Below are positions 1 to 64,000 of a stretch of DNA of 64,000 bases, piece after piece. The stretch is from Pseudarthrobacter sp. C4D7. GTDB taxonomy: Bacteria > Actinomycetota > Actinomycetes > Actinomycetales > Micrococcaceae. Within the stretch, counting starts at the first letter, position 1; every line of letters starts with the position of its first letter. The position numbers and the translations under genes are program-made. The notes beneath the pieces are model-generated. The model was not told where the DNA came from. It saw only the letters and a list, made by a program, of their open reading frames with translations, and ran no database searches. The stretch is taken from the NCBI RefSeq assembly GCF_013359725.1, contig NZ_JABFMW010000003.1, forward strand, positions 124,001-188,000, in the 5' to 3' direction.

Positions 1-146
1 TGGAAGCCGAGCCGAAACTCCTGGCAGACGTCCTTTTCGGTGCCACAGCAGTCATGGCCATCGACAGCCTCGTCTCTGCCCACCTCATGGCCTCCTGGGA
101 GGCGGGGGAAACCTCGCTCCGGACCGCTGTGCCGGCGGCAGCGTGA
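1..146 (+). CDS. C-terminal end of a probable iron-containing redox enzyme family protein (partial)
   Basis: The window opens inside a reading frame (frame starting at base 3) that ends at TGA 144-146. About 47 residues remain, helical in character, containing LLADVLFGATAVMAIDSLVSA-like sequence and an alanine-rich end. The stop overlaps the GTG start of the following CDGSH gene (GTGA), so the two are translationally coupled. In Arthrobacter relatives a heme-oxygenase-fold iron-containing redox protein commonly precedes this CDGSH gene. That identification rests mainly on context, since the diagnostic metal ligands lie outside the window. Confidence 0.55.
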   Translation, partial: EAEPKLLADVLFGATAVMAIDSLVSAHLMASWEAGETSLRTAVPAAA

Positions 147-457
147 CAGGCCGGTCCTTGGCCCGGCCGTCCGAGAAGCCGGGAGCGCCCATTGCTGCAG
201 TGCAGGGAATCAACCCCGGGCACGACGGGACGGTACCCGCCGAAACCCAGGATTCCGCCGCGGGCTCCATCGTGGTGTGCCCCGACGGCCCCCTCATTGT
301 CAGGGGTGACTTCGAGCTTGTGACACCCTCCGGAGACCCTGTCCCCAGGGAGCGGAGGACGGTTGCCTTGTGCCGGTGCGGGGCGTCCGCCATCAAGCCG
401 TACTGCGACGGCACCCACAAGATGATCAGGTTCCGCACCGAGCCGCCCGCGGGTTAG
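143..457 (+). CDS. CDGSH iron-sulfur domain protein
   Basis: A 104-residue protein that starts at GTG 143, overlapping the previous stop. The C-terminal part has the CDGSH [2Fe-2S] pattern: CRC, a short linker, then PYCDGTH, giving three Cys and one His as cluster ligands. The order C-x-C-x8-9-P-x-C-D-G-T-H is the family signature, with Thr in the variable S/A/T place. CDGSH proteins are small redox or Fe-S transfer proteins. Coupling to the upstream gene suggests both act in the same iron or redox task. The N-terminal 50 residues are poorly structured and the exact start is less certain than the domain. Confidence 0.85.
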   Translation: MTGRSLARPSEKPGAPIAAVQGINPGHDGTVPAETQDSAAGSIVVCPDGPLIVRGDFELVTPSGDPVPRERRTVALCRCGASAIKPYCDGTHKMIRFRTEPPAG

Positions 458-514
458 TCCGGTGTAAGGCTAGGCTGGTGGCAGTCCGTTTTCCGCGCAC
501 AAGGAGTACCCGTA

Positions 515-778
515 ATGAACCTTCTCATCAAACTGCTCGGGACGGCCGTGAGCCTCGGAGCAGGCCTGGCCGGCACCAAGCTGGTCAACACCATCTGGGA
601 AAAGACCACGGGACAGAAAGCGCCCACGGGCAAGAACGAGGACGTCCCCACCAGCCTGCGGTCGGCTTTGACGTTCGCGCTGATTTCGGCGTCCGTCAGC
701 GCCATCATCCAGGTGCTCGCGAACCGCGGCACCCAGCGTGCCATCACCCGGTTCGCCAAGACGCAGGACATCGTCTAG
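515..778 (+). CDS. DUF4235 small membrane protein
   Basis: An 87-residue protein with two hydrophobic segments (about residues 4-25 and 45-65) separated by a basic, polar loop. This matches the actinobacterial DUF4235 family in length and layout. The start is supported by AAGGAG about 9 nt upstream of ATG 515, and a TAGGCT -10-like box lies at 470-475, so this gene has a real leader, unlike many neighbours. The function of DUF4235 is unknown. The gene stands alone, converging on the mnh operon. Confidence 0.75.
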   Translation: MNLLIKLLGTAVSLGAGLAGTKLVNTIWEKTTGQKAPTGKNEDVPTSLRSALTFALISASVSAIIQVLANRGTQRAITRFAKTQDIV

Positions 779-794
779 CGTCGTGCCACAAGCG

Positions 795-1199
795 TTACCG
801 GCCGTCGTCGGGACTGTCCTCCAGGGCAGCCTCGGCGGCGGCTTTTTGCACCACGGCTTCCAGCTCATCCGCGGTCAGGAGCTCCCGGTGCAGGTGCTTG
901 GTGCGGTAGCCGGCCCGGCCCACCATGTGGGCGGACACGGGAACGGTGAGCAGCTGGAAGATCCACGCCACCACCAGCACCGGCCACACCCACCAGGTCC
1001 TCATCTGCAGCCCAATGGCGGCCAGCAGCAGGAACAGGCCCAGGACCTGGGGCTTCGTGGCGGCATGCATGCGGCTGAGCAGGTCGGGGAAGCGGAGCAG
1101 GCCGATCGCCGCGCCCAGGGACATGAGTGCACCCACCACCATGAACACGGCAGAGACAAGGTCGATCCAGGCGTCCGGCCCGGAGAAGTCAGGATTCAT
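795..1199 (-). CDS. mnhG: Mnh/Mrp Na+/H+ antiporter subunit G
   Basis: A 134-residue protein with three hydrophobic helices in the first 95 residues, including the PhaG/MnhG-type stretch around GAAIGLLRFPDLLSRMHAAT. It is the last gene of the mnhACDEFG operon and its start overlaps the end of mnhF by 11 bp. MnhG is a small membrane subunit of the hetero-oligomeric Mrp antiporter, which exports Na+ (and often K+ or Li+) in exchange for protons. The C-terminal 30 residues are charged and presumably cytoplasmic. Confidence 0.93.
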   Translation of the reverse strand: MNPDFSGPDAWIDLVSAVFMVVGALMSLGAAIGLLRFPDLLSRMHAATKPQVLGLFLLLAAIGLQMRTWWVWPVLVVAWIFQLLTVPVSAHMVGRAGYRTKHLHRELLTADELEAVVQKAAAEAALEDSPDDGR

Positions 1200-1467
1200 T
1201 CGGCTTCACCCTCCGGTCAGCCACGAACCGGGCCACGGTCACGGACCCGATGAACCCGATGATGGAGATGGCCACCACCAGCATCAGGTTGTTCAGGTGC
1301 CGGTTCACGGCCATGTCGATGCACAGCGCCCCGCCCAGGATGGCGAGCAGCACATCAGCGGCCAGCACCCGGTCCAGCAGCGACGGGCCACGGGCAATCC
1401 GGAGAATGGCGCCGGCGGCTGCCAGCGAGAAAATGACGGCCGTGACGGCCAGGACAACGTCCATCAT
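1189..1467 (-). CDS. mnhF: Mnh/Mrp Na+/H+ antiporter subunit F
   Basis: A 92-residue, three-helix membrane protein with the MrpF pattern: an N-terminal helix, then ARGPSLLDRVLAADVL in the conserved middle, then a third helix with GFIGSVTVARF. It overlaps mnhE by 4 bp (ATGA) and mnhG by 11 bp, so its translation is coupled on both sides. It is a required small subunit of the Mrp complex, and length and hydropathy match the family. Confidence 0.93.
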   Translation of the reverse strand: MMDVVLAVTAVIFSLAAAGAILRIARGPSLLDRVLAADVLLAILGGALCIDMAVNRHLNNLMLVVAISIIGFIGSVTVARFVADRRVKPNES

Positions 1468-2009
1468 GCGGTGGCCTCCGTTCGCACTTCTTCAAGTTCT
1501 TCGTGGCTGCCCATGATGCGGATCAGGCCGGCTTCAATGCTGCGGACTTCGGCCCGCAGGCCCTCCACGTCCTCCTTGGAGGTGATGTTGAGCGCGTGCA
1601 GGTACAGGGTGGAGGTGGAGCGGTCCACCTCCACCACCAAGGACCCGGGGATCAGGGAGATCACATGCCCGGTGGCGGTGACGATCAGGTCCTGATGGCT
1701 CCGGAGCCTTACCGCGACGACGGCGTTGGTCACCTTGGGGCCGCGGACGGTTGCCAGGTAGAGCACCTGGGCGCTGGCCACCACCACTTTGCCCACGAAG
1801 GCCAGGGCGAAAGGCACGGCGTACAGGATGTTGAAGCGGCCGCTGAGCTCCACCGGCGGCAGGTAGAAGAGCCGGGCCACGCCAACGGCCAGGAGGGCAC
1901 CGAACAGCAGGTTGCCGGGGCTGAAGTCCTGCCACAGGGCTCCCCAGACAATCACCAGCCAGACCAGGAGCGGCAGCTCCTGGTGCAGGGAAATCCGTCT
2001 GCGGCTCAT
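1464..2009 (-). CDS. mnhE: Mnh/Mrp Na+/H+ antiporter subunit E
   Basis: A 181-residue protein with two or three N-terminal membrane helices and a soluble C-terminal half, as in MrpE. The conserved core around SLIPGSLVVEVDRSTSTLYLHAL is visible at about residues 115-140. ATG 2009 overlaps the end of mnhD by 4 bp. MrpE supports assembly and activity of the antiporter complex. The acidic C-terminal tail (HEELEEVRTE) is ordinary for the group. Confidence 0.93.
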   Translation of the reverse strand: MSRRRISLHQELPLLVWLVIVWGALWQDFSPGNLLFGALLAVGVARLFYLPPVELSGRFNILYAVPFALAFVGKVVVASAQVLYLATVRGPKVTNAVVAVRLRSHQDLIVTATGHVISLIPGSLVVEVDRSTSTLYLHALNITSKEDVEGLRAEVRSIEAGLIRIMGSHEELEEVRTEATA

Positions 2010-3613
2010 CGCGTACCTCCCCCGCTGGTGTTGCCCGGAACGGCCGTGCCGTCGCCCAGCACCGCCTCGATGTACGGCGTGCGGTCCAGCATGTCCCGGG
2101 CAGCCCGGTCCGACAGGCCAAACAGCGGCCCGGCAAAAACGGTCAGCGCGACGCCGAGCACCACCAGTCCCGCGGTGGAACCCACCATGGTGCGTGGCAG
2201 GAGCGTGACCCTGTCATTGACCTTCGCCCCCGGACCGGAAACCCGCGCCGACGGAGTGGAAAGGAGCACAGGGTCCGGGTGCTCGGCGTCCGTGGGGCGC
2301 CGCCAGAAGGCACGGTTCCAGACCCTGGCGATGGCCAGCAGCGTCAGGAGGCTGGTCACCACCCCGCCGATCACCAGGGCGTAGGCCAGAGGCGTGCCCA
2401 GTTGGATGCCGGCCTGCAGGAGGCCCACCTTGCCGAGGAACCCGGAAAACGGCGGGATGCCGGCCAGGTTCATCCCGGGGATAAAGAACAGCAGGGCCAG
2501 CATGGGCGAGAGCTTTGCCAGGCCGCCCAGCCGGTCCACGGAGGAGCTGCCGCCGCGGCGCTCAATGAGGCCGGTGACCAGGAAGAGGCTGGTCTGGATG
2601 GTGATGTGGTGCGCCACGTAGAAGACCGCCGCGGCAAGGCCCACCACTGAGGACATGGCCAAGCCGAACACCATGTAGCCGATGTGGCTGACCAGGGTGA
2701 ACGACAGGAGACGCTTGATGTCGCTTTGGGCCAGGGCGCCCAGGATGCCCACCAGCATGGTCAGCAGCGCCACCACCATCAGGGGCGTGTTGAGGGTGTC
2801 GCCGGGAAACAGCAGCGTCTCGGTCCGGACCATCGCATAGACGCCCACCTTCGTCAGCAGGCCGGCGAACACTGCGGTGACCGGGGCGGGGGCCGTGGGG
2901 TAGGAGTCGGGAAGCCAGAAGGAGAGGGGGAAGACGGCGGCCTTGATGCCGAACGCCACCAGGAGCATCACATGCAGCAGGGTTTTGGTGCCCTGGTCCA
3001 GTTCGCCCAGCTTGATGGCCAGGTCCGCCATGTTCACGGTACCGGTGGCCCCGTAGACCATGGCAATGGCGATCAGGAACAGCACCGAGGACACCACGGA
3101 CACCACTACGTAGGTGACGCCGGCGCGGATGCGCGGTCCGGTACCGCCCAGGGTCATCAGCACGTAGCTTGCCGTCAGCAGGATCTCGAAGCCGACGTAG
3201 AGGTTGAACAGGTCGCCGGACAGGAACGCGTTGGACACCCCTGCCACCAGGATCAGGTAGGTGGGGTGGAAGATCGAGACCGGTGCGTCGTGGTCGCCGT
3301 CGGCCATGCCCTGGCCCGTGGCGTACACCAGCACGGCCAGGCTCACGGCGGAGGACACCACCAGCATAAGGGAGGAGAACTGGTCCACCACCATGACGAT
3401 GCCGAACGGAGGGATCCAGCCGCCGAGGGTCACCGCCGCGGTGCCGCTGTTCCAGGCGGAGGCCAGCAGGAGGCATTCGAGGGCCAGGGTCAGGGACAGG
3501 AGCGCGATGCTTACCGCGCGCTGGGCCCGGGAGTGCCGGATCAGCAGGAAGGTCAGGGCGGCGCCCAGGATGGGAAGTACGACGGCGAGCGGGGCAAAGC
3601 TTGCGATGTTCAC
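2006..3613 (-). CDS. mnhD: Mnh/Mrp Na+/H+ antiporter subunit D (proton-pumping NuoN/L-like)
   Basis: A 535-residue polytopic protein with about 14 membrane helices, homologous to the antiporter-like subunits of respiratory complex I. Key stretches are visible: NLYVGFEILLTASYVL with the conserved Glu in helix 5, and GIKAAVFPLSFWLPDSYPTA, which carries the conserved Lys and the LPDSYPTAP motif. It overlaps mnhC and mnhE by 4 bp each. MnhD and MnhA form the ion-translocating core. An extra polar stretch near residues 445-475 links the last helices. Confidence 0.95.
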   Translation of the reverse strand: MNIASFAPLAVVLPILGAALTFLLIRHSRAQRAVSIALLSLTLALECLLLASAWNSGTAAVTLGGWIPPFGIVMVVDQFSSLMLVVSSAVSLAVLVYATGQGMADGDHDAPVSIFHPTYLILVAGVSNAFLSGDLFNLYVGFEILLTASYVLMTLGGTGPRIRAGVTYVVVSVVSSVLFLIAIAMVYGATGTVNMADLAIKLGELDQGTKTLLHVMLLVAFGIKAAVFPLSFWLPDSYPTAPAPVTAVFAGLLTKVGVYAMVRTETLLFPGDTLNTPLMVVALLTMLVGILGALAQSDIKRLLSFTLVSHIGYMVFGLAMSSVVGLAAAVFYVAHHITIQTSLFLVTGLIERRGGSSSVDRLGGLAKLSPMLALLFFIPGMNLAGIPPFSGFLGKVGLLQAGIQLGTPLAYALVIGGVVTSLLTLLAIARVWNRAFWRRPTDAEHPDPVLLSTPSARVSGPGAKVNDRVTLLPRTMVGSTAGLVVLGVALTVFAGPLFGLSDRAARDMLDRTPYIEAVLGDGTAVPGNTSGGGTR

Positions 3614-4215
3614 TTACCGCCTCCTTCCGGGCTGGGGTCAACGTTGAGGGAGCCGGGCTTTTCCTCCGCGGCAGCGTGTTCTGCGGGCATTTCCCGGCCG
3701 CCGGCCACAAGTGTGGCCACCGGCTGGTCGGCTTCCTGGTCCGCGTCCATGCCGGGCGTTCCGTGGTCGGACACGTTCCGGCCGTCGGAGCCGAGCATGG
3801 TGAGCGGGAATTCGGAGGTTTCCGCGGGCACCTCGGCGTCGTCCTCCGCATCGTAGCTGGGGGTCTCGGCCACCCTGAGGTCTTCCACGTCGTCCTGGAT
3901 GTCGTCCTGGCGGGCCAGCACCCAGGTGCGGTAGATGATGCCCAGCATGAAGGCCGTAACGGCGAAGGAAATGACGATCGAGGTCAGGATCAGCGCCTGC
4001 GGCAGCGGATCGTTGTATTCCTGGGCGGGCGTGCCCTTGGTAAACAGGGGTGCCAGTCCTGCGTAGCCGCCGGTGGCCAGGATGAGCAGGTTGGTGGCGT
4101 TGGCCAGCAGCATCAGCCCCAGCAGGACCCGGGTCAGGCTGCGTTCCAGGATCAGGTAGATCCCGCAGGCATACAGGGCGCCCATGACGATCAGCAGGGT
4201 CAGGTTGACGCTCAT
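3610..4215 (-). CDS. mnhC: Mnh/Mrp Na+/H+ antiporter subunit C with long acidic tail
   Basis: The first ~110 residues are a NuoK-like three-helix subunit (VLLGLMLLANATNLLIL in the middle helix). Residues ~115-201 form an unusual hydrophilic, Asp/Glu-rich extension with no predicted membrane segment, whereas typical MrpC is about 110-130 residues. The gene overlaps both neighbours by 4 bp. The tail should face the cytoplasm; its role is unknown, and it could bind cations or a regulator. Confidence 0.93.
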   Translation of the reverse strand: MSVNLTLLIVMGALYACGIYLILERSLTRVLLGLMLLANATNLLILATGGYAGLAPLFTKGTPAQEYNDPLPQALILTSIVISFAVTAFMLGIIYRTWVLARQDDIQDDVEDLRVAETPSYDAEDDAEVPAETSEFPLTMLGSDGRNVSDHGTPGMDADQEADQPVATLVAGGREMPAEHAAAEEKPGSLNVDPSPEGGGK

Positions 4216-7200
4216 GCGTGGCCCTTTGCAGTGGTCTCGGCAGGAACCCCATCCGGTTCCTGTTCCAGCTGGGCCCGGCCGTCCGCACGGTCCGGCTCCG
4301 GGCCGCCGTGGTCATGGTCCGGTTCGTGGCCGCCGCCGGCGGACCGTTCCTCCATGTGTTCATCGATCTCGGCCCCGAGGCTGCGGAGCACGTCCAGCAC
4401 CAGGCCCACCACCACGATGTACACGCCAATATCGAAGATGGTTGAGGTGACGAACTTGATGTCGCCAAACACGGGCAGCCAGATCTGGATGATGGCGGAC
4501 TGGAACACCTGGCCGCCCAGCAGCAGCGGCATCACCCCTGAAATTGCCGCCAGGGCAAGGCCGCTTCCCAGCAGGGCGCCGGCACTGATCGGCGCCGCTT
4601 CCCGCAGTTCGAAGCGCCCTCCGGCCAGGTAGCGGATGGTCAGGGCAAGGCCCGCTGTCAGGCCGCCCGCAAAGCCGCCGCCCGGCAGGTTGTGCCCGGC
4701 CAGCAGCAGGTACAGCGAAAAAATGACCATGGAGTGGAAGATCAGGCGGGTGACCACCTCAAAGATGATGGAGCGCCGCTCAGGGGCCAGGGTCCGGCCG
4801 GCAACGATCCAGGCGTCACGGGCCGCGGTTGCGAACTTCCGGCTGATGGCCAGCGCCGCTGCATCGCGGGAACCGGGATCCACCCCGCGGTAGCGCCCCA
4901 CCGTGCCTTCGGCAACGGACGCGGAGGCCTGCAGGCGGTCGCCGCGGCCGCGCACGAAGATCAGGCTTGCGACGCCGGTGGCCGCGAGCGCCAGGACGCT
5001 GATCTCCCCGAACGTGTCCCAGGCGCGGATGTCCACCAGCGTCACGTTGACCACGTTCAGGCCGCCGCCGCCCTCGTAGGCCAGCTGCGGGAACTGCAGC
5101 GAGATGGGAGTGGCGGTACGTGCGCCCATGGCGAAGATCGCGGCGAACACCATGGTGATGCCGAATCCCGCACCGATGATGACGCGCACCACCCGGTACC
5201 TGCCGCCGGTGCGGTCCCGCAGCTCGGGCGGCAGGCTGCGCATGGCCAGGACGAAGGCCACCAGGATGATGGTCTCCACCAGCATCTGGGTCAGCGCCAG
5301 GTCCGGGGCGCCCTGCAGGGCGAATACCAGCGCGATGCCGTACCCGGTGACAGAAACCATCAGGACCGCAAGGAAGCGTTTGTTGGCCTTGACCGCTGCC
5401 AGGGCACCGATGACGATTCCCAGCCCGGCCACCAGCTGCAGCGGCGAGTTCGGGTCCACCAGGTAGATGTCCTGCGGCAGCGGGTTTCCGCCCAGCAGGA
5501 TGGCCGCCAGCGGCAGGATGAAGGCCACGCTCAGGATGACCGCCAGGTAGTAATACAGCGAACCGCGCTGGGTGCGGCCGGTGATCCAGACGGCGGCGTC
5601 GTCAAGGGCGCCGATGGTCAGCTGGTAGGCACGGTCCCCGTCCACCCAGGCCGGCACCAGGGACTGGGCGCGGGCCACCGCGCTGCGGCCGATGTACATG
5701 GCGGCGCCCAGCACGAACGTGACGGCGGTCAGCCCCAGCGCCGGGGTGAACCCGTGCCACAGCGCAAGGTGCCCTGCCTGCGCGGCGGGAGTTCCGGCGT
5801 CGGGCGCTGTTGACGCGAACAGCGCGGCGTACGGCTGGATCCAGGCGTCCACCGGGACCGGCCATAGACCGTAGGCGATGGTCAGGAGGCTCAGGACGGC
5901 GGGCGCGGCCAGGAAGGACGGCCTGATGGCCTTGAAGGGGGTGGGGTCCACGCCGGGCTTGACCGCGAACGCACCCCACATGAAGCGGGCGCTGTAGGCG
6001 AACGTGAGGATGGAGCCCACCACGATTCCCACCAGGACCACCATGCCCCACGGTCCGGAGTGCGGGTCCGTGGCGTGGTGGACGAAGGCTTCCAGCACCG
6101 ATTCCTTGGCCACGAAGCCGGCCAGCAGCGGAAGTCCGGCCATGGACGCGGCCCCGATGCCGGCCACGATGCCCAGTGCGCGGGAGGAGCGGAAGACGCC
6201 CGAGAGTTTGCGTACGTCGCGGGTCCCGGCCTGGTGGTCGATGATGCCTACCACCAGGAACAGCGTGGCCTTGAACAGCCCGTGCGCCAGCAGCATGGCC
6301 AGGCCGGCGAGTGCGGCGTCCGGCGTGCCCAGGCCCACCACCATGGTGAGGAAGCCCAGCTGGCTGACGGTGCCGTAGGCCAGGATCAGCTTGATGTCGG
6401 TCTGCCGCAGCGCCCGGTAGCCGCCCACCAGCATGGTGGCTAGGCCCAGCCCCAGGACGACGGGCTGCCAGAAAGCCGTTTCCGAGAACCCGGGGGCAAG
6501 CCGCGCCACCAGGTAGATGCCGGCCTTCACCATCGCCGCAGCATGCAGGTAGGCGCTGACGGGGGTGGGTGCCGCCATGGCGCCCGGGAGCCAGAAGTGG
6601 ACGGGGACCAGCGCGGATTTGGTGATGGCGCCCACCAGGATGAGGACGACGGCGGCGCTCACCAAAGTGCCCGCCGGCCCGGCGGCAAGCGACGGCGCTT
6701 GCTCCAGGATGGCGGAGATCCGGTAGGTGCCGGCGGCGTTGCCCAGCATGATGAGGCCCACCAGCATGGCAAGGCCGCCGGCGGTGGTGACCATCAAGGC
6801 CTGGAGGGCGGAGCGGCGGGCGGCAAGCCTGGTCCGGGCAAAGCCGATCAACAGGTAGGACAGGATGGTGGTCAGTTCCCAGAAGATGAACAGCAGCAGG
6901 AGGTCGTCCGCTGTGACCAGGCCGAACATGGCACCGGCAAAAGCCAGCAGCTGGGCACCAAAGGCACCGAGGTCCTGGTCTTTCCGCTTGAAGTAGCGCG
7001 CGCAGTAGACCAGCACCAGAGACCCCACGCCGAGCACCAGCAGGGACATGACCCAGGCCAGGGCGTCCATGCGGAACGCCAGTTCCAGGTGCAGGCTGGG
7101 GATCCACTCAAAGGACTCGTCGATTGCGCCGGGGCCGGAGTAGATGGGGTTGTGCTGGAACATCAGCCAGCCAAAGGAAACCGCCGGGACTGCGGCCAGC

Positions 7201-7286
7201 GCGTAGAAGGCGTTGCGGCCCCAGATCCGGAAGAGGAAGGGCGCGAGGACAGCCACCGAAAAGTGCACGGCTAGGACTGTGATCAC
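4212..7286 (-). CDS. mnhA: Mnh/Mrp Na+/H+ antiporter subunit A, fused to subunit B
   Basis: About 1,024 residues when started at GTG 7286. I prefer this start because GGAGAA (7291-7296) sits 4 nt upstream of it; an upstream ATG at 7340 would add an 18-residue non-hydrophobic lead. The N-terminal ~500 residues are NuoL-like, with FWELTTILSYLLIG (conserved Glu) and SALVPVHFWLPGAMAAPTPV (conserved Lys and LPGAM). The middle holds the extra MrpA helices, and residues ~840-980 are an MnhB domain (MVIFSLYLLLAGHNLPGGGF), so the B subunit is fused and no separate mnhB exists. The C-terminus ends in a His/Asp/Glu-rich tail. It is the first gene of the operon. Confidence 0.95.
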   Translation of the reverse strand: MITVLAVHFSVAVLAPFLFRIWGRNAFYALAAVPAVSFGWLMFQHNPIYSGPGAIDESFEWIPSLHLELAFRMDALAWVMSLLVLGVGSLVLVYCARYFKRKDQDLGAFGAQLLAFAGAMFGLVTADDLLLLFIFWELTTILSYLLIGFARTRLAARRSALQALMVTTAGGLAMLVGLIMLGNAAGTYRISAILEQAPSLAAGPAGTLVSAAVVLILVGAITKSALVPVHFWLPGAMAAPTPVSAYLHAAAMVKAGIYLVARLAPGFSETAFWQPVVLGLGLATMLVGGYRALRQTDIKLILAYGTVSQLGFLTMVVGLGTPDAALAGLAMLLAHGLFKATLFLVVGIIDHQAGTRDVRKLSGVFRSSRALGIVAGIGAASMAGLPLLAGFVAKESVLEAFVHHATDPHSGPWGMVVLVGIVVGSILTFAYSARFMWGAFAVKPGVDPTPFKAIRPSFLAAPAVLSLLTIAYGLWPVPVDAWIQPYAALFASTAPDAGTPAAQAGHLALWHGFTPALGLTAVTFVLGAAMYIGRSAVARAQSLVPAWVDGDRAYQLTIGALDDAAVWITGRTQRGSLYYYLAVILSVAFILPLAAILLGGNPLPQDIYLVDPNSPLQLVAGLGIVIGALAAVKANKRFLAVLMVSVTGYGIALVFALQGAPDLALTQMLVETIILVAFVLAMRSLPPELRDRTGGRYRVVRVIIGAGFGITMVFAAIFAMGARTATPISLQFPQLAYEGGGGLNVVNVTLVDIRAWDTFGEISVLALAATGVASLIFVRGRGDRLQASASVAEGTVGRYRGVDPGSRDAAALAISRKFATAARDAWIVAGRTLAPERRSIIFEVVTRLIFHSMVIFSLYLLLAGHNLPGGGFAGGLTAGLALTIRYLAGGRFELREAAPISAGALLGSGLALAAISGVMPLLLGGQVFQSAIIQIWLPVFGDIKFVTSTIFDIGVYIVVVGLVLDVLRSLGAEIDEHMEERSAGGGHEPDHDHGGPEPDRADGRAQLEQEPDGVPAETTAKGHA

Positions 7287-7479
7287 TGTATTCTCCGCAA
7301 CGTCAGGGATTCGATTGTCAAAAGTTGGAGCAGGCGGCAAAAAGTAAGGTCCGGGAGGGTTCAGTTTATCAAGGCCGGTGCGGTAGCCTTGTCCGTTTTC
7401 CGGGAGCGGGGTGCCGAATCCCCGGCGTCAAGGGCCCGTGCTCCCCGACTGTTCGCCACGGGCGGATACGATGCATCCT

Positions 7480-8883
7480 ATGAACAGCGCCAGCGCTCCC
7501 GGGGCGATGCAGCCCGCCTCGGATCTTGTTGCCGGAACCGGTTCCTCCACCAAAGGGCAGGTCCTGGCCTGGGCCGCATGGGACTGGGGTTCGGCGGCCT
7601 TCAACGCCGTCATGACCACGTTCGTCTTCACCGTCTACCTGACGTCCAAGGCGTTCGGCGGCGAGGACAGTGCCTCGGCAGTCCTGGGCAGCGCCCTGGC
7701 TGTTGCCGGGCTGGCCATTGCGCTGCTGGCACCGGTCACCGGCCAGCGTTCGGACGCAGGAGGCCGGCGGAAGCTGTGGCTGGGAGTGAACTCGGCCGCC
7801 GTCGCCATCCTTACGGCCCTGTGCTTCTTCGTCTTCCCGCAGCCGGAATTCCTGCTTCTGGGCGCATCCCTGATCGCACTGGGCAACGTCTTCTTCGAAT
7901 TCGCCGGCGTCAACTACAACGCCATGCTTGCGCAGGTCTCCACGCCAAAAAACATCGGAAAAGTCAGCGGTTTCGGGTGGGGCGCGGGCTACCTGGGCGG
8001 CATCGTGGCACTCCTGATCGTCCTCCAACTCTTCGTCCAGCCTGCCTTTGAGTGGTTCGGCTCATCCACGCAGGACAGCCTGAACATCAGGCTGGTGGCT
8101 GTTTTCTCCGCCCTGTGGTTCTTCGTCTTCGCGCTCCCCGTCCTGTTCGCCGTCCCTGAACTGCCGCGCTCCGGGCAGGCTGCCCGCCTCGGCTTCCTCG
8201 CCAGTTACGGGCTGCTGTTCCGGCGGATCAAAGCGATCTACGCCACCAGCCCCCACACCATCTACTTCCTCCTGGCCAGTGCCGTGTTCCGCGACGGACT
8301 CGCCGCCGTCTTTACGTTCGGCGGCATCATCGCGGCGGGGACCTTCGGCTTTGCCTTGTCCGAGGTCATCTTCTTCGCCATCTTCGGGAACGTGGTGGCG
8401 GCCATCGGTGCGGTCATCGGTGGTTTCCTGGATGACAAAGTGGGCCCCAAAGCCGTCATCAGCGGTTCACTGGTGGGCCTCCTGATCGCCGGCGGCGCCA
8501 TCCTTGCCCTGGGAAACGGGAACTATTCCATCTTCGGCATGGAGTGGGCCGGCAGTACCACCTTCTGGGTTTTCGGGCTGTTCCTCTGCCTGTTCGTCGG
8601 TCCCGCGCAGGCCTCCTCCCGCGCCTACCTGGCACGGCTGGCTCCGCACGGGGAATCAGGGGAACTGTTCGGCCTTTACGCCACCACCGGCCGGGCCGTC
8701 AGCTTCCTGGCGCCGGCTCTTTTCACCCTCTGCATCACCGTGGCCACGCCGCTGGTGCCCGCGGGGCAGGCGCAGCGGTGGGGCATCCTGGGCATCATGG
8801 TGGTCCTGCTGGCAGGGCTCCTGGTGCTGCTGCCGGTGAAGGCGCCGGAGCGGGCGCCCATCGCCGTGGTTCCCACCAGCTGA
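7480..8883 (+). CDS. MFS transporter, UMF1 (Atg22-like) type
   Basis: A ~467-residue, 12-helix transporter. The start at ATG 7480 is chosen because TACGAT (7467-7472) lies 7 nt before it, a leaderless-type promoter; in-frame ATG 7471 and TTG/ATG codons further up would overlap that box. The N-terminal ASWDWG-like element (AWAAWDWGSAAFNAVM) and GFGWGAGYLGGIVALL in the middle are characteristic of the UMF1 family, whose yeast member exports amino acids from the vacuole. Substrates of the bacterial members are mostly unknown. It is divergent from mnhA. Confidence 0.85.
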   Translation: MNSASAPGAMQPASDLVAGTGSSTKGQVLAWAAWDWGSAAFNAVMTTFVFTVYLTSKAFGGEDSASAVLGSALAVAGLAIALLAPVTGQRSDAGGRRKLWLGVNSAAVAILTALCFFVFPQPEFLLLGASLIALGNVFFEFAGVNYNAMLAQVSTPKNIGKVSGFGWGAGYLGGIVALLIVLQLFVQPAFEWFGSSTQDSLNIRLVAVFSALWFFVFALPVLFAVPELPRSGQAARLGFLASYGLLFRRIKAIYATSPHTIYFLLASAVFRDGLAAVFTFGGIIAAGTFGFALSEVIFFAIFGNVVAAIGAVIGGFLDDKVGPKAVISGSLVGLLIAGGAILALGNGNYSIFGMEWAGSTTFWVFGLFLCLFVGPAQASSRAYLARLAPHGESGELFGLYATTGRAVSFLAPALFTLCITVATPLVPAGQAQRWGILGIMVVLLAGLLVLLPVKAPERAPIAVVPTS

Positions 8884-8945
8884 AACCAGATTCCGCCCCA
8901 GTCCAGGCTCCGGCGGGGTGCTGCAGGAAAGACTAGGCTGGAGTC

Positions 8946-9428
8946 ATGAACGTGGACGAAACCAACCTCCCCGGACTGGGCCGCCGGAAGGATTTCATGA
9001 CCGCCTCCGGACGCCGCATCGGCGTGGTGGAGCTCCGGGAAGGCCAGACGGAACTCATCGTCTCCACCTGGGACGACCCCGATACCTGCCAGGCCTCCAT
9101 TCCGCTCACCAGCGATGAAGCAGCCACCCTGGGCAACCTCCTGGGCGGGACGCACCTGGCCATGAAGCTCGCCGAAGAGCACAAGGACGTCCCGGGCATC
9201 GTCACCCGGCAGTTCTCCATTGCGGCGGACTCCCCGTTCCAGAACCAGCCCATGGGCAAGGCGTGTATCCGCACCCGGTGCGGCGTATCGATCGTGGCCA
9301 TCATGCGCGAAGGCGAGGTGCTGCCCTCGCCGGGTCCCGACGTCGTCCTTCACCCCGGCGACCTGCTGGTGGCAGTCGGCACCCAGGAAGGCCTCGACGC
9401 AGCGGCCGACATCCTGCGCCGCGGCTAG
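8946..9428 (+). CDS. Cation:proton antiporter regulatory subunit (RCK_C/TrkA-C, KhtT-like)
   Basis: A 160-residue soluble protein. The N-terminal half is a small alpha/beta domain (IGVVELREGQTELIVSTWDD). Residues ~85-158 form a TrkA-C/RCK_C domain with the usual pattern FQNQPMGKACIRTRCGVSIVAI and LHPGDLLVAVGTQEGL. It lies 6 bp before the antiporter gene and should be its nucleotide- or ion-sensing regulator, as KhtT is for KhtU in Bacillus. The start ATG 8946 has TAGGCT at 8934-8939, exactly 6 nt upstream, and no Shine-Dalgarno, so it is probably leaderless. Confidence 0.85.
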   Translation: MNVDETNLPGLGRRKDFMTASGRRIGVVELREGQTELIVSTWDDPDTCQASIPLTSDEAATLGNLLGGTHLAMKLAEEHKDVPGIVTRQFSIAADSPFQNQPMGKACIRTRCGVSIVAIMREGEVLPSPGPDVVLHPGDLLVAVGTQEGLDAAADILRRG

Positions 9429-9434
9429 TCCCCC

Positions 9435-10616
9435 ATGGACCCGTTGGCCCAGACCCTCGTTGAACTGGGGGCCGTCGTGTTCTGCCTCGGCCTCCTGGCC
9501 CGGCTGGCCGGACGAATCGGCATGTCACCCATCCCCTTCTACCTGCTGGGCGGACTGGCCTTTGGAGCCGGCGGCATCATCAAGCTCGAAGGTATGCACG
9601 AGTTCGCACACCTCTCCGGCGAAATCGGCGTTATCCTCCTGCTGCTTATGCTCGGGCTGGAATATACGGCGGCGGAGCTCTTCACCGGCCTGCGCCGCTC
9701 GTGGCAGGCCGGCGTCCTGGACCTTGTCCTGAACTTCCTGCCCGGCGCCCTGCTGGCCCTTGCCCTGGGGTGGGGCGGGGTGGGGGCCATGGTCATGGGC
9801 GGCGTCACCTATATCTCCTCATCGGGCATCGCGGCCAAGGTGATCACGGACCTTGGCCGGCTGGGCAACCGCGAAACCCCGGTGGTGCTCTCCATCCTGG
9901 TCTTCGAGGACCTGGCCATGGCCGTGTACCTCCCCATCCTCACGGCCACGCTGGCAGGGGTGAGCTTCCTCGGCGGCCTGACCACGGTGGGGATTGCCCT
10001 GGCCGTGGTCAGCGTGGTCCTCATGGTGGCGCTGCGGCACGGGCACCACGTCTCCAAGGCCGTGCACAGCGAGAACTCCGAGGTCTTCCTGCTCAACGTG
10101 CTCGGCGCAGCCCTGCTGGTGGCTGGTGCGGCCTCTGCCATGCAGGTGTCCGCGGCTGTGGGGGCGTTCATGCTGGGGATCGCCATTTCGGGTTCCACTG
10201 CCCACAACGCCACCCGGATCCTCGAACCGCTACGGGACCTGTTTGCGGCCATTTTCTTTGTGGCGTTCGGACTCAACACCGATCCGTCGTCCATCCCCCC
10301 GGTCTTCGGATGGGCACTGGTCCTGGCGGTGGCCACGGCCGGAACAAAGATGCTGACCGGGATCTGGGCGGCAAAGCAGGCCGGAATTGCCCGGCCCGGC
10401 CGCTTCCGTGCCGGGGCTGCCCTCATTGCCCGCGGCGAATTCTCCATCGTGATCGCGGGCCTGGCCGTCGCTTCGGGTGCGGTACCGCACCAGCTCGCGG
10501 CGCTTGCCACCGCCTACGTGCTGCTGATGGCAGTGTTGGGCCCCTTGGCTGCACGGTACGTGGAACCCTTGGCCAGGCCGTTCCTCCGAAGGCCGGCAGT
10601 GGCACCGCAGCTCTAG
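9435..10616 (+). CDS. Cation:proton antiporter, CPA2/KefB-like membrane subunit (KhtU-like)
   Basis: A 393-residue membrane protein with 11-12 helices and the CPA2 Na+/H+ exchanger domain (LLLLMLGLEYTAAELF, then VLVFEDLAMAVYL-type helix). It lacks the C-terminal TrkA-N/RCK domain present in full-length KefB; that function is supplied in trans by the preceding gene. The pair probably exports K+ (or another monovalent cation) in exchange for protons under stress. The ion is inferred from the family. The intergenic gap is only 6 nt, so the two are co-transcribed. Confidence 0.87.
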   Translation: MDPLAQTLVELGAVVFCLGLLARLAGRIGMSPIPFYLLGGLAFGAGGIIKLEGMHEFAHLSGEIGVILLLLMLGLEYTAAELFTGLRRSWQAGVLDLVLNFLPGALLALALGWGGVGAMVMGGVTYISSSGIAAKVITDLGRLGNRETPVVLSILVFEDLAMAVYLPILTATLAGVSFLGGLTTVGIALAVVSVVLMVALRHGHHVSKAVHSENSEVFLLNVLGAALLVAGAASAMQVSAAVGAFMLGIAISGSTAHNATRILEPLRDLFAAIFFVAFGLNTDPSSIPPVFGWALVLAVATAGTKMLTGIWAAKQAGIARPGRFRAGAALIARGEFSIVIAGLAVASGAVPHQLAALATAYVLLMAVLGPLAARYVEPLARPFLRRPAVAPQL

Positions 10617-10653
10617 CCTTCGTCCGCGCCAGGCGGTGCGGGTTTGCGCGCTG

Positions 10654-11229
10654 CTAGATCCTGGTGCGGTGAAAATTCAGGTGGCTGCGGCTGGCGGTGG
10701 GCCCGCGCTGGCCCTGGTAGCGATTTCCGTACTCGCCCTGGCCGTACGGGAACTCCGCGGCCGAACTCAGCCGGAAGAAGCAGAGCTGGCCGATCTTCAT
10801 ACCCGGCCACAGCTTGATGGGCAGGGTGGCCATGTTGGAGAGCTCAAGGGTGACGTGGCCGGAGAAGCCGGGGTCGATGAAGCCTGCGGTGGAGTGCGTG
10901 AGCAGCCCCAACCGGCCCAGGGAGGATTTCCCCTCCAGGCGGGCAGCAATGTCGTCGGGGAGCGTCACAGTCTCGTACGTGGACCCAAGGACGAACTCCC
11001 CCGGGTGCAGGATGAAGGCCTCGTCCTGCTCCACCTCCACCAGCCGGGTCAGCTCGGGCTGCTCCTGCGCGGGATCGATGTGCGCGTACTTGTGGTTGTC
11101 GAACAAGCGGAAGAATTTGTCGATCCGAACATCCACCGAGGACGGCTGGACCATCGCGGGGTCGAACGGTTCCAGCACGATCCGCTGGGAATCAATTTCG
11201 GCACGAATGTCGCGGTCAGAGATCAGCAC
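10654..11229 (-). CDS. dcd: dCTP deaminase (probably dUMP-forming, bifunctional)
   Basis: A 191-residue protein. The catalytic block is intact: [20 protein letters not shown] (residues 100-119) and GHVTLEL with the catalytic Glu at residue 129. The enzyme converts dCTP to dUTP/dUMP for thymidylate synthesis; actinobacterial Dcd of this length (the M. tuberculosis type) also hydrolyses dUTP. The start is GTG 11229, with TAATTT exactly 6 nt upstream on the same strand and no ribosome-binding site, so probably leaderless. It converges on the antiporter gene. Confidence 0.95.
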
Positions 11230-11359
11230 CGTCCCAAATTACCGTATCGGTTATCCACACCCACACTTTCCCGTTGTTGCTGTGGCCTCGTGGGGCTAAT
11301 GTTGCGAATGAACGCCGCCGGAATGGTCTCCCGGATGGCATAACAGAGCTGGGGATGTT

Positions 11360-13093
11360 GTGAATAAATTAGTGGCACCGTCTTTTCTTGGCGTGCTCTG
11401 TGCGTTGGCGCTGGTCTCTTCGTCCACTGCCGCGCCTCCCGCGCCCTTGCCCCACAACCAGGCGGGGGCCGCGAGCATCTCGCTGGCGGCGCCGCTGGTG
11501 CGCGACGCCGGGACGTCCGGCAAGGACGCAAGCTCCGGCGGGAGCCTCACCCCGGCCGTGGATCCGGCCATCCGGGTGGCGTCACCTTTGACGGAGCCCG
11601 CCTCCGCACCGGCCACCACAACGGTGTCCGGTTCTACCGCGGCCCGTACCCCGTCCGCAGGTACCGCCCAGCCCGACACGGAAGCGGCGCCACCGCCGGC
11701 GCCCGCTCCCGTCTCCGCGGCGCCGGCACCGCAGACTGTTTCCATCCCGCCCCTGTGGGCGCCGGACCAGGAGCTGGCGGCGCCCGGTGCCACGCAGCCT
11801 GCGGCTCCCGCGCCTGCTCCCGCGCGCATGTCCACGGAAGCCCTGGTCCCGGACAGCAACTCGGCCGCCATCCTTACCGTCTTCACCAAGATCAACGAGT
11901 ACCGTGTGGCCAACGGCCTGAACAAGGTGAAGTACCACCCCACCGTGGCGGGGTTGTCGCAGGATTGGTCGGACAATATCGCCACCCGTGAAGTGATCGA
12001 GCACCGGGCCAGTTTCTGGACCGACCCACGGGCCATGAGCCCCAACAGCGCCGGTGAAGTCATTGCCATCCGCACCGACCGTGACGCGGCACAGCTCGTC
12101 GAGTGGTGGAAGGGTTCACCCGGCCACAACGCCATGCTCCTGGATCCCCGTTTCAACGTGATGGGCGCCGGGATTTCCTACACAAACTCCACCTACCGGA
12201 TCTGGGGTGTGGTGAACTTCTTTGGCTACACCACGCTTCCGGCGGGCACACTTGATTCCCCGGGCGGCGCCTCATCCGGAGGTACGCTCCCGTCGCCGCC
12301 GTCCAGCCTCTGCGATCCGCTGGTGAAGCACATGCCACCCACCCTCAACCTCGCCGCAGCGGCAATCACCGGCCCGGCCGACCTCGTGTCCGTTGACTCC
12401 GCAGGCCAGCTGCTGAACCGGGCTTCCACCGGGCCCCGCACGTACGCCCCCGCCAAGGTGATCGGCTCCGGCTTCAGCGGGGCGAAGGAAGTCTTCGTCA
12501 CCGACTGGGACCGCGATGGCGCCTACGACGTCCTCACGCAGTGGGCCGGCGGCAACCTCACGTTGTACCGCGGCATCGCCAGTGGCGGATTCCAGGCGCC
12601 CGTCACCCTTGGCGTGGGCGGATGGAACACCCTGACCCTGGCGGTGGGAGGCTGGTGCTCCAACAACAGGATGCCGCAGATCCTGGCCCTGGACGGAGGG
12701 GGAAACCTCTACCTCTACGCCAACAAGGGAACCGGCGACATTGCAGAACGCACCACCGTCGCTACGGGCGTCTACGCGTCCCGGCTGTCCATGGTGGACT
12801 ACGACGGGGACGGCTTCCAGGACATCCTGGGCCTCAGGACCGACGGCACCGTGCAGCTCTACCGCGGGTGGGGCACCACCGCGCTCCGCGCCGAGGCCCG
12901 CGCAACGGTGGCCACCGGCTGGACGGACGTCACGGGAATCCGGGCCCTGCGGAACGTCACCGGGCTGAACTCCACCGGCGTCGCACTCCGGCGGGCCAAC
13001 GACACCGTGCAGTACTGGGACCTGGGTTCCGGGAGCCTCGCGTCGCCGTCGAACGTCCCCGGACCATGGACCGGGCAGCGCCTGGCCCAGTGA
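11360..13093 (+). CDS. Secreted CAP-domain protein with FG-GAP/VCBS repeats
   Basis: A 577-residue protein beginning with a signal peptide (basic start, hydrophobic FLGVLCALALVSSS, Ala-rich cleavage region). Residues ~30-155 are a Pro/Ala/Thr-rich low-complexity linker. Residues ~165-290 form a CAP/SCP domain with NEYRVANGLNKV, an EHRASF histidine, AGEV, and SPGHNAMLL, which keeps the His/Glu tetrad. Residues ~330-570 contain VCBS-like repeats with calcium-type loops DWDRDGAYD and DYDGDGFQD. It is likely exported and cell-wall associated. Bacterial CAP proteins have no settled single function; lipid or sterol binding is known for some. The start is GTG 11360. Confidence 0.85.
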   Translation: MNKLVAPSFLGVLCALALVSSSTAAPPAPLPHNQAGAASISLAAPLVRDAGTSGKDASSGGSLTPAVDPAIRVASPLTEPASAPATTTVSGSTAARTPSAGTAQPDTEAAPPPAPAPVSAAPAPQTVSIPPLWAPDQELAAPGATQPAAPAPAPARMSTEALVPDSNSAAILTVFTKINEYRVANGLNKVKYHPTVAGLSQDWSDNIATREVIEHRASFWTDPRAMSPNSAGEVIAIRTDRDAAQLVEWWKGSPGHNAMLLDPRFNVMGAGISYTNSTYRIWGVVNFFGYTTLPAGTLDSPGGASSGGTLPSPPSSLCDPLVKHMPPTLNLAAAAITGPADLVSVDSAGQLLNRASTGPRTYAPAKVIGSGFSGAKEVFVTDWDRDGAYDVLTQWAGGNLTLYRGIASGGFQAPVTLGVGGWNTLTLAVGGWCSNNRMPQILALDGGGNLYLYANKGTGDIAERTTVATGVYASRLSMVDYDGDGFQDILGLRTDGTVQLYRGWGTTALRAEARATVATGWTDVTGIRALRNVTGLNSTGVALRRANDTVQYWDLGSGSLASPSNVPGPWTGQRLAQ

Positions 13094-13107
13094 CCGCGGG
13101 AACCGGC

Positions 13108-13569
13108 TCAGATGGCCGGCTGGAGTTCCAGGACGTTCTTCAGCCGGTCCAGCTGGGCCACATCTGAACTGACGCGGCGCTGCAGCATCCGGCTAAAGAA
13201 GGTCCACCTGCTGAGGAACCCGAACCGCCCCTCGCGTTTGGCTTCCATGGCGAACCGGACCCGGGTGCCGGCGTCCTCGGTGCTGAGGTAGTAGCCGCCC
13301 CACCGGGTGGCAGGGCCGGAGACCACGTGGAACTGTATCTCTGCGCCAGGCCGGGCATGGGTGATTTCCAGCTCCGCGGGGATGCTCAGCCCGGAGCGGC
13401 CGGCCACCATCTTCCGGTACACGGCGCCCTTGGCTTCGCCGGGGCCCTGCATGAGCTTCACGCTGCGGACGTCGCTGCGCCAGGCGGGAAGGTTGGTGGC
13501 GTCAAGGAGGTACTGGTACACGGCCATGGCGTCGCGCTCTATGAGGACCTCGTGCTCTGCGATTGCCAT
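13108..13569 (-). CDS. SRPBCC family protein
   Basis: A 153-residue protein of the START/SRPBCC helix-grip fold, with the pattern AVYQYLLDATNLPAWRSDV near the N-terminus, a central beta sheet (RFAMEAKREGRFG) and a C-terminal helix. These proteins bind hydrophobic ligands or act as cyclases; no substrate can be read here. ATG 13569 is preceded by AGGAA at about 8 nt. A longer open frame upstream (to 13914) runs across the transposon boundary and is not believed. The gene lies just outside the left end of the inserted element. Confidence 0.8.
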   Translation of the reverse strand: MAIAEHEVLIERDAMAVYQYLLDATNLPAWRSDVRSVKLMQGPGEAKGAVYRKMVAGRSGLSIPAELEITHARPGAEIQFHVVSGPATRWGGYYLSTEDAGTRVRFAMEAKREGRFGFLSRWTFFSRMLQRRVSSDVAQLDRLKNVLELQPAI

Positions 13570-13805
13570 GAAAAAATTCCTGTGGTTGACGTCGGCTGCC
13601 GCAATAGCTGCCTCCCCCAAAGCGGCCGCTACCCGGATCAGGTTAGCCACCGCCCAGCACCCAGGCCTAGCCGGCACCGCCGACGTTATTGAAGAGTTAC
13701 TGGATGACGTTCGGGCCGGCAAGACACGGAGGGGCCGCCGGCCCGTGTTGGCGGGGAGCCTGCAGATCTGCGCTAAGCTAAGTTCTGCCCCGCGCGAGCG
13801 GCGGC
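13570..13805. other. Left flank of the insertion: probable displaced upstream region of tRNA-Gly
   Basis: This stretch between the SRPBCC start and the left target repeat has no convincing gene. It contains GCTAAGCTAAGTT at 13773-13784, with two overlapping -10-like boxes (TAAGCT and TAAGTT), about 22-27 nt before the target repeat. If the element is removed, this sequence sits directly upstream of tRNA-Gly, so it is the likely native promoter region. The -35 is not clear (TTGGCG at 13748-13753 is too far for a perfect fit). Confidence 0.5.
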
Positions 13806-13814
13806 ACTGCGGCT
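13806..13814 (+). repeat. Left copy of 9-bp target-site duplication ACTGCGGCT
   Basis: ACTGCGGCT directly precedes the left tip GGGACTG of the element and is identical to the 9 bases that directly follow the right tip CAGTCCC. A perfect 9-bp direct repeat outside inverted tips is the footprint of DDE transposition. The bases correspond to positions -3 to +6 of tRNA-Gly. Counting one or two bases differently could give 10-11 bp. Confidence 0.85.
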
Positions 13815-13835
13815 GGGACTGGTCAATAATCCCTG
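13815..13835 (+). repeat. Left terminal inverted repeat of the transposon
   Basis: The left end reads GGGACTG, then GTCAATAATCCCTG. The right end, read inward, has the same GGGACTG tip and later TCCAATAATCCCTG (12 of 14 bases alike), but with 12 extra bases between the two parts. The left end therefore carries one internal box and the right end two. Confidence 0.8.
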
Positions 13836-13951
13836 TAGCCCCTAGAACATGCGTAGGCAAAATTCCCTCGAAACGCGCTAAAGCGATTCTGGGAACGCGC
13901 TGCCAAAGACACACAGAAAATCCTGTCGGGATTAGGCGCTATCTTTGAAGC

Positions 13952-14332
13952 ATGGCTAAGAAACCGAACCCCGAGGTATGCGATGTATACGTCGCTGACC
14001 CCACGGAGATCAACGTTCGGGACGACCACAAAGAGAAGATCACCCGTCGATACGGAATTGCGGAAGCTTCAAAGAAATCGTTTACGGTGCAAGCTATTGG
14101 TCGTACCACGGATAAACCACGTGATGACGAGAAGATCACACCCGTCCACTCCCCCAGAAATGATGACATTGGGTTGACTAAGGAGGGATGGTGGATCGTA
14201 CGTTACCGCTGCACGATCCAGAAGGCGCTCTTCAAGGAGGACGTTCTGGATCACAGAGGTGAGCTTGTTAACCCAGAGGCGGATGCATTCACTGATCTTT
14301 GGAACAAGAACTCTGTTCTCGGCTACTACTGA
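13952..14332 (+). CDS. Hypothetical protein (first cargo gene)
   Basis: A 126-residue, charged, soluble protein that I do not recognise. It has no membrane segment or signal peptide. A basic N-terminal half is followed by KEGWWIVRYRCTIQKALFKED and an acidic C-terminus. ATG 13952 has TATCTT at 13940-13945, exactly 6 nt upstream, the leaderless pattern seen in this genome. It begins 137 bp inside the left end of the element and precedes the two-gene peptidase unit on the same strand by about 40 bp, so it may be the first gene of that operon. Confidence 0.6.
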   Translation: MAKKPNPEVCDVYVADPTEINVRDDHKEKITRRYGIAEASKKSFTVQAIGRTTDKPRDDEKITPVHSPRNDDIGLTKEGWWIVRYRCTIQKALFKEDVLDHRGELVNPEADAFTDLWNKNSVLGYY

Positions 14333-14374
14333 TACACTGATTTACTGCCCACTTCACAGATCGGCACGCCTGCA

Positions 14375-15265
14375 TTGAAACTCCTTGATCGCAGCCAGCT
14401 TCCCAGCGAGGCTGTACGAATTATCGACGGCGGCACCCCCGCCGCACCAAAAGCTGGTGACGTGTGGGTGCTGGCAGATGAGATTCAAGACCTTGCTCTA
14501 GGTCTAATTACGCGTGTCCATGACTCCTTCGTGTCTATCCTTCCGATCACCTGCGATGCCGCCGAAGCCAGAGAGCCTGCTTCCATCGTTCGCGCCGCAG
14601 AGTCGCCCATAAATGCAGACATTGCAGTCTGGTCGCCTGCACCAACAGGGATCGGCATGCACCTTCTGGACCGTCGTATCGGGAACCTCTGCTCTGAAAG
14701 CGCAGCACTGAGACTGGAACGATCAGCCTTCGACGACGACGTGGACAGCCCTTTTGAAATGGGCGCTGAGATGGAATCCGATGACACGACCCCATTCATC
14801 GACTTTTTGTTGAGCAGCTTTCGCAAGTTTTGCTTTGATTCGTGGCCGTCTGTCACGGCTGGAGAGGCGGTATTCAAGACAGAAGCTCTCATGGAAGCTG
14901 AAATGACCGCCAAGAAGATTCGTGAAAATTTGAACATTCCTGAACGCGGGGACGCTGCCGACCTCTATCGCGGCGATGCGTTGCCGACTTCTGCACAGAT
15001 ATCCGTAATGCGCGAGATCACGGGTCTCACTGATTCCCAACTCCTTCGTCCGGTCAGTTCTGAAGTAGTAACCGAACTGATGCAACCAACCCACCGGGAC
15101 AAAATCGTAAGCTTGGCAGAGCGCAGGGCGTTGAAGCAGCGTGATGCAAGAAACTTACTCATGCAGAATGCATTGATTGCAGCTCGCAGTTCCAAAGCTG
15201 GCGATGAACGACAAGCGGCGCAAAACCGCATCAACGAAGCGTTTTCGCGTCTGATGCAGGAGTAG
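14375..15265 (+). CDS. Hypothetical protein, partner of the ImmA/IrrE-like peptidase
   Basis: A 296-residue protein that I cannot assign. The frame is closed upstream (stop at 14330) and the only early start is TTG 14375, without a clear ribosome-binding site; a later start is possible. Residues ~25-75 form a small beta-rich segment (PKAGDVWVLADEIQDLALG). Residues ~180-290 are strongly helical and charged, with SLAERRALKQRDARNLLMQ suggesting a coiled or DNA/protein-binding helix bundle. It ends 6 nt before the peptidase gene, whose AGGAG lies in its last codons, so the two are coupled and probably act together, perhaps as substrate or sensor and protease. Confidence 0.6.
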   Translation: MKLLDRSQLPSEAVRIIDGGTPAAPKAGDVWVLADEIQDLALGLITRVHDSFVSILPITCDAAEAREPASIVRAAESPINADIAVWSPAPTGIGMHLLDRRIGNLCSESAALRLERSAFDDDVDSPFEMGAEMESDDTTPFIDFLLSSFRKFCFDSWPSVTAGEAVFKTEALMEAEMTAKKIRENLNIPERGDAADLYRGDALPTSAQISVMREITGLTDSQLLRPVSSEVVTELMQPTHRDKIVSLAERRALKQRDARNLLMQNALIAARSSKAGDERQAAQNRINEAFSRLMQE

Positions 15266-15271
15266 CTGGCA

Positions 15272-16315
15272 ATGCTTACAACTCTTACTGATTACCGACT
15301 TTGGGCACTGCCCCGCAACTACGTTAAAATTGCCGACGCCATGATCCAAGAAATACTGGATTCCGGTGCCGTTTTTGAAGACATTGCGGACGCCCCTGTG
15401 GAGTATGTTGAATCGCGTGGCGACCTTGACGTTATCTTCCATGAGCTGCGGGGAACCAAGGGATGCAATGTTCAGGCGTGCTATGACCCCTACATCGATC
15501 CTCCGGCAATCTTCGTCCACCTAAGCGGAAACACCGGGCGCGACAACTTCAGCGTGTTGCATGAACTTGCCCACCATCAACAACGAGTTGGCGACGCTTG
15601 GGCCGATGTCACTGAAGACATCACTGATCGAGCCTTCATAAAGGAACTTCGCGAGAAGGTCGCCAACAGTTTCGCGTCCAGACTTTTACTTCATGAGGAT
15701 TTGATCGATTCCGCGTTCGGTTCAGGACCTGTAACCGCCGCTGGGGTGAGATGGTTGTTCGATAACTCGGCAGCATCCATGCAGGCATGTCTCTATCGAT
15801 CCCTTGAACTTGAAGGAAATAGAGTTGTCATGCAGGCAGACTCTGACGGCAGGCTGTTCTTCAGCGCGGCAAATAGCGATGAGCTATTCCCACCCCACAA
15901 GGATAAAACTCAGGAAGAGATCGCTCGCTCCTTCGACCGTCTACAGGCTAGCGCGGACGGAAGCTTAGTTGTCCGTGGCGGGTACGGTATCCAGCATCTC
16001 AGCGGAAAGAGCTACACCAACGTTGTACTCGACATGGTTCTGTGCGACGGGTGCGTTCTCGTGATTGCCACCAAGGGACGCAGCGAGCAATTCGCCTTCA
16101 GTGACGACGGCGAGTACTACCAAGGCTCCGTCTGCCATGACAGCTTCCTGATCAAGGACTCTCCCGGTAGGTGTTCTACCTGTAACGAGCCGAAATGCTC
16201 GAAGTGTAAATCCTGTGGATGCCCTGACAAGCAGCCTCCGCCATGCACCCGATGCTTTATGCTTTTGTCCGTTAATGACGTGCGTGCAGGGCTGACCGCA
16301 CACGAGTATTGCTAA
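15272..16315 (+). CDS. ImmA/IrrE (M78)-type metallopeptidase with cysteine-rich C-terminal tail
   Basis: A 347-residue protein. The zinc site is seen as HELAHH (His97, Glu98, His101), with the third ligand in LREKVANSFASRLLL (Glu128), exactly the ImmA/IrrE arrangement. Residues ~215-290 form an additional beta-rich domain. The last 47 residues hold nine cysteines (301, 304, 309, 312, 315, 317, 325, 328, 347) in CxxC-like pairs, suggesting a zinc-ribbon tail not found in plain ImmA. Family members cleave repressors (ImmA, IrrE) after a stress signal. RBS AGGAG is 9 nt upstream of ATG 15272. A role as a damage- or phage-triggered protease in this element is inference. Confidence 0.82.
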   Translation: MLTTLTDYRLWALPRNYVKIADAMIQEILDSGAVFEDIADAPVEYVESRGDLDVIFHELRGTKGCNVQACYDPYIDPPAIFVHLSGNTGRDNFSVLHELAHHQQRVGDAWADVTEDITDRAFIKELREKVANSFASRLLLHEDLIDSAFGSGPVTAAGVRWLFDNSAASMQACLYRSLELEGNRVVMQADSDGRLFFSAANSDELFPPHKDKTQEEIARSFDRLQASADGSLVVRGGYGIQHLSGKSYTNVVLDMVLCDGCVLVIATKGRSEQFAFSDDGEYYQGSVCHDSFLIKDSPGRCSTCNEPKCSKCKSCGCPDKQPPPCTRCFMLLSVNDVRAGLTAHEYC

Positions 16316-16461
16316 CCGGACCCGAATCGATTGCTGCGGCGCTTGGCGCGCTCCTGACATCTCATGCGGACTGCTTGAATGGCGGGATTAGCCCCTAGGG
16401 CGTTCACAAGCGCGAACGGCTAAACAGGAAAACAGATGCTTGGCATTCCCTACGCCACTTC

Positions 16462-17400
16462 TCAACACTGCCCCAGATTCAAATGCTCAAGGTTTGCCGT
16501 TTGGGGGAGATCGGTAAGCTGACGAGCCATCAACACCTCAGGACACTTGCGTATCCGGTCGGCAACTTCGTCTCCAAAAGCGATGGCTCGTTGTTCAAGG
16601 AAGTCACCCAAGTACTTCGACTGGACTACCTCGATTTTAATGTTTGCCCGCATATTCTTGGAGTGCACCTGACGCATCACATTTGTCCATGGCACCTCTG
16701 CGGCAGCAACGTCGTTTGCATCAGTGTTGACTTCGAATATCTTGTTCGAAGTTACGAGGATTGGCAGGGTTACTGAGTTGTGGGACTGCTCATGATCCTG
16801 AAACGCTTCTCGCGCACGGTTTGAGTTTATGCGCTTAAAGGTGTTCACTGCCTTTGTTAGCGGCATCACAATGCCGTCGAAGATATGTGAATTACCAGCG
16901 AACCATTCGGAGCCTTTGCGCTCAAGAGAGATGAGTTGATTACCAACGAAGGAATCGCTCGTAGGACTGCCCGGAGCATCGGATAATCCGAGTAAGTCCC
17001 AGATCGGTCTATGTTCCTCTACTTCCAATCCCGAAATTTGCGGGTGTGGCATCTTACCCACGTTGAATCCAGAAGTCCAAAAGGATGCACCGCTCCGCAT
17101 CTGTCGTTTCTCGTACTCAGTTGCAGCATGCCCTACGACTACATATGGAGACTTCGGATTCTTGCATTCGATAATTAGCCGCATGCCAAAAACGCAGTCG
17201 AATCTATCGTGGATGAAGAAAGGCTTCCAGCCTAAGACATCGATCTCCCGCGATTTACCCTCGTCGGGGTCTTGGTATGCCCGAGAGATGGCAGCATCGA
17301 ATCCAGCGGACTCAACTATCCTTCGAACTTCCTGCTCAAGCAGGAAGCCCGTCACTTGTAGTGCGCTCAGGACCTCATCAGGAGAAGGATCAGCCGCCAA
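16462..17400 (-). CDS. PD-(D/E)XK-fold nuclease-like protein at the end of the hsd operon
   Basis: A 312-residue soluble protein. Residues 14-35 form a helix (TGFLLEQEVRRIVESAGF) followed by REIDVLGWK with Asp54, then MRLIIECKNPK with Glu78 and Lys80. Helix-D-(beta)-ExK is the restriction-endonuclease core. The C-terminal ~200 residues are unassigned. It starts 36 bp after the hsdR stop on the same strand and so is read with the type I operon. It is not a usual hsd component and could be an extra nuclease, a helper or an antitoxin-like partner. It converges on the peptidase gene. Confidence 0.7.
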   Translation of the reverse strand: MAADPSPDEVLSALQVTGFLLEQEVRRIVESAGFDAAISRAYQDPDEGKSREIDVLGWKPFFIHDRFDCVFGMRLIIECKNPKSPYVVVGHAATEYEKRQMRSGASFWTSGFNVGKMPHPQISGLEVEEHRPIWDLLGLSDAPGSPTSDSFVGNQLISLERKGSEWFAGNSHIFDGIVMPLTKAVNTFKRINSNRAREAFQDHEQSHNSVTLPILVTSNKIFEVNTDANDVAAAEVPWTNVMRQVHSKNMRANIKIEVVQSKYLGDFLEQRAIAFGDEVADRIRKCPEVLMARQLTDLPQTANLEHLNLGQC

Positions 17401-17436
17401 TGCTCAACCCTTCTGCGGAGTTTTCACTAAATGGCA

Positions 17437-20400
17437 TCATGCCGCTTCCTCATCCCGAAGCTTCTCGAAAAGCCCCATCTTCTTGAGCAACTCCACCATC
17501 TCGCCCACCTTGTCTGAGGACAAAACCCAACCAATGCCCTTGGCATGCTGCTCCCCGGCCTCGATAACAGAGTCCTCAACCGTCGTCAGAATCTTTGGCG
17601 AAGAGTAGAAATCAACCTTGCCGTTCGCTTGTGCCTGACCACGCAGAGTCTGGTTCTCCAGAGCCTTGTTCAGCACACTCTCTGCCACAGAGAGTTGATC
17701 AGCGTCAGACAGCCCGGACCCCTCAAAGAAGGTGTTCATTTGTTCGATGATTTCGGCCCAACGTGCCTTCTTCACCTCATGGGCAGCACCACTACCGGCA
17801 GCCGTCATTGGGTCCAACGCCACGGAGTCTTCAGCAGACAATTTCAAGTCTGCCTGCTCCTGCTTCTTGAGCTTGTAATGAGTCATCACGACCTCGGACA
17901 GGTCCACTGTCGTTCGGTCCTGATTTTCAGAGCTGATGACGCGTGCCAGCAGCTTGTAGAAGATCGATCGCTTCTCCAAATCCGTGTCTTGGTAGTCAAT
18001 GATCTGCGATAGGAAGTCGTAGGCGCGAATGAAGCTACCAAGGTCCTTACGGAACAGGTCCAAGGCGTCCTGAGCCGTCTTATCGCCCTCTTCACGAGCC
18101 TTCTGGTATCGGGCCTTAAAACGAGATTTTGCGGGCGCTACAAAGCTCTTCAGCTCCTCATGGCTAGTCTTGCCAACCCAAGCAGCAGCCGTAGCTTCGA
18201 CTTCGCTCGTCTCATAGATGCCTGTGTTATCCAGCTTCGTCTGGAGATCATGAACTATGTCCGGGTCAGTGACTCCGGACAGCTCCGCCTCCTTGTGGTA
18301 CTGCTGGAACGCCGCAAGAATCTCGGCAGGATCATTCACGAAGTCAATAATGAAAGTCTGGTCTTTGCCCGGCGTGACCCGATTCAGGCGCGAAAGCGTC
18401 TGCACAGCGGTGATGCCAGAAAGCTTCTTGTCCACATACATCGCAACCAGCAATGGCTGATCAAAGCCGGTTTGGAACTTATTAGCAACCAGCATGATTT
18501 GGTACTCGTCGTCCTCGGACCCAAACGCCACTGGAATCTCACGGCCCTTGAGTCCGGGGTTCATATTCTTCTCGTTGAGCTTGTCGGCGGAAACCTCCTT
18601 ATCCACAACGTCACCGGAGAAGGCAACCAGCGTTGCAAGGTCCGTGTAACCCTTGTCGGCAATGTACTTGTCGATGGCTACCTTGTAGCGAACTGCTTCC
18701 TTGCGGGAACCCGTCACAACCATTGCCTTCGCACGACCGGCGAGATGGTGCCGGACATTGCTACGGAAGTGCTCAACGATGACGGCGACCTTCTGGCTGA
18801 TATTGTGCGGGTGCAGCTTGACCCAGCGCATCAGTTCCTTCACCGCTTCAGACTTCTCAATGGTCACCTGATCGGCGTCGTAATCAACGCCGTTGTGAGC
18901 AAGCTTGAAAGCGGTCTTGTATGGCGTGTAGTTCTTCAGCACATCGAGGATGAAGCCCTCTTCAATCGCCTGCTGCATGGAGTAGACGTGGAAGGGTGCT
19001 GGCACGTCAGCAGCATTGTTCCTACCAAACAGCTCCAACGTCTTGGCCTTCGGCGTTGCGGTGAAGGCGAAGAAACTCAGGTTCTTGCTCTCCGCACGCT
19101 TGTTCATCTCATCTGCGAGCACGTCTTCTGTGGAAAGCTCGGTCTCCGACAGATCGTCCTCGTCCTCAGCAGGAGCATCATTCCCTGAAGTAAGTACCTT
19201 CTTAAGGGTTTTCGCCGCGTCGCCGGACTGGGAGCTGTGTGCCTCGTCCGCGATGATGGCGTAGGACTTACCCTTGAGTCCTTTCTCCTTTTCGATGGCG
19301 TCTAAAGCGAAGGGGAACGTTTGTAGCGTTACGCCGATGATCTGCTTGCCGCCAAGGAGTGCCTTGGACAGCGACTTGGACTTGGAGCCGCCCTTCGAAG
19401 TGATGGCTTCGAACACGCCCTCGGTCTTGTTGAGTTGCTTGACGGCATCCTGCAACTGACCATCGAGTACCTTGCGGTCACTGATGACGATGATGGCATC
19501 GAACATCTTCTTGCCACTCGGATCATGCAGGCTGTTCAGTCGATGTGCAGTCCAAGCGATGCTGTTGGTCTTGCCCGAACCAGCGGAGTGCTGGATAAGG
19601 TAACGGTGGCCCGGTCCTTCAGCGGCAGCGGTCGCGGCAAGCATGTTCACGGCTTCCCACTGATGGAAACGCGGGAACAGGAGAGACTTCTCAACGCTTT
19701 TCTCGCCCGTAATTGGGTCAGTCTTCTTCTCCACGTGAAGGTGCATGAAGTGACTAAGGATGGTCAGCCACGAGTCGCGCTGAAGTACACGTTCCCACAT
19801 GTACGATGTCTCGCTGCCGTTCGGGTTCACAGGGTTGCCCTTGTGCCCGTCATTTCCCATGTTGAATGGGAGAAACCGAGTCTTGGCACCCTGCAAGTTG
19901 GTTGTCATCCAGCACTCTTCACTGGACATAGCGAAGTGAACGAGTGCCCGGTGTCCAAACGAAAACAAGGGTTCCCGCTTCCGTGTCACCGCATCTACGG
20001 GCAGCCGATTCGTTTTGTACTGAGCGATTGCGTCCTGCACCGTCTGGGTGAAGTCGGTTTTCAACTCCATCGTGGCTACGGGAAGGCCATTCACGAAGAA
20101 AACGAGATCGACGCTGTTCTGGTTGCTGGTCGAGTAGTACACCTGACGCATCACACGAAGTCGTGTCTTCGCGTAGTCAGCAGTCGTCTTCGGGTTCTTG
20201 TCATCGTTCGGCTTTGGCTGGAACATGCGGAACGAGGCGGGAGTGACTTTGAATCCCTTACGCAGGACTGCCAAAGCCCCTCCACCATTTTCCAGCGGAG
20301 TATCCATGACTTTGACCATGCGAGTCAGGAGCCGGTTGAATGACTTCTTCTGCACGTCGGGCGAGTCGGTCGCTTTGACGATTTTCTGAAGTTCTTCTGG

Positions 20401-20550
20401 CTGAGTTTCCTCCAGCCACCCGCGAACATCCTCGGGGAACAGTGCAAGTTCCTTGTCGTACCCAGTACTGTTCGCGGAGTACAGCCAACCGTGGGCATGC
20501 AGGTACTCCGCGATGCCCTTCTCAAACTCAACCTCGTTGTACAACGCCAT
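17437..20550 (-). CDS. hsdR: Type I restriction enzyme, R (nuclease/translocase) subunit
   Basis: A 1,037-residue protein. The N-terminal nuclease domain shows the PD-(D/E)XK core: Asp148 (NSVDLVFFVNG) and Glu162-x-Lys164 (MELKTDF). The motor has Walker A AGSGKT (323-328) and the DEAH box (435-438), then the second RecA fold with MLVANKFQTGFDQPLL and QTLSRLNR. The C-terminal ~200 residues fit the HsdM-binding helical region. The enzyme cuts unmodified DNA after translocation. ATG 20550 lies 2 bp after the hsdS stop. Confidence 0.95.
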   Translation of the reverse strand: MALYNEVEFEKGIAEYLHAHGWLYSANSTGYDKELALFPEDVRGWLEETQPEELQKIVKATDSPDVQKKSFNRLLTRMVKVMDTPLENGGGALAVLRKGFKVTPASFRMFQPKPNDDKNPKTTADYAKTRLRVMRQVYYSTSNQNSVDLVFFVNGLPVATMELKTDFTQTVQDAIAQYKTNRLPVDAVTRKREPLFSFGHRALVHFAMSSEECWMTTNLQGAKTRFLPFNMGNDGHKGNPVNPNGSETSYMWERVLQRDSWLTILSHFMHLHVEKKTDPITGEKSVEKSLLFPRFHQWEAVNMLAATAAAEGPGHRYLIQHSAGSGKTNSIAWTAHRLNSLHDPSGKKMFDAIIVISDRKVLDGQLQDAVKQLNKTEGVFEAITSKGGSKSKSLSKALLGGKQIIGVTLQTFPFALDAIEKEKGLKGKSYAIIADEAHSSQSGDAAKTLKKVLTSGNDAPAEDEDDLSETELSTEDVLADEMNKRAESKNLSFFAFTATPKAKTLELFGRNNAADVPAPFHVYSMQQAIEEGFILDVLKNYTPYKTAFKLAHNGVDYDADQVTIEKSEAVKELMRWVKLHPHNISQKVAVIVEHFRSNVRHHLAGRAKAMVVTGSRKEAVRYKVAIDKYIADKGYTDLATLVAFSGDVVDKEVSADKLNEKNMNPGLKGREIPVAFGSEDDEYQIMLVANKFQTGFDQPLLVAMYVDKKLSGITAVQTLSRLNRVTPGKDQTFIIDFVNDPAEILAAFQQYHKEAELSGVTDPDIVHDLQTKLDNTGIYETSEVEATAAAWVGKTSHEELKSFVAPAKSRFKARYQKAREEGDKTAQDALDLFRKDLGSFIRAYDFLSQIIDYQDTDLEKRSIFYKLLARVISSENQDRTTVDLSEVVMTHYKLKKQEQADLKLSAEDSVALDPMTAAGSGAAHEVKKARWAEIIEQMNTFFEGSGLSDADQLSVAESVLNKALENQTLRGQAQANGKVDFYSSPKILTTVEDSVIEAGEQHAKGIGWVLSSDKVGEMVELLKKMGLFEKLRDEEAA

Positions 20551-20552
20551 AA

Positions 20553-21854
20553 CTATGCAGCCCCCAGCTCAGCAGTAATACGGTTTCGAACGTCAATTTT
20601 GCCGGTAACGGCAGCAGAAATTAGAGCAGCACGGCGCTCCTTGGACAGCTCGATGGCTTCCTCGGCATCAGCGATGGCAGCATCAATCTCTGCGGTCTCG
20701 AAGTCGAGGTAGTCAACGATCTCCTCCTGCTCATCGACCGGAGGTACAGGCATAGGTAAAGTGGCGTACTTATCAGCACCAATGTTCTGAATCGTGGCAA
20801 CCGTTTGTGACGCATTTTTCCAGTCGAGGAATGGTGTTGATTGGAAAAACCTGTAAGCGAAGCGCGGCAATAGTAACTTTGAATCACACTCCACCCTGAT
20901 GAGATAACCCGCGAAGCAGCTCGGTGGACTGTCTTCCGGCACGATGAACGCTTTCCCTACGGTGGCCCCGCTTCGTGCCAACAAGATGTCGTTCGGCTTC
21001 ACCATATAATCCGCTGCTACTTCAGGGGGCAAGGATTTAAAAGTCTCGTCCTTGAGTTTTCCGTTGTATCCAAAGTCAGTGATTCTCAAATAACGCACCC
21101 AGTCAGGGTCGTCAAATTCCGCCGCCTCATTGGCCCCGTACTTTAGCTTCGATGCCAGCAGATGCCGCAGGGAGGCTATGCTCCAGCCTTCCGGCACTTC
21201 TCCCAGCCACTCGACACCGCTGCTCTTCATCTGGACAGTGCGATCGAGTCCTTTGGTGACCGCACGAGTGATTGTTGCAGCCCGCCGCTCGTTCAGTAGC
21301 GCGATGAGTTCTTCCTGATCCGCGATGAAGTCATCGATCTCAGCAGTTTCGTGGTCAAGGTAGGAAGCAATAGCACGTTGTTCATCCAGAAGGGGAAGTC
21401 TCACCTTGAAGTTCCTTGTGAACGACTCCGGAACTCGTTTTAGCCCTCCAGCTCCGGTCATTTCTGCTTTCCCAAGCTGCTTGAAGCGGTCTTCAACCAG
21501 GACATAGAAGAGGAACTTGGTGTCTACGGCATCCCGTGCCCTTACGACAGTTACCTCAGTGGTCCCGAATCCAACTCCTCCGATCAGACCGCCCAGAACC
21601 GCTGCTTTCCCGTTCTCAAAGCAGGGCGTTACCTTCGCATAGGCAATGTCACCATTCTCGAAGAACGAGTATCCGGTCAGCACGTCTTCTACACGGCGCG
21701 TCTTAGTCGCGTCGAATGACCCGTCTTCCCCAATTGCTTCCATCGGAAGAAACGAGACTTCTGCCTCCCGAGACTGCCGTATTTCCGGCGGGACGCTTGG
21801 ATTGATATCCACTACATAGCGGAGACGCACTTCCTCCCAGTCGTTGCTCCTCAT
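20553..21854 (-). CDS. hsdS: Type I restriction-modification specificity subunit
   Basis: A 433-residue protein with two target-recognition domains, each followed by a long conserved helix: LPLLDEQRAIASYLDHETAEIDD at ~residues 155-175 and PPVDEQEEIVDYLDFETAEI at ~385-405. This duplicated half-site organisation gives a bipartite DNA recognition sequence. It overlaps hsdM by 4 bp (ATGA). The two halves are complete, with no sign of phase variation repeats or truncation. Confidence 0.95.
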   Translation of the reverse strand: MRSNDWEEVRLRYVVDINPSVPPEIRQSREAEVSFLPMEAIGEDGSFDATKTRRVEDVLTGYSFFENGDIAYAKVTPCFENGKAAVLGGLIGGVGFGTTEVTVVRARDAVDTKFLFYVLVEDRFKQLGKAEMTGAGGLKRVPESFTRNFKVRLPLLDEQRAIASYLDHETAEIDDFIADQEELIALLNERRAATITRAVTKGLDRTVQMKSSGVEWLGEVPEGWSIASLRHLLASKLKYGANEAAEFDDPDWVRYLRITDFGYNGKLKDETFKSLPPEVAADYMVKPNDILLARSGATVGKAFIVPEDSPPSCFAGYLIRVECDSKLLLPRFAYRFFQSTPFLDWKNASQTVATIQNIGADKYATLPMPVPPVDEQEEIVDYLDFETAEIDAAIADAEEAIELSKERRAALISAAVTGKIDVRNRITAELGAA

Positions 21855-23815
21855 GCCTTCACCGCTTCCAGACGCGCACGGATACGGCCCAACACGGCGT
21901 CAAGATCATCATCGATAACTTCCAACGAGCGCGGCTCCTGATACTTGTAAAAGTGACGCGTGAACGGGATGTCATAGCCGATCTTGGTCTTAGACTCATC
22001 GATCCAAGCATCTGAGGCGAACGGGAGCACCTCCCGCTTGAAGTACTCATCAACATCTTCAGTCAGTGGCACGTTTTCAGTATCGCGAAGGTCCGGATCG
22101 GATTCTGGGGAGCCCTTTGCATTGGTGCTGATTTCACCTTCTTCATCGCGTGCCGACAGTCCGGCCACCAGCGTCTTGAGCTGGGGACCGGTGAGAACTA
22201 CTCCACAGGCCTTGAGCGCTGCCCGCACGTCAGTCGTGAATCCGTCCCTGTTGGTCCAGACGTGCTCAACGTTGAGTTCTGATAGTGCATCGCGGACGGC
22301 GGCGACCTCAGTTTCGGTCAGCTTCGCAAGTCCTTTTGAGGTCAGAGCAGAAGCTACCCGCGCCTCGGTGACAGCAAAGTTGATTCGGAGGGGGCGCTCG
22401 ACGGTGATTGTCCGGTAACCAAAATCAACGTTCTTGAAAACCTTGCTGTACTCGGACCCGGCATCGTCATAAGCACCATAAAGCTTCACAATGCTCTCAA
22501 TGTGCTGTTCGCTCAGTTCCTTGCGCTTGGACCCGAGGCTCTTACGCATCTTCCTGTAGAACTGCTCGCTGGAAGCGTCAATGAGCTGGACCGTTCCCTT
22601 GCGTTCCTCAGACTTGCGGTTGGTCAAGACCCACACGTAAGTGGAGATGCCGGTGTTGTAGAACATGTCAGTAGGCAGCGCGATCAGCGCCTCCAGCAGA
22701 TCGTTCTCCAGAAGGTACCGGCGAATCTCTGACTCACCGGAGCCAGCACCCCCTGTGAACAGCGGCGACCCGTTCAGGACGATGGCAGCGCGCCCACCAC
22801 CGTCACGTACGGGACGCATCTTTTTTAGCAAGTGGAGCAGGAACAAGAGCGAGCCGTCAGAAACACGTGGAAGGCCGGGGCCAAAGCGCCCCTCGAATCC
22901 CAGTTCCTTATGTTCCTTTTCCACGACGGGAAGTGCTTTCTTCCAGTCCACACCGAATGGCGGATTGGACAAGCAGTAGTTGAAGGTCTTGCCACTGTGC
23001 CCGTCGTCCGTGAGCGTGTTCCCAAGAACGATAGAGCCAATGTCCTGACCCTTGATCACCATGTCAGCCTTGCAAATGGCGTAAGACTCAGGGTTCAGTT
23101 CCTGACCGGCAAGGGTCAGTGTGGCGTCCGGGTTCATCTTCCTGATGTGCTCATCCGCAACGGAGAGCATCCCGCCCGTACCAGCGGTGGGGTCGTAGAT
23201 GGACCGTACGATGTTGGCCTTGTCGAGATCGTTGTCGTCCGGAGCAAAGAGGATGTCCACCATCAAGTGAATGACCTCGCGCGGGGTGAAGTGTTCACCC
23301 GCTGTCTCATTAGAGGATTCCGCGAACTTGCGGATCAGTTCCTCAAAGATCAGTCCCATCTCGTTGTTTGAGACCTTGCTGGGATGCAGATCGATGGCAG
23401 CGAACTGCTGAGCGATCAGGAACAAGAGGTCGTGCTCGTGCAGCTCCTCGATGCGTTCTTCGAGCTTGTACTTCTCAAAGATGTCGCGCACGTTGTCAGA
23501 GAACCCGCGTACGTAGTCCAGCAGGTTGTCTCGGACGTTCTCTGCGTCGCCGGTCAGCTTCTGGAAGTCGTACTTGGACGTGTTGTAGAAAGCGTGCTTG
23601 GACTTCCGGGGTAGCAGCACCGTCAGTGGGATGCCACCGTCCTTGGACTTCTCGTACTCAGCCAGTACATCTTCTTTGGTCTCTGCCAGCACAGCATCGA
23701 GACGACGCAGGATGGTGAACGGCAGGACGATGGAGCCGTACTGATGGGGCCTGTAGCTGCCGCGCAGCAGGTCAGCAATGCTCCAGATGAAGTTGGCGTA
23801 GTTCTGATTGGACAA
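21851..23815 (-). CDS. hsdM: Type I restriction-modification DNA methyltransferase subunit
   Basis: A 654-residue N6-adenine methyltransferase. The HsdM N-terminal helical domain is followed by the SAM-binding motif DPTAGTGGM (208-216) and the catalytic NPPF (284-287). GEHFTPREVIHLMV is the typical HsdM entry to the methyltransferase domain. The C-terminal ~150 residues are longer than in EcoKI HsdM. The start is TTG 23815 with GGGGGA about 4 nt upstream; no ATG fits the conserved N-terminus. It is the first gene of the hsd operon and protects host DNA. Confidence 0.95.
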   Translation of the reverse strand: MSNQNYANFIWSIADLLRGSYRPHQYGSIVLPFTILRRLDAVLAETKEDVLAEYEKSKDGGIPLTVLLPRKSKHAFYNTSKYDFQKLTGDAENVRDNLLDYVRGFSDNVRDIFEKYKLEERIEELHEHDLLFLIAQQFAAIDLHPSKVSNNEMGLIFEELIRKFAESSNETAGEHFTPREVIHLMVDILFAPDDNDLDKANIVRSIYDPTAGTGGMLSVADEHIRKMNPDATLTLAGQELNPESYAICKADMVIKGQDIGSIVLGNTLTDDGHSGKTFNYCLSNPPFGVDWKKALPVVEKEHKELGFEGRFGPGLPRVSDGSLLFLLHLLKKMRPVRDGGGRAAIVLNGSPLFTGGAGSGESEIRRYLLENDLLEALIALPTDMFYNTGISTYVWVLTNRKSEERKGTVQLIDASSEQFYRKMRKSLGSKRKELSEQHIESIVKLYGAYDDAGSEYSKVFKNVDFGYRTITVERPLRINFAVTEARVASALTSKGLAKLTETEVAAVRDALSELNVEHVWTNRDGFTTDVRAALKACGVVLTGPQLKTLVAGLSARDEEGEISTNAKGSPESDPDLRDTENVPLTEDVDEYFKREVLPFASDAWIDESKTKIGYDIPFTRHFYKYQEPRSLEVIDDDLDAVLGRIRARLEAVKA

Positions 23816-24361
23816 GGGTTCCCCCGGTGAGTCTCGGTTGAGCAGGTATTGGACCCATGTTATCCCGGCAAATCACGATGGTTTTTTGAGGTGCATTATT
23901 TTCGCTTGAGGCGTCAAAGTAACTAGCTTTCCTTTGAGTCATCACTAATCGCTCTCCAAGAACCACCCCTAGTTAGCCCGTCAATCAAAGTAGCCACGCC
24001 CCTATTTCAATATTGTTGACGTTCCTACCGCACTCACAAATTCAACAATGTTGTCGCTTAACTGCCATGTCGAAATTGTTGCATTTATTCCAACTGTGGT
24101 TTATCTTGAATTTCAAAGGCTCCCTCGTGGGGCCTTTTAGTGTTTCTGCGTACTGGACGTTAATTAAACCAGTGCGATTCAATAAAAAAGATGGCCCCAG
24201 CGGACAACTAGGGCCATCTTCACACAACTACCGCAAGTGACAGCCTGCGGATCGAAACTACTCATACGTGAAAGGTGAGTGGCTCCATGCTATCTGCCTC
24301 CAGATCGGAATTGCAAGATTATTCTGGGAATAATTCTAAAACTGAACATGACGGCTACTAC
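23816..24361. promoter_or_regulatory. Intergenic control region upstream of hsdM with three ATTGTTG boxes
   Basis: This 546-bp AT-rich stretch has no convincing gene. ATTGTTG occurs at 24012-24018 and 24075-24081, and inverted (CAACAAT) at 24043-24049, so the three boxes are spaced 31 and 32 bp, about three helical turns. The first lies in the palindrome CAATATTG and the middle one in CAACAATGTTG. They are good candidates for operators of the nearby XRE protein. AAAGGC/GCCTTT at 24115-24137 followed by T residues looks like a second terminator hairpin. Confidence 0.5.
24180..24220 (-). terminator. Rho-independent terminator of the XRE gene
   Basis: A 10-bp perfect stem (AAGATGGCCC at 24188-24197, GGGCCATCTT at 24211-24220) with a 13-nt loop. 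Read on the minus strand, the stem is followed by TTTTTTATT. It lies 140 bp past the stop of the minus-strand XRE gene and would insulate hsdM from it. Confidence 0.8.
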
Positions 24362-24670
24362 CTATCGCTTCTTGCGGAGTCGTTGCGACGGGAGCAGTTC
24401 CTTGTTCAACGCCTTCTCCAACAATGCAATAGTGGCGAGGTCGGGGATGGTACGTCCCTTAATAATTCCATTGATGGTGCTATGGGAGATACCACCAGCC
24501 ATTTTTCCAAGCTCGCGATACCCGATATCCAGCCTGTGCATCTCATCAACGAGGGCCTTCGCGAACAATCGTGCGTACTCAGCGGGGACATTGCCAGTGA
24601 AATCAGCGGCGAGCCAATCAGCTCCCTCGCCAGCGACTTCAGCGGGCTTGACAGCTTCTCTCCGGGACAT
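24362..24670 (-). CDS. XRE/Cro-C1-type HTH regulator
   Basis: A 102-residue protein whose residues ~48-95 form a Cro/C1 helix-turn-helix: YRELGKMAGGISHSTINGII then KGRTIPDLATIALLEKALN. Short length fits a restriction controller or transposon repressor. Its ATG 24670 has TACAGT exactly 6 nt upstream, the leaderless pattern. It is transcribed away from the recombinase-like gene, so it may repress transposition, the hsd operon, or both. A longer plus-strand frame through the same bases (24275-24832) is a shadow, because this minus-strand frame has the clear domain. Confidence 0.82.
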   Translation of the reverse strand: MSRREAVKPAEVAGEGADWLAADFTGNVPAEYARLFAKALVDEMHRLDIGYRELGKMAGGISHSTINGIIKGRTIPDLATIALLEKALNKELLPSQRLRKKR

Positions 24671-24793
24671 GGTTCAACTGTAAACCACATTGCCGATAGA
24701 CCGTTCGTCCCCTTCGAACTAGTGGGCGCTCCCGCTGACCTCAGAAAACTTTTCGGCAAACATGCTTGTCAAACCCCGCCTGCTCGACATTAC

Positions 24794-24815
24794 ACTGGTC
24801 TATATATCGACCAGT
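24794..24815. promoter_or_regulatory. Operator-like dyad upstream of the transposition module
   Basis: ACTGGTC (24794-24800) and its exact complement GACCAGT (24809-24815) flank TATATATC. The dyad sits 17 nt upstream of the start of the recombinase-like gene and its spacer resembles a -10 element. A repressor bound here would block that promoter; the divergent XRE protein is the natural candidate. Confidence 0.5.
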
Positions 24816-24832
24816 CAAGCGAGTCGGTGGGA

Positions 24833-25774
24833 ATGGAAACAATGGCGACAACCAAGCCTGAGCAGGGAATTCTGATCACTGATGCAGTTCAAGTTGTGCT
24901 CAAACACTGGGCGGAAACCAACGCGCTCCAAGACGAATCACTTCTTACCTTCGAGAAGCTGCTGACTCGCTACGCAACCTTTGTCACCAAACTGGGAGTA
25001 CCTGCGCTTGCTGACCAGTCTGAGGATTTGGCAGCGCAATGGATTCAAGCAAAAGGACGCGACCGGAGCGGCAACGTAAAACTCCCTGCACTGTCAACGA
25101 TGAATACTCGTCGTGCAGCATTGCGGAAGTTCTTTCGGGACGCGGACGCACTCAACCTTAGTGACACAGGACTGTTTGTAAGAGTTTATGTAGCTCCCCG
25201 TCCCACCGGACTCGCACGTCCCCTCACCAAAGATGAAGCGGAACGAGTCTGGCTTTATGCCAAGGACTCTGGCAGTAATACCCGCCGCCCCGTCATGTTT
25301 GCGCTACTACTTTCCGGTGTTCATTCATCCGAAGTGGGACTCATCACCACCAGTGATGTTGATATAGCTAACCAGCGTGTATGGGCGCATGGAAGCACCG
25401 ATCGAATTGAACCTCGCTGGGTCCACTTGCCAGACCCGTATTTCGCCGCAGTGGTTGATCGCCTCAATTACCTCCGGGGTTGGGTTCCTCCTTTCCGCAC
25501 CTTCGAAACATTCCAGCTCACGCAAGGGACAACGCACCGTCCCGCAGGTAAGTCGCAAAATCGCGCTGCGTCAGCCTGCAAAGAAGTATTCAAGATGGCG
25601 GGGCTGCACAACGATCCACGAATTACGCCTTCCTCCGTCTCTCTCTATGCGGGGTCTCGCATGCTCATCGAAGGCGAGCGGCTCGAAGTAATCACTCAGA
25701 CGCTGGGTTACTCATCCCTTGATGCTTGCGCCAAGGCCCTTGGTTATGACTGGAAGACGGGCGAAATCGGCTAA
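24833..25774 (+). CDS. Tyrosine-recombinase-like protein lacking the usual catalytic residues
   Basis: A 313-residue protein (start ATG 24833; ATG 24842 is equally possible). Residues ~15-110 resemble the SAM-like core-binding domain and ~128-305 the integrase catalytic domain: ARPLTKDEAERVWLYA, then FALLLSGVHSSEVGLITTSDVD. In true integrases the last phrase is TG-L/x-R-xSE; here Arg I is His164. The HxLR region reads ITPSSVSLYAG, without His or Arg, and the final LGH becomes LGYSS with no Tyr at the normal +9 position (Tyr305 is at +12). The fold seems kept and the chemistry lost. It overlaps no gene and ends 2 bp before the transposase. A DNA-binding accessory role, perhaps target choice, is my inference. 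Confidence 0.7.
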   Translation: METMATTKPEQGILITDAVQVVLKHWAETNALQDESLLTFEKLLTRYATFVTKLGVPALADQSEDLAAQWIQAKGRDRSGNVKLPALSTMNTRRAALRKFFRDADALNLSDTGLFVRVYVAPRPTGLARPLTKDEAERVWLYAKDSGSNTRRPVMFALLLSGVHSSEVGLITTSDVDIANQRVWAHGSTDRIEPRWVHLPDPYFAAVVDRLNYLRGWVPPFRTFETFQLTQGTTHRPAGKSQNRAASACKEVFKMAGLHNDPRITPSSVSLYAGSRMLIEGERLEVITQTLGYSSLDACAKALGYDWKTGEIG

Positions 25775-25776
25775 TT

Positions 25777-27156
25777 ATGAGGAGGAGCCACGCTAGCCCA
25801 GCGGATCGCGAGTACGGTTGGACATCCGACCGTACTGCTCTTGCTGTGCTGCGCGCTTCCTACATCGTGGACATCTCCAAGGAGATTCCGAAACGCGACC
25901 GGTCCAAAGCTGGACGCCCAAATCAGCATCCGGATCATATCTATATCTTTGCAATGGCACTGATAGGAGTCTTCGGCGCTGAACGTCCTGCCGCCGCGTG
26001 GATTCGCGAGCGAACGAATTGGTTCAAAGTACGCTCCCACTCCCGCCGATACTGGGGCATCGAACTCGCAGAACACCCGCCTGCCCGAAGCACTATCCAC
26101 TACAACTTGGATCGGTTGTCCGCCTTCAGCACACTGATTCGAGAAAGGTTTGCAACCCTAGCCATTGAGCAGGCGCAGCAACAAGGGTGCCTAACGGAAA
26201 ACGTCAGCACCATGAACAAACCGCCGCGATCGAACGTAGTCGCGGCTGACGGCACCGTACCGAAGTCTCGTCTGCGCTCGAAGACTGCCGACCGACTAGA
26301 AGCGGAGGGCAAACTCCGTCGCCCAATACCCAAGTACAAGGAGGGTGGGGAAGACGGTCACTGGGTCTCGGGGTTCAAGGAGCTGGTCCTAGTAGTCCGC
26401 CCAGACGACCATCCCAATTCCCGAGTAATTCTTGGCGCGTTCCCGGTGCCCAAGGAGGGGTATGGTGGCGAGGCAGGCATCGCTGTTGCTGAGCTTCAAA
26501 AGTTGCGCCAGCGCACCAAAGGTTTTCTTGGCTTGCGTTACGACGGTGCCTTCACTGGCGTGCACATCGACGCCATGCAAAAGTCAGGCGTCAGCGTTAT
26601 TAGTCCCGTACCCAAGAGTGACAAGCGACGCTTGTTCAGTACTGTCACGTGCTCTGGAAAGCACGTCCACACGCTGTATACGGAGGCGGGGGACTTCGTA
26701 GAGCTTGAGCTTCTCGATACAGGAGAGCATCACGCGGTGCCCTGCAAGCGTGTAGGGCAGTACTCCCGGAAGAATGCTGACGGAACCTACCGGTGGTACA
26801 CAAAGATTGAACTCGCGTGCGGGAACCATCACACGGAGCGGTTGGACATTACCGAAGAAGACAAGGAACGTGATTTCAACCGTACTCAGGTTCTACGCAT
26901 GCACCCGCCAGCCACTGACGAGTACAAGAACACTTATGGGTGGCGTCAGGATGTTGAGAGCGTCAACAACAACTTGGATACGACGCTCTACCGTCACCGA
27001 ATGGTGGCTGACACCGTAGAGAAGCAAGCGCTGGTCATGATTGGGTTCGCTATCGCCCGGAATGCCGTGAGCGCCAAGGTATTCGCGGAGAGGGTGCGAA
27101 CTGGGGCGCTTACAGCTCCACCCACTCCTGCGCTTCAAACCCTGTCCGCAGCGTAG
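25777..27156 (+). CDS. IS4-superfamily-like DDE transposase
   Basis: A 459-residue protein. The RNase H-type acidic triad can be placed: Asp158 (VVAADGT), Asp256 (GLRYDGAFTG) and Glu394. Around the Glu the sequence YGWRQDVE gives Y-x2-R-x3-E, the signature of IS4-type enzymes, though the following Lys is Asp401. About 138 residues between Asp256 and Glu394 form a beta-rich insertion, as in IS4/Tn5 enzymes. The N-terminal 110 residues are basic and should bind the ends. The gene begins 2 bp after the recombinase-like gene and ends 202 bp from the right tip, so it is the presumed mobilising enzyme. The 9-bp duplication supports activity. Confidence 0.78.
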   Translation: MRRSHASPADREYGWTSDRTALAVLRASYIVDISKEIPKRDRSKAGRPNQHPDHIYIFAMALIGVFGAERPAAAWIRERTNWFKVRSHSRRYWGIELAEHPPARSTIHYNLDRLSAFSTLIRERFATLAIEQAQQQGCLTENVSTMNKPPRSNVVAADGTVPKSRLRSKTADRLEAEGKLRRPIPKYKEGGEDGHWVSGFKELVLVVRPDDHPNSRVILGAFPVPKEGYGGEAGIAVAELQKLRQRTKGFLGLRYDGAFTGVHIDAMQKSGVSVISPVPKSDKRRLFSTVTCSGKHVHTLYTEAGDFVELELLDTGEHHAVPCKRVGQYSRKNADGTYRWYTKIELACGNHHTERLDITEEDKERDFNRTQVLRMHPPATDEYKNTYGWRQDVESVNNNLDTTLYRHRMVADTVEKQALVMIGFAIARNAVSAKVFAERVRTGALTAPPTPALQTLSAA

Positions 27157-27278
27157 GAAGACAAGAAATGTCCAAGTAGCCTCGATCAAGCCTGTCTTCG
27201 GACAGGCTTTTCATCGTTCAAAGACCAATTCACTATGCGCTCGTGCCCAGAAACAGCCGTGTCGCGGTGACAACGAGG

Positions 27279-27308
27279 TTCAAAGTTTGCCAAAGTCTGG
27301 GGTAGTCT
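27279..27308 (+). promoter_or_regulatory. Candidate outward promoter near the right end, reading into tRNA-Gly
   Basis: TTCAAA (27279-27284) and TAGTCT (27303-27308) are separated by 18 bp. TAGTCT is also the -10 used by the TetR gene in this window. Transcription would start near 27315 and run through the right end into tRNA-Gly, replacing the promoter lost to the left flank. The -35 is weak. Confidence 0.4.
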
Positions 27309-27325
27309 GAATCTCGTTGTTTTCG

Positions 27326-27358
27326 CAGGGATTATTGGACAAGATATTGGACAGTCCC
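27326..27358 (-). repeat. Right terminal inverted repeat of the transposon
   Basis: Read inward (minus strand), the end is GGGACTG, then TCCAATATCTTG, then TCCAATAATCCCTG. GTCCAATA occurs twice, 12 bp apart, whereas the left end has a single GTCAATA. These are probable transposase-binding boxes, and the asymmetry may set the roles of the two ends. Confidence 0.8.
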
Positions 27359-27367
27359 ACTGCGGCT
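27359..27367 (+). repeat. Right copy of 9-bp target-site duplication ACTGCGGCT
   Basis: ACTGCGGCT directly follows the tip CAGTCCC and matches 13806-13814. Its last six bases are the first six of tRNA-Gly, so the duplication restores the tRNA acceptor stem. Confidence 0.85.
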
Positions 27368-27435
27368 GTAGCTCAATGGTAGAGCGCTAGCTTCCCAAGC
27401 TTGATACGCGGGTTCGATTCCCGTCAGCCGCTCCA
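27362..27435 (+). tRNA. tRNA-Gly (anticodon CCC)
   Basis: A full cloverleaf is present. The acceptor GCGGCTG pairs with CAGCCGC; the D arm is GCTCAATGGTAGAGC; the anticodon loop TTCCCAA gives CCC for codon GGG; the T arm is GCGGG-TTCGATT-CCCGT; discriminator T and an encoded CCA end at 27435. One T-T mismatch sits in the anticodon stem. The gene lies directly against the right end of the 13.5 kb element. Confidence 0.93.
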
Positions 27436-27525
27436 GTTCCTCCCGCTGCACACGGCCCCTGGGCTTCCCCCACGGTGTATGGTCTGCAGTAAGGAGCCTT
27501 TTGCGGTTCCGCTACAGGAGCAATC

Positions 27526-27666
27526 ATGTCTGATAAGTCCCCGCGTCAATCGGCATCAAAGAAGTCCGGAAAGTCCATCAAGGAAAAGCGCGCAGACAAG
27601 AGGGCCGCATCCGCCCCTGCCGGCTCCCTGGACTCCACGCCCACCAAAGCGGCGAAAAAGAAGTAA
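27526..27666 (+). CDS. Small lysine-rich hypothetical protein
   Basis: A 46-residue, strongly basic protein (MSDKSPRQSASKKSGKSIKE start, AAKKK end) with a good CAGGAG 5 nt before ATG 27526 and a strong terminator 31 nt after the stop. Lysine and serine dominate, and no fold is visible. Both expression signals argue for a real gene. Nucleic-acid binding is possible from charge alone. Confidence 0.65.
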   Translation: MSDKSPRQSASKKSGKSIKEKRADKRAASAPAGSLDSTPTKAAKKK

Positions 27667-27696
27667 CCCAGCACCAGGAATCTGCTGAGACCAAGT

Positions 27697-27733
27697 ACAA
27701 GACCCCGTCATCAAGATGGCGGGGTCTTGTTTC
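27697..27733. terminator. Strong bidirectional terminator between convergent genes
   Basis: ACAAGACCCCG (27697-27707) and CGGGGTCTTGT (27720-27730) form an 11-bp perfect stem with a 12-nt loop, followed by TTTCG. It serves the small basic protein gene and probably the convergent MFS gene. Confidence 0.85.
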
Positions 27734-27752
27734 GCGCCGGCGGGTACGCTCC

Positions 27753-29132
27753 CTAGGTTCCTGCCTGCCGGCTGACGATTCTCAACGGCAGGCGGTCCTT
27801 CGTGTCCACCCTGATTGTCAGGCCACCCTTGCGCGCCAGGATGACACCCACGGTCAGGGCCGCAAGTGCGGGAACACCACCGGATACCAGCAGGGCCATG
27901 TGCGGATCCGCGTGCTCGGCAATCCACCCCAGCATCGGTCCGCCCAGCGCCTGGCCACCGATCAGCACCATGATGTACAGGCTCATCACCCGCCCGCGGA
28001 TCCCCATGTTGGAGCTGACCTGGACCAGCTGGTTGGACCCGGTGAGGAACATGAGGCACCAGAACCCGGACAGCACCATCACCGCCCCAAACCACACCAG
28101 TGAGGGGGCAAGAACTGCCAGGCAGAGCATCAGGCCGTACATTCCAGCGCAGAACACCACGGACCGCAGGCGCAGCTGCCTCCGGCGGGTGGACGCCACC
28201 GCGCCGGACAGTGCACCGAGTGCCACCAGGGCATTGAGCAGCCCGTACCCGCCGGCGCCCACCTCGAAGACGTGGTCCGCGAACGCGGCCAGCAGCACCG
28301 GCAGGCTCATGGCGAAAACGGAGATAAATCCGGCCATCAGCCAGGGCCAGTAGATGGTGGGCTTGCTCAGGGCATAGCGCAGCCCTTCCCGCAGCATTCC
28401 CTTGGTCTTGGGGGTGGGAGCGTTGACGTACAGCTGGTCCTTCCGGAGGATCAGCAGCATCACCACCGTGGAGCAGCAGGCAACGGCGTTCGCCGCGAAC
28501 GCCCAGCCGGCGCCTACCGCCGTCAGGAGCAAGCCCGCAATGGCGGGGCCAATCAGGCCACCCAGCTGGAACGTCGTGGAGTTCACGCTGATGGCATTGC
28601 GCAAATACGTGGGACCGACCAGTTCATTGACGAACACCTGGCGTGCGGGCTGGTCAAGGACGGTCACCAGGCCCAGGACCAGGGCGATGGCGTAGACGTG
28701 CCAGACCATGATGACGCCGGTGAGGGCAAGCGTGGCGAGAGTTGCGGCCAGGATGGCAGCCATGCTCTGACAGAGGATGAGGATCTTCCGCTTGGCGAAC
28801 CGGTCGGCGATCATGCCACCCCACGGTCCCAGCAGCAGGGACGGCAGGAACTGCAGTGCCACGGTCACGCCGACGGCTGTCACTGATCCCGAGAGCTGCA
28901 GGACCAGCCAGTCCTGGGCAATCCGCTGCATCCAAATGGCGATCACAGCGATGAAGTGCCCGGCGGCGAAAATCCGGAAGTTGGGCACCTTCAGCGAGAT
29001 GAACGTGTGCTTCCAGGGGAGCCGCTCAGCCACCACGGGAAGCGGCTGGGTCTGGTTGTCCGGCGGGGCTGAAACCGCCGCATCGATGACTGGCTGGGAG
29101 ACGGAAGCCGACGAAGGCGGAGGCGGTGCCAC
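27753..29132 (-). CDS. MFS transporter (MFS_3/EntS-like)
   Basis: A 459-residue transporter with about 12 helices after a 40-residue soluble Pro/Ser-rich lead. The stretch FRIFAAGHFIAVIAIWMQRIAQDWLVLQLSG and the motif GGMIADRFAKRKIL between helices 2 and 3 are typical of MFS_3 exporters. The start is GTG 29132 with GAGGA about 8 nt upstream. It is divergent from a LysR gene, which probably controls it. The substrate is not evident; family members export siderophores or drugs. Confidence 0.87.
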   Translation of the reverse strand: MAPPPPSSASVSQPVIDAAVSAPPDNQTQPLPVVAERLPWKHTFISLKVPNFRIFAAGHFIAVIAIWMQRIAQDWLVLQLSGSVTAVGVTVALQFLPSLLLGPWGGMIADRFAKRKILILCQSMAAILAATLATLALTGVIMVWHVYAIALVLGLVTVLDQPARQVFVNELVGPTYLRNAISVNSTTFQLGGLIGPAIAGLLLTAVGAGWAFAANAVACCSTVVMLLILRKDQLYVNAPTPKTKGMLREGLRYALSKPTIYWPWLMAGFISVFAMSLPVLLAAFADHVFEVGAGGYGLLNALVALGALSGAVASTRRRQLRLRSVVFCAGMYGLMLCLAVLAPSLVWFGAVMVLSGFWCLMFLTGSNQLVQVSSNMGIRGRVMSLYIMVLIGGQALGGPMLGWIAEHADPHMALLVSGGVPALAALTVGVILARKGGLTIRVDTKDRLPLRIVSRQAGT

Positions 29133-29226
29133 AGGAGTGTCCTCAAAATTGCGGGCGGTCTTGGTTGGATGCTTTAACGCTAGGCTGGCCCAGCAGATTA
29201 TGGAGAGGTATGGTCCCTATAACTCG

Positions 29227-29243
29227 TATTGCAAAACGCAATA
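29227..29243. promoter_or_regulatory. LysR-type operator candidate in the divergent MFS/LysR promoter
   Basis: TATTGC and GCAATA flank AAAAC, a perfect 6-bp dyad with 5-bp spacer that contains the T-N11-A pattern of LysR boxes. It lies 33 bp before the LysR start and about 95 bp from the MFS start. Confidence 0.6.
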
Positions 29244-29276
29244 ACAAGGGCTGCAGGAAAGGGAAACGGACCCCAC

Positions 29277-30131
29277 ATGTTCGAACCAGCACAGTTGCGG
29301 TCTTTCCTGGCGGTGGCGGACACCCTGAGCTTCACCAAGGCCGCCGAACGCCTCGGCCTGGCCCAGCCCACCATCAGCCAGCACATCCGCAAACTTGAAG
29401 CGGCAGCCAAGCGCAGCCTGATCACCAGGGACACCCGCGACGTCCGGCTCACGGATAATGGCGACGCGATGGCCGGTTTCGCCCGGACCATTCTGTCCGC
29501 CCATGACGCCGCCGCCCGCTACTTCTCGGGGTCGGCCATGCGGGGGCGGCTGCGGTTCGGCACCGCCGATGACCTCGCCATCACCGGGCTCCCCCGGATC
29601 CTGCGGGAGTTCCGGCAGATCTATCCGCAGATCAACCTGGAGCTGACGGTGGGCCAAAGCGACCAGCTGTACCGCAAGCTCAACGCCGGGCAGCTGGACC
29701 TGGTCTTCGTGAAGTGGGTGGCCGGCGCCAAGGACGGCACCGTGGTCCAGCACGACTCGTTTTCCTGGGTGGGCCTGGAGCAAACAGTGATGGAACCGGG
29801 GAGCCCTGTCCCCCTGATCGCCTACCCGTCCCCCAGCCTCAGCCGGAAACTGGCCATCGACGCACTGGAGGCCAATGGCAGGACGTGGCGGATCACCTGC
29901 ACCACTCGGCAGATCAGCGGGGTCCTGGCGGCGGTCAGGGCGGGGATCGGCGTGGCCGTGATGCCTACGTCGCTGGTGCCCGAGGACCTCAAGATCATCA
30001 CGCGGCGCTTCGACCTGCCCGCGGTAGGGGACGTGGACTTCACCCTGATCCGGAACCCGCTGGCCAATGCCGAAGTAATCGACGCCCTGACCCAATCAAT
30101 CGTCGGCAGGACAATTAACCGCCAAACTTAA
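29277..30131 (+). CDS. LysR family transcriptional regulator
   Basis: About 284 residues from ATG 29277 (an in-frame ATG 29229 lies inside the operator dyad and is less likely). The N-terminal winged HTH is clear: FEPAQLRSFLAVADTLSFTK then AAERLGLAQPTISQHIRKLE. The effector domain begins at ~residue 88 (GRLRFGTADDLAITGLPRIL). It is divergent from the MFS exporter gene, the classic arrangement for local control. Confidence 0.9.
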   Translation: MFEPAQLRSFLAVADTLSFTKAAERLGLAQPTISQHIRKLEAAAKRSLITRDTRDVRLTDNGDAMAGFARTILSAHDAAARYFSGSAMRGRLRFGTADDLAITGLPRILREFRQIYPQINLELTVGQSDQLYRKLNAGQLDLVFVKWVAGAKDGTVVQHDSFSWVGLEQTVMEPGSPVPLIAYPSPSLSRKLAIDALEANGRTWRITCTTRQISGVLAAVRAGIGVAVMPTSLVPEDLKIITRRFDLPAVGDVDFTLIRNPLANAEVIDALTQSIVGRTINRQT

Positions 30132-30299
30132 CCCTCCGGCGGCCCAATATCCAGCATTTAGGGGAGTTAGGGGGTCCGTGTCCATTGATAGGGGAATCGG
30201 CATCACCTATGCTGGATTTTCAAGGTCAAGCAGCAGGCCAGTTCACTAAAACAAGCGATTATCCGCATGCCGGAAATCATCGCTTGGGACAGGCAGCCA

Positions 30300-30614
30300 A
30301 TGACGACAGCCAGGAACATCCACCCCGGTTCTGCGCACGCACGCCCGTACTCTGCTTCACGGCCGTCCACCCGCCAGAACACCCTCGGAACCGGACATGC
30401 GTCCGTCGATTCCGGATATGTGGGAAAACCCACCTGTGACAAGTGCCGTACGGACGAGTTCGTTTACCTCGAGTCGTACATTCCACCCACGTACCGGCGC
30501 GACGGAACTGTATCTGCGCTCGGCGAGGTGGCTTACACCTGCACCCGGTGCGAGGACTTCTCGGCGCACAGTGTCCCGGTCACCTGGACACCGCCGGGCT
30601 GGTACCTGGGTTAG
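30300..30614 (+). CDS. Small zinc-ribbon-like hypothetical protein
   Basis: About 104 residues from ATG 30300; an in-frame ATG at 30267 is an alternative. The N-terminal ~45 residues are low-complexity. The C-terminal part has two CxxC pairs, CDKC and CTRC, about 35 residues apart, which suggests a single zinc ribbon. The aromatic-rich end (VTWTPPGWYLG) is distinctive. Function unknown. A strong terminator follows. Confidence 0.65.
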   Translation: MTTARNIHPGSAHARPYSASRPSTRQNTLGTGHASVDSGYVGKPTCDKCRTDEFVYLESYIPPTYRRDGTVSALGEVAYTCTRCEDFSAHSVPVTWTPPGWYLG

Positions 30615-30622
30615 CGGACAGA

Positions 30623-30676
30623 CAAAAGGTCCGGTGGTTGAACCCGTTTCCACGGGCCCGACCACCGGACCTTTTG
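30623..30676. terminator. Bidirectional terminator between the zinc-ribbon gene and putA
   Basis: CAAAAGGTCCGGTGGT (30623-30638) and ACCACCGGACCTTTTG (30661-30676) form a 16-bp perfect stem around a GC-rich 22-nt loop. T/A-rich stem bases allow termination in both directions for the convergent genes. Confidence 0.85.
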
Positions 30677-30688
30677 CTGCCCTGCGGC

Positions 30689-33600
30689 TTAGATCAACTG
30701 GTCCGAGAGGTGGTTCGGGGTGCCGAACCGGTGCGCGGTGATGCTGACGGCCTGCTCGTGCAGGAAGGGCAGCAGCTCCACGCGGCCCGCCTCCGTGACG
30801 GGGTGGGCGTAGATGGCCAGGTCGGGGCGGCCGCCGGTGGCGTCGGCGAGTGCCGAGGCGTCCCCGCCGATCAGGCGGACCCGACCCCCGGACAGCTTGC
30901 CGGCGGCGGCGAGGCGCCCGGCGGAAGCCAGCCAGCCGGCGTCGGACTCCACCGTCACGTCGATGTCCTGTGCGGTGAGCACGGAGCGCAGCTGGGCGGG
31001 AAGTTCGACGGCGGTGGACACAGTGAGTGCCGAACCTGCCAGCACGCCGGCCGCCGCAGTCCGGACCAGGTGTGCCAGTGGCGCACCTTCGGAAAGGCGG
31101 ATGGTGACCGGCAGGCTGCGGTAGCGGAAGATATTGCGCTCCGCGCTCAGCCCGGAGACGTCCTTGGCGGTGCCGAACTCCTCAGCCCAGGCTTCGGCGT
31201 CGGATGCCAGGGCCCGCTGGACGGATTCGAGTTCCGCCGGCGCAAGGGCGGGACCTGCGGCGTTGAGGATGCGGCGGACCGCCGCGTTGGCTACCGGTGA
31301 CTTGGCGGATGCCTCGGCGGGGAGCCAGTCACCCAGGCCGGCCAGGTAGTTGGGTCCACCGGCTTTGGTGCCGGCACCGACCGCCGACTTCTTCCAGCCG
31401 CCGAAGGGCTGGCGCTGGACGATGGCGCCGGTGATGCCGCGGTTGATGTAAAGGTTTCCGGCCTGGATGGTGTCCAGCCAGGTCCCCAGTTCCTCGGAGT
31501 TGAGGGAGTGCAGGCCTGCCGTGAGGCCGTATTCGATCTGGTTCTGGATGGCGATGGCTTCTTCCAGGGTGTCCGCGGTCATGACGCCCAGGACGGGGCC
31601 GAAGAACTCCGTCAGGTGGAAGTAGGAGCCACGCTTGACGCCGTAGCGCACGCCCGGGCTCCACAGCCGGCCGGTGCTGTCCAGCTTCTTCGGCTCAACA
31701 GCCCAGTTCTCCCCCTCGCCCAGCGTGGTGAGGGCGTTGAGGAGCTTGCCGTTGGCGGGTTCGATGATGGGGCCCATCTGGCTGGTGGGGTCCTGCGGGT
31801 AGCCCACCTTGAGGGAGGTGACGGCGTCGATCAGCTGGTTGTGGAACCGCTTGGAGGTGGCCACCGAGCCCACCAGGATCACCAGGGAGGCCGCGGAGCA
31901 CTTCTGGCCGGCGTGGCCGAACGCCGAGTAGGCCACGTCCTTGGCGGCGAGGTCAAGGTCGGCGCTGGGGGTGACGATGATGGCGTTCTTGCCGCTGGTT
32001 TCGGCCAGCAGCGGCAGGTCCTTGCGGAAGGAGCGGAACAGCTCGGCGGTTTCGTAGCCGCCGGTGAGGATCACGCGGTCCACGGCCGGGTGGCTGATCA
32101 GCTGGGTGCCGAGTTCCCGCTCCCCCAGCTGCACCATGGTCAGCACGCCCTTGGGCACGCCGGCCTCCCACAGCGCCTCGACCATGACGGCGCCGCTGCG
32201 GGCAGCCTGCTTGGCGGGCTTGATGACGACGGCGGAGCCGGCGGCGAGTGCCGCGAGGGTGGACCCTGCCGGGATGGCAACCGGGAAGTTCCAGGGCGGG
32301 GTGACAACGGTGAGCTTGGCTGGGACGAACGTGGCGCCGTCGACCGCGTCCAGCTTGCGCGCCGATTCGGCGTAGTAGTGGGCGAAGTCCACGGCCTCGC
32401 TGACTTCGGGGTCGCCCTGGTCGATGGTCTTGCCGGTCTCGCTGGCCATGACCTCCAGCAGGTCCGCGCGGCGGGCTTCCAGGATCTCCCCGGCGCGGTG
32501 CAGGATATCTGCGCGCTCGTTGCCGGACAGGGCGCCCCAGTCCTTCCCCTTTTCCACGGCGTTGGCAATGGCCGAGTTGAGCGTCTCCTCGTCATTGATG
32601 AACGCGGCGTTCACGGCGGCGTCGCCCAGCGTGGAGGCCGGGACGCGCTCAAGGATGGCGCGGCCCCAGGTGCGGTTGGCCGGCAGCGCGGGATCGGTGT
32701 CCGGGGTGTTCCGGAACCCGGTGTGCGGCATGGCCTCCGGGGGAAGGTTCCGGTCCTGCCGGCGGTTGGGCAGCGGGACGGTGTTGTCCAGCGCCTCCAG
32801 CGAGGAGAGGAAACGCTGCTTCTCGCGCTCGAAGAGGCCTTCGTTTTCGCTGAGCTCGAAGACGGCGGACATGAAGTTTTCCTGGCTGGCGCCTTCTTCG
32901 AGGCGGCGGATCAGGTAGGCGATGGCGACGTCGAACTCGGACGGGTGCACCACCGGCGTGTAGAGCAGGAGGGAGCCGACGTCCTTCTTGACGGCCTCGG
33001 CCTGGCCCTGCGCCATGCCCAGCAGCATCTCGAATTCGATGCCGGACTCCACACCGCGCTGCTTGGCCAGGAGCCACGCGAAAGCGATGTCGAACAGGTT
33101 GTGGCCTGCCACGCCGATGCGGATGTTCTTGATGCGTTCGGGGTGCAGGGCGTAGTTGATGACGCTCTTGTAGCTGGTGTCGGAATCCTGCTTTGATCCC
33201 CAGGTGGCCAGCGGCCAGTCGTGCAGCGAGGCTTCCACCTGCTCCATGGGCAGGTTGGCGCCCTTGACTACACGGACCTTGATCCCGGCGCCGCCGTTGG
33301 CGCGGCGCTTTGCGGCCCAGTCCTGCAGCCGGATCATGGCGGACAGGGCGTCGGGGAGGTAGGCCTGGAGCACGATGCCGGCTTCGAGGTCCTTGAACTC
33401 GGGCTGGTCCAGGATCCGGGTGAAGACCGCAATGGTCATGTCCAGGTCCTTGTACTCCTCCATGTCCAGGTTGATGAACTTGTTCTTCTGCCCGCTGGCG
33501 GAATAGGAGGCTGCGCGCCGGAAGAGCGGGGTGAGCTTTTCGACGACGTGCTCCACGGCTTCATCGAAGGCCCAGGCGGAGTGCGGGGCCACGGTGGAGG

Positions 33601-34195
33601 AGACCTTGATGGAGACGTAGTCGACGTCGGGCCGGGCCAGCAGCGTGTGCGTGCCCTCCAGGCGGCGGGATGCTTCGTGCTCGCCGAGGACTGCCTCGCC
33701 CAGGAGGTTGACGTTGAGCTTGATGCCTTCCTTCTTGATCTTGGCGATGGCGGGGCCCAGCTTGGCGTCGGTGGCGTCAACAATCAGGTGCCCCACCATT
33801 TCGCGCAGCACCTTGCGGGCGATGGGGATGACCACCTGTGGCATCACCGGGGCCATGGTGCCGCCGAGCGCTACGGCGCTGCGCATGTACCAGGGCAGGA
33901 ACGCGGGAACCTTGGGCGCCAGCTTGGCGAGGTTCCGGGCGGCGACGTTCAGGTCCTCCGGGCGGACGACGCCGTCCACGAATCCCACGGTGAAGTCCAG
34001 GCCGTTGGGGTCCTTCAGGACGCCGGCCAGCTGCTCTGCGGAGGCGTCCACCGGAACCTTGGCGGCTTCGGTGAGCCAGCGCCGGACCAAGGCGACCGCT
34101 TCATCGGCGAGGGCCTTCGCCTGGGGCACGTCGACGTCGACCGTCCGCGGGGTGGCCGCTGTGGTGACTGCCGGTTCCATTGCAACGTGGGTCAT
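30689..34195 (-). CDS. putA: Bifunctional proline dehydrogenase / L-glutamate gamma-semialdehyde dehydrogenase (PutA)
   Basis: About 1,168 residues from ATG 34195, chosen for GGGGA 5 nt upstream. The N-terminal ~450 residues are the FAD-dependent PRODH barrel (DYVSIKVSSTVAPHS, then KVRVVKGANLPMEQVEASLH). The aldehyde dehydrogenase domain spans ~residues 515-1000, with AETSGKNA (general-base Glu) and GQKCSAASL (catalytic Cys). A further C-terminal ~160-residue domain is present. The protein converts proline to glutamate by substrate channelling and feeds electrons to quinone. There is no DNA-binding domain, so regulation must come from elsewhere, probably the LysR at 36086. Confidence 0.93.
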   Translation of the reverse strand: MTHVAMEPAVTTAATPRTVDVDVPQAKALADEAVALVRRWLTEAAKVPVDASAEQLAGVLKDPNGLDFTVGFVDGVVRPEDLNVAARNLAKLAPKVPAFLPWYMRSAVALGGTMAPVMPQVVIPIARKVLREMVGHLIVDATDAKLGPAIAKIKKEGIKLNVNLLGEAVLGEHEASRRLEGTHTLLARPDVDYVSIKVSSTVAPHSAWAFDEAVEHVVEKLTPLFRRAASYSASGQKNKFINLDMEEYKDLDMTIAVFTRILDQPEFKDLEAGIVLQAYLPDALSAMIRLQDWAAKRRANGGAGIKVRVVKGANLPMEQVEASLHDWPLATWGSKQDSDTSYKSVINYALHPERIKNIRIGVAGHNLFDIAFAWLLAKQRGVESGIEFEMLLGMAQGQAEAVKKDVGSLLLYTPVVHPSEFDVAIAYLIRRLEEGASQENFMSAVFELSENEGLFEREKQRFLSSLEALDNTVPLPNRRQDRNLPPEAMPHTGFRNTPDTDPALPANRTWGRAILERVPASTLGDAAVNAAFINDEETLNSAIANAVEKGKDWGALSGNERADILHRAGEILEARRADLLEVMASETGKTIDQGDPEVSEAVDFAHYYAESARKLDAVDGATFVPAKLTVVTPPWNFPVAIPAGSTLAALAAGSAVVIKPAKQAARSGAVMVEALWEAGVPKGVLTMVQLGERELGTQLISHPAVDRVILTGGYETAELFRSFRKDLPLLAETSGKNAIIVTPSADLDLAAKDVAYSAFGHAGQKCSAASLVILVGSVATSKRFHNQLIDAVTSLKVGYPQDPTSQMGPIIEPANGKLLNALTTLGEGENWAVEPKKLDSTGRLWSPGVRYGVKRGSYFHLTEFFGPVLGVMTADTLEEAIAIQNQIEYGLTAGLHSLNSEELGTWLDTIQAGNLYINRGITGAIVQRQPFGGWKKSAVGAGTKAGGPNYLAGLGDWLPAEASAKSPVANAAVRRILNAAGPALAPAELESVQRALASDAEAWAEEFGTAKDVSGLSAERNIFRYRSLPVTIRLSEGAPLAHLVRTAAAGVLAGSALTVSTAVELPAQLRSVLTAQDIDVTVESDAGWLASAGRLAAAGKLSGGRVRLIGGDASALADATGGRPDLAIYAHPVTEAGRVELLPFLHEQAVSITAHRFGTPNHLSDQLI

Positions 34196-34260
34196 TCTTT
34201 TCCCCATCTTTCCTGGTGTTCTGGGAGGTCTTTCCACCAGTATGAGCTTCTACTCACATA

Positions 34261-34295
34261 AGATAAAGCGATGTTTTCCAATCAATACAGATTAG
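34261..34295 (-). promoter_or_regulatory. putA promoter element shared with the APC permease gene
   Basis: AGATAAAG (34261-34268), 7 bp, then TTCCAATCAATACAGATTAG (34276-34295). The same pieces at the same spacing occur upstream of the permease at 36032-36066. Read on the minus strand, an interrupted dyad (activator site) is followed by CTTTATCT, a plausible -10. The block ends 66 bp upstream of the putA start. It lies in the putA-permease intergenic region (34196-34466), which has no gene. Confidence 0.65.
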
Positions 34296-34370
34296 GAAAA
34301 CCAACGAATTTCCGGGCCGCCCAAAGGTTCCTTAAATGTCGCCGGCAGGCCTCCCACCCTCCCGCCTGCG

Positions 34371-34419
34371 CTATCAGTTTTGGTTGCCAAACAGGGTGTT
34401 CGGCAACCAAAGCTGATAG
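34371..34419 (-). terminator. Long hairpin downstream of the APC permease
   Basis: Two 18-nt arms at 34371-34388 and 34402-34419 are complementary except for one G-T pair, with a 13-nt loop. The hairpin begins 47 nt past the permease stop. There is no T-run, so it may be a Rho-dependent or RNA-stabilising structure instead of a simple terminator. Confidence 0.55.
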
Positions 34420-34466
34420 GGCCACGCGGGGTTTGTTCGGGTGGAGGACCTGCCGGGAGCGGGCCG

Positions 34467-35930
34467 TCAGGAAAGCGGACGGTGCATGTCCGCGAGTTCC
34501 TGGTGGCGGGGGCTGTTGGGGTTCATCAGCGAGTGCTTGCGGCCGTAGCCGAAGTAGATGACCAGGCCAACGATGAGCCAGACCACGAACCGCAGCCACG
34601 TCTCCCAGTGCAGCTGGAGCATCAGGAAGGCCGAGGCCAAAACGCCGAAGGCCGGAACCACAGGCATCAGCGGCAGGCGGAAGGTGCGCGGGGCATCCGG
34701 GCGCTTGTAGCGGAAGATGATCACGGAGAGGCACACGACGACGAACGCGGCCAGGATGCCAATGTTGGTCAGGTCAGCCACGGCTTTGATGGGGAAGACA
34801 CCCGCCAGGAAGGCGGAGGCGATGCCGCCGATCCAGGTCACGCGCTGCGGGGTGCCATGGCGGTCGGTCTTGGCAAACCAGCCGGGGAGCAGGCCGTCGC
34901 GGCTCATGGAGAACCACACGCGGGTGACGCCAAGCAGGAAGGTGAGCATCACGGTGAGGATGGACAGCACTGCGAACACCGAGATGATGGTGGCGATCAC
35001 GGGCAGGCCTACGGAGTTGAAGGCGGAGGCGAAGCCTGCCTTGGGGTCGATCTCTTTATAGTTCTGCATGCCGGTCAGGACCAGCGTGGCGGCAACATAG
35101 AGCAGCATGGCGATGATGAGCGAGAGCACGATGGCCTTGGGCATGTGCTTCTTGCCGTCCTTGGCTTCCTCGGCCGCGGTACTCATGGCGTCGTACCCGA
35201 AGACTGCGAAGAACACGGTGGCGGAGCCTGCAACAACCGGGCCGAAGCCGCTGGGCATGAACGGGTTGTAGTTGTTGGTGTCGATGTAGAACACACCGAG
35301 ACCGATGATGAAGAGGATCAGGACCACCTTGATGGCCACGGCCACCAGTTCGAACCGGCCGAAGGCCTTGGTGCCGCGGGACAGGATCCAGGTCACCAGC
35401 AGGCAGACCAGGATGGCCGGGATGTTGACGATGCCGCCCTTGCCTTCATCCGCCGTGGACGTCATCCAGGTGGGCAAGTGGATGCCGATGCCGGCCAGGA
35501 AGGCGTCAAGGTAGCCGGAGATGCCGATGGCCACCACGGCCACGATGGCGATGTATTCGAGCAGCAGGTCCCAGCCGATGAACCATCCGATCACCTCGCC
35601 AAGGGCCACGTAGCCGTAGGTGTAGGCGGAGCCTGCGCGCGGGATCATGCCGGCGAACTCCGCGTAGGAGAGGGCCGCGGCCGCGGAGGCGAGGCCTGCA
35701 ATCAGGAAGGAAATCAGCACCGCGGGCCCCACCCCGGGTGTTCCTTCGCTTCCGGCGGCCACCAGCCCCGCGAGGGAGAAGATGCCGACGCCGATAATGC
35801 CGCCAACGCCAATGGCGGTGAGCTGCCACAGCCCGAGGGACTTGAACAGGCCGCTGTGCTTGCTTTCTTCTTCGATGTCATCGATGGGCTTGCGCCGCAT
35901 GATCGATTGGCTCAAATCTTTGCTGCTCAT
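34467..35930 (-). CDS. APC family amino acid permease (CAT/YfnA-like)
   Basis: A 487-residue permease with about 12 helices, started at ATG 35930 because AGGAG lies 6 nt upstream. The first helix reads LTAIGVGGIIGVGIFSLAGL, the APC consensus, and AGLASAAAALSYAEFAGMIP with RAGSAYTYGYVALGE follows. It shares its promoter element with putA and is divergent from a LysR gene. Proline or a related glutamate-family amino acid is therefore the likely substrate, but sequence alone would not separate this from other cationic or neutral amino acids. Confidence 0.88.
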   Translation of the reverse strand: MSSKDLSQSIMRRKPIDDIEEESKHSGLFKSLGLWQLTAIGVGGIIGVGIFSLAGLVAAGSEGTPGVGPAVLISFLIAGLASAAAALSYAEFAGMIPRAGSAYTYGYVALGEVIGWFIGWDLLLEYIAIVAVVAIGISGYLDAFLAGIGIHLPTWMTSTADEGKGGIVNIPAILVCLLVTWILSRGTKAFGRFELVAVAIKVVLILFIIGLGVFYIDTNNYNPFMPSGFGPVVAGSATVFFAVFGYDAMSTAAEEAKDGKKHMPKAIVLSLIIAMLLYVAATLVLTGMQNYKEIDPKAGFASAFNSVGLPVIATIISVFAVLSILTVMLTFLLGVTRVWFSMSRDGLLPGWFAKTDRHGTPQRVTWIGGIASAFLAGVFPIKAVADLTNIGILAAFVVVCLSVIIFRYKRPDAPRTFRLPLMPVVPAFGVLASAFLMLQLHWETWLRFVVWLIVGLVIYFGYGRKHSLMNPNSPRHQELADMHRPLS

Positions 35931-36031
35931 CAGGAACTCCTGGTTGGGGTGCGACCCCGCCGCGGCACGCCAAGAAACCTGGCTGTGACGGGGGTAACTC
36001 GGTTTCAACAGTATGCGTGCGCAATTGCGTT

Positions 36032-36066
36032 AGATAAAGTGGCTACTTCTAACCAATATTCGTTAG
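36032..36066 (-). promoter_or_regulatory. Permease/LysR divergent promoter element shared with putA
   Basis: AGATAAAG (36032-36039), 7 bp, then TTCTAACCAATATTCGTTAG (36047-36066), where CTAAC and GTTAG form a perfect 5-bp dyad over 8 bp. 22 of 28 positions outside the 7-bp gap match the putA copy. The dyad lies 19 bp before the LysR start. A CGCAATTGCG palindrome sits just beside it at 36020-36029. Confidence 0.65.
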
Positions 36067-36085
36067 TTTCAGTTAGGAATCCATC

Positions 36086-37000
36086 ATGCTTGACGTGCGC
36101 AGGCTGAGGCTTCTCCGCGAACTGAGCATCCGCGGCACGCTCGCCGAGGTGGCGGAGGCACTGCAGTACAGCCCGTCATCCGTGTCGCAGCAGTTGGCCC
36201 TGCTGGAGAAGGAAGTGGGCGTCGAGCTGCTCCGGAAAACGGGGCGGCGGGTACAGCTGACGCCCCAGGCCGAGGTGCTGGTGGCCCACACTGCGCAGCT
36301 GCTGGAAACCATGGAGCAGGCGGAGGCGGACCTGGCGGCGTCCCTGACCACAGTCACGGGAACGGTGCGGATTGCGGTGTTCCAGTCCGCCGCCCTGGCC
36401 CTGATGCCGGACACCCTGACGCGCATGGCCGCCACATACCCGGAGGTGCGGATCGAGATGATCCAGCGGGAGCCGGAGACGGCGCTGCACGAAACGTGGG
36501 CGCGGGACTTCGACCTGGTAATCGCCGAGCAGTATCCCGGACACGCCGCCCCGCGCTACCCCGAGCTGGACAAGGTGAGGCTGACCACCGACGCCATCCG
36601 GCTGGCCGTCCCCCCGGCGTCCGGCGGCGGGCCTGCCATCCGTTCCCTGGAGGACACCGCGGAGCTGGCCTGGGTGATGGAACCGCGCGGCGCAGCATCA
36701 CGCCACTGGGCAGAACAGGCGTGCCGCAGCGCCGGATTCGAGCCGGATGTCCGCTTCGAAACCGCCGACCTGCAGGCCCAGGCCCGCCTGATCGAGTCCG
36801 GCAACGCCGTGGCCCTGATGCCGGACCTGGTGTGGACCGGCCGCGGCACCACCGCCCAGCTGCTGGAGTTGCCCGGTAGGCCGCACCGCACCATCTTTAC
36901 CTCCGTGCGCCGCTCCAGCACCCAGCGGCCGGCCATCCTGGCAGCGCGGGAAACCCTGGCTGCGGCTGCCGCGGCGGTGGCAACGGACGACGCCGGGTGA
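36086..37000 (+). CDS. LysR family regulator, probable regulator of putA and the permease
   Basis: A 304-residue protein with the N-terminal HTH (MLDVRRLRLLRELSIRGTLA, EALQYSPSSVSQQLALLEKE) and a periplasmic-binding-like effector domain from ~residue 90 (GTVRIAVFQSAALALMPDTL). Its promoter contains a dyad that also occurs upstream of putA. It is divergent from the permease. The effector is probably an amino acid or a pathway intermediate. Confidence 0.9.
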   Translation: MLDVRRLRLLRELSIRGTLAEVAEALQYSPSSVSQQLALLEKEVGVELLRKTGRRVQLTPQAEVLVAHTAQLLETMEQAEADLAASLTTVTGTVRIAVFQSAALALMPDTLTRMAATYPEVRIEMIQREPETALHETWARDFDLVIAEQYPGHAAPRYPELDKVRLTTDAIRLAVPPASGGGPAIRSLEDTAELAWVMEPRGAASRHWAEQACRSAGFEPDVRFETADLQAQARLIESGNAVALMPDLVWTGRGTTAQLLELPGRPHRTIFTSVRRSSTQRPAILAARETLAAAAAAVATDDAG

Positions 37001-37114
37001 CCGGCCGCCGTCGTCCGCGTCCTTCCGCGCACAGCCGGGCCGCCCCGGGTTGAGCACCCTTATGTTTCGTGCGTCCCTGCGGGCAAATGCCCGCAGGTCT
37101 AGACTGGAGCCGTT

Positions 37115-37540
37115 ATGAATCGAACAATGTTCAAGTCCAAAATCCACCGGGCCACCGTCACGCACGCCGACCTGCACTACGTCGGCTCGGTCACCGTTGA
37201 CCTCGACCTGCTCGAGGCCGCGGACATCCTGCCCGGCGAGCTGGTGTCCATCGTGGATGTCACCAACGGTGCGCGGCTTGAAACGTACACCATCGCGGGC
37301 GAGCGTGGTTCGGGCGTCATCGGCATCAACGGTGCAGCGGCGCACCTGATGCACGAGAACGACATCGTCATCCTCATCACCTACGCCGAAATGACCACCG
37401 AAGAGGCGCACGAGTACCAGCCCAGGGTGGTCCACGTGGACCAGGACAACCGGATCATCCAGCTGGGCAGCGACCCCGCCGAGGGCCTGACGCCCGGCAT
37501 GATGCGCCCTCCGTTCGCGCTTAACAACGCCACCCTGTAA
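37115..37540 (+). CDS. panD: Aspartate 1-decarboxylase
   Basis: A 141-residue proenzyme. The self-cleavage pair Gly24-Ser25 (HYVGSVTVD) yields the pyruvoyl group; Arg54 and Tyr58 ([10 protein letters not shown]) are conserved, and NGAAAHL follows. It makes beta-alanine for pantothenate and coenzyme A. A C-terminal extension of ~20 residues is ordinary for actinobacteria. TAGACT lies 9 nt before ATG 37115. It is not next to panB or panC here. Confidence 0.95.
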
Positions 37541-37591
37541 CCGGAGCGTGCGTCCCGGTCCCTGCCTCGGCCATGCCCGAACGGCTGATCC

Positions 37592-38518
37592 TTGCTAGGG
37601 GTGCTGGCCGGCTTCTTCGTGGTCTGGTGCATCATCCTGGTGGGATGGTTCGTGGGCAGGCGCAGGATCCTCGGCGACAACGCCCGCCCCGTGCTGAGCG
37701 GCCTGACGTTCTTCGTTGCCAGCCCGGCCCTCCTCTTCGAAACGCTGAGCAAGGCCCGCCTGCAGGAGGTCTTCGCCGAGCCGCTGCTGGTCACGGCCGT
37801 AGCCGCCGTCTGCACCGCAGCCATCTTCTTCACCCTGGCCAGGTTCTGGCTGAAGCGGGCCCTCCCCGAAGCCCTGATGTCCGCCATGTCCGCGTCCCTC
37901 GCCAACTCGGCGAATCTGGGTATTCCCATTGCGGTATATGTCCTGGGCGATGCGAGCTATGTGGCGCCGCTGCTGATCTTCCAGCTGGCCTTCTTCACCC
38001 CCATGTTCCTGATGATCCTGGACTCCAGCACCAGCACGCACCGCACCACGGTCCTGGGCTTCTTCCTGATGATCCTGCGCAACCCGATGATCGTGGGGTC
38101 CGGCCTGGGGCTGCTGGTGGCGGGCACCGGTTTCCAGGTCCCGGCGCTGGTCATGGAGCCGATCCACCTGATTGGCGGCGCGGCGATCCCGGCCATGCTG
38201 ATTGCCTTCGGGATGAGCCTGAACGGCACCCCTCCCCTGCAGGCCTCTGCCGGGCGGCGCGTGGACACCCTCCTGGCCAGCGGCTTCAAGCTCGCCGTCC
38301 AGCCGGCCCTGGCCTATGTCTTTGCCCGCTTTGCGCTGGGCATGGAAGGGCACGCACTGTTTGCGGTGGTGGTGACGTCCGCGCTGCCTACCGCGCAGAA
38401 TGTTTTTGTGGCCGCCAGCCGCTACCAGACCGGGCTTACTGTCGCCAAGGACACCGTGCTGATCACCACGGTGGTGGCGGTGCCGGCGATGATCGGCGTG
38501 GCCCTGCTGCTGGCCTGA
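37592..38518 (+). CDS. AEC family (auxin efflux carrier-like) transporter
   Basis: A ~308-residue protein with about 10 helices in two five-helix halves. The sequence SANLGIPIAVYVLGD-like (ANSANLGIPIAVYVLG) at ~residues 105-120 is the conserved AEC crossover. The start is uncertain: TTG 37592 or GTG 37601, with no good ribosome-binding site. AEC transporters move small organic acids or amino acids; the substrate is unknown. Confidence 0.8.
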   Translation: MLGVLAGFFVVWCIILVGWFVGRRRILGDNARPVLSGLTFFVASPALLFETLSKARLQEVFAEPLLVTAVAAVCTAAIFFTLARFWLKRALPEALMSAMSASLANSANLGIPIAVYVLGDASYVAPLLIFQLAFFTPMFLMILDSSTSTHRTTVLGFFLMILRNPMIVGSGLGLLVAGTGFQVPALVMEPIHLIGGAAIPAMLIAFGMSLNGTPPLQASAGRRVDTLLASGFKLAVQPALAYVFARFALGMEGHALFAVVVTSALPTAQNVFVAASRYQTGLTVAKDTVLITTVVAVPAMIGVALLLA

Positions 38519-38556
38519 GCGCCGGCCGGAAGACGTAACTGCAGCTTGGAGGGCTG

Positions 38557-39690
38557 ATGAACACTGTGCTGGATACCGTTGTGATTGGCGGCGGGGCCAT
38601 GGGCTCTGCGGCAGCGTGGGCACTGTCCCGCCGGGGCCGGCAGGTGACGCTGGTGGAGCAGTTCGGGCCCGGGCACAAGATCGGCGCGTCCCACGGCGCC
38701 ACCCGGAACCTCAACCCCGGCTACCACCAGCCGGACTATGTGGCGATGCTGGCGGAGGGGCTGGCGCTGTGGGACGAACTGGAGCAGGACAGCGGTGTAC
38801 AGCTGCTGGCGCGCACCGGCGTGGTGAACCATGGGCCTGGCGGCGACCTCGCCAAGGTTGCCGGGGCCCTCACCGAAGCCGGCATCGGCGCCGACTTCCT
38901 GGACCCGGCCGAGGCCGGCGAACGCTGGCGGGGCATCCGTTTCGACGAGCAGGTCCTGCACATGCCGGACGGCGGCCAGCTCAACCCGGAGGCGGCGCTG
39001 CCCGCCTTCCAGCGGCTGGCGTCAGCCCGGGGCGCGGAGATCAGGCACCACACCACGGTGGTGGACGTCGAGGTGTTCGACGACAGCGTGCGGCTGGTGC
39101 TTGAATCGGCTGCGGGCACGGAGGTGGTCACCGCAGCCCAGGCCGTGGTGACGGCGGGCGGCTGGACGGAAAAGCTGCTGGCCCGGGTATCGGGCACGGG
39201 CGGCGCGGCGTTGCGGATTCCGAAGCTCAGGGTGACGCAGGAGCAGCCGGCGCACTTCCGGGTGGCGGACCCCGGCGCGGTGTGGCCCGGCTTCAACCAC
39301 TATCCGGGTCCGGACTACCAGGGCTGGTACTCCCCCGTCTACGGCATGCAGACTCCCGGCGAAGGCATCAAGGCCGGCTGGCACGGCGTTGGACCGGTGG
39401 TGGACCCGGACAAGCGGGATTTCCTGCCCGAACCGAAACAGCTCGCCGCCCTGCAGGACTATGCACGGCAGTGGCTGCCCGGCGTGGACCCTGATTCCTT
39501 CGAGGCCATCAGCTGCACCTACACCACCACCCCGGACGAGGACTTTGTGCTGGACCGCATCGGGCCCGTCGTGATCGGCGCGGGTTTCTCCGGCCACGGG
39601 TTCAAGTTCACGCCGGTGGTGGGGCGGATCCTGGCCGACCTTGCCACCGGGACCCGGCCCGCGCCGTCGATCTTCCGGGCGTCCCGCTAG
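38557..39690 (+). CDS. solA: N-methyl-L-tryptophan/sarcosine oxidase-type flavoprotein
   Basis: A 377-residue DAO-family flavoprotein. The N-terminal dinucleotide motif is VVIGGGAMGSAAA (residues 8-20), followed by HGATRNLNPGY. Cys320 in ISCTYTTTPDEDFVLD matches the position of the Cys that binds FAD covalently in monomeric sarcosine oxidase and SolA. GAGFSGHGFKFTPVVG closes the FAD site. It oxidises an N-methyl amino acid to the free amino acid, formaldehyde and hydrogen peroxide. GGAGG is 5 nt before ATG 38557. Confidence 0.85.
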   Translation: MNTVLDTVVIGGGAMGSAAAWALSRRGRQVTLVEQFGPGHKIGASHGATRNLNPGYHQPDYVAMLAEGLALWDELEQDSGVQLLARTGVVNHGPGGDLAKVAGALTEAGIGADFLDPAEAGERWRGIRFDEQVLHMPDGGQLNPEAALPAFQRLASARGAEIRHHTTVVDVEVFDDSVRLVLESAAGTEVVTAAQAVVTAGGWTEKLLARVSGTGGAALRIPKLRVTQEQPAHFRVADPGAVWPGFNHYPGPDYQGWYSPVYGMQTPGEGIKAGWHGVGPVVDPDKRDFLPEPKQLAALQDYARQWLPGVDPDSFEAISCTYTTTPDEDFVLDRIGPVVIGAGFSGHGFKFTPVVGRILADLATGTRPAPSIFRASR

Positions 39691-39701
39691 CGGCACCATC
39701 T

Positions 39702-39738
39702 GGCGGCTCCGCCCACCGGCCGCCCAGGTGGAGCCGCC
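39702..39738. terminator. Hairpin between convergent solA and MFS genes
   Basis: GGCGGCTCC (39702-39710) and GGAGCCGCC (39730-39738) form a 9-bp stem, with further partial pairing inside. It starts 12 nt after the solA stop and touches the stop of the convergent MFS gene. No T-run. Confidence 0.6.
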
Positions 39739-41210
39739 TAACTGGAGCTGCCGTCCGCGCTGGTGGGCATCGGCTCGGCGTCGAACTTTCCGCTGTCCTC
39801 TGCCTTGATGGCGGGCATGGCCAGCACAGCCGCCACGGTCAGCAGGCCGGCCACCAGTGCGGCCAGGAATACGGCACCCGACGCGCTGATGACCGTGGCG
39901 GGATCGGCGTCGCCGCCGTTGCTGCCGCCGTAGATGGAATTGGCCACGGCGCCGAACACGGCCACGCCGAGGGCGCTGCCGATGGAGCGGGCGAACATGT
40001 TGGTGCTGGTCACCACGCCGCGTTCGTGCCAGGGCACGCTGGACTGGGCGGAAATGAGGGTGGGGGTGGCCAGCAGGCCCAGGCCGAGCCCGACGACGAA
40101 GCAGCTGACCGCGATCAGCGCCACGTTGGGCGTGGAGGCCGTCAGTGACAGGATCAGCAGGCCCGCCACGGCGATGGCGATGCCGATCAGGGCGGTGGAC
40201 TTGAAGCCGATCCGGAGGTAGAACTTTCCGGCCTGCGAGGCGCTGAGCGGCCAGCCGAGGGTCAACGCCGCAAGGGCCAGTCCGGCCACCAGCGGCGAGG
40301 AGGACAAGGCACCCTCCAGGAAGGTGGGCACGTAGGAGGTCAGCCCGATCATCATGGCGCCGACGCCGAAGGACACCAGGGCGGTGGTGGCGAGCAGGCG
40401 GCGGGAGACCACCCAGGCCGGGAGGATGGGCTCCGCTGCCCGCCGCTCCACCAGGAGGAACGCCACGAGCAGCACTGCCCCGACGGCGAAGACGCCAGTG
40501 CTAATGGGCGAGTTCCACGCCCATGCCTGGCCGCCCTGCAGGGCCCCGAGGATGAGCAGGCCCAGCGATCCGGCCAGGAGCACTGCGCCGGCGTAGTCCA
40601 CCTTGTGCCTGGCACGTTCCACGTTTTCATGGAGGGTGCGGACCAGCATCCAGCCAGCCAGCAGGCAGAGCGGGACGTTGACCAGGAAGATGCCGCGCCA
40701 GATCCCGAGGGCCGAGAAAACACCGCCCAGGCTGGGGCCCACCACGGAGGAGATGGCCCAGACACTGGCCAGGTAGCCCTGGACTTTGGCGCGTTCCTGG
40801 AGGGTGTAGATGTCCCCGGCAATGGTGACGGACACGGGCAGCACCGCACCGGCGCCGAGTCCCTGCAGGGCCCGGAAGGCGATCAGCGAGGGCATGCTCC
40901 AGGCCACGCCGCAGAGCACAGAGCCCAGCAGGAACAGGCCAATGCCGGTGAGTATGATCGGCTTCCGGCCCGCCATGTCGGAGAGTTTCCCGTAGATGGG
41001 AACGGACACCGCCTGCGCCAAGAGGTAGGCGGAGAACAGCCACGGGAAGGACGAGAAGCCGCCGATGTCCCGGACGATCGACGGGACGGCCGTGGCAACG
41101 ATGGTGGAGTCGATGGCCACGAGCCCCGTGGACAGCATCAGGGCGATGAGGATGGGCCCGCGGTCGGACCGGAACCCTACGCCGTCCTTTGTGGTGGCTG
41201 CGTTGGCCAT
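39738..41210 (-). CDS. MFS transporter, DHA2 (14-helix) multidrug type
   Basis: A 490-residue protein with 14 predicted helices. LMLSTGLVAIDSTIVATAVP is the DHA2 signature in helix 1, and GKLSDMAGRKPIIL the MFS loop 2-3 motif. It follows the LLM-class gene by 1 bp on the same strand, so they form a two-gene operon. Drug or small-molecule export is likely; no specific substrate is visible. Confidence 0.88.
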   Translation of the reverse strand: MANAATTKDGVGFRSDRGPILIALMLSTGLVAIDSTIVATAVPSIVRDIGGFSSFPWLFSAYLLAQAVSVPIYGKLSDMAGRKPIILTGIGLFLLGSVLCGVAWSMPSLIAFRALQGLGAGAVLPVSVTIAGDIYTLQERAKVQGYLASVWAISSVVGPSLGGVFSALGIWRGIFLVNVPLCLLAGWMLVRTLHENVERARHKVDYAGAVLLAGSLGLLILGALQGGQAWAWNSPISTGVFAVGAVLLVAFLLVERRAAEPILPAWVVSRRLLATTALVSFGVGAMMIGLTSYVPTFLEGALSSSPLVAGLALAALTLGWPLSASQAGKFYLRIGFKSTALIGIAIAVAGLLILSLTASTPNVALIAVSCFVVGLGLGLLATPTLISAQSSVPWHERGVVTSTNMFARSIGSALGVAVFGAVANSIYGGSNGGDADPATVISASGAVFLAALVAGLLTVAAVLAMPAIKAEDSGKFDAEPMPTSADGSSS

Positions 41211-41211
41211 G

Positions 41212-42201
41212 TCAGACCCGCACCAGCCCGGCGGCTTCCGCCAGCAGCTCGATGGACCGCAGCCGGTCCCGGGTGTCGGGGCTCTGGTGCGCCACGATGA
41301 GTTCGTCGGCGTCAGCGTGCTTGCCGAAGCTGTCCAGGTAGTCGATCACGGCGTCGGGGGTGCCCACGGCGGAGTACGTCATCATCTGGGCCATGTGCCG
41401 GCCCTGCGGCGAGTCCAGGATCATGTCCGCTTCGTCGTCGGTGAATTCGCGGCCGCCGCCGAAGAACAGGGAGACGCGGGCCCGTTTGGTGGCCTGGAAC
41501 ATGGCTTGTGCCTCGGAGGCAGAGTCGGCGGCGATCACGTTGACGCCGGCGATCACGTGCGGGGCGTCCAACTGGGCGGACGGCTTGAACTCGCCGCGGT
41601 AGATGGCCACCGCTTCCTGCAGCGCGGCCGGGGCGAAGTGCGAGGCGAACGCATACGGCAGGCCCAGCTGGGCTGCCAGGCGGGCGCCGAACAGGGACGA
41701 GCCCAGGATGTACAGCGGAACGTTGGTGCCCTTGCCGGGGGTGGCCTCCACGCCCTGGATGCGGGTGGGGCCGGTGAGGTAGCCCTGCAGTTCCAGGACG
41801 TCCTGCGGGAAGCTGTCCGCGGACATCGGGTCACGGCGCAGGGCGCGCATGGTGTTCTGGTCGCTGCCCGGGGCGCGGCCCAGGCCCAGGTCGATCCGGC
41901 CCGGGTGGAGGGTTTCCAGGGTGCCGAACTGTTCAGCGATGGTCAGCGGGGAGTGGTTGGGCAGCATGATGCCGCCGGCGCCCAGCCGGATGCTTTCGGT
42001 GTGCGCGGCCACGTGGGCGATCAGCACGCTGGTGGCGGAGGAGGCAATGGAGGACATGTTGTGGTGCTCGGCGTACCAGACGCGCCGGTAGCCCAGCTTC
42101 TCGGCGCTTTGCGCCATGGCCACGCTGCCCGCCAGGCTCTCCGCCGCCGTCTGGCCTTTGCCGATGGTTGCCAGGTCAAGGATGGAGAGGGGAAGAGTCA
42201 C
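41212..42201 (-). CDS. LLM class flavin-dependent oxidoreductase (luciferase-like)
   Basis: A 329-residue TIM-barrel flavoenzyme. [12 protein letters not shown] opens the barrel, and [20 protein letters not shown], then [20 protein letters not shown] and [15 protein letters not shown], are diagnostic of the MsnO8-type subgroup. The enzyme uses FMNH2/F420-like cofactor chemistry; the substrate is unknown. Start GTG 42201. It is first in an operon with the DHA2 exporter and divergent from the aldo-keto reductase. Confidence 0.9.
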
Positions 42202-42340
42202 GTCAGGTGCGGCCTTTCAGGAACGTTTCGTATAAAGCGCCGGCCGGATCGCGGCAGGCACTTGAGGCATAACCACGGCGGGGCCCGGGATATTTCGTCC
42301 TGCCCGGAATACTCAGCACACTGACGATGTTGCCGCCCCT

Positions 42341-43213
42341 ATGAGCCATGATTCAACGAACCAGCTGGAACTGTCCGCAACGATCGACCTCAAGGACCTG
42401 GGAACCGTGCACCGGCTCGGGTTTGGTGCCATGCGCATCGTGGGCGACGGCGTCTGGGGTGAGCCCAAGGACCGCCAGGCCGCTATTGACGTGGTGCGCC
42501 GCGCCGTCGAACTCGGCGTGGACTTCATCGACACTGCGGATTCCTATGGCCCCAACGTCAGCGAGGAGATCATTGCCGAGGCCCTGCATCCGTACAAGGA
42601 GGGGCTGAAGATCGCCACCAAGGTGGGCTTCACCCGCACCGGGCCCAACAAGTGGATCCCCGTGGGCCGGCCCGAATACCTGCGCCAGCAGGCCGAGCTT
42701 AGCCTGCGGAAGTTGAAGGTGGACACCCTGGACCTGCTGCAGCTGCACCGGATCGATCCCAAGGTGGATGCCGAAGAGCAGTTCGGCGTTCTGCGCGAGC
42801 TCCAGGACGAAGGCAAGGTGCGCGCCCTGGGCCTGTCCCAGGTCAGCGTTGAGGAGCTGGAGGCCGCCGGGAAGCACTTTACGGTGTCCACCGTCCAGAA
42901 CCGGTACAACCTGACCGACCGCAGTTCCGAGGATGTGCTCCGCTACTCCGAGGAAAACGGCATCGGCTTCATTCCCTGGGCGCCGATTTCCGCGGGCGAG
43001 CTCGCCCAGCCGGGCGGTCCGCTGGATGAGGCCGCCAAGCGCCTGGGCGCCACCACCTCCCAGGTGGCCCTGGCCTGGCTGCTGCGCCGCTCCCCCGTGA
43101 TGATGCCGATCCCCGGCACGGGCTCCGTACAGCACCTCGAAGAGAACATGGCCGCCGCGGGCATCACGCTCGACGACGCCACGTACGCTGAGCTTGAAGC
43201 AGCAGGCAAGTAG
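42341..43213 (+). CDS. Aldo/keto reductase
   Basis: A 290-residue TIM-barrel oxidoreductase. The catalytic tetrad is complete: Asp64 and Tyr69 (DTADSYG), Lys94 (IATKVGF) and His136 (LQLHRID). NADPH-binding elements ([15 protein letters not shown]) lie near the C-terminus. It reduces an aldehyde or ketone, with no assigned substrate. The start is ATG 42341. Confidence 0.9.
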
Positions 43214-43277
43214 CACGCGGCTTCCAGCCACTCACGTCAGCATAGACACCCACGTCAGCAAGGACAGGAGAAACACC

Positions 43278-43976
43278 ATGGCAAACATTTTGATGGTCGT
43301 ATCGGCCGCAGATTCCCTCACCATGAAGGACGGCAGTGAACACCCCACCGGCTACTGGGCAGAGGAACTGGTGGTATCGCACCAGACCCTGACCGGAGCC
43401 GGCAACACGGTCCATATCGCCACCCCCGGCGGCAGGAAGCCCACCGTGGACCAGGTAAGCCTGGCCCCCGAGTCGGCCGGCGGCGAGGAACGAGCCCAGG
43501 GCTTCCGGGACTACATCGCCAAGATCGACGGCGAGCTGGCGCACCCGCTGGTCCTTGCCGACGTCGACGTTGCCGCCTACGACGCCGTGGTGATGCCCGG
43601 CGGCCACGGCCCCATGGCCGACCTTTACCAGGACGCGGACCTGGGCCGCATCCTGGTGGCTGCCAACAAGGCCGGCAAGATCATTGCCCCGTTCTGCCAC
43701 GGCCCCGCAGGGCTGCTGAGCGCAACGGACGACGACGGCGCATTCACGTTCAAGGGCCGGCGCCTGACGGTCTTCACCAACGAGGAAGAACTTGGCGGCG
43801 GCACCGGCGAGAACACCCCGTGGCTGGTGGAGGACGCCCTCAAGGAAAAGGGTGCCGTCATCGAAAACGGCGCCGCCTGGTCCTCCAACGTGGTCCGCGA
43901 CGGCAACCTCATCACCGGGCAGAACCCGCAGTCCAGCGAGAACGTGGCCAAGGAAGTCCTCGCCGCGCTGTCGTAA
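43278..43976 (+). CDS. DJ-1/PfpI family protein (type 1 glutamine amidotransferase-like, Hsp31-type)
   Basis: A 232-residue protein; ATG 43278 has AGGAG 8 nt upstream. The nucleophile elbow is FCHGPAGLL with Cys140 and His141, and a Glu near residue 29 (GYWAEEL) completes the DJ-1 site. GGHGP (108-112) forms the oxyanion region. Close relatives are Hsp31-like glyoxalases or deglycases. It follows the aldo-keto reductase by 64 bp, and both may deal with reactive carbonyls. Confidence 0.87.
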   Translation: MANILMVVSAADSLTMKDGSEHPTGYWAEELVVSHQTLTGAGNTVHIATPGGRKPTVDQVSLAPESAGGEERAQGFRDYIAKIDGELAHPLVLADVDVAAYDAVVMPGGHGPMADLYQDADLGRILVAANKAGKIIAPFCHGPAGLLSATDDDGAFTFKGRRLTVFTNEEELGGGTGENTPWLVEDALKEKGAVIENGAAWSSNVVRDGNLITGQNPQSSENVAKEVLAALS

Positions 43977-44006
43977 CCAGCCGGCTCTGACCGCTACGGA
44001 CCAGCG

Positions 44007-44045
44007 GAGGGGACCAGTTCGCTTTGAACTGATCCCCTCTTTCCG
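44007..44045 (+). terminator. Terminator after the DJ-1/PfpI gene
   Basis: GAGGGGACCAGTTC (44007-44020) and GAACTGATCCCCTC (44026-44039) form a 14-bp stem with one mismatch and a 5-nt loop, followed by TCTTTCC. Confidence 0.82.
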
Positions 44046-44055
44046 GCCTTGGTTC

Positions 44056-44077
44056 CATATTCCCTGAGGGGAATATG
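44056..44077. promoter_or_regulatory. Operator-like dyad upstream of the substrate-binding lipoprotein gene
   Basis: CATATTCCC and GGGAATATG flank TGAG, a perfect 9-bp dyad 143 bp before ATG 44221. AT-rich arms and the lack of a T-run favour a protein-binding site. The regulator is not known. Confidence 0.5.
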
Positions 44078-44220
44078 ACCGCCGCGGTCGTCCGGTTAAC
44101 TGCGGTTACTCCCTGTATCCCAGGGTGTCGCAGGGCTTTGATTCCGCCTCCGGGGCTGCCGGATAGTTGCTGCAACCCGCACATTCCGCTGCAGCTTCCA
44201 CCCCCTTCAAAGGAGGAACC

Positions 44221-45198
44221 ATGGCCGTCACCACCAGGCCGTCCGCCGTCGTGGCCCTTACCGTTTCAGCACTGCTGGGACTGGCCGCCTGCTCCGATCC
44301 CGGTGCTTCGGCGGCCCCGGCATCATCGTCGTCCGCCACGAACTCCACCGGCAAGACCTTCAACCTGTCCCCGGACCAGGACCGCGTCGAAGTCGCTGCC
44401 GACCCCGCCGCGGCCGCCCTGGTCCCCGAGGCCATCAAGGCTGACGGCAAACTCACCGTGGTGACCACGGGCGGCGCGGCGCCGCTCAGCCTGTTCGCCA
44501 CGGACAACAAGACCCTGATCGGCAGCGAGGTGGATATCGCTTACGCCGTGGGCGAGTCACTCGGCCTGCAGGTGGAGGTCCTGCCCGTCGCCTGGGCTGA
44601 CTGGCCGCTGGGCATCGAATCGGCCAAGTACGAGGCCGTCCTGTCCAACGTCACCGTCACCGAGGCGCGCAAGGAAAAGTTCGATTTCGCCACCTACCGC
44701 AACGACCTCCTGGGCTTCTACGCCAAGAGTGATTCGGGCATTGGCGAGGTTAGGGAAGCCAAGGACGTGGCACGCAAGCGGATCATCGTAGGCTCCGGCA
44801 CCAACCAGGAGGCCATCCTGGTGCGGTGGGACGAGGAGAACCGGAAGAACGGCCTGGCGCCGGTCCAGTTCCAGTATTACGACGACGACTCGGCCTCGAG
44901 CCTCGCCCTTCAGTCAGGCCGTGCGGACCTGACGTTTGGACCGAACGCCGCCGCCGCGTACAAGGCGGCGCGGGACGGAAAGACCAAGCAGGTGGGCACG
45001 GTGGAGGGCGGCTGGCCACTGAAGGCTGAGATCGCATTTACCACCAAGAAGGGCAACGGGCTGGCGGTGGCCGCGCAGGCTGCGCTGAACCACTTGATTG
45101 ACGACGGCACCTACGCCAGGATCCTGGACCGCTGGGGCCTCTCGTCCGAGGCCATCCCGAAGTCGGAACTGAACCCGGCGGGCCTGCCCAAGACGTAG
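44221..45198 (+). CDS. ABC-type substrate-binding lipoprotein (amino-acid SBP_bac_3 family)
   Basis: A 325-residue protein; ATG 44221 has AAAGGAGG 6 nt upstream. A signal peptide ends in the lipobox LAAC with Cys24. The solute-binding domain covers ~residues 75-310 (GSEVDIAYAVGESLGLQVEV; YEAVLSNVTVTEARKEKFDF), the polar amino-acid type. No permease or ATPase genes adjoin, so it is an orphan that must work with distant components. Confidence 0.87.
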   Translation: MAVTTRPSAVVALTVSALLGLAACSDPGASAAPASSSSATNSTGKTFNLSPDQDRVEVAADPAAAALVPEAIKADGKLTVVTTGGAAPLSLFATDNKTLIGSEVDIAYAVGESLGLQVEVLPVAWADWPLGIESAKYEAVLSNVTVTEARKEKFDFATYRNDLLGFYAKSDSGIGEVREAKDVARKRIIVGSGTNQEAILVRWDEENRKNGLAPVQFQYYDDDSASSLALQSGRADLTFGPNAAAAYKAARDGKTKQVGTVEGGWPLKAEIAFTTKKGNGLAVAAQAALNHLIDDGTYARILDRWGLSSEAIPKSELNPAGLPKT

Positions 45199-45306
45199 GG
45201 CCGTACCGCTGGAAAGGGCGACGAAGTAGTTTATGACTACGTCCTGGTTAAGCAGGGCCACGAGAAGCAGCACGCAACCTGGGAGATAACCCCGCCAGGA
45301 GCCCCG

Positions 45307-46584
45307 ATGAGCCACCCCCGCCGACGCCCTGGCGCCACATCCGCGGAGCCGGACCCGCCGGCGCCGGATCCCCTGCTGGAACGTCCGGGGGTCCGGCCCG
45401 CGGGTCCGCGCCGGGTTTTTCGCGACCTGGGCCTGTCCTATGTCTCCAACGGGGCCATCGGGCTCATCTTCGCGGCGTCCGGGCCCATCGCCGTCACCCT
45501 GGCGGTGGGAACAGCGGGCGGCCTGACCCAGGGCCAGCTTTCGTCCTGGGTTTTTGGCATTCTCTTTTCCGGCGGGGCGGCCACGCTGCTGATGTCACTC
45601 ATCTACCGGCAGCCCCTGGGCTTCGCCTGGTCCATCCCCGGCACCGTGCTCCTGGGACCGTCCCTGCAGCACCTGTCCTTCCCCGAAGTCGTCGGGGCCT
45701 TCTTCACCTCCGGCGTGCTGATCCTCGCCCTCGGCGCCACGGGGGTGGTCCGCCGGGCCATGGCACTGGTGCCCATGCCACTGGTGATGGCCATGGTGGC
45801 TGCGGTGTTCCTGAAGTTCGGCACGGACATCGTTGCCTCCACCCAGAACAATCCGGCGGTGGCAGCCCCCATGGTGGCCGCTTTCCTGGTCCTCACCGCG
45901 GTTCCCAGGCTTGGCAGGTTCCTGCCGCCGGTCCTGGGCACCCTGGTGGCAGGGGGTATTGCCGTGGCCGTCAGCGGCCAGTTCAACCTGCCGCCCGGCG
46001 GACCGCTCCTGGCCACTCCGGTTTTCACCGCCCCTGAATTCACATGGGCCGCCCAGCTCGAACTGGTGGTTCCGCTGGCCCTCACCGTGCTGTTCGTCCA
46101 GAACGGCCAGGGCATCGCCGTCCTCCGGGCCGCCGGCCACCAGCCGCCCGTGAATGCCTTCGCCATGGCCTCCGGCGCGTTCTCGGTGCTGAACGCCGGG
46201 TTCGGAGCCGTTTCGGCGTGCGTCACGGGCCCCACCAACGCCTTGTTGACCTCGTCCGGGAAGAGGGAGCGCCAATACACGGCGGCCGTGGCCTACGGCC
46301 TGCTGGCCCTGGTGTTCGCCGCGTTTGCCCCCACCCTGACCCGGCTGATGCTGGCCGCGCCCAAGGAGTTTGTCCTTGCCCTGGGCGGCATCGCGATGCT
46401 GCGGGCTTTGCAGCAGGCATTCGTTACGGCCTTCGCCACCAGCTTTACGCTGGGTTCGCTGGTGACGTTCGTGGTGACCATCTCCGGCATGAACCTGTTC
46501 AACATCCACGCCGCCTTCTGGGGGCTGGTCATCGGTTACGGGGTGTCCCGCCTGCTGGAGCGCGCGGACCACTCCCGGCCGTGA
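45307..46584 (+). CDS. BenE-type benzoate/H+ symporter family protein
   Basis: A 425-residue protein with about 12 helices after a 40-residue Pro/Arg-rich cytoplasmic lead. IGLIFAASGPIAVTLAVGTAGGLTQ and GFAWSIPGTVLLGPSLQHLSFPE match BenE transporters. AGGAG precedes ATG 45307 by 6 nt. Benzoate is the family's named substrate, but no benzoate catabolic genes are nearby, so the true substrate is open. Confidence 0.87.
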   Translation: MSHPRRRPGATSAEPDPPAPDPLLERPGVRPAGPRRVFRDLGLSYVSNGAIGLIFAASGPIAVTLAVGTAGGLTQGQLSSWVFGILFSGGAATLLMSLIYRQPLGFAWSIPGTVLLGPSLQHLSFPEVVGAFFTSGVLILALGATGVVRRAMALVPMPLVMAMVAAVFLKFGTDIVASTQNNPAVAAPMVAAFLVLTAVPRLGRFLPPVLGTLVAGGIAVAVSGQFNLPPGGPLLATPVFTAPEFTWAAQLELVVPLALTVLFVQNGQGIAVLRAAGHQPPVNAFAMASGAFSVLNAGFGAVSACVTGPTNALLTSSGKRERQYTAAVAYGLLALVFAAFAPTLTRLMLAAPKEFVLALGGIAMLRALQQAFVTAFATSFTLGSLVTFVVTISGMNLFNIHAAFWGLVIGYGVSRLLERADHSRP

Positions 46585-46660
46585 CGGCATGCAGCTCAAC
46601 GGACGCCCGCCCGGGTCCGGCAAAGTGCGCTTCGGCACGTTTAGGCAATAGTCTGGCCAG

Positions 46661-47254
46661 ATGGGGACCAGTGCCGTGACTTCCGGCGAACAAGTGGACA
46701 GGCAGAGCCGCATCCTTGAGGCGGCGATGGACCTGCTGTCCCGCCACGGCATCTCCGGGGTGAGCATGCGCTCCGTGGCGCGGGAAGCCGGCGTGGCCCT
46801 GGGCCTGGTCAACTATTACTACGACGACAAGACCACCCTGATCCGCGCTGCCTTGCGGCGGGTGGACGAGCATGACCTCCTGCTGGTGGCACCGGACCCG
46901 TCCCTGACGCCGGAGGAGCAGTTGCGCAACGCCCTGCGGCGGGTGGCCGGCAAGGATCTGCTGACCACGCGCTACCTGTCATTGCGCCTGCACCTGTGGG
47001 CCCTCGCCCAGGCGGACGAGGACTACGCCCAAATCAATGCCGCCGCTTTTGACCGCTACCTGGACGGACTCGCGGCCCTGGTCTCCAAGGCCAGGCCGGA
47101 GCTCCCCTGGGAGGGCTGCAGGGAACGGGCGGCGGACATTGTGGTGATCCAGAACGGCGTTTGGCTGACAGCGCTGCTGGGCGTGGACACCGCCTCCATC
47201 CAGCGGAGCATTGCCCGCACGGAGCAGATTGCCTTCGCTCCCGTCCAGGAGTAA
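46661..47254 (+). CDS. TetR family regulator of the choline-betaine cluster (BetI-like)
   Basis: A 197-residue protein with the TetR HTH: RILEAAMDLLSRHGISGVSM then SVAREAGVALGLVNYYYDDK. The C-terminal ligand domain ends in QRSIARTEQIA. It lies directly upstream of betB with twin dyads between them and is probably released by choline or betaine aldehyde. TAGTCT lies exactly 6 nt before ATG 46661, again a leaderless signature. Confidence 0.88.
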   Translation: MGTSAVTSGEQVDRQSRILEAAMDLLSRHGISGVSMRSVAREAGVALGLVNYYYDDKTTLIRAALRRVDEHDLLLVAPDPSLTPEEQLRNALRRVAGKDLLTTRYLSLRLHLWALAQADEDYAQINAAAFDRYLDGLAALVSKARPELPWEGCRERAADIVVIQNGVWLTALLGVDTASIQRSIARTEQIAFAPVQE

Positions 47255-47267
47255 CACCCGCCCGTAG

Positions 47268-47322
47268 CATTGAACGAGTGTTCAAGAAAAGTATTGAACA
47301 CTCGTTCAATGTGCATTACTGT
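47268..47322 (+). promoter_or_regulatory. betB promoter with paired TetR-type operators
   Basis: CATTGAACGAGTGTTCAA (47268-47285) and its exact complement TTGAACACTCGTTCAATG (47294-47311) are separated by GAAAAGTA. Each arm is itself a TTGAAC-N4-GTTCAA dyad. The second supplies -35 TTGAAC (47294-47299); 17 bp later comes -10 TACTGT (47317-47322), and ATG 47330 follows at +1. Repressor bound here would block the promoter. Confidence 0.8.
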
Positions 47323-47329
47323 CCTCCGT

Positions 47330-48868
47330 ATGACTTACGCCACACCGGCCGGAGGCGTCGCCACAAGCGCCCTGCCCAACACAGCAGCAACCTTGTTCAT
47401 CAACGGCAAATGGGAGCCAGCGGCATCCGGCGCCGTCCGTGAAATCCGCAACCCCGCAGACGGCGAGCTGGTGGCCACCGTCTCGGAAGCGGGCCGGGAG
47501 GACGCCGAACGCGCCATCGCGGCGGCCCGCGCCGCCTTCGACTCCGGCGTCTGGTCCAGCGTCCCGGCACCCGAGCGGGGCGCCTTCCTCCTGAAGGTCG
47601 CCGCCGGGCTGCGGGAGCGACGGGAAAAGTTTGCCCGCGCAGAATCGCTGGACACCGGCAAGCGGATGGTGGAAAGCCGCATCGACATGGACGACATCGC
47701 CGCCTGCTTCGAGTACTTCGGCCGGCTCGCCGGGCAGCAGGCGGGCCGGGTGGTGGACGCCGGGGACGCCGACGTCGTTAGCAGGATCGTCTACGAACCC
47801 GTGGGCGTCTGCGGCCTCATCACGCCGTGGAACTATCCCCTGCTCCAGGCAGCGTGGAAGATCGCGCCTGCGCTGGCCGCCGGCTGCACCTTCGTCCTCA
47901 AGCCCTCCGAACTGACGCCCTCCACCAGCATCCTGGCCATGCAGCTGCTGCAGGACCTCGGCCTGCCGGACGGCGTGGCCAACCTCGTCACCGGGGCCGG
48001 CGCCCAGGCGGGCGCCCCGCTCTCGGAACACCCCGACGTCGACCTTGTTTCCTTCACCGGCGGCCTGGAAACCGGCAAGCGCATCGCCGCGGCCGCTGCT
48101 GCCACCGTCAAGAAGGTGGCACTGGAGCTCGGCGGCAAGAACCCCAACGTGGTGTTCGCCGACGCGGACTTCGACGTCGCCGTGGACAACGCCCTGAACG
48201 GCGCGTTCGTCCATTCCGGGCAGGTCTGCTCGGCCGGCGCCCGGCTGCTGGTGGAGGAATCCATCGCCGAACGCTTCGTGGACGAACTGGTCCGCCGCGC
48301 AGAGGGCATCCGGCTGGGCGGGCCTTTCGACGACGACGCCGAAACCGGCCCGCTCATCTCCGCAGCGCACCGCGACAAGGTCCACACCTACGTCCAGCGG
48401 GGAATCCAGGAGGGCGCGCGGCTCCGCACCGGCGGCGCGGCACCTTCAGGGGAGAAGTACGACGGCGGGTTCTACTACCAGCCGACCATCCTGGACCAGG
48501 TGCAGCGCGGCATGTCCGTGGTCACCGACGAAGCGTTCGGCCCCGTGGTGACCGTGGAAACCTTCCGCACCGAGGACGAAGCAGTGGCCACCGCCAACGA
48601 CACGATCTATGGCCTGGCCGGCGCCGTCTGGACCCAGGATGCCGGCAAGGCGCAGCGCGTGGCCTCCCGGCTGCGGCACGGCACCATCTGGATCAACGAC
48701 TACCACCCCTACCTCCCCCAGGCCGAGTGGGGCGGCTTCGGCCAGTCCGGCGTCGGCCGCGAGCTGGGCCCCACCGGCCTGGCCGAGTACCAGGAAGCCA
48801 AGCACATCTACCAGAACACCAGCCCGCAGGTCACCGGCTGGTTTGCTGACCACGGCAAGGAGAACTAG
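47330..48868 (+). CDS. betB: Betaine-aldehyde dehydrogenase-type aldehyde dehydrogenase
   Basis: A 512-residue NAD(P)-dependent dehydrogenase from ATG 47330, chosen because an upstream in-frame ATG would lie inside the operators. The oxyanion Asn is in TPWNYP (168), the general base Glu266 in LELGGKNP, and the catalytic Cys300 in GQVCSAG. It turns betaine aldehyde into glycine betaine for osmoprotection. It lies 0 bp before betA and downstream of a TetR gene, the usual bet layout. Confidence 0.92.
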   Translation: MTYATPAGGVATSALPNTAATLFINGKWEPAASGAVREIRNPADGELVATVSEAGREDAERAIAAARAAFDSGVWSSVPAPERGAFLLKVAAGLRERREKFARAESLDTGKRMVESRIDMDDIAACFEYFGRLAGQQAGRVVDAGDADVVSRIVYEPVGVCGLITPWNYPLLQAAWKIAPALAAGCTFVLKPSELTPSTSILAMQLLQDLGLPDGVANLVTGAGAQAGAPLSEHPDVDLVSFTGGLETGKRIAAAAAATVKKVALELGGKNPNVVFADADFDVAVDNALNGAFVHSGQVCSAGARLLVEESIAERFVDELVRRAEGIRLGGPFDDDAETGPLISAAHRDKVHTYVQRGIQEGARLRTGGAAPSGEKYDGGFYYQPTILDQVQRGMSVVTDEAFGPVVTVETFRTEDEAVATANDTIYGLAGAVWTQDAGKAQRVASRLRHGTIWINDYHPYLPQAEWGGFGQSGVGRELGPTGLAEYQEAKHIYQNTSPQVTGWFADHGKEN

Positions 48869-50509
48869 ATGCACTACGACAACATCGAGGACGCCACGCA
48901 ACGGGAATTCGACTACATCGTCATCGGCGGCGGGTCCGCGGGAGCGGCGGTGGCCGCACGGCTGAGCGAGGATCCGGACGTGACCGTGGCCCTCGTGGAG
49001 GCCGGCCCGGACGACCGCAATATCCCGGAGATCCTGCAGCTGGACCGCTGGATGGAACTGCTGGAATCCGGCTACGACTGGGACTACCCCATCGAACCGC
49101 AGGAAAACGGCAACTCCTTCATGCGCCACGCCCGCGCCAAGGTGATGGGCGGCTGCTCCAGCCACAACTCCTGCATCGCCTTTTGGGCACCGCGCGAGGA
49201 CCTGGACGAATGGGAGTCCAAGTACGGCGCCACCGGCTGGAACGCCGCCAACGCCTGGCCGCTGTACAAGCGGCTGGAAACCAATGAAGATGCCGGCCCC
49301 GACGCAACGCACCACGGCGACTCCGGCCCCGTGCACCTGATGAACGTGCCCCCGGCGGATCCTGCCGGCGTCGCACTTCTGGACGCCTGCGAGCAGTCGG
49401 GCATCCCGCGGGCGAAGTTCAACACCGGCACAACCGTGGTCAACGGCGCCAACTTCTTCCAGATCAACCGCCGCGCGGACGGCACCCGCTCCTCCAGCTC
49501 TGTCTCCTACATCCACCCCATCATCGACCGGCCCAACTTCACCCTGCTGACCGGCCTGCGCGCCCGCCAGCTCGTGTTCGATGCGGACAAGCGCTGCACC
49601 GGCGTGGACGTGGTCGACGGAGCATTCGGCCGCACGCACCGGCTTACCGCACACCAGGAAGTCGTCGTGTCCACCGGCGCCATCGACTCCCCCAAGCTGC
49701 TCATGCTCTCCGGCATCGGCCCCGCAGCACACCTGGCCCAGCACGGCATCGAGGTGCTGGTGGACTCCCCCGGCGTGGGCGAGAACCTGCAGGACCACCC
49801 GGAAGGCGTGGTGCAGTTCGAGGCCAGGCAGCCTATGGTGCAGACCTCCACCCAGTGGTGGGAGATCGGCATCTTCACCCCCACCGAGGACGGCCTGGAC
49901 CGCCCCGACCTGATGATGCACTACGGCTCCGTCCCGTTCGACATGAACACGCTGCGGCACGGCTACCCCACCACGGAGAACGGCTTCAGCCTCACCCCCA
50001 ACGTCACCCACGCCCGCTCCCGCGGGACGGTCCGGCTGCGCAGCCGCGACTTCCGCGACAAGCCGATGGTGGATCCGCGCTACTTCACGGACCCGGAAGG
50101 CCATGATATGCGCGTCATGGTGGCCGGCATCCGCAAGGCCCGCGAGATCGCCGCCCAGCCCGCCATGGCGGAATGGACCGGCCGCGAGCTCTCGCCCGGC
50201 GTTGAGGCCCAGACCGACGAGGAACTGCAGGACTACATCCGCAAGACCCACAACACCGTCTACCACCCGGTGGGCACCGTCCGCCTGGGGCCAGCCGACG
50301 ACGACATGTCGCCGCTGGATCCGGAGCTGCGGGTCAAGGGTGTCACCGGCCTCCGGGTGGCCGATGCGTCCGTCATGCCTGAACACGTCACCGTCAATCC
50401 CAACATCACCGTCATGATGATCGGCGAGCGCTGTGCCGACCTGATCAAGGCGGACTACGCCGGCGCCGACGCCCTGGAAAAGAAGGAGCTCACCACGTCC
50501 CTCGCCTGA
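48869..50509 (+). CDS. betA: Choline dehydrogenase-type GMC oxidoreductase
   Basis: A 546-residue GMC flavoprotein with the FAD motif IVIGGGSAGAAVAARL (residues 17-32), KVMGGCSSHNSCIAFWAPRE, and the catalytic His466 in NTVYHPVGTVRLG. It oxidises choline to betaine aldehyde. ATG 48869 follows the betB stop directly, with AAGGAG about 7 nt upstream in the betB tail. The long antisense frame over this gene is a GC-bias shadow. Confidence 0.92.
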   Translation: MHYDNIEDATQREFDYIVIGGGSAGAAVAARLSEDPDVTVALVEAGPDDRNIPEILQLDRWMELLESGYDWDYPIEPQENGNSFMRHARAKVMGGCSSHNSCIAFWAPREDLDEWESKYGATGWNAANAWPLYKRLETNEDAGPDATHHGDSGPVHLMNVPPADPAGVALLDACEQSGIPRAKFNTGTTVVNGANFFQINRRADGTRSSSSVSYIHPIIDRPNFTLLTGLRARQLVFDADKRCTGVDVVDGAFGRTHRLTAHQEVVVSTGAIDSPKLLMLSGIGPAAHLAQHGIEVLVDSPGVGENLQDHPEGVVQFEARQPMVQTSTQWWEIGIFTPTEDGLDRPDLMMHYGSVPFDMNTLRHGYPTTENGFSLTPNVTHARSRGTVRLRSRDFRDKPMVDPRYFTDPEGHDMRVMVAGIRKAREIAAQPAMAEWTGRELSPGVEAQTDEELQDYIRKTHNTVYHPVGTVRLGPADDDMSPLDPELRVKGVTGLRVADASVMPEHVTVNPNITVMMIGERCADLIKADYAGADALEKKELTTSLA

Positions 50510-50621
50510 GCGGCGGGTCAAAAGGGGCAGCGCTCCCAACAGCGCGGCCCCCGCAGAACGTTATTCCGCCGCACCCCAGGGCGGCCGTACCCATCGTGCT
50601 TTTCTGATCTAGGAGTCCATA

Positions 50622-52229
50622 TTGGAACCCAGCAAGAGTATTGATTCAAGCGGCATGGACGAATTCGGCTACACCCAGACGCTGGATCGAAGCATCGGCA
50701 AGTTTGCCAGCTTCGCAGCGGGTGTCAGCTACATCTCCATCCTCACCGGTGTTTTCCAACTGTTCTACTTTGGCTTTTCCATGGCCGGCCCGGCGTACGC
50801 CTGGTCCTGGCCCATCGTGTTCGTCGGCCAGCTGATGGTGGCGCTGTGTTTTGCCGAACTGGCAGGCCGCTACCCGGTTGCGGGCTCGGTCTACAACTGG
50901 GCCAAGCGGCTGTCCTCCGGAACCTCGTCCTGGCTGGCCGGCTGGCTGCTGCTGCTGTCCTCCATCATGGCGCTGGGCTCGGTGGCCCTGGCCCTGCAGA
51001 TCACCCTCCCGCAGCTCTGGGAGGGCTTCCAGTTCGTCGGCGACGGCACGGGCCCCTATGACTTCGCGATGAACGGGGTGGTCCTGGCCACCATCATGAT
51101 CACCATCTCCACCCTCATCAACGCGTTCGGCGTGAAGCTGATGACCCGGATCAACAGCATCGGCGTCTTCGTGGAGCTCATCGCCGCCGTGCTGCTGATC
51201 CTCGCACTGGCCTGGCACGTGGTCCGCGGGCCGGAGGTCTTCTTCCAGACCAACGGCTTCGGCGAGGGCAAGGACCTGGGCTTCTTCGGCGTTTTCCTGA
51301 TCGGCGCCATGGCCTCCGGCTACGTCATGTACGGCTTCGACACCGCCAGCTCCCTGGGCGAGGAAACCAAGGATCCCAAGAAGACCGCGCCCAAGGCCAT
51401 CCTGCGCGCCGTCACGGCATCATTCCTGCTGGGCGGGGGGATCCTGCTGTTCGGCATCCTGGCCGCACCGGACCTCACAGACCCGCAGATCGGCTCACCC
51501 GACGGCGGCCTGCAGCACATCGTGCTCTCCGTCCTGGGCGGCCCGTTCGGCAAGGCCTTCCTGGCCTGCATCGTGGTGGCCGTGGTGGTCTGCACCCTGG
51601 CCGTCCACGCCGCCGCCATCCGGATGATGTTCGCCATGGCCCGTGACAACAACCTGCCCTTCAGCCGGCAGCTGGGCAAAGTGGACCCGGTCCGCCGGAC
51701 CCCCACGGTAGCAGCGATCGTCATCGGCGTCCTGGCGGTCATCCCGCTGCTGGTCAACGTGATGCAGCCGGCCATCTTCACCATCCTGTCCAGCATCAGC
51801 ATCGTGCTGATCTACCTGTCCTACCTCCTGGTCACGGTTCCCCTGCTCCGCAATCGGATCCTGAAGAAGTGGCCGCTGGTCGCGGACGGTTCCGAGCCCG
51901 GGTTCAGCATGGGCAAATGGGGGCTACCCGTGAACATCCTGGCCGTCCTGTGGGGCGCCGCCATGACGGTTAACCTGGTCTGGCCCCGCCCGGAGATCTA
52001 CAACTCGGTGCCGCCGTTCGAGTGGTACCTGCAGTGGGGCGGCGTATTCTTCGTTGCCGCCGTGGTGATTGGCGGGACCCTCCTGTACCGCCTGAAGATC
52101 CGCCACCAGACCGGGGTGCTGGCCGAGCACGCTGCCGCAGTGGCCGCCCATCCGTCGTCCAATGACCCGCGGTACGACGCGCCGGAGGAAGCGGTGCCGG
52201 CCAACGCGTTCATGGCAACCGAAGGCTAG
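50622..52229 (+). CDS. APC family permease of the choline-betaine cluster
   Basis: A 535-residue permease with about 12 helices. TTG 50622 is the start, with AGGAG 7 nt upstream. SFAAGVSYISILTGVFQLFY and FAELAGRYPVAGSVYNWAKR are typical of the amino acid/choline (ACT) branch of APC transporters. Following betA by 112 bp, it most likely imports choline or a related amine. The cluster lacks a BCCT transporter, which supports that role. Confidence 0.87.
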   Translation: MEPSKSIDSSGMDEFGYTQTLDRSIGKFASFAAGVSYISILTGVFQLFYFGFSMAGPAYAWSWPIVFVGQLMVALCFAELAGRYPVAGSVYNWAKRLSSGTSSWLAGWLLLLSSIMALGSVALALQITLPQLWEGFQFVGDGTGPYDFAMNGVVLATIMITISTLINAFGVKLMTRINSIGVFVELIAAVLLILALAWHVVRGPEVFFQTNGFGEGKDLGFFGVFLIGAMASGYVMYGFDTASSLGEETKDPKKTAPKAILRAVTASFLLGGGILLFGILAAPDLTDPQIGSPDGGLQHIVLSVLGGPFGKAFLACIVVAVVVCTLAVHAAAIRMMFAMARDNNLPFSRQLGKVDPVRRTPTVAAIVIGVLAVIPLLVNVMQPAIFTILSSISIVLIYLSYLLVTVPLLRNRILKKWPLVADGSEPGFSMGKWGLPVNILAVLWGAAMTVNLVWPRPEIYNSVPPFEWYLQWGGVFFVAAVVIGGTLLYRLKIRHQTGVLAEHAAAVAAHPSSNDPRYDAPEEAVPANAFMATEG

Positions 52230-52247
52230 CAGCGCCTCAGCAGAAAG

Positions 52248-52288
52248 GTCGACGGCGGCACTCACCCGAGTGCCGCCGTCGACCCCTT
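52248..52288 (+). terminator. Strong terminator after the choline-cluster permease
   Basis: GTCGACGGCGGCACTC (52248-52263) and GAGTGCCGCCGTCGAC (52268-52283) form a 16-bp perfect stem with loop ACCC, followed by CCCTTTAC. Confidence 0.88.
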
Positions 52289-52321
52289 TACTTCGGTCAG
52301 GTCAGGTTAGAGAGCCTTCAG

Positions 52322-53842
52322 CTATCTGGCACCGGCAAATTGTCCGGCCTCACGGAGATCCTTTGATGCCGAGAACTCCTCGGCCGCCGCGTTCTCCTGG
52401 TACTCCACGAGTTCCACATGATGTTCCACCAAAGCGTTCTTCACGTCCGATGGGGAAGCATAAAAGTACTCCCTACGATGGTTGACGAGGTTCACCCGCT
52501 GAGCCGCAAAGTGCTGGTGGAGCATAGTCTCGATGCCAACCGCGTCCTTGGAGAAGAACAGCGCGTGGACGTCAAAGAGGAATGGAACCGATGCATCACC
52601 CAGCTCACGCACGCGATCCATCGGGTTGAGGCGACGAGTCATTCCGATCTTGACCACCCCGTCACCAAAAGCTCCGAGGTTGGAAATGACGTACACGTAC
52701 CCTGCACGGGTATTCAATGCATTGTCTTCAGCATCCGCGAGTTTTGCTTCTGCTTCGTCAAGCTGTTCCTGAACGCGCTGGACACCTTCAAGGTCTCCGG
52801 CCGCCTGAAGCTGAACGAGGACGTTGGCGTAGTGGTCGACTTCCTTTTGTTGCTTGGCCTTCAAAGCTTCCCACTCGCGCTGCGCCTTTGCAGCCTCGCG
52901 AGCTTCTGCTCGGGCTTCTGCCTCCAACTGTTTCTGGATGGCGACTGCTTCCAGGTGCCGGGCCGCCAGTTCAAGCTCCTTTTCTCGCAATGAGTGGAAC
53001 GCGTTCGTAATTTGGAGACCGATCATGGTGCCGCGCTTGGCAATCTGCTCCCGAGCTTTTTCCAAGCGTGCCGCGGCGGTGTGAAGATTGCCCGCTTTTA
53101 CTGTCTTCACACAGTTTTCCGCCTCTGCGTTATACGCCCGAAGCAAGAGCGCGGAAAGGTCACGAACAAATTTGGTTCCCTCTTTGGCCGAGCCGTTGAA
53201 CGTAAAGCCGGAGACGGTAGTAACTGCCGTCTTTTCACGGAGCTTGTCCTTAATCCGTGAGCGGACAGTGGCCAGTTCATCGGCAAGCTTCACCGATGTC
53301 TCAGCGGGGTGCTCATAGTCGTAGAACCCGACGTTGTGCCGGTCGGCGACCTGGCGGACGTCCAGAACCTCGCCTCGGACTGAATCCAACTCTGCTTTTA
53401 TCGCAGCCAACTCCTGCTCAGCTGAAGAAATACTTCTAGCCAGGTCGGCCTGGTGACGCTCCCCAGCCAAGGTATCCATGGCGCCGAGTCGCTGCAGGTC
53501 GGCCAACATCTGCACATTCGCCAGATAGACCTCATCTGAATATTGCTTCAGCCCTGCCGCAGGAAGGGGCGGCGCACCTAAACCCGTGCGGTAGGTGTTC
53601 TCGGCACTAACACCGAATCCCTCTGCAGGGGCTCCAAATGCTGTCCTGTATTGCTTGAGAACATCAAGCAATATCCAGATAACAGCGCCGGCGGGGATAA
53701 GACTAAATGGAAAAACGGAAGTTGGGAGGACCGCGGTAATTAGAAGAGCAATGCAGGCCCAGACAATGTGCTTGGTAAAGCGTCCCTGCACTCTCTTTGG
53801 TTTCTCCGGTTCCGGCGTAGGTCCGGACGATACATCAGACAT
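52322..53842 (-). CDS. DUF4041-like membrane protein with coiled coil and C-terminal GIY-YIG (T5orf172-type) nuclease
   Basis: A 506-residue protein; ATG 53842 has GGGGGGA about 3 nt upstream. Two N-terminal helices (~residues 25-60) suggest membrane anchoring. Residues ~110-370 are charged coiled coil (QLEAEARAEAREAAKAQREW). The C-terminal ~100 residues are a GIY-YIG domain of the T5orf172/MUG113 kind: AGYVYVISN, KIGMTRRLNPMDRVRELGD, and an IETMLHQHF glutamate. GC is visibly lower than in the neighbours. Related proteins occur in phages and defence regions; a role in anti-phage defence is inference. Confidence 0.8.
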   Translation of the reverse strand: MSDVSSGPTPEPEKPKRVQGRFTKHIVWACIALLITAVLPTSVFPFSLIPAGAVIWILLDVLKQYRTAFGAPAEGFGVSAENTYRTGLGAPPLPAAGLKQYSDEVYLANVQMLADLQRLGAMDTLAGERHQADLARSISSAEQELAAIKAELDSVRGEVLDVRQVADRHNVGFYDYEHPAETSVKLADELATVRSRIKDKLREKTAVTTVSGFTFNGSAKEGTKFVRDLSALLLRAYNAEAENCVKTVKAGNLHTAAARLEKAREQIAKRGTMIGLQITNAFHSLREKELELAARHLEAVAIQKQLEAEARAEAREAAKAQREWEALKAKQQKEVDHYANVLVQLQAAGDLEGVQRVQEQLDEAEAKLADAEDNALNTRAGYVYVISNLGAFGDGVVKIGMTRRLNPMDRVRELGDASVPFLFDVHALFFSKDAVGIETMLHQHFAAQRVNLVNHRREYFYASPSDVKNALVEHHVELVEYQENAAAEEFSASKDLREAGQFAGAR

Positions 53843-54161
53843 GGTCCCCCCATTTGTTAAGTAATTGGTGCTCGAACCGTAGCAGCAGACGGCGACATAG
53901 ATAGGACATCCAGGCCACTTCCAGCATTCGGCTCCAAGGAATGCAAAGCTCCTCACGACGCGTTGCACTCATTCGGGAAGCCTAGATATGAGCAGCCACC
54001 GAAAGGCTTGACCGGACGAGGGACTGAAGAGGGGGCGTTGTCGTGACGGGCGCCGCGGCCGCCCACGCGATGGTCCACCGCGGACCTGCGCGTGGTGAGG
54101 GCCCGCGTCACACAACGGAACGGCCATCCGCTCCGGACCGCCAACGCCCTACCCTTGACAG
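53843..54161. other. Intergenic region between the GIY-YIG gene and the lipoprotein-ECF operon
   Basis: A divergent promoter region of 319 bp with no supported gene. TACCCT (54150-54155) lies 6 nt before GTG 54162 as a leaderless -10. I looked for a cobalamin riboswitch core (a GCCACTG-type B12 box) before the ECF operon and saw none. GC rises from left to right, marking the edge of the islet. Confidence 0.5.
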
Positions 54162-54731
54162 GTGACATTGACTAAACTCCGCACCGCGTCCGCGGGCTCC
54201 CTCGCCGCCGCAGGCCTCCTGCTGACCCTCGCCGCCTGTTCCACGCCGGCCTCCACCCAGCCAAGCTCCTCGGCCCCTGCCTCATCTGCAGCGGCTTCGT
54301 CGAGCGCCAGCGCCGCTTCAACCTCAGCCGGCCCCTGCGCCGGCGTAAAGGTCATCGTCGATTCGGGCGCCCTGAAGCAGTCCGCCGCCGACACCTCCGC
54401 CTGCGTGTCCGTGGACGGACCCACCCTGGCATCGGCCGTTCTGGGCAAAGCTGAAGTGAAGGTCGAGGGCACCGCCAAGTACCCCACGAGCTTCGCATGC
54501 CGCGTCAACGGAGTGCCCGCCGCGGACTTCGACATCAAGCACAAGGGTGGCACCACCCGTGAAGCGTGCGATGACAAAAACACTGTCTCGTATTGGGCGC
54601 TCTGGGTGAAGCCCGCCGCCGGCGAGTGGGCTTACGCGCAGGAAGGCCTGGACAGCCTGAAGCTCAACCCCGGCGAGAGCCTTGAACTGCTCTACACGGT
54701 GGACAACGAACCGGCAGCACCCGCGTCATGA
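54162..54731 (+). CDS. DUF4430-like lipoprotein, partner of the ECF transporter
   Basis: A 189-residue lipoprotein: hydrophobic LAAAGLLLTLAAC with lipobox Cys26, then a Ser/Ala-rich linker to ~residue 58, then a ~130-residue beta-rich domain with four cysteines and GEWAYAQEGLDSLKLNPGES, which resembles the transcobalamin-like DUF4430 domain. Its stop overlaps the ECF start (ATGA). It probably binds substrate outside the membrane for the transporter. Corrinoid binding follows from the family resemblance only. Confidence 0.68.
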   Translation: MTLTKLRTASAGSLAAAGLLLTLAACSTPASTQPSSSAPASSAAASSSASAASTSAGPCAGVKVIVDSGALKQSAADTSACVSVDGPTLASAVLGKAEVKVEGTAKYPTSFACRVNGVPAADFDIKHKGGTTREACDDKNTVSYWALWVKPAAGEWAYAQEGLDSLKLNPGESLELLYTVDNEPAAPAS

Positions 54732-57580
54732 CCTTTCGGCCCGCGCCGTTGCGCGCAGCGGCGGTTCTCGCTGCTGTGTTCATCGCGGCACGGGTCGCCT
54801 ACCGGGTCCTTTTCAACGGGACAGGTACCGGCAGCCCGGTCCTGCTGGACCTGCCGCCGCTGCGGCTTCCGGCTCCCTACGCCCATGTGGTGTTCCTGGG
54901 CCCGGTCACCGGTCCGGGGCTGTGGGCAGCGGTGTTGTCCGCATTGCCCATCGCCGCGACCATTCTCGCTTTCGGCCTGCTCAACGCCTGGGTGGATGTG
55001 TCCCGGGGCTTTGTCCGCCTGGCCCGCGGGGGCCCCCTGCAGGGCGTGGCGCGGATGCTGGTGGTGGCGTGGGCGGCGCTCCCGGCGCTGGCCGACGCGG
55101 TAGCCTCGGTTCGGTTGGCCTTCCGGTTGCGGGGCGAACGCTTCGGCCCCCGCGCCCTGGTGCCCATCCTGGAGCGCACCCTCGAACATGCCGGCCGGGT
55201 TGCGGCGGCCCTGGAGCTGCGCGGCTTCGGCAGCCGGGCAACACACTCAGGAAATCACGACGACGGCGCGCCGCTTCTGGTGCGCGGTGCACAGTTCCGC
55301 ATCGCTGACACACGCATCAGGGTTGATTCGTTCGCGCCGCCCGCCGGGTCCGTCACGGTGATCACCGGGCCCACCGGTTCCGGTAAGTCCACCATCCTGC
55401 GCGGCCTCGCGGGCCTCCTTTCGCACGTGGACGGCGGCGGGCTGTCCGGCACCGTACGGATTGCCGGGACGGACCGTGCCTCCGCTCCCCCGCGCGACAC
55501 CGCGGGTTTAGTGGGCGTCGTCCTCCAAAACCCGCGCGCAGCCTTCGCCACCAGCCGGGTCCGGGATGACATCGCCCTGGCGCTCGAGCTCCGGGGCGTG
55601 CCGTCGGCCGCCGCGAAGGCCCGGGTCCTGGCGGTGGCGGAACGGATCGGCGTCGCCGCGCTGTTGGACCGGGCCGTCAGCACCCTCTCGGCAGGTGAGG
55701 CAACGCTCGTGGCCATCGCGGCCGCCGTCGTGGACCAGCCCAGGCTGCTGCTGGTGGACGAGCCGCTGGCCGACCTCGACGCCACGGCACGCAGCCGCGT
55801 CATCGCCGTGCTCAGCATCCTGGCCCGCGAAGACGGCGTATGCGTCATCGTGGCCGAGCACCGGGCCGGAGCGCTGGTGCTGGTGGCGGATTCCTGGTGG
55901 ACCATCGAGGACGGCGCCCTGGTGCCGGGCACCGCGCCCGCCCCCTCCGCTCCTGCCCATGCCCGGCCAGTTGTCTTGCCCGCCCACAGCCATGACACCG
56001 TGCTGACGGCAACCCACCTCGAGGTGCACCGGAAGGGGACGCCGCTGGTCCGCGACGCTTCTGTGGCCCTGCACCGCGGCGAGATCGTGGCGCTGGTGGG
56101 GCCGAACGGGGCCGGGAAGTCTTCCCTCCTGGTGGCGCTGGCCTTCCCTGAAGCCAAAGGCACGGTGACAATGTCCGACGGCGGCCGGGTCGCCCTGGTG
56201 CCGGACGCCTCCGATGACCTTTTCACCCGGGATACCGTGGCGGGCGAGCTGCGGGCGGCGGAACGGCGGCTGGCGCGCAAGAAACACGGCGCGGCGGTTG
56301 CTGCCGGTGCCGCGGCGGCCCGCGTTGCCCGGCTTCGGGGAGACGTTCATATTCCGGTCGGGAACGGGCATCCGCGGGACCTCTCCGCCGGCGAGCGCAG
56401 GATCCTGGCCATCGCCCTGCAGACCATGGACAGCCCCGGGGTGCTGCTGATTGACGAGCCCACCCGCGGACTCGATCCGGCCGCACGCGGAGCGGTGGCG
56501 AATGCCCTGCGCACGGCGGCAGAGGATGGCGCGGCGGTCATGATCGCCACGCACGACCTCGACTTCGCGCACGGTCTGGGTGCCCGCATCCTGCCGATGC
56601 GTGACGGAGTGGCGCCATCCCTGGAACCTGTCGCTGCCCCGGAACCGTATGTCCCGGCACCCTCTCCCGCTTTTGCCGGAGCCCAGGCTGGGGCGTCCGC
56701 CGCTGAACAGGAAGATGTACCGGGCGCCAGGAGGCCACACCGGGTCCGGATGCCGAGGGGCGCTGAACTCGCGGTCCTCGCCGTCGCCAACCTGCTCGCC
56801 CTCGCCGCGTTCTGCTGGCCGCTGCTTGCCGCGGCCCTCCCCCAGGACGCTGCCGCCGCAACCCCCTACGCGGCGCTGGCCATTGCACCCGTGGCCGCGG
56901 TCGCCGTCGTGCTTTCCCTGGACGGGTCGGTGCGTTCGGCACACACGGTGGCACTGCTGGGCGTGCTGGCTGCAGTCGGTTCAGCGGTGCGGGTGGCGAG
57001 CACCGGCGTCGGCGGCGTGGAAGCGGTGTTTATCCTGCTGATCCTGGCTGGCCGGGCGTTCGGTCCCCGGTTCGGGCTGCTGCTCGGGGCCGCCACGATT
57101 GCCGTCTCCAGTGCGCTGTGGGGCGGGATCGGGCCGTGGACGCCGTTCCAGATTTTTGCCTGCGCGTGGGTGGGCGCGGGGGCCGGGCTGCTCCCCCGCC
57201 GGGTGCGGGGCAGGGCAGAGCTGTGGATGCTGGCGGCCTACGGCGTGGTGGCGTCCTATGTGTTCGGGCTGCTGCTCAACCTGTGGTTCTGGCCCTTCGC
57301 CGTGGGCAGCGGCACCGGGATTTCCTATGTTCCGGGCGCACCGCTGGGCACCAACCTCAGCAGCTTCCTGCTCTACTCACTGGTGACGTCGACGGCGGGC
57401 TGGGACACCCTGCGGGCCGTCACCACGGTGATCGGCATCGCGGTGGTGGGCCGCGCCGTGCTGGCCGCGCTGCGGCGGGTGAAGCCGGTTTCCGGTGCGG
57501 GCGGGGCTTCCGGGGCAGACGGCCAGGCCGCCAGTGTGCCGTCACCGCTGGTGCGGGACCGGCGCCAGCTCACACCGTGA
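54728..57580 (+). CDS. Single-polypeptide ECF transporter (EcfT-EcfA-EcfA'-EcfS fusion)
   Basis: A 950-residue protein with all four ECF parts in one chain. Residues ~1-175 are a shortened EcfT, with the coupling motif ALELRGFGSR (161-170). The first ATPase has GPTGSGKST (214-222), LSAGE and LLLVDEPLADLD. The second ATPase has GPNGAGKSS, LSAGERRILAIA and LLIDEPTRGLD. Residues ~720-925 are six helices of the EcfS type (AGRAFGPRFGLLLGAATIAVSSALWGGIGPWTPFQIFACAW). Energy-coupling-factor systems import vitamins or metals. The coupled DUF4430-like lipoprotein and nearby metH hint at cobalamin. Confidence 0.87.
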   Translation: MTFRPAPLRAAAVLAAVFIAARVAYRVLFNGTGTGSPVLLDLPPLRLPAPYAHVVFLGPVTGPGLWAAVLSALPIAATILAFGLLNAWVDVSRGFVRLARGGPLQGVARMLVVAWAALPALADAVASVRLAFRLRGERFGPRALVPILERTLEHAGRVAAALELRGFGSRATHSGNHDDGAPLLVRGAQFRIADTRIRVDSFAPPAGSVTVITGPTGSGKSTILRGLAGLLSHVDGGGLSGTVRIAGTDRASAPPRDTAGLVGVVLQNPRAAFATSRVRDDIALALELRGVPSAAAKARVLAVAERIGVAALLDRAVSTLSAGEATLVAIAAAVVDQPRLLLVDEPLADLDATARSRVIAVLSILAREDGVCVIVAEHRAGALVLVADSWWTIEDGALVPGTAPAPSAPAHARPVVLPAHSHDTVLTATHLEVHRKGTPLVRDASVALHRGEIVALVGPNGAGKSSLLVALAFPEAKGTVTMSDGGRVALVPDASDDLFTRDTVAGELRAAERRLARKKHGAAVAAGAAAARVARLRGDVHIPVGNGHPRDLSAGERRILAIALQTMDSPGVLLIDEPTRGLDPAARGAVANALRTAAEDGAAVMIATHDLDFAHGLGARILPMRDGVAPSLEPVAAPEPYVPAPSPAFAGAQAGASAAEQEDVPGARRPHRVRMPRGAELAVLAVANLLALAAFCWPLLAAALPQDAAAATPYAALAIAPVAAVAVVLSLDGSVRSAHTVALLGVLAAVGSAVRVASTGVGGVEAVFILLILAGRAFGPRFGLLLGAATIAVSSALWGGIGPWTPFQIFACAWVGAGAGLLPRRVRGRAELWMLAAYGVVASYVFGLLLNLWFWPFAVGSGTGISYVPGAPLGTNLSSFLLYSLVTSTAGWDTLRAVTTVIGIAVVGRAVLAALRRVKPVSGAGGASGADGQAASVPSPLVRDRRQLTP

Positions 57581-57942
57581 CGCAGACAGGTTGCCTCCAG
57601 CCAACGAATTTGTGACACTGTTGTCCTCTGTTCCCCAGTGTTAGGCAATGTTTTGACGGGCATTTCAGGTTTCGCGACGCAATCCGCGCGCTGACACTTT
57701 CCTGATGCCCCAAGGGCCGGCAAGTTCAGCGCTTCACCCGCTGAAACCACCGGGAGCCCGATGCCGATCCACGGCTTTCTTTCCCCTGCACTGATTTCCT
57801 GCCCCGCAGCATACGCCTGCCTATGCCCCAGGCCGCCGTGGCCGCCCACCGCCACGCCCCGTCCGCCTTAGGACCCGCGCTCTACGGACCTGACCTCGGC
57901 GAACCGCGGCCCAGCCGCCCAACACCCTGTTTTGGGAGCACC
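57581..57942 (+). promoter_or_regulatory. Long leader of the ABC-F gene with upstream ORF (candidate attenuator)
   Basis: A 362-nt leader separates the ECF gene from the ABC-F start. TTGACG (57652-57657) is a possible -35. The leader holds a 36-codon ORF (57761-57871), then 71 nt with GC-rich repeats and TGTTTT just before the GGGAG of the main gene. CGTGGC/GCCACG near the end of the small ORF can form a hairpin. This layout is like translation-sensing attenuators of ABC-F resistance genes. Confidence 0.5.
57761..57871 (+). CDS. Putative leader peptide (uORF) of the ABC-F gene
   Basis: A 36-codon ORF with GGGAG 4 nt before ATG 57761. It begins MPIHGFLSPALISC, contains CLC, and ends in a Pro-rich run (PRPPWPPTATPRPP). 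Proline runs slow ribosomes and would suit a drug- or stall-sensing leader. It lies wholly upstream of the ABC-F gene in a different frame. Without comparative data it remains a proposal. Confidence 0.5.
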   Translation: MPIHGFLSPALISCPAAYACLCPRPPWPPTATPRPP

Positions 57943-59562
57943 ATGCCTGCAATAAAAAATCCATCCATCGTCCTCACGGACGTGCATTTCCGGTGGCCGG
58001 ACGGCTCGCCGGCTTTGTCCGGGATATCCGGGAGCTTCGGGCCCGGGAAAACCGGGCTCGTCGGAACGAATGGCTCCGGGAAGTCAACGCTGCTGCGACT
58101 CGTGGCGGGGACCCTCACACCGACGGCCGGCAGTATCACCACGGGAGCCGACGTCGGCTACCTTCCGCAGACCCTGACGCTGCACGACGATGCCACCCTG
58201 ATGGAGCTGCTCGGGATCAGGGACAAAGTCCGTGCTCTGCGGGCTATCGAATCCGGTGACGCAGCGGTAGAGCATTTCGATGTGCTGGGCGACGACTGGG
58301 ACATCGAGGCCCGTGCGGACGAGGCGCTGGAGGGGATCGGCCTGACCGGCGTCGGGCTGGACCGGCGCGTGGGCGAACTGTCCGGCGGGGAAGCCATGCT
58401 GGCCGCCATCTCCGGGCTCCGGATCCGGCGCACCCCCATCACCTTGCTGGATGAACCGACGAACAACCTGGACCGCCGGGCACGCTCGGCGCTCGGAGGG
58501 ATGCTGGCTGACTGGCCGGGCAGCCTGGTGGTGGTCAGCCACGATCTGGCACTGCTGGAACTCATGGACAGCACGGCCGAACTGTATGAGGGAGGGCTCA
58601 CGGTGTTCGGCGGCCCCTACAGCGAGTGGCAGGCGTACATGGACAGCCAGCAAGCCGCAGCCGCGCAGGCAACCCGTGCCGCTGAGCAACTGGTGAAGAA
58701 GGAAAAGCGGCAAAAGCAGGAGGCCGAATCGAAGCTCGCCCAACGGGCCAGGACGGGCCAGGCCAGCTACGACAATAAGAAGGGATCCAAGATCCTGATG
58801 AACCAGCGGGCCTCTGATGCCCAGGTCTCAGCCGGACGAATGCGTTCCGGCATGGACGCCAAAGTGCAGGCCGCGCAAGCGGCCCTGGACGCCGCCGCAG
58901 CGAGGGTGCGGGACCAGGAGCGGATATCCCTGAACCTTCCCGACCCGGACGTTCCGCGCGGCCGGCGGATCGCGGAACTGCGGGGCACCAACCGCTCCTT
59001 TGTGGTGCAGGGCCCGGAGAAGGTGGCCATCATCGGACCCAACGGTGCTGGCAAGACCACACTGCTGGAACGCTTGATGGGCGGTGTCCCGTGCATCGAG
59101 GGCGAAGCCGGTGGAAGCCTGCTGACGGACCGCGCCGGCTACCTGCGTCAACGGCTCGACGGGCTGCGGGAAGAGGCAACAACCCTCGAAAACGTACAGG
59201 ACGCCGCGCCGGACGTGCCTGCGGGTGATATCCGCAACCAGCTGGCTCGGTTCCTCCTCCGTGGCGACAGCGTGAACCGGCCGGTGCACACGCTCTCGGG
59301 CGGTGAGCGGTTCAGGGTTTCCCTGGCCCGGCTGCTTTTCGCCGACCCGCCGCCTCAAGTCCTGATCCTGGATGAGCCAACCAACAACCTGGACATCCGG
59401 AGCGTTGACCAGCTGGTGGAGTCGCTCGGGGCCTACGGCGGCGCCGTCATCGTGGTCAGCCACGATGACGCCTTCCTGGACCGGTTGGACCTGGACTTCA
59501 TCCTCGGCATGGGACGCGATGGGTCGCTGACCGAACTGGCCTCGCTGCCTGGCGCGGAATGA
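57943..59562 (+). CDS. ABC-F family ATPase (ribosome-associated, possible antibiotic resistance)
   Basis: A 539-residue soluble protein with two ABC domains and no membrane segments. ATG 57943 has GGGAG 5 nt upstream. Domain 1: GTNGSGKST, LSGGEAML, LLDEPTNNLD. Linker at ~residues 230-320 is charged and helical (EKRQKQEAESKLAQRA). Domain 2: GPNGAGKTT, LSGGERFRVSLA, LILDEPTNNLD. ABC-F proteins act on the ribosome, either protecting it from antibiotics or tuning translation. The long leader favours an inducible protection role. Confidence 0.87.
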   Translation: MPAIKNPSIVLTDVHFRWPDGSPALSGISGSFGPGKTGLVGTNGSGKSTLLRLVAGTLTPTAGSITTGADVGYLPQTLTLHDDATLMELLGIRDKVRALRAIESGDAAVEHFDVLGDDWDIEARADEALEGIGLTGVGLDRRVGELSGGEAMLAAISGLRIRRTPITLLDEPTNNLDRRARSALGGMLADWPGSLVVVSHDLALLELMDSTAELYEGGLTVFGGPYSEWQAYMDSQQAAAAQATRAAEQLVKKEKRQKQEAESKLAQRARTGQASYDNKKGSKILMNQRASDAQVSAGRMRSGMDAKVQAAQAALDAAAARVRDQERISLNLPDPDVPRGRRIAELRGTNRSFVVQGPEKVAIIGPNGAGKTTLLERLMGGVPCIEGEAGGSLLTDRAGYLRQRLDGLREEATTLENVQDAAPDVPAGDIRNQLARFLLRGDSVNRPVHTLSGGERFRVSLARLLFADPPPQVLILDEPTNNLDIRSVDQLVESLGAYGGAVIVVSHDDAFLDRLDLDFILGMGRDGSLTELASLPGAE

Positions 59563-59608
59563 TAGGAGGCCGGGGCCGGCAGCGCGGTCCCCAGGGCCAC
59601 AGCCGAAC

Positions 59609-62600
59609 TCACACCTTGAAGTACTTGGCCTCCGGGTGGTGGAACACGAACGCGTCGGTGGACTGCTCGGGGTGCAGCATCAGCTCGTCGCTCAGGATGA
59701 CGCCCATGCGCTCGGGCTTCAACAGCTCGGTGACCTTGCGGCGGTCCTCCATGTCAGGGCAGGCGGGGTAGCCCAGCGAGAACCGGGCACCGCGGTAGTC
59801 CAGCTTGAAGTACCCTGCTGTGTCCTTGGGCTCCTCGGACGCGAAGCCGAGCTCCTTGCGGATGCGGGCATGCCAGAACTCGGCCAGCGCCTCGGTGAGC
59901 TGCATGACCAGGCCGTTGAGCTCGTAGTAGTCGCGGTACTGGTTGGCCGCGAACATCTTGGACGTGAACTCCTCGATCCTGGAGCCAGCGGTGACCAGCT
60001 GCACGGGCAGCACGTCGATCTGCCCGGATTCGCGGGACTTCACGAAGTCGGCCAGGCAGAGGTGCCGGTCGCGGCGCTGCCGTGGGAAGTCGAAGCGCAG
60101 GCGGTCGGTGCCGATCGGACCGCCTGAACCACCGTCCGGGGCGAGCAGACCGGCCTGGCCCAGGACGCCGTCGGGATCCTCGCCGTGGTGAAGCACCACT
60201 ACCTGCTCCCCTTCGGAAACCACGGGGAAGTAGCCATAGGCCACGGACGCGTCCAGCATGCCCTCGCCCAGGATGCGGTCCAGCCAGTAGCGCAGGCGCG
60301 GCCTGCCCTCGCGTTCCACCAGTTCCTCGTAGGAGGCCCCATCCTCGCCGCGGCCGGGCTTGAGGCCCCACTGGCCCATGAAGGTGGCGCGCTCGTCGAG
60401 GAACGCGGAGTAGTCGTGCAGCGAGACGCCGCGGACAATGCGGGTGCCCCAGAACGGCGGCACGGGGACGGGGTTGTCGGTGGCGACGTCGGAACGGCCG
60501 GGCATGGCCTCGGGCTCGGTGATCGTGAACTTGGCACCGCCCTTGTGGATGCGCTTCTTCAAAGGCGGCAGGCCGACGTCGTCCGGGGACTCACCGCGGG
60601 CAACGCGCACCAGGGGTTCCATGAGGGACAGGCCTTCGAAGGCGTCCTTGGCGTAGCGGACCACGCCGTCGAACTGCTCGGCGAGGTCCTGTTCCACGTA
60701 GGCGCGGGTGAGGGCTGCGCCGCCCAGGATCACGGGCCACTTCTTGGCGAGGCCGCGCGACTGGAGCTCCGCGAGGTTTTCCTTCATCACCACGGTGGAT
60801 TTCACCAGCAGCCCGGACATGCCAATGACGTCGGCGTTGTGCTGCTCCGCCGCGGCGATGATCTCGGCGATGCCCTGCTTGATGCCAATGTTGATGACCT
60901 TGTAGCCGTTGTTGGTGAGGATGATGTCCACCAGGTTCTTGCCGATGTCGTGCACGTCGCCGCGGACGGTGGCGATCACCATGGTGCCCTTGCCGGAGGA
61001 GTCCGACTTCTCCATGTGCGGCTCGAGCAGGGCGACGGCGTTCTTCATCACCTCGGCGGACTGCAGCACGAACGGCAGCTGCATTTCGCCGGCGCCGAAG
61101 CGTTCGCCAACCACCTTCATGCCTTCGAGCAGGTGGTCGTTGATGATGCCCAGTGGGGTCATGCCCTCGCTGCGGGCCAGGTCCAGGTCTGCTTCGAGGC
61201 CCTTGCCTTCGCCGTCGATGATGCGCCGCTCCAGGCGAGCGCCCGTGGGCAGCGCGGCGAGTTCGGCGGCGCGCTGGTCCTTGAGGGCTGCGGTGTCGAC
61301 GCCGGCGAACATGTCGAGCATGCTGGCGAGGGGATCGTAGGTGGTGTTGCCGTCGGCGTCGTATTCGCGGCGGTCCCAGACCAGGTCCAGGGCCACCTTG
61401 CGCTGCTCCTCCGGGAGGGAGGCGAGCGGCACGATCTTGGCGGCGTCGATGATGCCGCTGGTCAGGCCTGCCTGGACGGCTTCGTGCAGGAACACGGAGT
61501 TCAGGACGATGCGGGCGGCGGGGTTCAGGCCGAAGGAGACGTTGGAGACGCCGAGGGTGGTGTTGATGCCGGGGTATTTGGCGGTGATCTGGCGGATGGC
61601 CTCGATGGTTTCGATCCCGTCGCGGCGGGTTTCCTCCTGGCCGGTAGCGACGGGGAAGGTGAGGCAGTCGACGATGATGTCCTCGACGCGCATGCCCCAT
61701 TCACCCACGAGGGAATCGATCAGGCGGGAGGCGATGGCCACCTTGCCCTCGGTAGTGCGGGCCTGGCCCTCTTCGTTGATGGTTAGGGCAATGACGGCGG
61801 TGCCGTGCTCCTTGACCAGCGGCATGATGCGGGCGAAGCGGCTGTTGGGGCCGTCGCCGTCCTCGTAGTTGACGGAGTTGACCACGGGGCGGCCGCCGAT
61901 GAGTTCCAGTCCGGCCTTCAGGACGGGTGGTTCGGTGGAGTCGATGACCAGCGGGAGGGTGGAGGCCGAGGCGAACCGGGAGACGATCTCCTTAACGTCC
62001 GCCACGCCGTCGCGGCCCACGTAGTCGACGCAGACGTCCAGCAGGTGCGCGCCCACGCGGATCTGTTCGCGGGCGATGTCCACGCAGTCGTCCCATCGTT
62101 CCTCGAGCATGGCCTGGCGGAAGGCCTTGGAGCCGTTGGCGTTGGTGCGCTCACCGATGGCCAGGTAGGCGGATTCCTGGTCGAAGTTCACGTGCTGGTA
62201 GAGGGACGCGACGCCGGCCTCGCGTTCTTCGGGGATTCTCGCCGGCGCGTTGTCTGCTTTGGTCTCCACGGCTTTGTTGCGGAAGGGGGCAAGACGTTCG
62301 ACGACGGCGGCCATGTGTTCCGGCGTCGTACCGCAGCAGCCGCCCACCAGGCCCAGGCCGAATTCGCGCACGAACTGTTCGTGCGCGGTGGCGAGTTCGG
62401 TGGGGGTGAGCGGGTAGTGCGCGCCGTTGGCGCCGAGGATGGGCAGGCCGGCGTTGGGCATGCAGGCGATGGCCACGGAGGACTGCTTGGCGAGGTGGCG
62501 GAGGTGCTCGCTCATCTCGTCGGGGCCGGTGGCGCAGTTCAGGCCGATGGCGTCGACGCCGAGCGGTTCCAGGGCGGTGAGCGCGGCGCCGATTTCGGAG

Positions 62601-63253
62601 CCCATGAGCATGGTGCCGGTGGTTTCGACTGTCACCTCGACGAAGACGGGGAGGCGGATGCCCTTGGAGACGATGGCCTGCTTGCAGCCGTTGACGGCGG
62701 CTTTGGTCTGCAGGAGGTCCTGGCTGGTTTCGATGAGGAACGCGTCAGCGCCGCCGTCGATGAGGCCCTCGGCCTGCAGGGCGAAGGTCTGCTTGAGGTA
62801 GTCGTAGCTGGTGTGGCCCAGGCTGGGGAGCTTGGTGCCGGGGCCCATGGAACCGAGGACCCAGCGCATGCGGCCGTCTGTTTCTTCTGCCGCCTCTGCG
62901 CGTTCGCGGGCGATCTGCGCGCCTTTTCTTGCCAGTTCCTCGATGCGGTCGTCGATGCCGTAGTCCGAGAGGTTGGACCAGTTGGCGCCGAAGGTGTTGG
63001 TTTCCACGGCGTCGATGCCGGTGGCGAAGTAGGCGTCGTGGATGTCCGCGACGACGTCCGGGCGCGTGTCGTTGAGGATCTCGTTGCAGCCCTCAAGGTT
63101 CTGGAAGTCCGTGTCCAGCTGCAGGTCACGGCCCTGCAGCATGGTGCCCATCGCGCCGTCGGCAATGACCACCCGGTGGTTCACGGCGTCCAGCAGCTCC
63201 TGGGACCGGGCGGGACGGGGGACGGACTCGATGTCCAGTGCGAAACGAGGCAT
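59609..63253 (-). CDS. metH: Cobalamin-dependent methionine synthase
   Basis: A 1,214-residue protein with all four MetH modules. Homocysteine domain ~20-335 with zinc Cys in GLNCATGP and GGCCGTT; folate domain ~365-620 (AIGERTNANGSKAFR); B12 domain ~660-890 with the lower-ligand motif DVHDIGKNL; reactivation domain ~925-1214 (GYPACPDMEDRRKVTELL). It transfers methyl from methyl-tetrahydrofolate to homocysteine. ATG 63253 has TAACCT exactly 6 nt upstream, so it is probably leaderless, and no B12 riboswitch is seen. Confidence 0.95.
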   Translation of the reverse strand: MPRFALDIESVPRPARSQELLDAVNHRVVIADGAMGTMLQGRDLQLDTDFQNLEGCNEILNDTRPDVVADIHDAYFATGIDAVETNTFGANWSNLSDYGIDDRIEELARKGAQIARERAEAAEETDGRMRWVLGSMGPGTKLPSLGHTSYDYLKQTFALQAEGLIDGGADAFLIETSQDLLQTKAAVNGCKQAIVSKGIRLPVFVEVTVETTGTMLMGSEIGAALTALEPLGVDAIGLNCATGPDEMSEHLRHLAKQSSVAIACMPNAGLPILGANGAHYPLTPTELATAHEQFVREFGLGLVGGCCGTTPEHMAAVVERLAPFRNKAVETKADNAPARIPEEREAGVASLYQHVNFDQESAYLAIGERTNANGSKAFRQAMLEERWDDCVDIAREQIRVGAHLLDVCVDYVGRDGVADVKEIVSRFASASTLPLVIDSTEPPVLKAGLELIGGRPVVNSVNYEDGDGPNSRFARIMPLVKEHGTAVIALTINEEGQARTTEGKVAIASRLIDSLVGEWGMRVEDIIVDCLTFPVATGQEETRRDGIETIEAIRQITAKYPGINTTLGVSNVSFGLNPAARIVLNSVFLHEAVQAGLTSGIIDAAKIVPLASLPEEQRKVALDLVWDRREYDADGNTTYDPLASMLDMFAGVDTAALKDQRAAELAALPTGARLERRIIDGEGKGLEADLDLARSEGMTPLGIINDHLLEGMKVVGERFGAGEMQLPFVLQSAEVMKNAVALLEPHMEKSDSSGKGTMVIATVRGDVHDIGKNLVDIILTNNGYKVINIGIKQGIAEIIAAAEQHNADVIGMSGLLVKSTVVMKENLAELQSRGLAKKWPVILGGAALTRAYVEQDLAEQFDGVVRYAKDAFEGLSLMEPLVRVARGESPDDVGLPPLKKRIHKGGAKFTITEPEAMPGRSDVATDNPVPVPPFWGTRIVRGVSLHDYSAFLDERATFMGQWGLKPGRGEDGASYEELVEREGRPRLRYWLDRILGEGMLDASVAYGYFPVVSEGEQVVVLHHGEDPDGVLGQAGLLAPDGGSGGPIGTDRLRFDFPRQRRDRHLCLADFVKSRESGQIDVLPVQLVTAGSRIEEFTSKMFAANQYRDYYELNGLVMQLTEALAEFWHARIRKELGFASEEPKDTAGYFKLDYRGARFSLGYPACPDMEDRRKVTELLKPERMGVILSDELMLHPEQSTDAFVFHHPEAKYFKV

Positions 63254-63591
63254 TTAAACAGGTTACGGGCGACACGCCGAAACATTGCTTCGTGTGTCAG
63301 TGTGCTACGACGGGGGCTCCTCAACACAGATCGGTGCCATTAGAAACGTCCCGCACTTACGCCACCTATGGATAAAGGCCCACCTGCAACTCCGCTGGAC
63401 CTCTCCCGGATGTTTAAGTCATATATGGGCCGACCTGCCAGCGACAAACAAGCTCACAACTCCGTGTCCGGAGGTTGGCTGGGTCGAAATGGGACTCAAA
63501 CTCCTCCCTGAGCGATTCTTAGCGTGGGGCAGCTAAGTTCGCCGCTTCCCTACTATGGCCTCGTGTAGGGGATGAGTCGAATCGTCGTCAG
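63254..63591. other. Intergenic region upstream of metH
   Basis: A 338-bp stretch of lower GC. It contains the metH promoter (TAACCT) at its left edge. An 83-codon plus-strand frame at 63285-63536 lacks a ribosome-binding site and any recognisable fold, so I see no supported gene here. Confidence 0.5.
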
Positions 63592-64000
63592 TTAATCATT
63601 TGTGGTCTCTTTGCTGCCTGCTATCTCGATACGCGCCAGGGCCTCCCGTGCTGCCGACCGTATAATTCTCGGAGAACCATCTTGATCTAGGCTCACAAGC
63701 TCCGGTTTTACGAACTGAAGAAGTTCACTATGCTTCGGGGCAATCATCTGAATGGCATGAATTATCCTCAGCGGCACTCGAATTCCGTCAGATGCTATGA
63801 GCTCGATAATGCGAGCCTTCACGGAGTGGGTTATTTCGGAGTTCTGTCGCAATGACAAGACTAACGAGTGGCCTGCCTCGGCACGAACTTCCGGATGTTT
63901 GTCTCTCGCTAGCTGGAGCAACATAACATGCCCCCAGGTTGCATCGTCTGACGACAGAATAGACGGTATTGTTCGAGCGGCTTCAACTCTAGCCGGGTCA
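63592..64000 (-). CDS. HEAT-repeat protein (C-terminal part, runs off the window)
   Basis: The frame stays open from the window edge to the stop at 63592-63594, giving ~135 residues. Repeating helical pairs such as ARDKHPEVRAEAGHSLVLSL and DGSPRIIRSAAREALARIEI are HEAT-like, with about 30-40 residue periodicity. An ATG at 63924 is internal, and homologous sequence continues above it, so the gene begins outside the window. GC is clearly lower than in metH. Such proteins are scaffolds; no specific function can be given. Confidence 0.65.
   Translation of the reverse strand, partial: DPARVEAARTIPSILSSDDATWGHVMLLQLARDKHPEVRAEAGHSLVLSLRQNSEITHSVKARIIELIASDGIRVPLRIIHAIQMIAPKHSELLQFVKPELVSLDQDGSPRIIRSAAREALARIEIAGSKETTND

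Follow-up and report, generated by a model that had tools for sequence, protein, structure and literature searches.

A transposon with a predicted Tn5-fold transposase abutting the start of a tRNA-Gly(CCC) gene, probably guided by a recombinase-like protein without catalytic residues

The window analyzed here, a stretch of 64 kb from Pseudarthrobacter sp. C4D7, contains a 13.5-kb element at 13815–27358 whose genes and sequence features are given in Table 1. The element starts with the tip GGGACTG at 13815 and ends with CAGTCCC at 27358, and it is flanked by the 9-mer ACTGCGGCT, found at 13806 and 27359 and nowhere else in the whole window. Inside the 7-bp tips, both ends share CAATAATCCCTG, with the right-end copy located 12 bp deeper. 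GC content in 1-kb windows is 0.50–0.58 within the element versus 0.63–0.70 in the flanks. Two relatives (L020 and L021) have the empty site, with the flanks joined exactly at ACTGCGGCT, and they align over the joined flanks without the element at 90.4% (313 columns) and 91.0% (311 columns), respectively. The 9-bp repeat is therefore a product of insertion and not a chance occurrence. An earlier sequence-only reading had described a DDE transposon bounded by terminal inverted repeats, with a perfect 9-bp duplication and a GC content different from that of the flanks, and had proposed looking for the empty site in relatives; our analysis agrees on each point, and to the base for the tips and the duplication.

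Table 1. Features of the element and its surroundings (positions in the window)
Feature	Position	Strand	Evidence or remark
GCGCTAAGCTA, part of host A-type tRNA leader	13770..13780	+	precedes tRNA-Gly(CCC) directly in empty sites
Left target-duplication copy ACTGCGGCT	13806..13814	+	empty sites L020, L021
Left terminal repeat GGGACTGGTCAATAATCCCTG	13815..13835	+	tip GGGACTGGTCAATAAT identical in G330, G405, G452
Cargo ORF, no family	13952..14332	+	start matches that in G405 element
Cargo ORF, no family	14375..15265	+	start matches that in G405 element
M78 (ImmA/IrrE-like) metallopeptidase-like cargo protein	15272..16315	+	PF06114 2.5e-5; PADLOC capP 7e-14
Cargo ORF, 'nuclease' of the earlier reading	16462..17400	-	no Pfam/NCBIfam match
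hsdR, type I restriction subunit	17437..20550	-	profile matches
hsdS, type I specificity subunit	20553..21854	-	profile matches
hsdM, type I methylase	21851..23815	-	profile matches
XRE-type HTH protein	24362..24670	-	PF01381 2e-8
Tyrosine-recombinase-like protein without catalytic residues, putative target selector	24833..25774	+	
DDE-type transposase, predicted Tn5-like fold (D158, D256, E394)	25777..27156	+	
Promoter-like TTCAAA-18-TAGTCT, directed at tRNA	27279..27308	+	
Right terminal repeat, reads GGGACTGTCCAATATCTTGTCCAATAATCCC on minus strand	27328..27358	-	
Right target-duplication copy ACTGCGGCT	27359..27367	+	final 6 bases = tRNA nt 1–6
tRNA-Gly(CCC), whole after insertion	27362–27435	+	ARAGORN

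The gene content proposed earlier stands for the type I restriction-modification (RM) system, the M78-like protein, the XRE protein, the recombinase-like protein and the transposase. The exception is an 'extra nuclease' (16462–17400), for which the profile searches returned a single weak PADLOC match (DruE, E 0.006). HTH/XRE genes occupy the equivalent place in two mycobacterial plasmid copies. Related elements with identical ends and the same gene pair, which the sequence-only reading had suggested searching for, do exist; they range in size up to about 44 kb, and their cargo differs, including type I RM, BREX and metal genes. The general name 'defence transposon' was rejected as too narrow because one relative (G844) has metal and arsenic genes in its cargo (ars and P-type ATPase, read from sequence without profile search).

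The best match to the predicted fold of the transposase is Tn5 transposase, and we classify the protein as a DDE-type transposase with a predicted Tn5-like fold. No match was obtained in Pfam with the window's transposase or with four distant transposases, nor in a PDB sequence search; Foldseek alone gave no significant match, and a PDB sequence search with a further query (A2) gave nothing useful. Transposases of the IS4/Tn5 type have the signature Y-(2)-R-(3)-E-(6)-K, of which the window's protein keeps Y387, R390 and E394, with D401 at the K position.

The adjoining partner is XerD-like. Its first Arg, both His and the Tyr of the catalytic set are missing in all 12 distinct sequences compared, with the second Arg retained in three (G767, G670 and G760), and the two genes adjoin in 13 of the 13 loci compared. 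A longer reading of 499 aa from 24275, which gave a weak Pfam match to an integrase N-domain and nothing else, was rejected because codons 1–186 lie over the antisense XRE gene; the gene thus probably starts at 24833. Database relatives are called at either length. In the element of G886, at tRNA-Arg(CCT), no recombinase match was found, and the transposase frame is interrupted by a stop. A comparison of identities among elements, considering tRNA kinds and using related pairs with the plasmid row and G760 excluded from the means, is only suggestive, with G767 (Arg) against the other Arg elements and the one Lys pair as exceptions.

Of the 9 bp of the target, 3 precede tRNA-Gly(CCC) and 6 are its first nucleotides, so that the element abuts the tRNA start; the tRNA remains whole because the duplication restores its first bases. 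Related transposases were found in 25 genomes, with the relatives of the window's element located in other actinobacteria. In 18 of these genomes (the window's and 17 further ones) a tRNA gene follows closely downstream on the same strand, namely Arg(CCT) in 11, Gly(CCC) in four, Lys(TTT) in two and Arg(TCT) in one. Exact 9-bp duplications at the tRNA site are present in seven elements, those with both ends located, and tandem stacking of elements at one tRNA site was also seen. No downstream tRNA was found in the other seven genomes: the loci of G547 and G901 extend past the ends of their contigs, that of G650 lies near a contig end, those of G541, G903 and G599 are fragments, and G760 has both genes, yet no tRNA within the 9.5 kb read downstream. 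Left ends were sought without success in G728, G767, G583, G670, G672, G584, G705 and G1074, several of these searches being limited by contig ends. The IMG/VR locus L187 showed neither a tRNA nor an element end, and a scan of genome contigs for relatives returned C. biazotea only.

An element adjoining tRNA-Arg has a second location, a site without a tRNA gene in a mobilizable plasmid: the recombinase-like protein and transposase of pMK12478 are identical to those of the tRNA-linked copy in G728. Either the machinery can therefore do without a tRNA target on occasion, or there is a second route, and these copies suggest that the same machinery can insert into a plasmid away from tRNA genes and travel. 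Such plasmid copies were absent from the sequence-only reading, as were the tRNA target, the lost residues of the recombinase, the tRNA association of the relatives and the promoter-like right end.

In the reading that we consider fairly probable, 13815–27358 is occupied by a transposon whose DDE transposase has a predicted Tn5 fold; it entered at the 5′ edge of tRNA-Gly(CCC), producing the 9-bp duplication, and was likely steered by the recombinase-like protein without catalytic residues. That protein would bind the tRNA gene, as recombinases do at attachment sites in tRNA genes, and would recruit the transposase for cleavage between about −3 and +9 of the gene. The insertion severs the old tRNA leader, and a promoter in the right end of the element would take over. 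By analogy with TnsF, described by Faure et al. 2023 (PMC10293859) as a recombinase whose active site is lost and that selects the target for the Tn7-like DDE transposon Tn6022, we infer that the recombinase-like protein selects the target here.

The A-type leader piece GCGCTAAGCTA now lies 13.5 kb from tRNA-Gly(CCC). At the right end, the promoter-like pattern was picked post hoc after inspection, and TTC-N3-18-TARTGT occurs at the equivalent place in G330, G405 and G458 (counted by eye). A scan of the right end for sigma-70 promoters and terminators called no sigma-70 promoter, and TANNNT is missing from this stretch in C. biazotea, G728, G705, G1236 and G1074. Five elements have the usual tRNA leader of the host at the left flank and a different promoter-like sequence at the right end. 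Among 93 genomes whose leaders were read (100 loci with seven repeats merged, and L035 reassigned to B by eye), 49 have an A-type leader and 24 a B-type leader that resembles the right end of the element. The B-type leader may be the host's own, with such a host as the source of the transposon's right end, which would be the opposite of domestication. In keeping with this possible, if somewhat doubtful, reading, the B-type is common, 21 of its 24 hosts have no detected element, and reading the upstream sequence of 18 element-free B-type hosts did not reveal the A-type motif. Against it, many B-type leaders show the element tip, as CAGTCCC or a close variant, precisely where insertion takes place, and within the sample A-type leaders are spread over four genera (g1, g7, g18 and g19) and B-type leaders over two (g1 and g28).

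As for target choice, the transposase itself might recognize the tRNA gene, with the recombinase-like protein aiding only in end binding, assembly or regulation; we know of no Tn5-kind transposase with such a target, and this, together with the constant pairing of the two genes and the conservation of the recombinase-like gene despite its lost chemistry, makes the idea rather unlikely. Its precedent is Dada, whose DDE transposons target tRNA and snRNA genes according to the abstract of PMC3706591. More improbable is that the recombinase-like protein acts in regulation, for instance as a repressor like the phage regulator MrpR, which is among its fold matches (8a0a, E 9.9e-4), and that the tRNA position is a tolerated insertion rather than the result of a search. 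An intact tRNA and plasmid copies at other sites would fit, but tolerance alone would hardly place insertions within the same few bases of 18 tRNA genes that all belong to four kinds, or stack elements in tandem at a single site. We rejected as highly improbable an ordinary tyrosine-integrase island in which the transposase is a passenger. The integrase label of the recombinase-like protein in some database records and the frequent location of genomic islands at tRNA genes fit such an island, but catalytic residues are missing and the element has inverted tips and a 9-bp duplication; besides, insertion is at the 5′ end whereas such islands usually use the 3′ part, and the transposase is kept while cargo varies.

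Tyrosine-integrase islands, which are known for tRNA sites and variable cargo including defence genes, share both traits with the window's element but differ in their recombination chemistry and attachment-site repeats; no active integrase was found in the element, its sole recognized recombinase-like protein being the one without catalytic residues. Tn5 has low target specificity and no dedicated selector, and the resemblance of the window's transposase to Tn5/IS50 (IS4-type) is in predicted fold, without sequence match to Pfam or PDB. Dada elements, eukaryotic DNA transposons with multicopy targets, share with the family a DDE transposase and insertion at tRNA genes, but their duplications are 6–7 bp versus 9 bp, and the abstract (PMC3706591) does not mention a recombinase-like partner such as the window's element has. 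Tn6022 with TnsF, and Tsy, as presented in PMC10293859, share site-specific insertion with target duplication and, for TnsF, the lost active site; the window's element instead has a single predicted Tn5-fold transposase and a tRNA-gene target in place of comM, and its 10 proteins have no Pfam or NCBIfam match to TnsA, TnsB, TnsC or TniQ, the last being the partner of TnsF. TnsF further carries N-terminal zinc fingers and tandem CB domains, whereas for the window's recombinase-like protein Pfam gave on the 499-aa reading just the weak integrase N-domain match. The same text describes Tn7-like CASTs I-D and I-B2, bacterial DDE transposons which, like the window's element, sit at tRNA genes and which have a second target route, as the plasmid copies suggest for the family described here. 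CASTs insert beyond the tRNA 3′ end, with CyCAST homing via TnsD to about 30–33 nt downstream (PMC10293859), whereas the window's family inserts across the 5′ edge and severs the tRNA from its leader.

Homing to tRNA genes by DDE transposons is thus already known from Tn7-like CASTs, in that source's account. Among the matches listed in our literature search, with subscription literature mostly outside its scope, titles and abstract openings describe no bacterial DDE transposon at tRNA 5′ ends. We tentatively suggest, with slightly more doubt than confidence, a new actinobacterial transposon superfamily with a Tn7 lifestyle and without Tn7 genes, in which a recombinase devoid of chemistry would direct a Tn5-fold transposase to the opening bases of a single tRNA gene, the right end would serve as a new tRNA promoter that hosts keep after element loss, and transferable plasmids would be a second, spreading target. 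Integrases are usually held responsible for bacterial islands at tRNA genes, and Tn7-like CASTs occupy the far side of these genes; here the 5′ edge is taken by an apparently unrelated DDE family with cargo spanning restriction, BREX and metal genes. The family offers a minimal two-protein system for testing how a DNA-binding recombinase turns into a target selector, and an example in which the promoter of a host tRNA gene may be replaced by one that an element supplies.

The 13.5-kb transposon of the window abuts the 5′ end of a tRNA-Gly(CCC) gene. The sequence-only reading had described its bounds, 7-bp tips and 9-bp duplication; our coordinates agree, the 9-mer has no further occurrence within the window, and both ends also share the inner motif CAATAATCCCTG. 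The empty site that this reading proposed to look for is present in two relatives (loci L020 and L021), which align throughout with the window flanks joined through one 9-mer copy (90.4% over 313 columns and 91.0% over 311 columns, respectively). The right 9-mer consists of ACT plus bases 1-6 of the tRNA gene, which is intact because the repeat supplies these six bases. GCGCTAAGCTAAGTTCTGCCCC..., which precedes the tRNA in empty sites, now lies at the left flank in the window, 13.5 kb off. The recombinase-like gene can be read further upstream in an open frame that lies opposite the XRE gene on the other strand, and many gene calls in database relatives use this longer start (24275).

Counting the window's own genome each time, matches were found in 4 of 206 genomes from the genus (recombinase query, with transposases then confirmed), 2 of 395 from the family, 3 of 396 from the order and 19 of 394 from the class. 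C. biazotea also gave a match, and the total is 25 genomes, including fragments and the window's own. A same-strand tRNA gene lies downstream in 18 of the 25, 200-265 bp past the match end (1.4 kb in genome G705). By chance, 0.16% of places would have a tRNA starting on the same strand within 300 bp (47 tRNAs in 4.32 Mb); as the relatives are non-independent, no P value is relied on. As to the other seven, contig ends cut G547 and G901, G650 lies near a contig end, G541, G903 and G599 are fragments, and G760 has a distant recombinase-like and transposase pair, beyond which 9.5 kb of sequence showed no tRNA.

The transposon duplicates 9 bp and inserts at the 5′ edges of tRNA genes, with the exact duplications located at -3/+6, -2/+7 or -1/+8 of the tRNA. 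Two tandem elements in G566 are separated by one GCCCCCGTA (tRNA bases 1-9; 9 or 10 bp, given an ambiguous tip base), and those in G1236 are likewise stacked; newcomers therefore insert at the same point and displace older elements away from the tRNA. At loci L181 and L229 the tandem stacks lie upstream of one tRNA gene, with a single target copy between elements. G886 retains a 3.4-kb remnant with the same kind of repeat, in which a recombinase match was sought and none found. The C. biazotea element contains a second, tipless CTGGCGCCT in its interior, and several direct GCGCCTGG repeats just outside its left tip might be a trace of repeated insertion or loss at one target.

Elements, target duplications, neighbouring tRNA genes and leaders (G, genomes; L, loci)
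Feature	Genome or locus	Position or size	Sequence or detail
Element	window	13815-27358	exact 9-bp duplication ACTGCGGCT
tRNA-Gly(CCC)	window	27362-27435	directly right of element
Upstream open frame	window	24275-24832
Element	G330	12.3 kb	exact 9-bp duplication ATTGCGGGC
Element	G405	14.4 kb	exact 9-bp duplication AACGCGGCT
Element	C. biazotea	28.3 kb	exact 9-bp duplication TGGCGCCTG
Element	G844	31.5 kb	exact 9-bp duplication CGGCCCCCG
Element	G792	22.7 kb	exact 9-bp duplication CGCCTCCGT
Inner element, decayed transposase	G1236	8.6 kb	exact 9-bp duplication GCGCGCCTG
Tandem stack	L181	600-2100
Direct repeats	C. biazotea (L017)	about 3200-3230	GCGCCTGG
Cargo-only element	G452 (L058)	15400-18765; 3.4 kb
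Cargo-only element	G436 (L131)	about 16350-19088; 2.75 kb
Distant gene pair	G760 (L185)	8.1-10.4 kb
Plasmid transposon	pMK12478 (L191/L232)	NC_022654.1, 139483 round origin to 38666; ~44 kb	flanking 9-mer CGTCCCACC
Plasmid transposon	pMyong1	~26.7 kb	flanking sequence GTGATGTCC
Place of recombinase-like gene	pMyong1 (L188)	5346-5893	annotated as two short hypothetical proteins
tRNA-Gly(CCC) downstream	window, G330, G405, G458
tRNA-Arg(CCT) downstream	C. biazotea, G844, G728, G792, G767, G886, G672, G584, G1074, G1236, G705
tRNA-Arg(TCT) downstream	G566
tRNA-Lys(TTT) downstream	G583, G670
B-type leaders, no element detected	L032, L034, L035, L038-L040, L043-L046, L061, L062, L065, L072-L074, L096, L104, L106, L116, L128

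Kindred elements with other cargo, which the sequence-only reading had suggested seeking, were also found. G405 shares the window's three left genes but has a different hsdS, and G330 carries a type I system unlike the window's (both by the first 70 residues read); C. biazotea carries the BREX genes brxC, pglX, pglZ and brxL, and G844, by reading, arsenic and metal-ATPase genes. The G452 element has the same ends and two 9-mers with one base different; it carries a SocA/Panacea gene and genes without family, and neither transposase nor recombinase matched. A similar element in G436 has decayed tips and no transposase match. These cargo-only elements were perhaps moved in trans.

In five elements (window, G330, G405, G452 and G436), the A-type leader, a class of sequence preceding tRNA-Gly(CCC), is at the left flank and other sequence precedes the tRNA at the right end. 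About 59 bp before the tRNA (spacing by eye), TTC-N3-18-TARTST is present at the right end of the elements in the window (as TTCAAA-18-TAGTCT), G330, G405 and G458. Of 19 right ends, 14 contain TANNNT, a pattern picked after inspection, in the stretch from -100 to -40; shuffles gave 5.6 ± 1.8, and 0 of 1000 reached 14. A sigma-70 scan of the right end called no promoter. Among the leaders read in 93 genomes, 49 are A-type (TAAGCT; four genera), 24 B-type (two genera) and 20 neither. B-type leaders resemble the right end of the transposon, and many show CAGTCCC, exactly or nearly so, beside the tRNA. An element is present in 3 of the 24 genomes (window, G452 and G436). No convincing left end was found in 18 of the 21 remaining B-type hosts, with about 19 kb upstream read in each. 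Since the gene bordering the empty site is 12-17 kb away in seven of these 18, an old element may persist there with its ends lost. The resemblance could have arisen in either direction: we weakly prefer B-type leaders as transposon ends retained as promoters, and a transposon end acquired from a B-type host is the less favoured reading.

A related transposase is present on six plasmid records, five from Mycobacterium and one from Streptomyces. The M. kansasii plasmid pMK12478, typed as mobilizable, shares 38,227 bp at 99.99% with the tRNA-Arg(CCT) contig of G728, which is likely chromosomal. The shared segment is limited exactly by GACGTCCCC, past which G728 continues into the tRNA whereas pMK12478 continues into plasmid sequence; an additional 3,299 bp of G728, to the contig end, match pMK12478 at 100%. 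A pattern search revealed no tRNA-like sequence at the pMK12478 and pMyong1 sites; the plasmid gene tables hold no RNA genes and are hence silent on tRNA presence. The plasmid copies indicate a mobile family for which tRNA is not the sole target. The pMK12478 cargo includes many metabolic genes and mce-family genes. Four mycobacterial plasmid copies (L190, L192, L193 and L194) share three more genes beside the XRE gene, with products of about 320, 175 and 210 aa; these may form an accessory module in that branch.

The recombinase-like partner, which lacks the catalytic chemistry, is conserved, and we infer that it selects the tRNA gene as target. Two lines support this role. Tn6022 cannot insert into comM without TnsF, a tyrosine recombinase that has lost its activity (PMC10293859); and in the identity pattern, same-target pairs score +6.4 points (19 pairs) and different-target pairs -0.45 (36 pairs), the pairs being non-independent. 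G760 counts against it, and so do the plasmid copies, which encode these same proteins. The transposase alone may instead locate tRNA genes, a rival that stands because Dada is a DDE transposon able to find them (PMC3706591; PMC8869645).

Tn7-like CAST I-D and I-B2 elements also home to tRNA genes, CyCAST through TnsD with insertion 30-33 nt past the tRNA end (PMC10293859). We do not class the window element as Tn7-like or as a TnsF member, because it lacks defining features of these systems that were tested. None of the literature matches listed describes a DDE transposon in bacteria that sits at the 5′ end of tRNA genes. We place the window transposon among the site-specific DDE transposons.
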